From positions 1 to 33,794 of the forward strand of contig JAJDBW010000083.1 of NCBI GenBank assembly GCA_029261155.1: a stretch of DNA of 33,794 nucleotides. The letters are read 5' to 3'. The notes under the pieces are model-generated. The model saw only the letters and a program-made list of their open reading frames with translations. It made no database searches and was not told the origin of the DNA. This document shows, piece by piece, positions 1-33,794 of the stretch. This stretch comes from Nitrospirota bacterium. GTDB taxonomy: Bacteria > Nitrospirota > Nitrospiria > SBBL01 > JAADHI01. The translations under genes and the position numbers were made by a program. Each line of letters opens with the position of its first letter. Position 1 is the first letter of the stretch.

Positions 1-53
1 TGAACCCTCCGAAGCTCCTTTATACTCATCCTGATAATGCCCTTTCTTGACAT
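1..53 (-). CDS. Transposase, N-terminal fragment (ISNCY/integrase-core type), cut by window edge
   Basis: Only 17 codons are visible, reading MSRKGIIRMSIKELRRV. The stretch SIKELRRV matches the opening of transposases that begin with a helix-turn-helix domain followed by an integrase-type DDE core, commonly filed under ISNCY. The start is well supported: AAGGAGGA lies at 58-65 on the minus strand, four bases before the ATG. Family assignment rests on a very short stretch and is therefore tentative. Confidence 0.55.
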   Translation of the reverse strand, partial: MSRKGIIRMSIKELRRV

Positions 54-93
54 GCTGTCCTCCTTGAGATGAGCAACAGCCTATCAATAAATA

Positions 94-134
94 GGACATT
101 TCTATTTTGGCCAAACCGGACATTATCATTTTGG
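94..134. repeat. Tandem 17-bp motif inside the IS end
   Basis: Two directly repeated copies of GGACATTnnnATTTTGG lie at 94-110 and 118-134, matching at 14 of 17 positions and separated by 7 bases. They sit between the presumed IS tip and the transposase start, so they are probably transposase binding sites. Confidence 0.6.
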
Positions 135-212
135 GATTACACAAAAAAGAATTTCCTGGAATCGGTTCAGGGCGAATGGGATTGGTTTGATTAAGAATAG
201 CAGAAAATGATC

Positions 213-674
213 TTATCGGCTGGGACGGCCTCGCCTAGGGCTTTGGGGTAGACTTTCATATCTTTCCTTCAGCTTAGGATGCGCTGTAAGGAAGTTTTGC
301 ACGGCTTCTTCTTCTGCGAAAACATCGGGGCTGTTTTCCTGATATTGATCAATGGTCAAGTCGTGTTTGGAAAGAACCTCAGAAAGGTGGGCGTTAATTT
401 CTTCTTCTAATTTTCGAAGTTCGTCCATAGAGGGCCCCCCTTCGGGCCCAAATTGCGGCGGCTTGCGAACCTTGAAAAAATCCCGCATCGATTCGCCGAT
501 ATCGATTCTTGCCCGGACATAGCGCTCGATTTCGGTTTCTGTAATATGCGAAGCGAAAACCGGAAGCCCGAGGCCCAAGCTGAGGGCCAATATTAATAGG
601 ATTGTAGAGCGCGAGAAGGTCGTGAAAATGGATTTCATCGGGTGTTTTGGGGGATGCCTTTTGATGTTTGTCAT
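213..674 (-). CDS. Small exported protein, DUF4168-like
   Basis: The 153-residue product has a basic start, a hydrophobic segment at about residues 24-40 and a likely signal peptidase site after FA-S (near residue 42), so it should be periplasmic. The mature part is charged and mostly helical, with a segment reading KHDLTIDQYQE and a C-terminal FLTAHPKLKERYESLP. That order (helix, L-T/S-x-x-x-Y, then a short P-x-L-x-x-x-Y/I stretch) resembles DUF4168 proteins, but the match is weak. The ATG at 674 has AGGAGA at 681-686, six bases upstream, which favours it over the internal Met13. No enzyme motif is visible. It stands alone between the IS end and a divergent secreted-protein gene. Confidence 0.75.
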   Translation of the reverse strand: MTNIKRHPPKHPMKSIFTTFSRSTILLILALSLGLGLPVFASHITETEIERYVRARIDIGESMRDFFKVRKPPQFGPEGGPSMDELRKLEEEINAHLSEVLSKHDLTIDQYQENSPDVFAEEEAVQNFLTAHPKLKERYESLPQSPRRGRPSR

Positions 675-1050
675 CGCGTCTCTCCTAAAATTTAAGCCGA
701 AATCGATCTGGGCAATCCGTCGTGATATTTAAAGTCTAGGCTAGTGTATCCATGAGATATATTGAAAGCAAGAGGGATTTTTACGCGAGGAAGGGCTTTG
801 ATCACCGTAATAATAAAAGAAACCGCGAGAGGTAAGAATATGGGCAGAGGAGTCTCAAGAATGGATCACTTCTACTAACTATTTGATAAAATTTGTAAAT
901 TATTTCTTTCTCTGGTCTATTCCTTCGAACGTCCGCAGTGAATCTCCGACGAAAATACAGTTTCTTTTTTTATCTGCCCGGTTGAAAATCCTTGGCCGGG
1001 ATGGGCTTGTAATAAGGTAAGGCTCATGGAAAGATATACTTATTTTCTTC
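675..1050. other. Intergenic region, no gene seen
   Basis: About 375 bases separate the divergent genes. The part before 1051 is AT-rich with frequent stops and no credible reading frame. A short CCCGG/CCGGG dyad lies near 977-1000, without a T-tract. I recognise no RNA gene or riboswitch. Confidence 0.5.
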
Positions 1051-1079
1051 TTGACAATATTCTTGCGTATTGCTATATC
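1051..1079 (+). promoter_or_regulatory. Sigma-70 type promoter of the secreted-protein operon
   Basis: A perfect -35 box TTGACA (1051-1056) is followed by a 17-base spacer and TATATC (1074-1079) as the -10 box. Transcription should begin near 1086, immediately before a perfect dyad, and about 50 bases before the first gene. Confidence 0.75.
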
Positions 1080-1086
1080 ATACGTG

Positions 1087-1109
1087 TTCTAATGTGACTC
1101 ACATTAGAA
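1087..1109 (+). promoter_or_regulatory. Perfect dyad at the predicted transcript start (operator or 5' hairpin)
   Basis: The arms TTCTAATGTG (1087-1096) and CACATTAGAA (1100-1109) are exact reverse complements around a 3-base centre. The core TGTGA-C-TCACA resembles a compressed CRP/FNR-type half-site pair. Lying at about +1 to +24 of the predicted transcript, it could be a repressor operator or a 5' stem-loop that protects the mRNA. Which of the two cannot be told from sequence alone. Confidence 0.65.
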
Positions 1110-1138
1110 TGTTAATGAGGAATAAGGAGGTAATACCT

Positions 1139-1990
1139 ATGGCAGTCAAACAAGTAGTAAACCGGCTTCTTCTATCTGTGACGGTTGTGGCGATCACTCT
1201 CTTTGTTGGAGGGAATGCGCAGGCCATCGATAATATCACGGATCAGAATACAGCCGATAGTGTGAACTTCGGTTTTAATCCGAATGTCAACCTCATTCCA
1301 GCAGCAACCAGGGACACCACTGTAGGTGGTCCTTGTTTTAAATGTCCGAATACGTCTCCTGATGCGGGCGGAACCACAGCCGGTGCGCTGACGGACAACA
1401 TGGACGGGATTATCAAAACCAACAATCTCGCCAATGTTGGCCAAGAGGGTTTCCTGCCCACGCTTCAAGGGCAGAGCGGTATCCCGGGTGGCCTCGTAAA
1501 CAATGCGAGTGGCTTCACCGTCACCATCAGCACTCCGGGGATTGACTTCCTGGATGCGGGTTCTCCGGTGGCGAATCCCAACCCGACAGTCGATCTCGAC
1601 GGCAATCCTTTAGGTACCGTGGGGACAGCGGGCATGAGCATGGGATTCAGCAACTCGTTTACATTTAGACCTGGCGCTGGCTCGTTTGCAACACAAAATA
1701 TGGTACAGTCCACTTTTACTGGCCAAGACAGCGAAGATAGTGTCCAGTTGGTTCGGTTCATCGACTCCTTTGACCAAAGCACGCCGCAGGTTCTTGTTTC
1801 TTCAGGCGCTGTGGATGCAACGGTCAATTGGGATCAGACCATTCAAGAAGGCGGTTTCTTGTTGAGCAACAATGTGGGTTCCTTTACCTACAACGGCAAC
1901 ACCGTCTTTCCGGCAGCAGCAGCGCCGACAGGTCCGGGACAGACCCAAGGTCTGGCACCGACTTGTATTGGTGGTGGTGGAGTCTGCTAG
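1139..1990 (+). CDS. Secreted protein of unknown function, Gly/Asn/Thr-rich, Cys-containing
   Basis: The 283-residue product begins with a clear signal peptide: MAVKQ, a hydrophobic core and a cleavage site after NAQA (about residue 29). The mature chain is low in charge and rich in Gly, Asn, Thr and Ser, as in beta-rich surface proteins. It carries two cysteine pairs, CFKC near residue 65 and C-I-G4-V-C at the extreme C-terminus. I recognise no family. The start is set by AAGGAGG at 1124-1130, eight bases before the ATG; an upstream in-frame ATG at 1070 lies inside the promoter and is rejected. It is the first gene after a strong promoter and is followed by a terminator, so it is probably made in excess of the genes downstream. 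It may be cargo of the large outer-membrane protein two genes on (inference). Confidence 0.85.
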   Translation: MAVKQVVNRLLLSVTVVAITLFVGGNAQAIDNITDQNTADSVNFGFNPNVNLIPAATRDTTVGGPCFKCPNTSPDAGGTTAGALTDNMDGIIKTNNLANVGQEGFLPTLQGQSGIPGGLVNNASGFTVTISTPGIDFLDAGSPVANPNPTVDLDGNPLGTVGTAGMSMGFSNSFTFRPGAGSFATQNMVQSTFTGQDSEDSVQLVRFIDSFDQSTPQVLVSSGAVDATVNWDQTIQEGGFLLSNNVGSFTYNGNTVFPAAAAPTGPGQTQGLAPTCIGGGGVC

Positions 1991-2017
1991 ACGTTTTTTA
2001 TAGACTCAAGAAAAGTG

Positions 2018-2053
2018 GAGAGGCTTCCCTAAAAAGAAGCCTCTCTCTTTTTT
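2018..2053 (+). terminator. Intrinsic terminator between the two secreted-protein genes
   Basis: GAGAGGCTTC (2018-2027) pairs perfectly with GAAGCCTCTC (2036-2045) across an 8-base loop, and a T-rich run follows (2046-2053). It lies 27 bases after the first gene and 20 before the second. No separate promoter is obvious for the second gene, so the terminator probably acts as a partial stop that sets the ratio between them. Confidence 0.85.
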
Positions 2054-2073
2054 ATCATCAGGTTGGTTTAAAT

Positions 2074-3129
2074 ATGGACAAAGGACTCAAGACAAAAACG
2101 GGAATAACTTTTCTCACAGCGATCGTTATTTTTTTTGGCGGATTTGTGGGGGAGGCCTTTGCTCAAATTGGACCGTCTGGTAATAACTTTACAACTCAAA
2201 CTTTAACCAACCAAGACAACAGCAGTTTTCTACACAATACCGTCAACGACCAGTGTTGTTTTGAGCGCTTAGACGGAACCGCAGTTGATCGGGGCCTCAC
2301 GCCGAACCTTTTTGGTTTTCGCGCGGGCTTCGATCAAGATGGCGTCGACTTTAGAGGAGACGATAACACGCATCGGGGTTGTATCGGAGATATTTGCTTC
2401 TCCATTCCTGCCATGCATGCGGGCGCGGACACCCAGTTCGGAAACGGTGTACCGGTGGGGTCGAGCGAGAGCGTGCTTCCTTTTCAATTACAATCCAACC
2501 TAACGGTGTCGGAACAGCTCGTCGCAACTGACGGTGGCGGCGGTTTTGGTGGCGGCTTCGGCGGCGGAAACTCTTCCGCACCTTTTAACGTCGATTTTTC
2601 GATCAGCCATTCACAAGCCCTTTTTTCACGCCCCGACCCGAATGGAAGCGGCAATCGACTCAATACTATCGTGTTTGCCTTTGATCAATCCGTCCAATCG
2701 GGCGTACCTGGTGGAAGTCGCGGCGGGCCCATTTCATTTCTTAATGGCGATAACCGAGACTCGGGTGAAGGTTCGGGCTGTGATTTTTGTGGAGACCAAG
2801 GAGAGCGCGTCGCCAGACAACAAGATTTTGGCATGTCGTTTACCATTTTATCGACAACAGACAGCAACGGTAATATGCTTGGCACAGCAACCGGGACATT
2901 TCAACAAACGCTTACCATGAGTGATGTGTTGGCGCCAAACAATACGGCATCATGCGGGACGACTTGCATCGGACAAATGGGGCCAGTGACGATTGGAGGC
3001 GCGTTTACTTTTGACGGAACATTCGTGAATATTACCACTGACAGTATCGATATCAACGGTGTCCCCCAAACGGTGGGTTCAACCGACCCGCTTGGTGTCC
3101 CCACCAACCAAACCATCGCAGTCCCTTGA
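2074..3129 (+). CDS. Secreted protein of unknown function, Gly-rich with cysteine pairs
   Basis: The 351-residue product has a signal peptide (MDKGLKTKT, hydrophobic core, cleavage after AFA near residue 31). The mature part contains a Gly-rich linker (GGGGFGGGFGGG, about residues 150-165) and several cysteine pairs (DQCCF, GCIGDICF, GCDFCGDQ, SCGTTC). The C-terminal half, from about residue 250, alternates polar and hydrophobic residues (FQQTLTMSD, IGGAFTFDGTF) as in beta-sheet or small-barrel domains. No known family is recognised. Like its upstream neighbour it is a low-charge, Gly/Asn-rich exported protein with a Cys-x-Gly-rich character, so the two may be distant relatives. The reading frame stays open upstream to 1828 but that part lies over the terminator and the previous gene; the signal peptide fixes the start at 2074, although no strong ribosome site is visible. 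Only three bases separate its stop from the next gene. Confidence 0.82.
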   Translation: MDKGLKTKTGITFLTAIVIFFGGFVGEAFAQIGPSGNNFTTQTLTNQDNSSFLHNTVNDQCCFERLDGTAVDRGLTPNLFGFRAGFDQDGVDFRGDDNTHRGCIGDICFSIPAMHAGADTQFGNGVPVGSSESVLPFQLQSNLTVSEQLVATDGGGGFGGGFGGGNSSAPFNVDFSISHSQALFSRPDPNGSGNRLNTIVFAFDQSVQSGVPGGSRGGPISFLNGDNRDSGEGSGCDFCGDQGERVARQQDFGMSFTILSTTDSNGNMLGTATGTFQQTLTMSDVLAPNNTASCGTTCIGQMGPVTIGGAFTFDGTFVNITTDSIDINGVPQTVGSTDPLGVPTNQTIAVP

Positions 3130-3132
3130 ACG

Positions 3133-6100
3133 GTGTCCACTGCGTTAAAGGGGCTTAATCGTCTCGTTTCCAATACCTTTTTAATTTTTTTATTTCTTTC
3201 CTTTTCCTTCTCTTCTTCCGTTTTTTCCCAAGTATTTCCTGAAGCCTCCGACGTAATATCCGAGAAGGAACTTTTCGATCAAGGTCTTCGTTTCTTGGAA
3301 AAAGCAGATTTGGACAATGCGGTTGAGGCCTTTCGATCAGTTCTTCAACAAAACCCGAACAACCTTCTCGCGCATCTCAACCTGGGTATTATTTACAATC
3401 GATCCGGAAAAAGGGATTTGGCTATTGAATCCTTTAAGGCCGCTGAGCGCTTAAGGCCGGATCTCCTTCAACCCCCCTTGCTCTTAACCCAAGTTTATGT
3501 TCTTGAAGGGCGCATCGAAGAAGCGGAACAGTCCGTGAAGCGGGCCATCGCCAATGATGCCTCGAATGCACAAAGCCATTATCTTCTGGGACTCATTTAC
3601 CGGGATCAGAACCGTTTCCCGGAAGCCATTTTCGAATTTGAAACAGTCCTCACTTTAAAGGGCGATGAGGCCAGTCGTAAAGGGGCACAAACGCAAATTG
3701 ACGAGTTTAAGAACAGGGCCGAGCTTCACCTCAATCGAGGTCTTGCCTTCTTTAAGGCCGACCGCTTCGAGCAGAGCTTGGAAGAATTTGAACAGGTTCT
3801 GGTCCATAGTGCGAGGAATTATATCGCTTCCTACTACACCGCCCTGATCCATAAACTTTACAATCGGCTCGAAAAAGCCGAGACGGCTTTACTTGCCGCT
3901 CTCCAAGAAAAACCAGATCTCACGATTGCCCGTCTTGTCTTGGGTGAAACCTACCAACTGCAGGGACGTGTCCGGGAAGCGATCTTGGCTTATCAAGCGA
4001 TACGCGATGAAGCCCTTGATCCCAATAGTCCAGAAGTGGCGGTTGCAAAACAAAAACTCAGCCAGATGGGGGAGACCCCTGAAATAGGTGAAAAGATAAC
4101 TGAACATCTTAAAAAAGGGGTGGCCTTCATAGAAGAGAAGGCTTTCGAATCGGCCGAACTCGAATTTCACGCCGTGCTCAAACTGATTCCTCAGAATATC
4201 GTTGCGCATTTCAGTCTCGGTCTTATTGCGATTCAAAAGAAGGAAATCCAAGAGGCAGAAAGCCTCTTTCTGAAGGCCGTTGAAATCGACCCGAATCATT
4301 TTTTAAGCTTAATGCAGCTCGGGGCGATCTATGAAACACGCATTTCGGGAAAAAACGTGAGCGACCTCTTCGATGATAAGCGGGCTGGCCAACGGCAAGC
4401 TGAGATCGACAAGGCCATCCAAATTTACGAACGCGCCCTCGCCGCACAACCTCAGAATCCAACACCCCTATACCGCATTGCTGTAATCCATGAAGAAACC
4501 CTATCCTATAAAGCCGCAATTGCGTCTTATAAAAAAGTCCTTGTCTTGAAAAGCGCGGAAGAAAATCCCGTTTACAAAATAGCCCAAGCCAAGGTGGATG
4601 AGTATGAAAAACGCTATAACGTGACCTTCAACGATGCCTTCATAAGCTACGACAGCAACACCAGCCAAAACAACACACCGCTAAGCGAGGTAAAATCGAA
4701 TTTAAATCTGGGCCTCGCTTACTTTTTTGTGAAAACAAACCGTTTTCGCCTGCCGCTACAGGTGCAAACCAACCATCTGTATTTTCATCGGCAACAAACC
4801 TATTTAAACAACGAGAGTCTCTCGGTTTCTTTTATCACGACGACGCCTTCTCAGCTCACCCTGGTGCAAGGCTATACGCTGCGTTATGGTTTCCAGGGTG
4901 GAACGAACAGGGCCAATGAGTCTCTTTATAAATCGGATATCTATAACGCACAGATTCTAATGCGCGGTCGCTTCCCGACCCTTACGACCTTGAGTTTTGA
5001 CTATATCGAAAACGAATCGTTTACGATTCCATTTTTGGACGCGACAAGGCAGATCGCCAAACTCTCTTTGGACCAAGATCTGAGTGTCGGTGGTTTTTAT
5101 TTTGGAAGTTTCCAATTGGCCTATGGCTATGCGGATGACAATATTCTTGCTAATGACCTGGCAAACCGATCTCAAAGCCTGTCTCTCAGTTATCGCATCC
5201 CATTAACGGAAAAATTAACGAGCACTGTTCAGCTGACGGGCGCCATAACCAAATTCCGAAATCCCGACTCGACTGCGCAGGTCGTAGACGGCCTGGTTCG
5301 TTACCGCCGGAATGAATATACCTCTTGGTCGCTTGGTTTTACCTATCGCTTACAGCCTGGCCTCATCCTCTATGCGAATTTCTCAAGAGACGAAAATCGA
5401 TCGAACCTCGTCACAGCTAGAGATGTCATTCTTGAATTACTGGCAAACGGAGGATCGACAGGTGTCGTGCCAGAACTCCTCCGTGAAGACTCGGTTCTTC
5501 GTGAATCTAATCAGGCCCCTCCGCTGGGTTCTTATCAGCAAAATGTGGTGTCCTTTGGCTTGAGCTATGCGACGGATCTTAGGGTGCCCGCGCCCCAATG
5601 GTCGGGGCTGGGAAAGCGCCTAAATGTCGCGCTCCTTACCGGATATTATCGCCCTTCGCTGAAAGAGCTTGATCAGGTGATGGCGGACCCGGCGCTCATT
5701 ATCAGCCAAGATCCCAACAGTCTTATCCCCTCGAATCCCGATTTTCGATCCGAAGACAGAAATCTTTTTGTCCCTGAGATTGAAGGCGATTATTCGTCGG
5801 GTGTCGAAGTGGAATGGGAACTAAGCCCCAAGCATGCCTTGGTCTTTAGTCTGCTTCAATGGCAAAACGCTTCCTTCAATCGTGACGACATTCCTTTATT
5901 GTTGGACCCGAACAGAGACCCGATTATCGTCCCGAGAAGCACCCGCTATAACCTGTCCATCAACCAATTTTTACTGGGATGGCGTTATTCCTTTTGGTCG
6001 CGCCCAGAAAAAGGCCGCCTATTTTTTAATTTTGGCCTGCTCGGCGCAGCACTTAGCGACTTTACCATCGATTCACTCGTTCAGGTCGAGAACCCGCCAG

Positions 6101-7929
6101 CGGGTTTTCAACCGATCGCCTCTTTCGGTTCGATGGAGGCTCGTGGGAGCGGCTTCGTCACGCGATTCGGCATGGGCGGTGAATATTTCCTTACCCCATG
6201 GTTTTCGTTCGGACTTAATGCCGCTTATGTCTTCGGCAATATTACGAAGTTGACGATTGAACGGGATTTTCCGGCCGATTTCCAAGGCATTCCGCCGGGC
6301 TTGCCGGGTATCGTCCCCAGCCCGTGTTTCCGCCAAGTCGACGAGCGGACGGTAGACGAAGTCGTTCAAATCGCCGTTTGCGAACAAGATTTGGAAGTCG
6401 ATGTTTTTCAACGGAGAAGCCTGCGGATCCGACTTGATGGGTATGCGGTGGATGCGGCACTGCGCTTTCATTTTGGCAAAGCCGCAGTGGCCGGGAGCCT
6501 GCTCGATCGCTTTTTAAATGGAGATTCAAGAGAAGCGGAGGCTTCCCTGTGGAAGACCCTTCGCGCCAATTTATCGGTGAATGGCTCTCTACAAAATGAA
6601 ACGGCTTATCGTATTTTCGAACCGGTTACCTTTACAAAAAACCTATATCTCCTCCGGCTCAATACCCACTATTCTTTTTCGAGCCGTTTTCACCTCACCA
6701 CAAACGTCCGAACTTTCTACGATGCGATCTATGATCTCGTCGATATCGATACCATCAGCCCGAGACGTTTTCCGAATACGGTCTTGACGCAGATCCCACA
6801 GAATCCAAGCTCCGAAGAGGTTGCGTCGGTTAATATCGATAATTCGAGGGATGTCGAAATCGTAAAAAGGGGCTTTGAGTTCAGAGAGATATTCCTCGAT
6901 ATCAATACCAAGAAGGTCGATCTTCGCCTGGGTCGCCAAATTGTCCGTTGGGGCGTCATCGAGGGCGCGCGTGTCGTGGACGAACTGAATCCCTTCGACT
7001 TCTCCGAATTTATTTTGAGGGAAGTCGAAGACCGTTTTATTCCACTTATGATGGTACGAACAAAATTTTACCCCGGTAACTATACCTTCGACCTGGTCTG
7101 GATTACGGAAGTGGAGCCGCACAAGCCGGCGCCGGCGGGAAGCGAATTCGAACAGTTCGAAATCCTTCCCGGTTTTGTCCCGCCCGAATCTTTCCTCGAT
7201 TCATCGCTTAATCTTAAAGACAAGGCCTTTGAGAATACCGAAGTGGGCGGACGCTTGATCGGCAATTTCTCGGGATGGGAATTGTCTGTCTCGGGTTTGT
7301 ATACTTGGGACGATTTCCCTTCCAGTTTCCGTGTGATCCAAGGGAATGTCGATAATCCTTTCGACAATACCATTGAAACGACCTTTACGCCTGAGCTCAA
7401 ACGCATTACGGTCATCGGGACCACCCTTTCCAAAAGTTTTGGAAAAGTTGTCCTCAATAGCGAATTCTCCTATACCTACGACAAATTTTTCGGAACGCGC
7501 TTAGAAGTCGGCGGTCTGGATCCGGGTATTCAGTTGGGCGAAGCACAACGGGACTACATCAAATATGGCCTCGGTTTCGATTTCAGCCTCTATAATATCG
7601 ATTTTTCGACCGTATTTCTCGAACAACGAATCTTTGATTGGCAACCGGCCATTTTACAGGACGAAGTCGACTCCGTGGTCTCGTTGTTTTTGAGGAAAAG
7701 CTTTTCAAATGATCGGATGGGCGTCCAGTTGCTCACGCTTTATTTTCTGAACGAAAACGATTTCTTATTGCGCCCGCGCCTTGACGCCAGTATAACCGAT
7801 GCCGTCAAGGCGCGATTCGGAGGGGATTTTTTTATTGGGGACCGGGGCGGAACCGTTGGTGAATTCGATTTTATCGGATTTTTCAACGACAGTGATCGAC
7901 TCTATCTTGAAGTTATGTACAGTTTTTAG
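3133..7929 (+). CDS. Giant outer-membrane protein: TPR domain plus two beta-barrel regions (DUF1302-like C-terminus)
   Basis: This 1598-residue protein starts at GTG three bases after the previous stop, giving a signal peptide (hydrophobic residues 14-32, cleavage near FSQ-V). Residues about 40-490 are roughly ten tetratricopeptide repeats, for example AHLNLGIIYNRSGKRDLAIE. From about 495, after YDSNTSQNN, the sequence alternates like membrane beta-strands up to ALRFHFG near residue 1112, as in TPR-barrel proteins of the Slam/DUF560 style. A second barrel-like part follows (about 1150-1598). It contains LRLGRQIVRWG and ELNPFDFSEF, which resemble DUF1302/alginate-export-type porins, and ends in LYLEVMYSF with the terminal Phe expected of BAM substrates. 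Known TPR-barrel proteins usually have one barrel. The likely role is outer-membrane export or assembly, with the periplasmic TPR domain binding cargo from neighbouring genes (inference). A Bcs/Pga-type polysaccharide exporter is less likely, as no polysaccharide enzymes are nearby. Confidence 0.88.
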   Translation: MSTALKGLNRLVSNTFLIFLFLSFSFSSSVFSQVFPEASDVISEKELFDQGLRFLEKADLDNAVEAFRSVLQQNPNNLLAHLNLGIIYNRSGKRDLAIESFKAAERLRPDLLQPPLLLTQVYVLEGRIEEAEQSVKRAIANDASNAQSHYLLGLIYRDQNRFPEAIFEFETVLTLKGDEASRKGAQTQIDEFKNRAELHLNRGLAFFKADRFEQSLEEFEQVLVHSARNYIASYYTALIHKLYNRLEKAETALLAALQEKPDLTIARLVLGETYQLQGRVREAILAYQAIRDEALDPNSPEVAVAKQKLSQMGETPEIGEKITEHLKKGVAFIEEKAFESAELEFHAVLKLIPQNIVAHFSLGLIAIQKKEIQEAESLFLKAVEIDPNHFLSLMQLGAIYETRISGKNVSDLFDDKRAGQRQAEIDKAIQIYERALAAQPQNPTPLYRIAVIHEETLSYKAAIASYKKVLVLKSAEENPVYKIAQAKVDEYEKRYNVTFNDAFISYDSNTSQNNTPLSEVKSNLNLGLAYFFVKTNRFRLPLQVQTNHLYFHRQQTYLNNESLSVSFITTTPSQLTLVQGYTLRYGFQGGTNRANESLYKSDIYNAQILMRGRFPTLTTLSFDYIENESFTIPFLDATRQIAKLSLDQDLSVGGFYFGSFQLAYGYADDNILANDLANRSQSLSLSYRIPLTEKLTSTVQLTGAITKFRNPDSTAQVVDGLVRYRRNEYTSWSLGFTYRLQPGLILYANFSRDENRSNLVTARDVILELLANGGSTGVVPELLREDSVLRESNQAPPLGSYQQNVVSFGLSYATDLRVPAPQWSGLGKRLNVALLTGYYRPSLKELDQVMADPALIISQDPNSLIPSNPDFRSEDRNLFVPEIEGDYSSGVEVEWELSPKHALVFSLLQWQNASFNRDDIPLLLDPNRDPIIVPRSTRYNLSINQFLLGWRYSFWSRPEKGRLFFNFGLLGAALSDFTIDSLVQVENPPAGFQPIASFGSMEARGSGFVTRFGMGGEYFLTPWFSFGLNAAYVFGNITKLTIERDFPADFQGIPPGLPGIVPSPCFRQVDERTVDEVVQIAVCEQDLEVDVFQRRSLRIRLDGYAVDAALRFHFGKAAVAGSLLDRFLNGDSREAEASLWKTLRANLSVNGSLQNETAYRIFEPVTFTKNLYLLRLNTHYSFSSRFHLTTNVRTFYDAIYDLVDIDTISPRRFPNTVLTQIPQNPSSEEVASVNIDNSRDVEIVKRGFEFREIFLDINTKKVDLRLGRQIVRWGVIEGARVVDELNPFDFSEFILREVEDRFIPLMMVRTKFYPGNYTFDLVWITEVEPHKPAPAGSEFEQFEILPGFVPPESFLDSSLNLKDKAFENTEVGGRLIGNFSGWELSVSGLYTWDDFPSSFRVIQGNVDNPFDNTIETTFTPELKRITVIGTTLSKSFGKVVLNSEFSYTYDKFFGTRLEVGGLDPGIQLGEAQRDYIKYGLGFDFSLYNIDFSTVFLEQRIFDWQPAILQDEVDSVVSLFLRKSFSNDRMGVQLLTLYFLNENDFLLRPRLDASITDAVKARFGGDFFIGDRGGTVGEFDFIGFFNDSDRLYLEVMYSF

Positions 7930-8218
7930 GTGACTCTTTTTTGAGGGGGATTTCCCTTGATGAGTCGAAATCGGTATTGCTGTGTTTCGGCAGGCCCTTC
8001 CAGGATATGAGATAAAATCGTCGGATGGAGCTGGTATTCGCATTCGAATATGGATGTAATTAAGTATAAGATATTGATTATAAATAATAATTAATTTATT
8101 GAGTACGATATTCGATGATGAAAAAAGGCAGTACAAGCCCGGATTTCCAAGTTAATAAGACGGCAAATCACGAATAATTATTATAGAAAAAAAGACGGGT
8201 TTATGGGATAATATCCTC
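7930..8218 (+). promoter_or_regulatory. AT-rich intergenic region with a possible extended -10 promoter
   Basis: The region is very AT-rich and has no open frame. A TGG-GATAAT extended -10 lies at 8204-8212, ending six bases before the next ATG; no good -35 is seen. If used, the lipoprotein mRNA would be leaderless, which would fit the absence of a ribosome site. A small hairpin TATTCG/CGAATA occurs near 8036-8051. Confidence 0.35.
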
Positions 8219-11200
8219 ATGCTTTACCGACAATTGAAATACATTCTCACCTTTTTTCTCTTCAGCAGCATCGCGCTCATTGTCAGTTGCCACTCCGATC
8301 CCTTTCCTGTGGGAGAAGAATTTACGGAGGGCTTCCAAGTCCCTTTTGTCACAACGCATAACTTTAATTTTAAGACGGGCTCGGCAACAATTTCAGGTGT
8401 TGAGGGCAATATTAAAATTGTTTCAGGCTCGGATGTTCAGAACCTAATCTCTTCCGCGCCCGGCGCGCTTCGGCAAGATGCCACGAAGGGGGTTATTGGC
8501 GGTCTTGTCGTCAACCGATTCAATTTGCCTTTGGAAAACGTGGCCATTGGTGGGACGGACGCCACAGGAAAACCGGTTCGGGATGCCAATGGAAGACTCA
8601 TCATGGGGGTTAAGAATATCGCCGGCGATTTAATCCCTCAACTCTTTTACAACAGCATTAACGGCGCACCCGAATTTATTAATCTAAAAGGTACGGGGCA
8701 GTCCGGTGGCTTCACCGTTTTTAACGTGCCACCCGGAGAGATCTTTATCCAAGCCACGCGAGGCGGTCGAGGGAATGGCCGAGTAAGCGTTTACTCCGGT
8801 TCCGTTTCCATTACCTCGCTCGATGTCTTTCCCGTGGCCTTGCCTTTTGTCGATGTTCTTGGTGTGGTGACGGAAGCCGATGGACTCACACCGATTGCCG
8901 GGGCCAATGTCTCTTTTCCTGGGCTTGAAGGCAATGTTGTGACCAATCACCTCGGAAACTTTGCGGGCGCGGGCTTTATTTCCGAAAGTAATCTTATTTT
9001 TAAAATGAGCACGCCGGGCCATCTTGACACCTACCAGGAAGTCGCAACCGATTTAAGCCTTCTTCAAGGCGGCACTGTTTTCTTGGATGTCCGGCAAAAC
9101 CTGAGTGCGTATTCAACGCAAGACATCCTATCTTTTTCACAAGATGCGGGCGTCGTGTTAATCCCAGGCCGGGGCGTTATTACTGGAAAAATCCTCGAAT
9201 CCTTTGCACGTCGGAACAATGGCGTGCTTCAGGCCACGGATGCAGCCGGTCAAGCCCTCGGTACCGTGGTTTACTTTAACGCCCAAACGAATCGGCCCGA
9301 CCCCAATTTAACGGCTTCAACGCTCAACGGGCGATACATCGTCTTCAACCTTCCGCCAGGCGACATTTATTTAAGGACGAACGCCAGCAATTCCTCGCAA
9401 ACCGGCATTGATGCCAAGTCAGCCGCGACGGCGATTGTGCGCAACTTTTCCGATAGTGTTTACATCAAAGATATGCCGCTCCAACCGGTCTTACGTGAGG
9501 ATAACAATCAAGCCATGACCGTTCAGCTAAGCGGCTTTGTTACGGAAGAAGACGGCATTAGCACGGTAGACAACGCATCGATCAGCTTACTTGGTGTTGC
9601 AGGGACTTATCCTTCGCAGTCCGACGGCGCCTATACCATCCCGAAAAATGCGGGTAAAGACGCCGTCACGCCCTTTATGGCCAATGGCAGTTACTTGGTC
9701 CGGGTCGAAAAAGGAAGCCATGTGGCCACCTATCAAACCATTGGGGCAGGGAGCCGCGATCGCGTGAGAGATCTCACTATCGTCAACGCGGCGAGCGTGA
9801 AACCCATTGCAGGCCGGGGACAGATTATGGGGCGCGTCGTCAATGCCCGACCCGGCAGCGAAGCGAAAAATGTTACCCTAGAAGCCACCCATATGATCAC
9901 CGTAGATCATCAAATTGTGACCACCGAAGTCCCTATCGGGACGATTGAATATCACAACGGCACAGCTTTTGATCCTGCTTTAACGGCGACATCGGATAAC
10001 GGGCGCTTCCTTATTTCGAACCTCCCTGAAGGTCTGATCATGATTAAAGTTGTGTCTTCGGACGATTCCGGAAACCGAATTGTGCGCGTTTTTCCGGATG
10101 CACTGACGCTTTCTAATCTTTTTGTGAACCATGTCCCCGTCGTCGTTCCTGTGGCGGGACAGGTGGCGGATCTTCAAGATCAACCCTTGTCGGGCGTCAA
10201 CCTCTCCGTTCTTGGTGAAAAAAAGACCTTTAGCTCGGAGGAATTTAATTCGGGCGTGCTTTTTAATGCCAACAGCAAATTCGTCATTAAGGCGGAGAAA
10301 CCCGATTATCCGAATGCCTACAATTTTCATCTCGAAACCGGTTTTTCCGGGCTGACAAACCAAAGCATCCGGATGATGTCACGGGCAAAACTCACCGAAC
10401 TCGCTAAAAAAGCGGGAACCGGGGTCACCCTCGATCCAGAGAAAAGCGTCATTATCGGCCAAGTGGTGGAAAACGATTTAATCCCGACCTCCCCAACCGC
10501 CCTCGGCCCATCGCCCCAAGCCCTTGCCGCGGGTTTCTTTAACGAAGACAACTTTGTCGATTTGGCTATCGCGCTCGCCCCCAACCAGGTTTCTATTTTA
10601 CTCGGACGCGGAGATGGGACCTTCGATAGCACTTCCGTCCCCAATATTACCGTGGGCAATAATCCGCAATCGATCGCCGTCGCCGATATCGACCAAGACG
10701 GTCGTCTGGACCTGGCCGTCGCCAATCGTGACGACAACGATATTTCAATTTTGTTCGGTCGACCCGATGGAAAATTTGTCGTGCGCGCGGAACGCATTAG
10801 CGAAAAAGATGCCGCAGATATTGTTCAAAAAGGACCTCGTTTTATTGATGCTAGAGATATGAATCAAGATGGTTTTGTGGATTTAACCGTTTCCAACGCA
10901 GGCTCTGATAGCATTTCGAGGCTTTTCGGCGACGGCAGCGGTAATTTTTTGAAGATCGATGGGAACCAGCTGATTTGCGCATCGCCTTGTGCCGTCGGGA
11001 CTCAACCTGGGGCGATTGCCTTTGGCGATTTCGATGCCGATCAGCAAACCGATTTGGCGGTGGTGAATGAAGGGTCCGGAACGGTGTCGTTGCTCCTCAC
11101 ACGTGAGCCCTTGTCCACCTTAAGCGTGGGCGACACGCCCATTGCGCTTGCGACCCAGGATTTCGACGGCGATGCCATTCTCGATCTTGTTGTCCTGAAT

Positions 11201-12319
11201 GCGGGGTCGAACACCCTGAGTGTTTTTCGAGGAACCAACCGCGGCGATTTCGAGACGGTCGATTGTCTACCCGAAACATCGGAAGCCGACGATTGTCCTC
11301 TTCCCGTGGGGAGTCAAATGACGGGGATGACCGTGATCGATTTTGATCAAGATGGACGCCCCGATCTTGCACTGACGAACGCGGCCACACAAGGCGTTTC
11401 TTTCCTTTTAGGAGACGGGGCTGGTCGATTTCAAATCTCCACGAAAACCGTCGCCGTCGGCCAAATGCCCAATGCGCCGATCGTGGCCGATTTCAATCTA
11501 GACAATCAACCCGACTTGGGGGTGATCAACACGGGTACCGCGAGCTTGTCCTCGCTTCTCAGTGCAAGAAATCCAGTCTCCGGCGTCGTGGTCGGAAGCC
11601 GCGCCGAAAACAGTTTGCCCGTGGGCAAGGTTTTTTACTTCAACGACAGCCTCAACGGCTTTGTGAATGGGAGCGGACAAAATATGGACCGCACTGCCAG
11701 CAACGGCCACTTCATTGTCTTTAATGTGCCCGTCGGTTTTGCCCTGCTCCGCGCCCTTCCGGAACAATCAAACAGCACCTTGTCCGGCAATGCCATTGTG
11801 AACCTTTTTGAAGCGGACGCCTTTGTCTATGACCAGCTTCGGGTCAGTCGTGAATTGCCGATGACCGTATCGCTCAAGGGCGTGGCGTGCCGACCACTGG
11901 GCGATATTTGTACGCGGGTCGGCGGCGTGGGCATCACCTTTCCGGGCAGTGAAACCGATGTTGTCTGTCTCCCGGGTCCGGCCTGTACGTCGGATCTCGA
12001 CAATGGCGCGTTTGAAGTTCGTCTTCCCGCCCACAACGAATTTGTGATTAGAACGAATGCACCCAATGCCTTCCTGCCTGGAGACTCGGACGGCGATGGC
12101 ATCGCCGATGCTGCGGACAATTGCCCAAACATCTCTAATCCGGATCAGGCTGATGTGTCTCCAACCAATGGAATCGGCGACGCCTGCGACTTGGTGATTA
12201 TCGATTCCGATGGCGACGGCATAGAAGACCCGCAAGACAACTGCCCGCAAACACCGAATGTGGATCAACGCGACTCCGACCAAGACGGCATCGGTGACGT
12301 CTGCGATCCGACACCCTGA
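8219..12319 (+). CDS. Giant surface lipoprotein: carboxypeptidase-regulatory-like repeats, FG-GAP/VCBS propeller, thrombospondin type 3 repeats
   Basis: The 1366-residue product has a lipoprotein signal with lipobox I-V-S-C24. Up to about residue 745 it carries three long repeats of a two-part unit. Each holds a segment like NGRYIVFNLPPGDIYLRTNA (versus GGFTVFNVPPGEIFIQATRG and NGRFLISNLPEGLIMIKV) followed by an Ig-like SGFVTEEDG/GVVTEADG domain, typical of carboxypeptidase-regulatory-like folds. Residues about 765-1115 are FG-GAP/VCBS propeller blades (DIDQDGRLDLAVANRDDNDI, DFDADQQTDLAVVNEGSGTV), whose Asp loops bind calcium in relatives. A fourth repeat unit follows (HFIVFNVPVG), then calcium-type thrombospondin 3 repeats (DSDGDGIADAADNCP; DSDGDGIEDPQDNCP) to the end. 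It is probably an elongated, Ca-stabilised cell-surface adhesin or sensor rather than an enzyme. It follows the outer-membrane barrel gene and is a candidate cargo. No ribosome site is visible. Confidence 0.88.
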   Translation: MLYRQLKYILTFFLFSSIALIVSCHSDPFPVGEEFTEGFQVPFVTTHNFNFKTGSATISGVEGNIKIVSGSDVQNLISSAPGALRQDATKGVIGGLVVNRFNLPLENVAIGGTDATGKPVRDANGRLIMGVKNIAGDLIPQLFYNSINGAPEFINLKGTGQSGGFTVFNVPPGEIFIQATRGGRGNGRVSVYSGSVSITSLDVFPVALPFVDVLGVVTEADGLTPIAGANVSFPGLEGNVVTNHLGNFAGAGFISESNLIFKMSTPGHLDTYQEVATDLSLLQGGTVFLDVRQNLSAYSTQDILSFSQDAGVVLIPGRGVITGKILESFARRNNGVLQATDAAGQALGTVVYFNAQTNRPDPNLTASTLNGRYIVFNLPPGDIYLRTNASNSSQTGIDAKSAATAIVRNFSDSVYIKDMPLQPVLREDNNQAMTVQLSGFVTEEDGISTVDNASISLLGVAGTYPSQSDGAYTIPKNAGKDAVTPFMANGSYLVRVEKGSHVATYQTIGAGSRDRVRDLTIVNAASVKPIAGRGQIMGRVVNARPGSEAKNVTLEATHMITVDHQIVTTEVPIGTIEYHNGTAFDPALTATSDNGRFLISNLPEGLIMIKVVSSDDSGNRIVRVFPDALTLSNLFVNHVPVVVPVAGQVADLQDQPLSGVNLSVLGEKKTFSSEEFNSGVLFNANSKFVIKAEKPDYPNAYNFHLETGFSGLTNQSIRMMSRAKLTELAKKAGTGVTLDPEKSVIIGQVVENDLIPTSPTALGPSPQALAAGFFNEDNFVDLAIALAPNQVSILLGRGDGTFDSTSVPNITVGNNPQSIAVADIDQDGRLDLAVANRDDNDISILFGRPDGKFVVRAERISEKDAADIVQKGPRFIDARDMNQDGFVDLTVSNAGSDSISRLFGDGSGNFLKIDGNQLICASPCAVGTQPGAIAFGDFDADQQTDLAVVNEGSGTVSLLLTREPLSTLSVGDTPIALATQDFDGDAILDLVVLNAGSNTLSVFRGTNRGDFETVDCLPETSEADDCPLPVGSQMTGMTVIDFDQDGRPDLALTNAATQGVSFLLGDGAGRFQISTKTVAVGQMPNAPIVADFNLDNQPDLGVINTGTASLSSLLSARNPVSGVVVGSRAENSLPVGKVFYFNDSLNGFVNGSGQNMDRTASNGHFIVFNVPVGFALLRALPEQSNSTLSGNAIVNLFEADAFVYDQLRVSRELPMTVSLKGVACRPLGDICTRVGGVGITFPGSETDVVCLPGPACTSDLDNGAFEVRLPAHNEFVIRTNAPNAFLPGDSDGDGIADAADNCPNISNPDQADVSPTNGIGDACDLVIIDSDGDGIEDPQDNCPQTPNVDQRDSDQDGIGDVCDPTP

Positions 12320-12358
12320 GTAGGTCTCGTCTATTATCAGGTCGTATAAAAGAGTGTA

Positions 12359-13606
12359 CTAAGGCGAAGGTGCTGGATGAAAATCTGCACTGGCATGACG
12401 TGAAAGGTTGGTGGCCGTACTCTCGTCGCAGCTTGTGATCTTGCTGCCGGCCCCGCTGCATTGCATTACAAAAACGTCCTCGTTTCCGCTTCGAGTGGAG
12501 GAAAAAAGCACTTTCTTCCCGACTGCACTTGGCGATAAGAAACTCGGGTTCGATTCTTTTGCCCCGTTCGTCGTTAAGCGGTTCAGATTACTTCCGTCTT
12601 TGTCCATGACGTATAGGTCGAAGTTGCCATTCAGATTAGACGAAAAGACGGTTTGATTGCCATCGGGCGAAAAGCTTGGTTCAAGGTCACTTGCCCCGTT
12701 TTGTGTCAACTGCAGCACGTTTGACCCGTCCTTGTTCATCAGAAAAATCTCAAAATCGCCATCTCGATTTGAAGTGAAGACAATTTGACTGCCATCGGGC
12801 GAAAAACGCGGACCTCGGTCGTCCGAGGTATTTTGAGTGAGCTGGCGGAGATTGGCCCCCGTCCTGTCCATGAGATAAATTTCGGAATCGCCGTCACGGT
12901 TAGAGATGAAGACCATGTCTTGTCCATCTGGCGAAAAGGCCGCTTGTTGGTCGGTCGCGGTCGGGTTGAGGGTTAAATTTGTCGGCTGTTGTCCGTTTCG
13001 GTCGATGGTATAAATATCGAAATCACCCGTGCGATTCGATTCGAAAACGATGGACTGCCCATCGGATGAGAATCGGGGGCGTTCATCTGAGATGAGGCTC
13101 GTCGGATCGGTATTATCTCTTAATGTGTTAATGGTTAGGGGTCTCACGCCACTCCCGTCGATCTCCATCAAATAAAGATCGCTGTCGCCGTCACGGTCGG
13201 AAGAAAAGACAATCACCGGTGTAAAAATAAAGGCATCGCTTTGTTCCGTAATTTGCCCCAGGGCTGTCACGGTGAGCGGCACCGGCCCGGAGCGGAAGAC
13301 GGGCTGCGTCGTGACCAAGAGGGTTTCAAAGTTGGGCGCACTGACATCGGTTCCGAACTGATTGCCGAAAGTCACCACGGCATCCTGGGCGAAATTGCGT
13401 CCGTGAATGGTGACCCGCGTTCCTCCAGTGACCGGTCCGAGGGCACCACCTTTGGCGGTGTCAATCGAGACAATCTCGGGCACCTGTCCACCTGGGTCCG
13501 AAGCCCCGCAGGCGTTTAAACCCAGAAACAGTAAAGCGGGAAGAAGACTGTAGACCGCGGGCATTAAAAGAAAAGGACGTTTTCTAAAGGGAAAATACTT
13601 ATTCAA
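12359..13606 (-). CDS. Lipoprotein with IPT/TIG domain and TolB-like PD40 beta-propeller
   Basis: From the TTG at 13606 the product has 415 residues. A basic n-region (NKYFPFRKRP) is followed by a hydrophobic stretch and lipobox L-N-A-C33. Residues about 43-130 form an IPT/TIG domain (PEIVSIDTAKGG, GGTRVTIHGRNF). Then come six or more PD40 repeats of the form FSPDGxxIVFxSNRDGDxxIYLMxxDG, a TolB-like six-bladed propeller (about 133-410). Such propellers usually bind proteins or peptides in the periplasm or at the surface. A start at the ATG 13564 (401 aa) is possible but would leave a signal peptide with no positive charge. The TTG overlaps the last codons of the HNH gene upstream and has GGAAAG before it, so translation is probably coupled. 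It is not true TolB, which lacks a lipobox and has a different N-domain. Confidence 0.8.
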   Translation of the reverse strand: MNKYFPFRKRPFLLMPAVYSLLPALLFLGLNACGASDPGGQVPEIVSIDTAKGGALGPVTGGTRVTIHGRNFAQDAVVTFGNQFGTDVSAPNFETLLVTTQPVFRSGPVPLTVTALGQITEQSDAFIFTPVIVFSSDRDGDSDLYLMEIDGSGVRPLTINTLRDNTDPTSLISDERPRFSSDGQSIVFESNRTGDFDIYTIDRNGQQPTNLTLNPTATDQQAAFSPDGQDMVFISNRDGDSEIYLMDRTGANLRQLTQNTSDDRGPRFSPDGSQIVFTSNRDGDFEIFLMNKDGSNVLQLTQNGASDLEPSFSPDGNQTVFSSNLNGNFDLYVMDKDGSNLNRLTTNGAKESNPSFLSPSAVGKKVLFSSTRSGNEDVFVMQCSGAGSKITSCDESTATNLSRHASADFHPAPSP

Positions 13607-13901
13607 GAGGCTTTCCAAGTGTTTCGATATAGGCCTCCCATTCAACAGGGAGGAGGTATTTCTTTTTGCTATTGCAGGCCTTGCAGGCGGGGACGACATT
13701 TCCTTTCGTACTCCGCCCGCCTCGAACAATGGGGACGATGTGGTCCATCGTTAATTCCGCGACCTTAAACTGAGACTTACAATAATAACAAATCCCGTCG
13801 CTCCGCCGTCGCTTCCACCATGCGCTGTCACGCAAGAGGCGCGCCTTGGCCTTTTCTTTTTTTAATGTCTCGTCGTCCACCGATGAAAAAAAATGTTGCA
13901 T
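13599..13901 (-). CDS. HNH endonuclease family protein
   Basis: The 100-residue product (ATG 13901) has a basic helical N-terminus followed by a compact zinc-bound HNH fold. It shows CYYC, MDHIVPIVRGG with the catalytic-type Asp-His, GNVVPACKACN with the second Cys pair and the Asn, then KKKYLLPVEW. This is the layout of small McrA-like HNH nucleases found alone, in phages and in defence islands; the DNA target is unknown. A TTG at 13952 would add 17 residues without any extra motif. The gene overlaps the start of the propeller lipoprotein, an odd pairing of a DNA-active protein with an exported one. No methylase or phage gene is nearby. Confidence 0.82.
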   Translation of the reverse strand: MQHFFSSVDDETLKKEKAKARLLRDSAWWKRRRSDGICYYCKSQFKVAELTMDHIVPIVRGGRSTKGNVVPACKACNSKKKYLLPVEWEAYIETLGKPLE

Positions 13902-14040
13902 AAGGCACCATTCGTCGCGATATCCTAAGCGTGATCCGTTTAAGATAGGCAATCCGATGGTCTTGCGTCAAGCCTCTTGAAATGAGGGGTGTTTGGCATG
14001 AAATAACCAAAATCTCGGCCGCTGAGCGGAGGGGCTTTCC

Positions 14041-14069
14041 TTGACAGCGTTTTGCGATTTCAGTAGGAT
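14041..14069 (+). promoter_or_regulatory. Sigma-70 type promoter of the ubiC operon
   Basis: TTGACA (14041-14046), a 17-base spacer and TAGGAT (14064-14069) make a good promoter. The -10 box ends only nine bases before the ubiC ATG, so the transcript would begin at or within a few bases of the start codon. The AGGA within the -10 box would then not be on the mRNA. Confidence 0.65.
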
Positions 14070-14078
14070 AAAAAACTT

Positions 14079-14645
14079 ATGGAGCAGGCGTGGATGACAT
14101 TGGAGGATTTCTGGCGGTACTGCGGAAACCATCCTCTCAGCCCGCTCCTGCGGCTCTTGCTTTCGTCGGACGGGAGCATGGTGAGATCGCTAAAGGGGCT
14201 GTTCCTGGTGCCCACCTCGCTGGAAGTCGTCGATCAAGCGGAAAGGCTGCTTGACGATGAGTCGTCCACGCGGCTTGAAGTGCCCAAGGGAGAAAAAGCC
14301 ATCGATCGAACCGTTTGGCTGTCCGTAAAAGTGGGGCCTTCGGAAGGAAAACGACTGGTCTTTGCACGCTCGCTTTTTCCGATCTCGAAGACCCGTCCGG
14401 ATCTTTATCAAGAAATGCGATTGGGGGAGACCCCGATCGGTGAAATCATTGAAACCCGCGCATTATCGACCTGGCGAGATCGCTTAGAAATCGCTTATCT
14501 ACCCTTTCCGGAGGTGGCCTCCGGACTCGGCCTAGCGGAGGACCACTTGTTTTGGGCAAGACGTTATCGACTTACGATTTCGGGAACGGTCTCCGCAATT
14601 CTTTTCGAAGTGTTTTCTCCTCAGCTCTCGTCTTTTTCTTCCTAA
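14079..14645 (+). CDS. ubiC: Chorismate pyruvate-lyase (UbiC)
   Basis: UbiC removes pyruvate from chorismate to give 4-hydroxybenzoate, the ring precursor of ubiquinone and related quinones, in the cytoplasm. The 188-residue product is slightly longer than E. coli UbiC (165). It shows the family hallmarks: ARSLFP (active-site Arg region), MRLGETPIGEII, and near the C-terminus FWARRYRLTISG followed by ILFEVF with the conserved Glu. No signal peptide is present. The start follows a promoter so closely that the mRNA may be leaderless. The 3' end overlaps the next gene by 94 bases in another frame, and ubiA comes after that, so the three are probably one transcript. This supports a 4-hydroxybenzoate-based quinone pathway. 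Confidence 0.88.
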   Translation: MEQAWMTLEDFWRYCGNHPLSPLLRLLLSSDGSMVRSLKGLFLVPTSLEVVDQAERLLDDESSTRLEVPKGEKAIDRTVWLSVKVGPSEGKRLVFARSLFPISKTRPDLYQEMRLGETPIGEIIETRALSTWRDRLEIAYLPFPEVASGLGLAEDHLFWARRYRLTISGTVSAILFEVFSPQLSSFSS

Positions 14646-15499
14646 GTGTTGTGCTCCAAAACGTCCTTGCCTCTAACACCGCTGCGCGAGAAGAGAGTCC
14701 TTTGATAAACGAACAGTCTACGACGACGACTGACCTTCATTTCAAAGACATGATTTGGATCCCCGACGGCCCTTTTATCATGGGCACGAACGAAGTCGAT
14801 GTCGAAAACGAAGGCATGCAACTGGGTTTTCCTCAGCCCTGGTTCGAGGATGAAGGCCCACAACACGAGATCGATTTGAAGGGCTATTCTATCGACCGGA
14901 CCGAGGTCAGCGAGGCCGACTACTTAAACTTCGTCCGCGCGACCGGCCACCGGCAGCCTCCACACTGGCAACATGGCGCCTACAAAGTCGGCACGGCAAA
15001 TCATCCGATCACTTTTGTGGACTGGTACGACGCAAACGACTACTGCCGCTGGCTCGACAAGCGCCTGCCGACGGAGGCGGAGTGGGAAAAGGCCGCGCGT
15101 GGACCAGAGGGTCGACGCTATCCCTGGGGCGAGCGTTTTGAGATCGGACGGGCCTATCTTTCTCCAGCCTCCGACGTTTTAAATAAGACGGCGCCTGTCG
15201 GTCAATATCCGCAAGGGGCCAGCCCCTATGGCGTGTTGGACCTGGTGGGTAATGTCTGGGAGTGGACCGACAGTTGGTACTTGCCCTATCCCGGAAGTGA
15301 TTTGAGAAAGCCGGAATTCGGAATGAAACATCGTGTGGTGCGGGGCCTTTCCTTTCACTCCTTGGGTCACTACCCCGGTAATGCCTACTCTCGGGTGTTG
15401 GCGGTCTACGCCCGCGCTTCGACGCGGTCCTACGACCCCCCTGCCGAACGGCTGGGCGACTTAGGTTTTCGCTGCGCCAAAGATGGAGAAGGGCCTTGA
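14552..15499 (+). CDS. Exported SUMF1/FGE-fold domain protein without the catalytic cysteines
   Basis: The 315-residue product starts at TTG 14552, with GGAGG at 14537-14541, deep inside ubiC. This gives a signal peptide (NSFRSVFSS, hydrophobic, cleavage near VLA-S, about residue 41). Residues about 65-312 are a SUMF1 fold: MIWIPDGPFIMG, RLPTEAEWEKAARG, YPWG, SPYGVLDLVGNVWEWTDSW and a final GFRCAKD. In true formylglycine-generating enzymes the RGGSW region leads to a Cys pair. Here it reads RGLSFHS followed by no cysteine until GFRC, so formylglycine synthesis is unlikely and a structural or binding role is more probable. It shares the motif WYLPYPG with the cytochrome-linked homologue at 21008, marking the two as close paralogues. 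Its stop overlaps the ubiA start. Confidence 0.82.
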   Translation: MGKTLSTYDFGNGLRNSFRSVFSSALVFFFLSVVLQNVLASNTAAREESPLINEQSTTTTDLHFKDMIWIPDGPFIMGTNEVDVENEGMQLGFPQPWFEDEGPQHEIDLKGYSIDRTEVSEADYLNFVRATGHRQPPHWQHGAYKVGTANHPITFVDWYDANDYCRWLDKRLPTEAEWEKAARGPEGRRYPWGERFEIGRAYLSPASDVLNKTAPVGQYPQGASPYGVLDLVGNVWEWTDSWYLPYPGSDLRKPEFGMKHRVVRGLSFHSLGHYPGNAYSRVLAVYARASTRSYDPPAERLGDLGFRCAKDGEGP

Positions 15500-16368
15500 A
15501 TTTTTTGGTTCAAAAAAGACATGAGGTTGCCAAACTCATCCGGCTGGATAAGCAATACGGGACTTTACTCTTGCTCTTTCCGACCCTCTGGTCCCTGATT
15601 GTCGCTTCCGAAGGTCGGCCGACTTTGAAGCATCTCGTTCTCTTTTGCCTGGGTTCTTTTTTTATGAGAAGCGCCGGTTGTGTCATGAACGACATGGCCG
15701 ATCACACCTTCGATGCCCAGGTTGAGCGCACTAAGAATCGGCCCTTGGCCGCGAAACACTTGAGCCTGATGGAAGCGCTGATCGTGCTGGCGATTTTGCT
15801 GAGTTGTGCTTTGGCGACCGTGCTTTTTTTGAATCGGTTTACGATTCTCCTCAGTTTCGCTGCATTGTTCTTCGCCGCGATTTATCCCTTTGCCAAACGG
15901 CTAACCTATCTACCGCAAATCGTCCTTGGCATCGCCTTCAGTTGGGGAATCCTGTTGGCTTGGGCCGCCGTGCGAAACACACTTTCTCTCACGCCCTTTC
16001 TTATTCTCCTGGCAAACCTCTGCTGGGCGACAGGCTACGACACTATTTACGCCCTGATGGATCGGGAAGACGACCTACAAATCGGTGTGAAGTCGACGGC
16101 GATATTATTCGGGGAAAAAAGCTGGTTGGCCGTGGGCGGTTTTTATACCCTCGTTGTGATTTTTCTCACCTGGGTCGGGTGGCTTTCGGAGATGTCGACT
16201 GCCTATTATCTGTCGCTCGTACTCATCGCGGCCTTTTTTCTCTTTCAGTCATTTAAGCTTAAAAATTTACACGCCAGGCCAATGCTTTTTTCGCTCTTTC
16301 GGGCGAATGTTTGGGTGGGTTTGATGGTCTTAATCGGCTTACTCGTCAACTATCATTTTCAGTCTTAA
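15496..16368 (+). CDS. ubiA: 4-hydroxybenzoate polyprenyltransferase (UbiA)
   Basis: UbiA attaches the isoprenoid tail to 4-hydroxybenzoate in the inner membrane, using Mg-bound polyprenyl diphosphate. The 290-residue product has about eight or nine hydrophobic helices and both Asp-rich motifs: N65-D-M-A-D69-H-T-F-D73 and the second motif ending D189-R-E-D192-D193 after GYDTIYAL. It begins LDKQYGTLLLLFPTLWSL, typical of UbiA proper rather than MenA or heme O synthase. The TTG start at 15496 overlaps the TGA of the previous gene, and GGAG lies just upstream, so translation is probably coupled. With ubiC in the same operon and ubiD downstream, the substrate is most likely 4-hydroxybenzoate; the final quinone could be ubiquinone or methyl-plastoquinone. 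Confidence 0.92.
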   Translation: MNFLVQKRHEVAKLIRLDKQYGTLLLLFPTLWSLIVASEGRPTLKHLVLFCLGSFFMRSAGCVMNDMADHTFDAQVERTKNRPLAAKHLSLMEALIVLAILLSCALATVLFLNRFTILLSFAALFFAAIYPFAKRLTYLPQIVLGIAFSWGILLAWAAVRNTLSLTPFLILLANLCWATGYDTIYALMDREDDLQIGVKSTAILFGEKSWLAVGGFYTLVVIFLTWVGWLSEMSTAYYLSLVLIAAFFLFQSFKLKNLHARPMLFSLFRANVWVGLMVLIGLLVNYHFQS

Positions 16369-16416
16369 GCCCTTGTCATTATCGAATATCCTCCCACACA
16401 CAATAATGAGAAAATT

Positions 16417-17514
16417 TTGAAAAGACAGTCCGTCATTAAAAGATATCCAAAGACCGTTCTTTGTCTCGTGACCCTTATTCTGATTGTTTTCATCGATATT
16501 GTGGCAGCGAATTTTTTGTCGGCGATCGGTTTATATCAAGCCCAATTTAAGATTGAACGCCTCTATCGCGTACAGCACGATGTGTATCACCATAGCCTTG
16601 CACCCAATATCAGCCATTCTGATGCGAAGTGGGGGACGATCGGTTATCGGGTCAATACAAATTCTCTCGGCTTCAAAGACGGCCTGGCTAGGCAGGTCGA
16701 TCTCAATCATCCAAACCGCATCCTTTTTATTGGAGATTCTTTTACCGAAGGGGTTGGGTTTGAATATGACGAGACCTTTGTCGGTATCGTCGCCAAAGAT
16801 CTCGAGAAAGAGCATGTGGATGTTTTGAATGCAGCGGTTTCATCCTATTCGCCGATCATTTATCTGAGAAAAGTCGAGCACTTGATTCAAGATGTGAAAC
16901 TCCAATTTCGGCATCTTGTTGTCTTGATCGATATATCGGATATTTACGATGAGGCCCGGGCTTATACCTTCGATAATAGCAGGCATGTCGTGGATGCAGA
17001 TACGGCGAAGTCGAAGGAATGGGATGAAAAAATGAAAAACTTTATCACGAACAATACGATTGTCATCAGTACAATCCGCGTTTGGTTTAGAAAGATCAAA
17101 AAATCCGGTGAAGCCAAAAAGAAAGGCTTTGAAGGACTCAATCAGCATAAAGCTAAATGGACCTTTGACGACGATGCGTTTAACGATTACGGCAAGGCGG
17201 GTCTTCAATCTGCCGAGCGGCATATGTCGGCGCTCGCATCGCTTCTAAAACAACACGGCATAGAATTAACCGTCGTGGTCTACCCTTGGCCGGATCAAAT
17301 TCTTCAAAATGATATGCAGTCGAAGCAGGTTGTTTTTTGGGAAAACTGGGCGCAGGCGCATCATGCGGGTTTTATCAATTTGTTCCCTGAATTTATGAGT
17401 AACGAAAAGGCAGAAGACGTCCTGGATCGTTTTTTTATTGTGGGTGACGTGCATTGGAATAAAGCGGGTCATCAAGGCGTGGCAGAACATATCGTGTCGT
17501 ATTTAAAAAAATAG
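16417..17514 (+). CDS. Membrane-anchored SGNH/GDSL-family hydrolase
   Basis: The 365-residue product has a single N-terminal membrane helix (about residues 14-36) and an extracytoplasmic SGNH hydrolase domain. The nucleophile block reads ILFIGDS108FTEG, an NAAVSSYSP segment follows, and the catalytic Asp and His lie in D344-V-H346-W-N near the C-terminus. Such anchored SGNH proteins often act as acetylesterases or acyl-transfer partners on polysaccharides, or on lipids; the substrate here is unknown. The start is TTG 16417 (no ATG fits the membrane helix) with only a weak GAG upstream, so the start is the least certain part. It lies 48 bases after ubiA on the same strand, possibly the last gene of that operon, though no quinone role is evident. 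Confidence 0.83.
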   Translation: MKRQSVIKRYPKTVLCLVTLILIVFIDIVAANFLSAIGLYQAQFKIERLYRVQHDVYHHSLAPNISHSDAKWGTIGYRVNTNSLGFKDGLARQVDLNHPNRILFIGDSFTEGVGFEYDETFVGIVAKDLEKEHVDVLNAAVSSYSPIIYLRKVEHLIQDVKLQFRHLVVLIDISDIYDEARAYTFDNSRHVVDADTAKSKEWDEKMKNFITNNTIVISTIRVWFRKIKKSGEAKKKGFEGLNQHKAKWTFDDDAFNDYGKAGLQSAERHMSALASLLKQHGIELTVVVYPWPDQILQNDMQSKQVVFWENWAQAHHAGFINLFPEFMSNEKAEDVLDRFFIVGDVHWNKAGHQGVAEHIVSYLKK

Positions 17515-17608
17515 TTCATCGATGTAGCGATTTTAACAAGCGGGAATTGACGGGGGAGAAAAGGAGAGGCGCTTTCCTCAGGTCGTTTAATCCCCCCCCA
17601 AGGCTTCA

Positions 17609-19159
17609 TCAGGGGGAAGTGGATTTCTGATCTAAGACCCTACGAATGGCTAGGGCCAAATCTTTTTGCCTGAGGGGTTTTGTCAGGACCGTGTTGATCC
17701 CCAAGGACTGGGTTGCACTTTTTAGCTTATCGTCGCCGTATCCGGTCATAATAATCACTGGGATTTCTCTCGGTATGGCTTGCACATGTTCAGAAAATTC
17801 TGCCCCATTGATAAAGGGCATGGTCCAGTCGGATAGGACTAAATCATATCGGTTTGGATGCTGTTTAAGGAAGGCCAAGGCATCGCGACTGTTCTCGTAA
17901 ACCGCTACACGATAGCCGAGCTCTTCCAACATCTTCTTGATCATCGTTGCAACCACTTGATCGTCGTCGATGACTAAGATGGATTCCTGCCCGCCGATGA
18001 GTTCGACGACTTCGCTTTCGTTGACCTGTGGGATATTTTTTACGATCGGGAGATAAATATGAACGCGTGTGCCGGTTTCTAATTGACTCTCCACGTCAAT
18101 ATGGCCTTTGTGGCTTTGTACAATGCCCTGTACGACCGAGAGCCCGAGACCGGTTCCATGATCGATCGGCTTGGTGCTAAAAAAGGGCTCAAAAATGTGA
18201 TCCAGCGTTTTAGCATCCATACCCCGACCCTGATCGATCACGGACAAGCAGGCGTAGTCGCCTTCATGAAGGTTGGGATTTTTTAAGGCTGTTGTCGCGC
18301 CGACCTTTTTTTTCTTTAGCTCGATGGAGATCGTCCCGCTTTTATTTTCCATGGCCTGCCAAGCGTTGGTGCATAAATTAACGATCACTTGGTGCATTTG
18401 CGAGGCATCAGCCAAAATTTCACCGCAGGCGGGGTCGATGCCTTGCTGGATCTTAATTGTGTTCGGGATGGCGGGGCGTATCAGCTTTACCGCTTCTTTT
18501 ACGATCAAATCTAAACGGAGCGGTCTCCTTTCTTTTTCAACTTTTCGACTGAACATCAATATTTGCTCAACCAGTTCTTTGGCACGGCTTGCTCCGGCCA
18601 ACACCTGTTGCAGATTTCTATGCACCGGATCGGTCGGCTTGAGTTCCGAGAGCGCCATATCCGTGTAGCCCACAATGGGTGTAAGGAGGTTGTTGAAATC
18701 GTGCGCGATGCCACCGGCGAGGGTGCCGATGGTTTCCAATCGTTGAGACCGCAAAAGTTGAGATTCTAATCGTATCTTTTCTTCTTCGGCCCGTTTGCGT
18801 TCCGTGAGGATGCGTTCGAGGAAAAAGATAGAGAGTAGGGCCATGAGGCTGACAATGAGGCCGGGGAATTCACTCGTTTGTCCGGTGAGGGCGATGGCCC
18901 AAGATGTTCGTGTTGTCCAAAGCGTCAAGATCTGACGTAGCGCCATCATGCCCAGCATAATGGCCAGAAAGCCCATCCGCCAATCTCTCATCCGCCGAAC
19001 CAAGGCAATGGACCAGCCTAAGGCAATGATTCGGATAAAGATAGAGATAATGAGGATAAGGCCGATGCGCTTGCCCTCCTTTTTGTCTCGAAAAATATTT
19101 CGAGTTCGTCGGGCTTGATTGCTTCTGTTTCTCTTTGGGGCGTGTGACCCTAAACGCAC
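17609..19159 (-). CDS. Hybrid sensor histidine kinase with C-terminal receiver (orphan)
   Basis: The 516-residue product has a very basic N-terminus, three membrane helices (about 32-54, 62-80, 98-115) with almost no periplasmic loop, then a coiled-coil linker. The HisKA domain has H153 in GGIAHDFNNLL, the HATPase has NLCTNAWQAM, DQGRGM and GTGLGLSVVQG, and the C-terminal receiver (about 390-510) has ILVIDDD, phospho-acceptor D444 in LVLSDW and the Lys in LTKPL. It lacks a recognisable extracellular sensor domain, so it may sense the membrane or a partner protein. No HPt or separate regulator lies nearby. The GTG at 19159 is chosen because no better start precedes the first helix; its ribosome site is poor. 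It is divergent from ubiD across a 385-base region. Confidence 0.88.
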   Translation of the reverse strand: MRLGSHAPKRNRSNQARRTRNIFRDKKEGKRIGLILIISIFIRIIALGWSIALVRRMRDWRMGFLAIMLGMMALRQILTLWTTRTSWAIALTGQTSEFPGLIVSLMALLSIFFLERILTERKRAEEEKIRLESQLLRSQRLETIGTLAGGIAHDFNNLLTPIVGYTDMALSELKPTDPVHRNLQQVLAGASRAKELVEQILMFSRKVEKERRPLRLDLIVKEAVKLIRPAIPNTIKIQQGIDPACGEILADASQMHQVIVNLCTNAWQAMENKSGTISIELKKKKVGATTALKNPNLHEGDYACLSVIDQGRGMDAKTLDHIFEPFFSTKPIDHGTGLGLSVVQGIVQSHKGHIDVESQLETGTRVHIYLPIVKNIPQVNESEVVELIGGQESILVIDDDQVVATMIKKMLEELGYRVAVYENSRDALAFLKQHPNRYDLVLSDWTMPFINGAEFSEHVQAIPREIPVIIMTGYGDDKLKSATQSLGINTVLTKPLRQKDLALAIRRVLDQKSTSP

Positions 19160-19448
19160 CCTTCGAATGGCTTAAACTGGGGGAATGGCATTATGCTCAA
19201 CGCAAGAAGCGAATCTTCACGATTTTGCGGCGCGAACTGGGGTCTAAGGCCAAGAGCTTGTATTGTTTATAGTGTAGTCGATATTCAATAAAACGGCTAG
19301 TTATCTCAAAATTGGCCTTATATTTATTTTGATTGTTTTAAGTGCTTTAGAGCCAAAGTTTAAACATTTGGCGTATGGGAATTCCCAAACAATTTAAGCC
19401 CGACGCCATCGCGGTCTCTCGTCTTTTCACTATTTTATGAGCAAACGC
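19160..19448. other. Divergent intergenic region upstream of ubiD
   Basis: No gene is seen between the kinase start and the ubiD promoter. The sequence is AT-rich in its middle part and holds two dyads at 19352-19387, listed separately. A kinase promoter on the minus strand is expected here but none is obvious. Confidence 0.4.
19352..19387. promoter_or_regulatory. Two adjacent dyads upstream of the ubiD promoter
   Basis: GCCAAA (19352-19357) mirrors TTTGGC (19367-19372) around GTTTAAAC, giving a 21-bp dyad. Four bases later TGGGAATTCCCA (19376-19387) is a perfect 12-bp palindrome. Both lie 60-100 bases upstream of the -35 box of ubiD and could bind regulators of ubiD or of the divergent kinase. 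No T-tract follows, so a terminator is unlikely. Confidence 0.35.
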
Positions 19449-19479
19449 TTGTACACATCCACCCTATTTAAGCTATAAT
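19449..19479 (+). promoter_or_regulatory. Promoter of ubiD
   Basis: A perfect -10 box TATAAT lies at 19474-19479. The best -35 is TTGTAC at 19449-19454 (19-base spacer) or TGTACA one base later (18-base spacer). The 5' leader would be about 60 bases and ends in GAGGAG six bases before the ubiD ATG. Confidence 0.6.
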
Positions 19480-19544
19480 ATCCCCCTCTTGGTGATACGG
19501 AAGGCAAAGCTTGTGTTTATACAGGCCGATTTTGAGGAGCAATA

Positions 19545-21008
19545 ATGGCATATCAAGACCTTCGACAATTTATCACTTTCCTTGAGCAAAAAGGGCTATT
19601 GGTCCGCATCAAACAGGAAGTTGATCCCTATTTGGAGATGACGGAGATTTACGACCGCCTCGTCAAAAAGGGAGGTCCCGCAGTGCTTTTCGAAAATCCG
19701 AAAGGCTCGACAATGCCAGCCTTGATTAATCTTTATGGAACGATCGAACGGGTGGCGATGGGCTTGGAAACGGACGCGGCTGGACTTCTTGAAATTGGCG
19801 AATTCCTTGCCTTTTTGCAACATCCCGAGCCGCCGAAAGGCTTTGTGGATGCGGTGAAGCATCTCCCTTTTTATGCGCGTATTCTGCATCTCTCCCCCAA
19901 AAAAGTGAGCCGAGCACCCTGTCAGGAAGTCGTTTTAAAAGGAGACGAAGTCGATCTCGATAGGCTTCCCATACAGCACTGCTGGCCCGATGATGCCGCG
20001 CCCTTGATTACTTGGCCCTTGGTTATTACTCAGCCGCCGCCAGGCAAAGCAGGGAAGTACAATGCCGGAATTTACCGCATGCAGAAACTTGATAAAAATC
20101 GGACCATTATGCGTTGGCTGAATCATCGCGGTGGTGCCGAGCACTATCGCCAATGGATGGCGGAAGGGAAAGCCATGCCTGTCGCGGCAGCGCTGGGTTG
20201 CGAACCGGCGATAACCATCGCCGCAGTGACCCCTGTACCGGAGCAGATTGGCGAATTTCACTTTGCAGGTCTGTTGCGAAAAAAACAGGTCGAGCTGGTC
20301 AAATGCGTGATGTCAGATTTAGAAGTCCCCGCCACAAGCGAGATCGTCATCGAGGGGGAAATCCTTCCCGGCGAGATGGCGGATGAAGGTCCACACGGCG
20401 ACCATACGGGTTTCTATAACGCTGTGGAGTCTTTTCCCGTTTTCCGGGTCACCTGTATTACCCATCGGCAAAATCCAATCTACTTAACAACCACGACTGG
20501 ACGTCCTCCTAGGGAAGACGCCATTATCGGCCTCGCCTTAAATCAAATCTTTCTCCCGCTTTTAAAACAGCATTTTTCCGAAATCGTTGATTTTCACCTT
20601 CCAATGGAAGCCTGTTCCTATCGTGTTGCCGTAATCTCGATGAAAAAGTCCTACGCCGGACATGCCAAACGGGTGATGATGGGGATCTGGGGTTTCCTCA
20701 AGCAATTTCTCTATGTTAAATTTATCATTGTTGTTGATGCCGAAATCGATATCCGAAATTGGGAAGATGTGATTTGGGCGATCTCGACGCAAGTCGATCC
20801 GGCGCGCGACACGTTTACCATCGAGAACACGCCCATCGACTATCTCGATTTCGCTTCGCCGGAATCGGGCCTCGGGTCAAAGATGGGTATCGATGCCACG
20901 GCAAAGATTCCGCCTGAGACGAAGCGAGAGTGGGGCAAGGGCATGTCGATGGATCCGGAAGTCGTCAAGCGGATCGACGCCATGTGGAACGAACTGGGAT
21001 TGAATTGA
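19545..21008 (+). CDS. ubiD: UbiD-family decarboxylase (4-hydroxy-3-polyprenylbenzoate decarboxylase)
   Basis: UbiD removes the carboxyl group from the prenylated 4-hydroxybenzoate ring using prenylated FMN made by UbiX. The 487-residue length matches the family. Visible hallmarks are the opening AYQDLRQFITFLEQKG, KYNAGIYR178MQ (cofactor-binding Arg region), the catalytic segment E277-M-A-D-E281-G-P-H-G-D286 and TGRPPREDA. GAGGAG precedes the ATG at 19545. The UbiD family also acts on other aromatic acids, but ubiC and ubiA within 5 kb favour the quinone role. No ubiX is present in the window. The stop overlaps the next start as TGATG, so the cytochrome-SUMF1 gene is translationally coupled to it. 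Confidence 0.9.
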   Translation: MAYQDLRQFITFLEQKGLLVRIKQEVDPYLEMTEIYDRLVKKGGPAVLFENPKGSTMPALINLYGTIERVAMGLETDAAGLLEIGEFLAFLQHPEPPKGFVDAVKHLPFYARILHLSPKKVSRAPCQEVVLKGDEVDLDRLPIQHCWPDDAAPLITWPLVITQPPPGKAGKYNAGIYRMQKLDKNRTIMRWLNHRGGAEHYRQWMAEGKAMPVAAALGCEPAITIAAVTPVPEQIGEFHFAGLLRKKQVELVKCVMSDLEVPATSEIVIEGEILPGEMADEGPHGDHTGFYNAVESFPVFRVTCITHRQNPIYLTTTTGRPPREDAIIGLALNQIFLPLLKQHFSEIVDFHLPMEACSYRVAVISMKKSYAGHAKRVMMGIWGFLKQFLYVKFIIVVDAEIDIRNWEDVIWAISTQVDPARDTFTIENTPIDYLDFASPESGLGSKMGIDATAKIPPETKREWGKGMSMDPEVVKRIDAMWNELGLN

Positions 21009-22057
21009 TGCGCTTCAAGGTCTTTATATTATCGTTATTTTTGATCACGGCCTACGGGTCCCTCTTGTTTTCGAAAGAGGTCGATCGATCGGGTCCGCCT
21101 TCCCAAAAACACAGCCTCTCTATCGATTCGAAACTCACCGGAACCTGCTTGCATTGTCATATCGATCAAAGCCGTTTGGATCGCGACATCAGTAAAGCGG
21201 AGTGTCAGGAATGCCACGGTGAACCTACCATCCCTTACGATCTGGTCAAGGTCGACATGAAAGAAGACAAAGAGCCCGTTAAAATCATCGAACAAAAAAG
21301 CGTCTTAATCCCCGCCGCTTCCTTTACGATGGGAAGCCCTGGCAGGCCCCTTGAGGAGGGCGCCGGTAATGAGGATGAAGGCCCGCCGCACGAGGTGTTT
21401 GTTGAGGCGTTTTATATGGATTTGTATGAAACCACCAATGCGCATTATAAAGATTATGTGGATGGGACCGGCGCGAAAACACCGCTCCTTTGGCGCCGCG
21501 GTGGCTACCCGCAGGCCCTGGCCAACCACCCCGTGGTGTACGTGAATTGGTACGATGCAGATGCCTATTGTAAATGGAGAGGGAAGCGCTTACCCACAGA
21601 AGCGGAGTGGGAGAAGGCCGCGCGGGGAACGGATGCGCGGAATTTCCCCTGGGGCGTAAAATTTGACACCCGCCGTGCGAACACCCCACGCCATTGGCTT
21701 TCGAAAGGGGTAGAGGTGCATAAAGGGGGGACGATGCCGGTCGGAAGTTTCGAAAACGGAAAAAGCCCCTACGGCCTATACGACATGGCGGGAAATGTCT
21801 ACGAGTGGGTCAGCAATTGGTATCTCCCTTATCCAGGAAACCAATTCCCGAACATCCATTACGGAGAACGAAACAAAGTCTTGCGCGGCGGTTCCTGGTA
21901 CGATTGCATGTCTTACGGCTGCGGACTTTCATCCCCCGTTTACAATCGGAGCCGTTTCACCCCCGAAATCAAAAACAAGGGCTTCGGTTTTCGTTGCGCG
22001 AGCGATAGCCCGGAGTCTGAATCCAGCCCCAAAAACTTGCAGGGAAAAGCGTCATAA
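21008..22057 (+). CDS. Diheme cytochrome c - SUMF1-domain fusion protein, exported
   Basis: The 349-residue product begins with a signal peptide or anchor (MRFKVFILSLFLITAYGSLL). Two heme c sites follow, C47-L-H-C50-H and C66-Q-E-C69-H, in a stretch like a small multiheme module. After a charged linker comes a SUMF1 fold (about 97-337): VLIPAASFTMGS, VVYVNWYDADAYCKWRGKRL, RLPTEAEWEKAARG, FPWG, SPYGLYDMAGNVYEWVSNW, RGGSWYDCMSYGC and GFGFRC. One Cys of RGGSWYDCMSYGC could match the first FGE active-site Cys, but the second (a few residues later in RYRC of human FGE) is missing, so normal formylglycine activity is doubtful. The protein is presumably periplasmic and redox-active. TGATG overlap with ubiD shows tight coupling. 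An extension to 20930 runs inside ubiD and is rejected. Confidence 0.85.
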   Translation: MRFKVFILSLFLITAYGSLLFSKEVDRSGPPSQKHSLSIDSKLTGTCLHCHIDQSRLDRDISKAECQECHGEPTIPYDLVKVDMKEDKEPVKIIEQKSVLIPAASFTMGSPGRPLEEGAGNEDEGPPHEVFVEAFYMDLYETTNAHYKDYVDGTGAKTPLLWRRGGYPQALANHPVVYVNWYDADAYCKWRGKRLPTEAEWEKAARGTDARNFPWGVKFDTRRANTPRHWLSKGVEVHKGGTMPVGSFENGKSPYGLYDMAGNVYEWVSNWYLPYPGNQFPNIHYGERNKVLRGGSWYDCMSYGCGLSSPVYNRSRFTPEIKNKGFGFRCASDSPESESSPKNLQGKAS

Positions 22058-22289
22058 AGGCAATGGACCTAAGCGTAAAAACTTAGGATTCACCGATACA
22101 ACAAGACGTATATCGTCTCCGTTTCACTCCTTCTCCCACCTATTTCTTATCTAGATATATAAATGCCAGTATTGAGGTTTGATCGTAACCCCTTCACCTT
22201 TGCTTGAGGCCAAGTCTTATCTCGATTACATCTTAAAGTCTTCACTTTAGGACGAGTCTGGGATTTATTGAATTCGAGTAGAAATAATT
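22058..22289. other. Intergenic region after the cytochrome-SUMF1 gene
   Basis: No gene is seen. Three small hairpins occur: CCTAAG/CTTAGG (22068-22087), AGACG/CGTCT (22104-22118) and TAAAGT/ACTTTA (22234-22249). None has a proper T-run, so none is a confident terminator. The right part grades into a decayed transposase. Confidence 0.4.
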
Positions 22290-22524
22290 ACTGTCAACCT
22301 CCCCCACATAAACACTCGTGTTGCCGAAATTCTCAAGACAACCGCCCTTGCTTCATGTGAAGACCTCAGTTAAACATTACGGCGTTATCTTTATTTGTAT
22401 AATTACAACTTGACCACGTCACTTCATGCCGCTACGCCGATCGAGGCATTAAAGCAATGGCATAAAGCAAAACCACAATGCTTCCGGGATGAACCCTTAC
22501 AATCTTGCCAGACCTGACAGATAA
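22290..22524 (+). pseudogene. Decayed C-terminal part of an integrase-core (IS481-like) transposase
   Basis: Read in one plus-strand frame the segment gives NTRVAEILKTTALAS, CEDLS, a stop, TLRRYLYLYNYNL, then LHAATPIEALKQWHKAKPQC. A shift of frame near 22491 continues NPYNLARPDR and a stop at 22522-22524. This order matches the tail of IS481-type transposases, which run roughly F-N-G-R-I-x-E-V-L, then L-x-x-T-L-x-R-Y-x-x-L-Y-N, then T-P-x-x-A-L-K-x-W, then a short P-Y-N-L-x-G-x-D end. One internal stop and one frameshift show it is dead. The N-terminal part and IS ends are not visible. Confidence 0.65.
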
Positions 22525-22690
22525 TAACTAAAGAAATAATCGAAAACACCGAAGAATAAGATGTGGTTCCATTAAAGGTAAAGGCGCTTGCGAATTCGGG
22601 AGAGTGCAATTTTTTCTATATCCATGAAAAAGCGCGCTGGCTTGACGGCACAAAGATGTCTTAAATGTTGTTGTTTAATGAGGAATGCTC

Positions 22691-24322
22691 ATGAAAATCA
22701 ATTGGACAATCAAAAATAAGCTCTTTGGTTTAGGCCTGTGTGGCGTTTTTTTTACCATCGCCATCGGGGTTTCGAGCTATTTGGCATTGAGCATTATAGA
22801 AGACAAGATGGGTAAGATCGGGACCAATGTTGTCGTCATGGGGAATCACCTTAAAGCGGATATGATGCACGATGCCGTCCGAGCCGACGTGTTGGCGAGC
22901 TTTTTAGCGGCAGAAGTGGACGACCCCACGCTGAAGAAGGAGGTGTTGCATGATCTTGCCAAACATGCTGAGATCTTTCGTCAACGCCTCTCCGATGTCG
23001 AAAAGTCAGATATTAGTCAAGAGATCAAGAAGGCCCTAGAACATACCAAACCCTCATTGGATGCCTACATTCAACGCGCCGAGGAGATGACTGCGCTTGC
23101 TTTTGAAGAGCGGGCCGCCGCCATTTCTCAATACGAAAAGTTTAAGAGCGCTTTTGATCAATTGGCGCTCGAAATGGAGAAGTTAAGCGACCTCATTGAG
23201 GGAGACGCCAAATTAGCGCAATCAGAAGGAGGGAACATAGTCTCCACTTCAAAGAAAACCATGGTTACGATTATGCTCATCAGCCTGTTTAGCCTCGCCT
23301 CGATTTCCTTTCTCATTGCGTTTTCCATCATAAAGGGCTTGGTGGAGTTGACCCACGCCGCTGAAATGGTAGCAAACGGCGACCTGAGGATCAGAAGCAC
23401 GATCAGAGGATCCGATGAACTCGGCCAACTTGCAACCGCATTCAACACCATGACGGAAAACCTCTACCGCTTGGTGTCGCAGGTGCAAAAAGGGGCTTCT
23501 CAGGTTTCGTCGGCCTCCGAAAAGCTTTCCGCCTCCAGTGGGCAAATGAGCAGTAATTCCGAGGAGATGGAATATCAGGCCAAGACCGTTTCCGCCGCGA
23601 GTGGTGAAACCAATGACAGCATCCAGTCGGTTTCGGCCGCCACGGAAGAAATGTCGATCACCATAAAAGAGATCTCCGAGAATGTCCAGAAGGCAACGAC
23701 GATCACCAGCGAGGCGGTTAAAATGGCCGAATCGACCAACGTGATGATCTCAACGCTGGGAGGATCCAGTGCGGAAATCGGAAATGTGATCAAGGTGATT
23801 ACCTCTATCGCGCAACAAACCAACCTTTTAGCCTTAAATGCCACAATCGAGGCGGCGCGGGCGGGGGAAGCGGGAAAGGGATTTGCCGTGGTGGCGAACG
23901 AAGTAAAGGAATTGGCAAAAGCAACCGCCCAGGCCACAGAGGAAATCAGCACTAAAATTAAGACGATTCAAGTGGATACGCTGGGGGCGGTTTCCGCAAT
24001 CGAAAGTATTGGTACGGTAATCGAACAAATCAACAATATCTCGACGAATATTGCCAGCGCACTTGAGGAGCAATCGGCAACAATGAACGAGATTGCACGG
24101 AGCGTGTCCGAAGCCGCCAGTGGCACCAGTCAAGTGTCTCAAAATATATCGGGCGTGGCGAAGGCGTCAAAGAACACGGCGAAGGGAGCCTCTGAAGTCC
24201 TACTGGCCTCTAAAGAGCTTTCCAGTATGGGTGTAGAGCTTCTCTCGATTGCGGATAAATTCCGTGTCGATTCAAATGGGCATGCCGATTTCTCTCCATC
24301 CACTCAAGACGTCGAGGGTTAA
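22691..24322 (+). CDS. Methyl-accepting chemotaxis protein (orphan chemoreceptor)
   Basis: The 543-residue product has a first membrane helix (about 12-34), a helical periplasmic domain like the 4HB_MCP type (about 35-190), a second helix (about 192-216) and HAMP (about 215-268). A long cytoplasmic coiled coil follows with the signalling tip [20 protein letters not shown] and [14 protein letters not shown] near residues 373-405. It should relay a periplasmic signal to CheA/CheW, but no che or flagellar gene is in the window. The ATG at 22691 is preferred to 22685 because GAGGA at 22680-22684 is correctly spaced from it. It is preceded by a transposase fossil, and an IS3 element sits directly on its stop codon, so any former downstream partner has been separated. 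Confidence 0.92.
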
Positions 24323-24324
24323 CC
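24320..24324. repeat. Left target-site duplication of the IS3 element (TAACC)
   Basis: TAACC directly abuts the left inverted repeat and recurs at 25607-25611 next to the right one. Its first three bases are the stop codon of the chemoreceptor gene. Confidence 0.85.
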
Positions 24325-24350
24325 GAGGTGGCACCGCTTAACCGGACAGT
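24325..24350 (+). repeat. Left terminal inverted repeat of the IS3 element
   Basis: Begins GAGGTGGCACCG and ends CGGACAGT, matching the reverse complement of 25581-25606 at 20 of 26 positions. Confidence 0.88.
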
Positions 24351-24387
24351 TTTTTTATTTCTTAAGTGAAAACCTTGCGGTTAATGC

Positions 24388-25218
24388 CTACGCTGCTTTG
24401 AGCAGTTCAGGCAGGTTGTCGAAGTAGAACTCATCCGGCGTTTTGTCGTCAAGCGATGAATGTGGTCTCTCCTGGTTGTAAAGCCTGAAGTATTTTTCCA
24501 AGCCCTGTATTGCATCGTTCACGCTGTCGTAGGCGTGTAGATAAACCTCCTCGTATTTAACACTGCGCCAGAGTCGTTCAACGAATATGTTGTCCCGCCA
24601 ACAGCCGTTGCCATCCATACTGATCTTGATGTCGTTGTCTTTCAGCAGGCCGGTAAATTCCAGGCTGGTGAACTGACCGCCTTGGTCGGTGTTGAAGATT
24701 CCTGGCTTGCCGTACCGGTTGATCGCTTCCTGAACCGCCTCGACACAGAAATCCGTAGTCAGTGTGTTGGACAGCCGCCACGATAGCACCCGGGGACTTG
24801 CCCAGTCGACTACGGCAAACAGATAAACAAAGCCCCGCCGCATCGGGATATAGGTAATATCTGCCGCCCAGACGTGATTAGACTGGGTGGCACTCAACGT
24901 GCGCAGCAGGTAGGGATAAACCGGATGCTTCGCATGCCGCTTGCTGGTATTTGGCTTGCGGTACAGCGCATGGATGTTCATCAGCTTCATCAGCGTGGAG
25001 ACACGGCGGCGGCCAACGGCAAGTCCTTCACGTTTGAGTATTCGGCTCAGCATTCTTGCTCCGGCAAACGGGAATTTCAGGTGCAGTGCGTCGATCCGGC
25101 GCATCAACGCCAGATCCTCGGGTGAAGTCGGTTCAGGCTGGTAGTAGACCGTTGAGCGCGCCAATTGCAATATTTTGCATTGCTGCTTTACCGGCAGCTT
25201 GTGATCGCGATCTATCAT
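24388..25218 (-). CDS. IS3-family transposase OrfB (DDE catalytic subunit)
   Basis: The 276-residue product is an rve-type integrase-core transposase. It opens MIDRDHKLPVKQQCKILQL and STVYYQP, the usual start of OrfB in this group, followed by an HTH_21 region. The catalytic triad is D120 (VWAADITYIP), D178 (FNTDQGGQF) and E214 (DNIFVERLWRSVKYEEVY), with the expected 35 residues between the second Asp and the Glu. It ends with the typical YNQERPHSSLDDKTPDEFYF. The ATG at 25218 overlaps the ancestral orfA stop (ATGA), implying translational coupling in the intact element. OrfB is intact, but its OrfA partner is broken. Confidence 0.93.
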   Translation of the reverse strand: MIDRDHKLPVKQQCKILQLARSTVYYQPEPTSPEDLALMRRIDALHLKFPFAGARMLSRILKREGLAVGRRRVSTLMKLMNIHALYRKPNTSKRHAKHPVYPYLLRTLSATQSNHVWAADITYIPMRRGFVYLFAVVDWASPRVLSWRLSNTLTTDFCVEAVQEAINRYGKPGIFNTDQGGQFTSLEFTGLLKDNDIKISMDGNGCWRDNIFVERLWRSVKYEEVYLHAYDSVNDAIQGLEKYFRLYNQERPHSSLDDKTPDEFYFDNLPELLKAA

Positions 25219-25516
25219 CTCTTTGCGCTCGGCAATCCCGCCTAGGTGAGCGCCCCTTCTAAAAAATCATTCTCCAGCGTCAACTGTCCGATCTTGGCAT
25301 GAAGCACCTTGATGTCCGGCTCCGTCGTCTTTGCCTTCGGCGTGCCGCCAAACACATCGGCAGCCGAATCCTGTAGAGCTGCTTCCACTCCGAAATCTGA
25401 TTCGGGTGAACGTCGAACTGTTCCGCCAATTCCGCCAGTGTCTTATCGTCCTTGATCGCAGCCAAGGCCACTTTGACTTTGAACCCAGGTGCGTGATTCC
25501 TTCTCGTCCTTTTCAT
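25215..25516 (-). pseudogene. IS3-family transposase OrfA, frameshifted and with a nonsense codon
   Basis: The gene starts MKRTRRNHAPGFKVKVALAA and continues through the helix-turn-helix AELAEQFDVHPNQISEWKQ. A one-base loss then shifts the frame near 25375. The original frame resumes as DSAADVFGG, TEPDIKVLHAKIGQLTLEND and FLEGALT, meets TAG at 25242-25244 where relatives have a sense codon, and would have gone on AGLPSAKR to TGA at 25215-25217, overlapping orfB. Both lesions remove the leucine-zipper part needed to work with OrfB. A T-TTT-TTA heptamer before the TAG is in phase for a -1 shift into the orfB frame, which is a less likely alternative route to a fusion. Confidence 0.82.
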
Positions 25517-25580
25517 GCGCTTGCTCCTCTGTTGGCCGTTCTATGCACGGCACTGGTTGGGCAAGGTTATCACTTAACAG

Positions 25581-25606
25581 ACTGTCCGAATTTCCGGCGC
25601 CACCTC
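25581..25606 (-). repeat. Right terminal inverted repeat of the IS3 element
   Basis: Starts ACTGTCCG and ends GGCGCCACCTC on the plus strand, the reverse complement of the left end with six mismatches. Confidence 0.88.
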
Positions 25607-25611
25607 TAACC
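25607..25611. repeat. Right target-site duplication of the IS3 element (TAACC)
   Basis: Identical to 24320-24324 and directly adjacent to the right inverted repeat. Confidence 0.85.
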
Positions 25612-26102
25612 ACATCGGACAGGAAGACAATCACACACTTTAAATCAGTAACTTCCGGTTAAGGGATTGCAAGAGAGGGAGAATCTTCCCGAGTCTCCAA
25701 GTTTTTTAAATCAGTTGATTCAAGTTGACGGGATTCGCTTTGGATCATGTTTCGTCGTTCCTAACCCCGTCACAATAAGAGACAAAGGAGGCACTCCTAC
25801 AGGATTCACCCCATCAGTTCATGCCCGTGTCGTGAATACACAAAGAGACCGCTCGACCAACATAGTCTCACAGATCAGACCTTACAGCCACTTTCTGAAG
25901 TGGCTTAACCGAACATAGGTGCCTACGATTCAAGCTTATTCTAGAATCTCAGAAAATAAGTAATTAAGAGCAACATCTACACAAAGTACCGATATAATTA
26001 ACATCATGCCCAATGATCCCATAAGAGTTGTCCCTTTCAACGAAAGTAACGAGTAGACGCTGTCTAATCCAGAAGTATTGGATGAAAAACCTGGAGGTCA
26101 AC
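25612..26102. other. Intergenic region between the IS and the porin operon, with a possible promoter
   Basis: A plus-strand frame at 25667-25918 has no ribosome site, no family motif and an odd composition, so I do not call it. A perfect TATAAT lies at 25993-25998; the -35 at 17 bases (GCAACA) is poor. If used, the leader to the porin ATG is about 100 bases. An 11-bp direct repeat (TTTAAATCAGT) occurs at 25639-25649 and 25705-25715, meaning unknown. Confidence 0.4.
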
Positions 26103-27323
26103 ATGAAGCAACGATGCACCTGGTTGAGCACACTTATTCTGATCCTTGGTTTTTCGGGTGTCCACTTGAGCCATGCGGATGAACTTTCACAATTGAAAGG
26201 GCGAGTAACTGAACTCGAAGAACGGCTCGATTCAGAAATGCAATATGTAAGAGAGCGACAGGATGCTGACGACAGGAGAATGGAGCAGATATTTTCGATA
26301 ACGATCTATGTCGCCCTGACCTACCAAAATTTTGAAAACGAGAACGCCTTTTTTAAGGCAACCGATCTGGAGCTGCTCTCAGAACTCCACCTTAATGACC
26401 AGATCGGCGCCTACTTCGAGATTGAGTTTGAAGGGGGAGAGGCTGAAGTTGAGCAGGGCTATTTAGAGTACATCATTAATGAGAAATTGATTACCCGTTA
26501 CGGTGTCATCTTGATCCCTTTCGGGCGGTACAACCTGGAACACTTCTCCTTCAAAAGAGACTTGGTCGATACGCCAATCGCAATGCGGCATATCGTCCCA
26601 TCCTCCTGGAGTGAGGCGGGCGCCGGCTTCATCGGGAATGTCTACCTGGGCGGAGGCCAGGAGAGTTGGTTTGAAGATCTTGCCCTCGACTACCAATTCT
26701 TCATTATCAATGGATTGAGAGACGAAGGAGATCCCCCAGCAGGAGAAGAGCGGGAAGGGTTTACAGCAATTACCTCAAGACAGGCCACAGGGGAAATCGG
26801 ATCGGACAACAATAACAACAAGGGGCTCGTCGGTCGTGTCGGCATGGCACTTCCTGGAGGGAGAGAATTGGGTATCAGTGGTTATATCGGGAAATATGAT
26901 GATGGCGGCCGCAATCAGGTTGTCGGCTATGACATCGACTGGCTTTTATCAGAAGGGCCCTTTGAACTGATCGGGGAATATGTTCATTTTGATCTCAAGG
27001 GTGCGACAACATCAATCCCAAGCGATCTACGGGGTGCTTATGTTCAGGGGAACTTCCATTTCTGGTTCGATGCCCTGAATCAAACTATTCTCGGAAAGCG
27101 CTATGAAACACCCACCTTTACAGCGATGCTTCGCTATGGTCATGCCAAGATCACGGTCGCCCCGACCAATAACGAGGAAACTCGTTGGACCGTCGGCCTG
27201 AATTATCGCCCCGATGAGCGTTTCGTTGCAAAGCTCGCCTATCAGTGGAATAACACCGAAAACACAGCCATAGCCCATGGGAATAACGACGGGCTTCTCT
27301 TCTCAATTACATCGACATTTTAA
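26103..27323 (+). CDS. Outer-membrane porin with N-terminal coiled coil
   Basis: The 406-residue product has a signal peptide (MKQRCTWLSTLILILGF, cleavage after SHA near residue 25). A predicted coiled coil follows (LSQLKGRVTELEERLDSEM to about residue 60), as in porins whose N-terminus trimerises or binds peptidoglycan. The rest alternates as beta-strands, with porin-like phrases such as ITRYGVILIPFGRYNLEHF and VGLNYRPDERFVAKLAYQWN, and ends LFSITSTF with the terminal Phe. It resembles the phosphate-selective porin O/P type or related DcaP-like porins; the solute is unknown. GGAGGT six bases before the ATG fixes the start, and an in-frame upstream ATG at 26028 is rejected. It is the first gene of a four-gene operon whose next product is a phosphate-binding-like protein. 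Confidence 0.87.
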   Translation: MKQRCTWLSTLILILGFSGVHLSHADELSQLKGRVTELEERLDSEMQYVRERQDADDRRMEQIFSITIYVALTYQNFENENAFFKATDLELLSELHLNDQIGAYFEIEFEGGEAEVEQGYLEYIINEKLITRYGVILIPFGRYNLEHFSFKRDLVDTPIAMRHIVPSSWSEAGAGFIGNVYLGGGQESWFEDLALDYQFFIINGLRDEGDPPAGEEREGFTAITSRQATGEIGSDNNNNKGLVGRVGMALPGGRELGISGYIGKYDDGGRNQVVGYDIDWLLSEGPFELIGEYVHFDLKGATTSIPSDLRGAYVQGNFHFWFDALNQTILGKRYETPTFTAMLRYGHAKITVAPTNNEETRWTVGLNYRPDERFVAKLAYQWNNTENTAIAHGNNDGLLFSITSTF

Positions 27324-27339
27324 GGAGTCGGCATAAGAA

Positions 27340-27801
27340 ATGCGAAAGGCTTCTTTTCTTACCTTGTGTCTGTTATCGCTGTTTTTCTGGCTCGCCTCAA
27401 GTCTGAATGCGAGTGCTGAACCGATTGCAGTCATTGTCAACAAAAGTAATCCGTATGATGACATCGAAAGTCATGACCTGTCCCGCGTCTATAGCGGAAG
27501 AATGAGAAGATGGCCGGACGGCCAAAAAATCGCAATCATAAATCGCCCGATTGCTTCAGAAATCAGACGTATTTTTTACGAAATTATCCTCAAAGCAGAA
27601 CCGACTAAAAAGTTTTTTAAATCAAAATCTCCGCTCGCATTCAAGATGATGAAGTTAAATTCAGACATGGCAACCCGCAAATTTGTTGCTCGTATTAAAA
27701 ACGCAGTGGGTTATGTCTATCTGAGTGAGGTGGACGACACGGTCAAGATCCTCACGATAGACGGTAAACAGCCCGGAGAGATAGGCTACCCCCTGAACTA
27801 G
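27340..27801 (+). CDS. Short periplasmic PBP-like (PstS-type) protein
   Basis: The 153-residue product has a signal peptide (hydrophobic residues 5-22, cleavage after ASA near 26). The mature chain matches one lobe of PstS-like binding proteins (PBP-like_2): AVIVNKSNPYDDIESHDLSR, VYSGRMRRWPDGQKIAIINR, then KNAVGYVYLSEVDDTVKILT. PstS itself is about twice as long, so this is the short stand-alone class, often found beside signalling proteins rather than ABC permeases; no pst transporter is present. It lies 16 bases after the porin gene (AGGAG straddles the porin stop) and 3 bases before a Cache-domain kinase, so it may present a ligand such as an oxyanion to that kinase. Confidence 0.85.
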   Translation: MRKASFLTLCLLSLFFWLASSLNASAEPIAVIVNKSNPYDDIESHDLSRVYSGRMRRWPDGQKIAIINRPIASEIRRIFYEIILKAEPTKKFFKSKSPLAFKMMKLNSDMATRKFVARIKNAVGYVYLSEVDDTVKILTIDGKQPGEIGYPLN

Positions 27802-27804
27802 CGT

Positions 27805-30800
27805 ATGAAACAGACGATACAAACAAAATTGATTACCCTTTTCCTCCTCCTCTCACTGGTTCCCCTGATCATTGTTTCAGTCATCGCCTATTATAACGGC
27901 CAGGAAGCGCTCAGAGACGGGATCGGACATAACTTCGAGGCATTGGCATTAAATGCAATGGATAAGATTGACCGATCACTCTGGTCAAGGAAACAAGATA
28001 TCAAGGCCTGGGCGGCCATTGAGGCGATGCAGGATGTGCTTGCGGATGATGCTGATGGACGTATTGCAGATATTCTGGTGCAGTTAAAAAAGGAATATGG
28101 GATGTATTCCGAAATCTTCTGCATCAATCCACAAGGGCTTATTATCGCTTCGAGTGATCAGCGGCATCTGGATGTGAATGTATCACAGACCTCTTGGTTC
28201 AGTGAAGCGATCAAGACTCGGGAGGTCTCGATCGGCGATCTCGAATATGATGAGTTGATGAACGATTATACACTTCTTTTCTCGATACCGGTTATTTCCA
28301 TCTTTGACGAAAAAAAGGTGATCGGTCTGATCTCCTCCCGTTTAAGTCGACGTGTGCTGCTTGAATTGACCTATCATGCCCGGACAACTCAAGAGGATCG
28401 TGATCGATCCGGTCATGTCTTGCTGATCGATAAAAATGGTGTGGTCATCTCCGGTACTGAGCCAAAACCGGAAGAAGTTGTAGCAATGGAGGAAAAAGAG
28501 ATCGTGTTTAAAACAGATCTGCGTTCCTTCGGTTTCGAGTCTGTACAGTTAACCGCTCAAGGAGGAAGTGGTTTTTTGGAAGAGGTAGAATCGTTAAATG
28601 CAGATTTTCTTATCGGCTATGCCACTTCAGTGGGATATCAAGACTTCCAAGGACTTGGCTGGGCGACATTGGTCTTACAAGAGTCCGACAAGGCATTTGC
28701 TCCCATAACAGTGCTTCGCGTGCAATTATTCGTGGCAGGCCTCATCGTCATGATGGGTGTTTTCCTCCTCGTATTACATAAATCGAAGGAAATTAGTATT
28801 CCGATCAAAACACTCACCAGAGCGACAGCACTCGTAGCAAAAGGCGATCTCTCTCAAAAAGTCGTAATCAAAACTAACGATGAGATAGAACTATTTGCGA
28901 AGGCCTTCAATCAGATGGTGAAAGAACTGAAGGACTCGCGGGAGCGATTAGGGGACCGCACAAAAGAACTTTATGAGGTCAACCGCGAATTGAAGGAATC
29001 GGTTACCGAAGCCAATAGCGCAAAGGAAGCCGCCGAAGCCGCCAGTAAGGCAAAATCAAATTTCCTGGCCACCATGAGCCATGAGATCAGAACGCCGATG
29101 AATGGGGTCTTGGGGATGACGGAACTTTTATTCTCAACAAAATTGACTGACGAGCAACGGAGGTATCTTGAGACCATAAAAAATTCAGGGGATGCCTTGC
29201 TCGAGATCATTAACGATATCCTCGACTTCTCCAGAATTGAGGCTGGGAAAATGACCTTGGAAGAGGTCGATTTTAATCTCCGAGACCTGATCGAGGAGAC
29301 AGTCGATCTATTGTCACGAAGGGCGCACGAGAAAGGTTTAGAATTAACAACAGCAATTCCGATCGATTTCCCTGTGGGCTTGCGGGGAGACCCTGCACGG
29401 CTGAGACAAATTATACTCAATCTGCTGAGTAACGCCATCAAATTTACCGAGAAAGGTGAGGTTGGGGTAGAAATTAAATTGCTTGAAAGTCAAGGGGAGA
29501 CCCTTCACTTTCGGATCGGCGTGAGCGATACGGGTATCGGGATGTCAGAGAATGCTAGGACGCGGATCTTCGATCCATTCACACAGGCGGACAGTTCTAC
29601 GACACGTCAGTATGGCGGAACAGGATTGGGACTGGCGATCGTGACACGGCTCGTGAAGGTAATGGGAGGTGCACTGGGGGTCGACAGCGTTCTGGGTAAG
29701 GGGTCGACCTTCTGGTTCTCCTTGCGATTAGTCTCCCAAGCGAAACAAACCGTCATGACGAAAGAGTCATGTAGAGATCTTCAAGACCTTCAGGTGTTGA
29801 TCGTTGATGATAATGCTACGAATCGTAAAATACTCAAGCATCAGCTGAGGGGCTGGGGGATGCGGTGTAGAAGTGCAACCAACGGGATGGATGCTTTGGA
29901 GATGTTGCGCGAGGCGGCTGCTGAAGATCACCCTTACGATTTGGTTCTCTTGGACTACTGCATGCCCGGCATGGACGGGGTTGCGCTAACGCGCTCTCTG
30001 AAGAAAGACCCTGAAATCCCCAATCCTCGTCTGGTGATACTGAGCTCCCTCAATGCAAACAATGATATAAGATTGGCGAAAGAGGCCGGCATTCACTCTT
30101 TTCTGAACAAACCGGTACGTCAGTCTCAGCTATACAATTCTATTCAGCGTGTATTCGGCATACAGAAACCCTCCGGGAAACATTTGTCCGAACGGCACCG
30201 GGAAGAGACCGTACAAGAAAAATTTGATGCCGATATTCTGATCGTTGAAGACAATCCCGTCAATCAGGAATTGGCTGCTCTTACACTTGAATTATTCGGG
30301 TGCCGGGTCGATGTTGCCGACAATGGCCGAAAAGCAATTGAGGCGCTTTCCGAAAAATCTTATGATCTGGTCTTCATGGATTGCCACATGCCGGGGATGG
30401 ACGGCTTTGAAACGACGAAGGAGATCCGCCGCTTGCAAATAAATACGCAGGACGGCAGTCATCTTCCCGTTCTCGCACTCACTGCAGATGTCATGCAAGG
30501 TGTTGCTGAGGCCTGCAAGTCCGCCGGGATGGATGACTATGTGAGAAAACCGTTCCGACAGGGGCACTTAAGGGAAATGCTGCATGCCTGGCTTCCTAAT
30601 CAAAAGATAAAGCAAACAGATGCGCCGACCGCTTCACTCCCACATGAGGTAAATGACAGACAGGCCTCTGCCGCGGGTAACGGGAATTATGTTCCGATCG
30701 ACCGAAAAGCGCTTGACAAAATTTCATCGCTGCAACGGCCCGGTGGAGCCGACATTCTAAGTAAGGTAATCAAACTCTATCTGGATAGTTCCGATGACCT

Positions 30801-31074
30801 GATACCGAGCTTGCAAGACGCAGCTAAACAAGGCGATGCCTCTGCCGTGAAAGACACTGCACATCGACTGAAGTCGAGTAGCGCTAACTTAGGCGCGGGA
30901 AAGCTGGCAGCCATCTGTCAAAAAATGGAGTCTCTCGATATGGGAAAAAATGGAAATAATGATGTTCCGCTGATCGATCAATTTCTTGCCGAGTATGAGC
31001 TCGTCAAAACCGCCTTGGCGACTGAGTTGAAAATGAGGAACAGCGGGGGCCGAAGCCCATCAGGAACCCTGTAG
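27805..31074 (+). CDS. Hybrid sensor histidine kinase: dCache, HAMP, HisKA, HATPase, two receivers, HPt
   Basis: The 1089-residue product carries a full phosphorelay in one chain. A membrane helix (about 10-30) is followed by a periplasmic double-Cache-like sensor (about 35-300) with [20 protein letters not shown] and [15 protein letters not shown], a second helix (about 303-325) and HAMP (about 327-380). HisKA has H426 in [19 protein letters not shown]. The HATPase has [19 protein letters not shown] and GGTGLGLAI. Receiver 1 has VLIVDDN and D717 in [13 protein letters not shown]; receiver 2 has ILIVEDN and D859 in [13 protein letters not shown]; the HPt has H1020 in [12 protein letters not shown]. 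It probably passes phosphate to the REC domain of the next gene. It sits 3 bases after the binding-protein gene, a plausible ligand partner. The layout resembles BarA/ArcB-type kinases. Confidence 0.94.
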
Positions 31075-31110
31075 GAGCAGAACATGCGCCCCTGTTCATG
31101 AGGTTAAACC

Positions 31111-33255
31111 ATGAAGTATGATAATAAAAACAAGGATCTTCAGCTGGTCGTCTTGGTTGTGGATGACGACATGATGGAACGCTTGCTGGTTCGCGAGGCC
31201 CTGGAGCGGGCAGATATCAGGGTAGAAGAAGCTGAAAATGGTGCTGAGGCCTTATCCGTCTTTAGACGTGTATCACCCGATCTCATTTTTTTGGATGTCA
31301 GGATGCCCGTCGTCGATGGATTTTCAAGTTGCGCCAATCTTCGGAAGGAGACTGGAGGAGAGGACGTTCCGATCATTATGGTCACCGGACTGGATGACAT
31401 CGAATCGATCGAACGGGCATACGAAGTCGGCGCCACCGATTTTATCACAAAGCCGATCAACTGGCCGACCCTTCACCATCGGGTCCGCTACATGATTCGA
31501 GCCAGCCGTGCCTTTCAGGGCTTACAAAAAAGTGAGGCAAGGTTATCTCAGGCACAGCGGATCGCCCATATTGGACACTGGAGGCATAACTTACAGACAA
31601 ATGTGCTGTATTGGTCGGATGAAATCTACCGTATCTTTGGCCTGGAGAAGTCTGCGGGGATTCTTTCGTATGAAAAATTCATGAAATCGGTTCATCCGAA
31701 TGATCGACCGGCGATGAGGGAAGTCCTGAATGACGCTATATCCGAGAATAAGTCCTACAACATTGATTTTCGGGTCGTCTTGCCGGATGGAAGAGGGTGT
31801 GTTGTTCAGCAGCAGGGAGAAATCGTATTCGACGACGCGGAAAAATCGCCTCAAATGATCGGAACTATCCAGGATATTACCCAACAAAAAAAGGATGAGG
31901 AGAAAATCCTAGATTTGGCCTACTACGATAGTTTGACTGGCTTGCCGAACCGGCAAAATTTTTTAAACTACACAAGCCGCACGCTATCCCGTGCAAAACA
32001 AACCGGCACCAAGGCAACCCTGATCTACTTAGATTTAGATGGATTTAAGCATATCAATGACACCGCCGGACACGGAGCAGGCGATGAGGCACTCAAGATC
32101 ATCGCCGACCTCTTAAATAATCAGCTACGCAATTCCGACATTGTGGCCCGGATTAAGACCGAAAAAGACGAGATGGTTCCTTTGGCGCGATTGGGGGGTG
32201 ATGAATTCACAATTCTTCTGCCAAATATTTCTAAACAGGAATCGATCGCGAAAGTGGCGAGACGCATTCTGGATGTGATATCGCAGCCGACAATGGTAGA
32301 AGGACGTGAGTATTATATCCCCGGTAGTATGGGAATCACTATCTACCCTGAAGACGGCCAAGACGTCGAAACCCTGTTAAAGCACTCCGACATGGCGATG
32401 TATGCTGCGAAGAAGAAAGGCGGAAATTGTTTTCAATTTTACTCCGAATCGATGAACATTCAAGTGCTCAAGCGACTCAACATGGAGACCAGGCTGCGCA
32501 AGGCAATCGCTCGGGACGAGCTAGCGCTCCATTATCAACCACTGATGGATATAAAGACTGGAAAGATCCTCGGTTTTGAGGCATTGGCCCGATGGGAAAA
32601 TGCCGACTTGGGTCTTGTTTCCCCTAGCGATTTTATCCCTCTGGCGGAGGAAGCCGGTCTAATTTTGTCGATCGGGGAATGGGCACTCCGCAACGCCTGT
32701 GCCCAAACTAAGGTTTGGCAAGAGGAAACGGGAGTGGATCTGACGGTTGCAGTGAATGTCTCAGCCCTGCAATTTAAACAAGATTACCTTGTAAAGACAG
32801 TGGCAGCCGTGATCAAAGAAACCACCTTAAACCCGCGCTCTCTGAAATTGGAACTAACGGAGTCGATCTTGATGGAAAATATCGAGGAGATCGTCAAAAA
32901 ACTGCTACAACTGAAGGAGATCGGGGTTGGGCATTCAATTGATGATTTTGGTACCGGTTATTCTTCCTTAGGCTACTTGAAACGATTTCCGATCGATTCT
33001 GTTAAAATCGACAAGTCTTTTGTGCAGGACATGTTGACTGATCCTGATGATGCAGCCATTATCAGGGCAATTATTGCTTTGTCGCATAATTTAAGGCTGA
33101 AGGTCATTGCTGAAGGGGTGGAAACAGACGAACAACTGCAATATTTGATGACCCATGATTGTGATACGATCCAAGGTTATCTGATTGCTAGCCCGCTCCC
33201 GCCGGAAGATGTCATCCCATTCTTAAACTGTCATAGATCTAAGGAATCTCATTGA
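31111..33255 (+). CDS. Response regulator with PAS, GGDEF and EAL domains (c-di-GMP turnover)
   Basis: The 714-residue cytoplasmic protein has a receiver (about 12-130; D62 in LIFLDVRMP, Lys in ITKPI), a PAS domain (about 150-262), a GGDEF domain (about 265-440; G362-G-D-E-F366) and an EAL domain (about 455-705; E490-A-L). The EAL part keeps ELTESILM, DDFGTGYSSLGYLKRFPID, KIDKSF and EGVET, so phosphodiesterase activity is likely. The GGDEF signature is also intact. The inhibitory RxxD site (RNSD) is followed by IVAR, then a 13-residue insert before LGGDEF, so it is out of its normal spacing. The start has GAGG about eight bases upstream. It is the last gene of the operon and the natural target of the hybrid kinase. 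Confidence 0.94.
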   Translation: MKYDNKNKDLQLVVLVVDDDMMERLLVREALERADIRVEEAENGAEALSVFRRVSPDLIFLDVRMPVVDGFSSCANLRKETGGEDVPIIMVTGLDDIESIERAYEVGATDFITKPINWPTLHHRVRYMIRASRAFQGLQKSEARLSQAQRIAHIGHWRHNLQTNVLYWSDEIYRIFGLEKSAGILSYEKFMKSVHPNDRPAMREVLNDAISENKSYNIDFRVVLPDGRGCVVQQQGEIVFDDAEKSPQMIGTIQDITQQKKDEEKILDLAYYDSLTGLPNRQNFLNYTSRTLSRAKQTGTKATLIYLDLDGFKHINDTAGHGAGDEALKIIADLLNNQLRNSDIVARIKTEKDEMVPLARLGGDEFTILLPNISKQESIAKVARRILDVISQPTMVEGREYYIPGSMGITIYPEDGQDVETLLKHSDMAMYAAKKKGGNCFQFYSESMNIQVLKRLNMETRLRKAIARDELALHYQPLMDIKTGKILGFEALARWENADLGLVSPSDFIPLAEEAGLILSIGEWALRNACAQTKVWQEETGVDLTVAVNVSALQFKQDYLVKTVAAVIKETTLNPRSLKLELTESILMENIEEIVKKLLQLKEIGVGHSIDDFGTGYSSLGYLKRFPIDSVKIDKSFVQDMLTDPDDAAIIRAIIALSHNLRLKVIAEGVETDEQLQYLMTHDCDTIQGYLIASPLPPEDVIPFLNCHRSKESH

Positions 33256-33405
33256 ATCAATTCATAGCGAGCTCAGTAAAAATTTAACGAAGTCTATTTG
33301 TAAGGTTGGATGTTTTACGGTGATTCAAAAATCACAGATACGGGAAGGATCTGAGGGGCCTGACATCCATCTTATTAGTCGATAAATTCTACAAGATGAT
33401 TAAAT

Positions 33406-33443
33406 CCTTGTAAGCCCCGTCTCTTGAGTCGGGGCTTACAAGG
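33406..33443. terminator. Long perfect hairpin between convergent genes (probable terminator)
   Basis: CCTTGTAAGCCCCG (33406-33419) pairs perfectly with CGGGGCTTACAAGG (33430-33443). The 10-base loop can itself pair CTC with GAG. It lies between the end of the GGDEF-EAL gene and the convergent gene at the right edge, where a bidirectional terminator is expected, but neither side has a classic T-run directly after the stem. Confidence 0.65.
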
Positions 33444-33475
33444 AATAAAGTGCGTGGTTATTGTTGTTTTTCTTT

Positions 33476-33757
33476 TTATTGTGTGGTAAAGCTCCGAGTT
33501 TCGCTTTCGGTGATGCCTCCAATTCCATCGTCGGCCACAACTTTCCAATGATAGGTTGTACCCGGTTTTAAGCCAGAAACAGTGTTGGTTACATCGGTAG
33601 CCGGGTTTCCAGCAGCAGGAGGGTCAGTAGGAGGACCGCCGCCACTGCTGCATGAGCTTAAAAGGAATCCCGTGACGATGAGGGCGGCCATAAAGAGTCC
33701 GACTCTTCTCTTCCCTATAACCCCTCCGATTGCAACAAAACCGAAGATCACGCCCAA
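33476..33757 (-). CDS. Short lipoprotein with a partial fibronectin type III domain (possibly truncated)
   Basis: The frame encodes up to 93 residues from a TTG at 33757 and stays open to the window edge, so the true start may lie outside. A hydrophobic stretch ends in a lipobox L-S-S-C (about residue 36), followed by a Ser/Gly/Pro-rich linker. The C-terminal 45 residues, with LKPGTTYHWKVVADDGIGG and SETRSFTTQ, match only the second half of a fibronectin type III domain. Before the lipoprotein signal there is another Gly-rich hydrophobic segment (LGVIFGFVAIGGVIGKRR), which is unusual. The gene may be an internal-deletion remnant of a longer Fn3 lipoprotein; no ribosome site decides the start. 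Confidence 0.5.
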   Translation of the reverse strand: MGVIFGFVAIGGVIGKRRVGLFMAALIVTGFLLSSCSSGGGPPTDPPAAGNPATDVTNTVSGLKPGTTYHWKVVADDGIGGITESETRSFTTQ

Positions 33758-33794
33758 GCCGAGCCCAAGGTCTGCATACTGAAGGGCCTTCGTC

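Follow-up and report, generated by a model that had tools for sequence, protein, structure and literature searches.

A single gene of one Nitrospirota family encodes a TPR arm followed by three predicted outer-membrane barrels

The gene at positions 3133-7929 of a Nitrospirota contig raises the question of how many outer-membrane barrels are carried by its product, how such a protein came about and what it might do in the envelope. The window, which is the whole stretch of DNA analysed (33,794 nucleotides), is one entire contig of 33.8 kb; the draft genome to which it belongs has 90 contigs and measures 3.56 Mb. On its plus strand the gene forms a single uninterrupted frame, which begins with GTG and encodes 1598 amino acids, about 175 kDa, with the C-terminal sequence ...YSF. 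The initial annotation had described a TPR domain and two successive barrels in one polypeptide; the frame, the TPRs, the DUF1302 barrel and the terminal Phe stood, but the barrels number three, and what had been taken for one first barrel (about residues 495-1112) splits into two, here called A and B. The DUF1302-like character of the last barrel, C, was borne out, as PF06980 matches residues 1181-1450 with 48.1 bits (50.2 in a second run) against a Pfam cut-off of 23.2. The architecture that very probably results, a signal peptide, a TPR region and three barrels in one chain, is given in Table 1 together with the neighbouring genes.

Table 1. Modules of the fused protein and genes next to it, with coordinates in the window.
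Feature	Residues	Positions	Strand	Basis or remarks
Signal peptide	1 to ~32	3133..3228	+	Translation read by eye: basic start, hydrophobic core, ...SVFS/QV
Periplasmic TPR region	48-478	3274..4566	+	Pfam TPR families, best E 2.3e-33; TPR profile match 48-478
Barrel A, 14 strands	495-815	4615..5577	+	AF2 strands, fold matches; separate relatives end here
Linker A-B	816-828	5578..5616	+	Strand limits in AF2 model; without signal peptide
Barrel B, 8 strands, OmpA/OprF/OmpW fold	829-1114	5617..6474	+	Prediction alone, fold matches, separate genes
Linker B-C	1115-1146	6475..6570	+	Open in 5/5 fused genes; without signal peptide
Barrel C, DUF1302, ~16-18 strands	1147-1598	6571..7926	+	PF06980, AF2 strands, porin matches
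Up0, predicted secreted protein		1139..1990	+	Start taken as Met before signal-like stretch
Up1, predicted secreted protein		2074..3129	+	Start taken as Met before signal-like stretch
Dn, lipoprotein, 1366 aa		8219..12319	+	Lipobox ...LIVSC; carboxypeptidase-regulatory-like, FG-GAP and thrombospondin-type-3 repeats (Pfam)

Residues 480-1598 were folded with AF2 from an alignment of 38 sequences; fragment tails, which were misaligned when fused and separate modules were put into one alignment, were trimmed before folding. The model, whose mean pLDDT is 75.4 and pTM 0.57, shows A with 14 strands, B with 8 and C with about 18. A resembles solved complete 14-strand barrels, namely CymA (Z 23.2, 281/309 aligned, 3.0 A) and OmpG (Z 21.3). 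B predicted alone has 8 main strands (pLDDT 90.9, pTM 0.88) and matches the OprF barrel (Z 17.5, 132/135 aligned, 2.0 A), OmpW (Z 16.8) and OmpA (Z 16.0). C aligns with 16-strand porins, among them OmpF and V. cholerae OmpT (Z 21.8, 284/302 aligned), and its strand number is uncertain between 16 and 18. Three closed barrels in one chain are thus predicted, whose mutual placement is not fixed by the model at this pTM. In sequence searches of the PDB, neither A plus B nor C found a relative when used as a single sequence, and profile searches of the same database yielded chance-level matches only.

Each module is also encoded as a separate gene in relatives, which upholds the gene fusion initially proposed as explanation. 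A, up to residue ~815, matches the barrel at the C terminus of separate TPR-barrel proteins (TPR-A), most of which end in Phe; B matches a separate protein of about 270-480 aa, which in most cases begins with a signal-like stretch and ends in an aromatic residue; C matches separate DUF1302 proteins. Most stand-alone relatives of every module have a signal-like N terminus and a terminal aromatic residue. The suggestion that the parts might be found as separate adjacent genes proved right: TPR-A and C, often with B, lie side by side in many Nitrospirota and in some Gammaproteobacteria. In many relatives the order is TPR-A, C and the lipoprotein gene Dn, and B and an Up1-like gene often precede them; Gammaproteobacteria and a second Nitrospirota type have the order C, B, TPR-A. 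Among the 53 separate C rows of the tree, A and B were present within the fetched stretch in 17 and A alone in 12 more; some separate C and B genes were found without A, and the parts are not always together. The source genome itself has separate paralogues: TPR-A, C and Dn on one contig (C18), B beside an MMPL gene on another (C78), and C, B and a TPR gene on a third (C52).

In a tree of DUF1302 domains (58 rows) five fused proteins form one clade (support 100), nested among genes of separate operons, and the same five group together in the tree of B (support 100). Because each tree shows one fused clade, a single fusion origin of the five genes is the simplest reading of the sequences, while separate fusion steps may have preceded their common ancestor; partial fusions (A-B only or B-C only) were absent among the fetched loci.

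Three of the other four genomes (G001, G005 and G007) carry collinear single-frame genes of 1574-1582 aa with 43-51% identity. In the fifth genome (G003) the gene is split by a contig end, and the two contig ends overlap by 145 bp inside the gene, with 144/145 positions identical. All five carriers belong to one Nitrospirota family; searches covering 270 genomes of this class and 396 genomes from the phylum, and a contig scan of which the best 80 of 146 loci were kept, found the fused gene nowhere else. Open frames of 1529-1729 aa in G010, G012, G260 and G261 were tried as further fusions and rejected, since stop codons between TPR-A and C make them separate genes. The wider relatives of the carriers include Ca. 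Manganitrophus; this tie is only taxonomic, and no link with manganese oxidation was found. In Ca. Manganitrophus GAC4 (L129, L103 and L127) the TPR-A and DUF1302 genes are broken by apparent frameshifts, which are probably sequencing errors in that assembly, and closely similar genes are intact in G260 and G263.

Both linkers of the fused proteins are short and variable. The hydropathy maximum upstream of B is 0.66-1.58 in the fused genes, compared with a mean of 2.34 for separate B genes, and that of linker B-C is 0.08-1.08, compared with a mean of 1.58 for separate C genes. Moreover, A has lost its terminal Phe in the fused proteins, where Thr, Met or Ala is found instead, as expected if its end stays internal; B retains RFHFG. 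The mature chain of the protein encoded at 3133-7929 has only two cysteines, C1065 (6325-6327) and C1083 (6379-6381), which have a spacing of 18 residues and both lie within the loop that connects beta7 and beta8 of B; the pair and its spacing are kept in 5/5 fused proteins, which suggests a disulfide in an extracellular loop.

Three other accounts of the gene must be weighed against these data. The beta-alternation is continuous along the sequence and no long soluble domain lies between the modules, as would suit one giant barrel, or a large first barrel (495-1112) followed by DUF1302; we consider this highly improbable, because A, B and C match complete barrels in the models, A fitting 14-strand barrels and C 16-strand porins. 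The prediction of residues 480-1598 contradicts it, as does that of B, which folds by itself as a confident 8-strand barrel, and A and B both have complete separate relatives with ends of their own. A fusion produced by sequencing or assembly error (a missed stop or a contig join) might be feared in a draft of 90 contigs, the more so as the site initially suspected, near 6480-6600, falls on a module boundary. This site is the B-C linker (~6475-6570), open in five genomes, and collinear frames in three further assemblies, together with the fifth split by a contig end, refute the error and leave it a negligible probability; the fused modules also make up a clade of their own and their linkers have no signal peptides. 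It is rather unlikely, though less so than the two preceding accounts, that the product is a precursor which is cleaved within the linkers to give three ordinary barrels that work separately. Short, variable linkers would suit such processing, and separate genes are the commonest state; on the other side stand the loss of A's terminal Phe, as for an internal end, and the fact that no processing site was recognised.

The reading that we favour is a chain of three uncut barrels, and its gene neighbourhood bears on its role. In nearly all related operons the gene after C or TPR-A encodes a homologue of Dn, and nearly all these homologues have a hydrophobic start and a lipobox-like Cys (the lipobox pattern overlooked some in which [AGS]C can be recognised on inspection). 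Dn adjoins the fused gene, has no TbpB-type domain in Pfam and is a candidate cargo or partner. One or two copies of Up0 precede each fused gene for which the upstream region was available, with homologues in L057, L058 (two), L059 and L061; the two in L058 are tandem copies at 10660-11505 and 11610-12437 of that locus. Up1 has local matches in L073 and L078 and is distantly similar to a protein encoded upstream of TPR-A in separate operons. A LolA-like gene is located upstream of the fused genes in L057-L059, an MMPL gene adjoins the separate B gene in L012, and BNR/YCF48 genes precede C in L086. Within the 33.8-kb window neither an MMPL nor a LolA-like gene was found, and LolA-like genes are located on other contigs.

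Several known systems share parts of this organization. BcsC, PgaA and PelB, which serve polysaccharide export and combine TPRs with one barrel, have the same periplasmic TPR arm preceding an outer-membrane barrel; they differ in having a single barrel each, and the NCBIfam model of BcsC matches only the TPRs of the fused protein (33.9 against a cut-off of 858). Among multi-barrel proteins, combinations with an 8-strand barrel reportedly prevail according to Solan et al. in 2021. Such proteins are a described class, the best-known example being GfcD (PMC11494523, PMC8592465), in which two barrels of 12 and 13 strands surround an alpha/beta domain (PMC11494523). The fused protein likewise has more than one complete barrel in the predicted models and single-barrel relatives for each domain, and it shares with the YjbH/GfcD family the presence of several barrels per chain, an origin by fusion and the involvement of an 8-strand barrel. 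GfcD has two barrels, however, whereas the fused protein has three, of three families, placed after a TPR domain and still visible as separate genes in relatives. A covalent pair of barrels, regarded by the initial annotation as very unusual, thus has precedents, and the present case concerns three barrels instead of two. The class is already known, and what appears to be new within it is that a TPR arm precedes three barrels, each of a different family; no such case was found in the literature searched, the architecture list of Solan 2021 being outside this comparison.

Slam proteins of the type XI system export lipoproteins or soluble proteins (PMC8406197) and have in common with the fused protein the N-terminal TPRs, a 14-strand barrel (DUF560, SlipAM) and an adjoining lipoprotein gene. 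The gene beside a Slam gene is that of its cargo, often a lipoprotein, and Dn is a candidate for such a role. In contrast to Slam, the fused protein passes neither Slam model and bears two extra barrels. With TPR_Slam (PF24575) it scores 26.5 bits, below the cut-off of 35.2, and four separate TPR-A proteins score 43-50 bits; with SlipAM (PF04575) its A barrel gives no match, and 5/29 A members match, one separate TPR-A being at the cut-off (22.5 vs 22 bits). The SlipAM search of the source genome was silent, as were all its controls, and it carries no weight. The third comparison is with AmeABCD, a working efflux system (DUF1302 / DUF1329-LolA / YCF48 / HAE3) in which AmeA is the DUF1302 outer-membrane member, AmeB belongs to the LolA family and AmeD is the RND protein (PMC6394551). 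The likeness lies in C, a DUF1302 protein, and in the LolA-like, MMPL and BNR/YCF48 genes near fused or separate genes of relatives; the difference is that C is joined to A and B, that a TPR-barrel and a lipoprotein are added, and that the Ame partner genes (DUF1329/LolA, YCF48, RND) are missing from the window.

By analogy with these systems we give a slight preference to a joined outer-membrane export complex made of a Slam-like TPR-barrel, an AmeA-like DUF1302 barrel and a small barrel, because the TPR_Slam and SlipAM scores of separate TPR-A proteins point to Slam-like (type XI) export, C is of the AmeA type, and LolA-like and MMPL genes are neighbours in relatives. Three neighbouring barrel genes (TPR-A, the OmpA-like B and the DUF1302 gene C) would have fused into one, and the whole chain would be exported once by means of the signal peptide at its N terminus. 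All the strand numbers predicted (14, 8 and ~16-18) are even and would place both ends of every barrel in the periplasm, so that the barrels could be strung together by short periplasmic linkers and could give a fixed 1:1:1 complex in the outer membrane. The TPR arm with A would act as a Slam-type export barrel, C as the DUF1302 outer-membrane part of an RND/LolA-type (AmeABCD-like) efflux, and B as an accessory barrel. The movement of envelope cargo would most likely be outward, the best candidates being Dn and the secreted Up0 and Up1; for Dn in particular a role as cargo is plausible but somewhat doubtful. With the same architecture, the protein could instead export or place a lipid or other apolar compound, in the manner of AmeABCD/HAE3, with Dn as a surface or structural partner. 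We consider this the less likely role: it agrees with the place of DUF1302 in Ame efflux (PMC6394551), with the link of DUF1302 to Tween20 growth and transport in P. putida (PMC10866462) and with the MMPL and LolA-like genes that in relatives are found alongside B or the fused gene, but the Ame system as described includes neither TPR-A nor a conserved downstream lipoprotein, and the window has no MMPL gene.

If the joined export complex is the right reading, the separate-gene relatives could represent an undescribed complex in which a lipoprotein exporter of Slam-like type is linked with a DUF1302 channel fed by RND/LolA. The fused chain could then be an export machine with three channels and the first heterotypic triple barrel to carry a TPR arm; we advance both ideas tentatively. 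Since fusions show which separate proteins work together, the three mutually unrelated barrels A, B and C are expected to act as one unit, and DUF1302, as well as the unannotated operons of TPR-barrel, DUF1302 and lipoprotein genes, gains a testable list of partners. The protein also offers a demanding test for outer-membrane assembly, as BAM would have to fold three barrels one after another out of a single polypeptide, and two of these barrels have ends that lie inside the chain.

Other genes were observed in the source genome. In its second, separate operon (L010, 8445-11198) the lipoprotein is followed by a 918-aa protein with kelch, laminin-G and PKD domains. In the window, chorismate-lyase-like, UbiA and UbiD genes of a quinone-type pathway occupy 14079-22057, with two formylglycine-generating-enzyme-like (FGE-sulfatase) genes interspersed, and an IS3-type integrase/transposase gene with an rve core is present at 24388-25218. 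Positions 26028-33255 encode in a row a porin-like protein, a 153-aa fragment similar to phosphate-binding proteins, a Cache hybrid histidine kinase and a response-regulator GGDEF/EAL protein, which possibly form a sensing unit.
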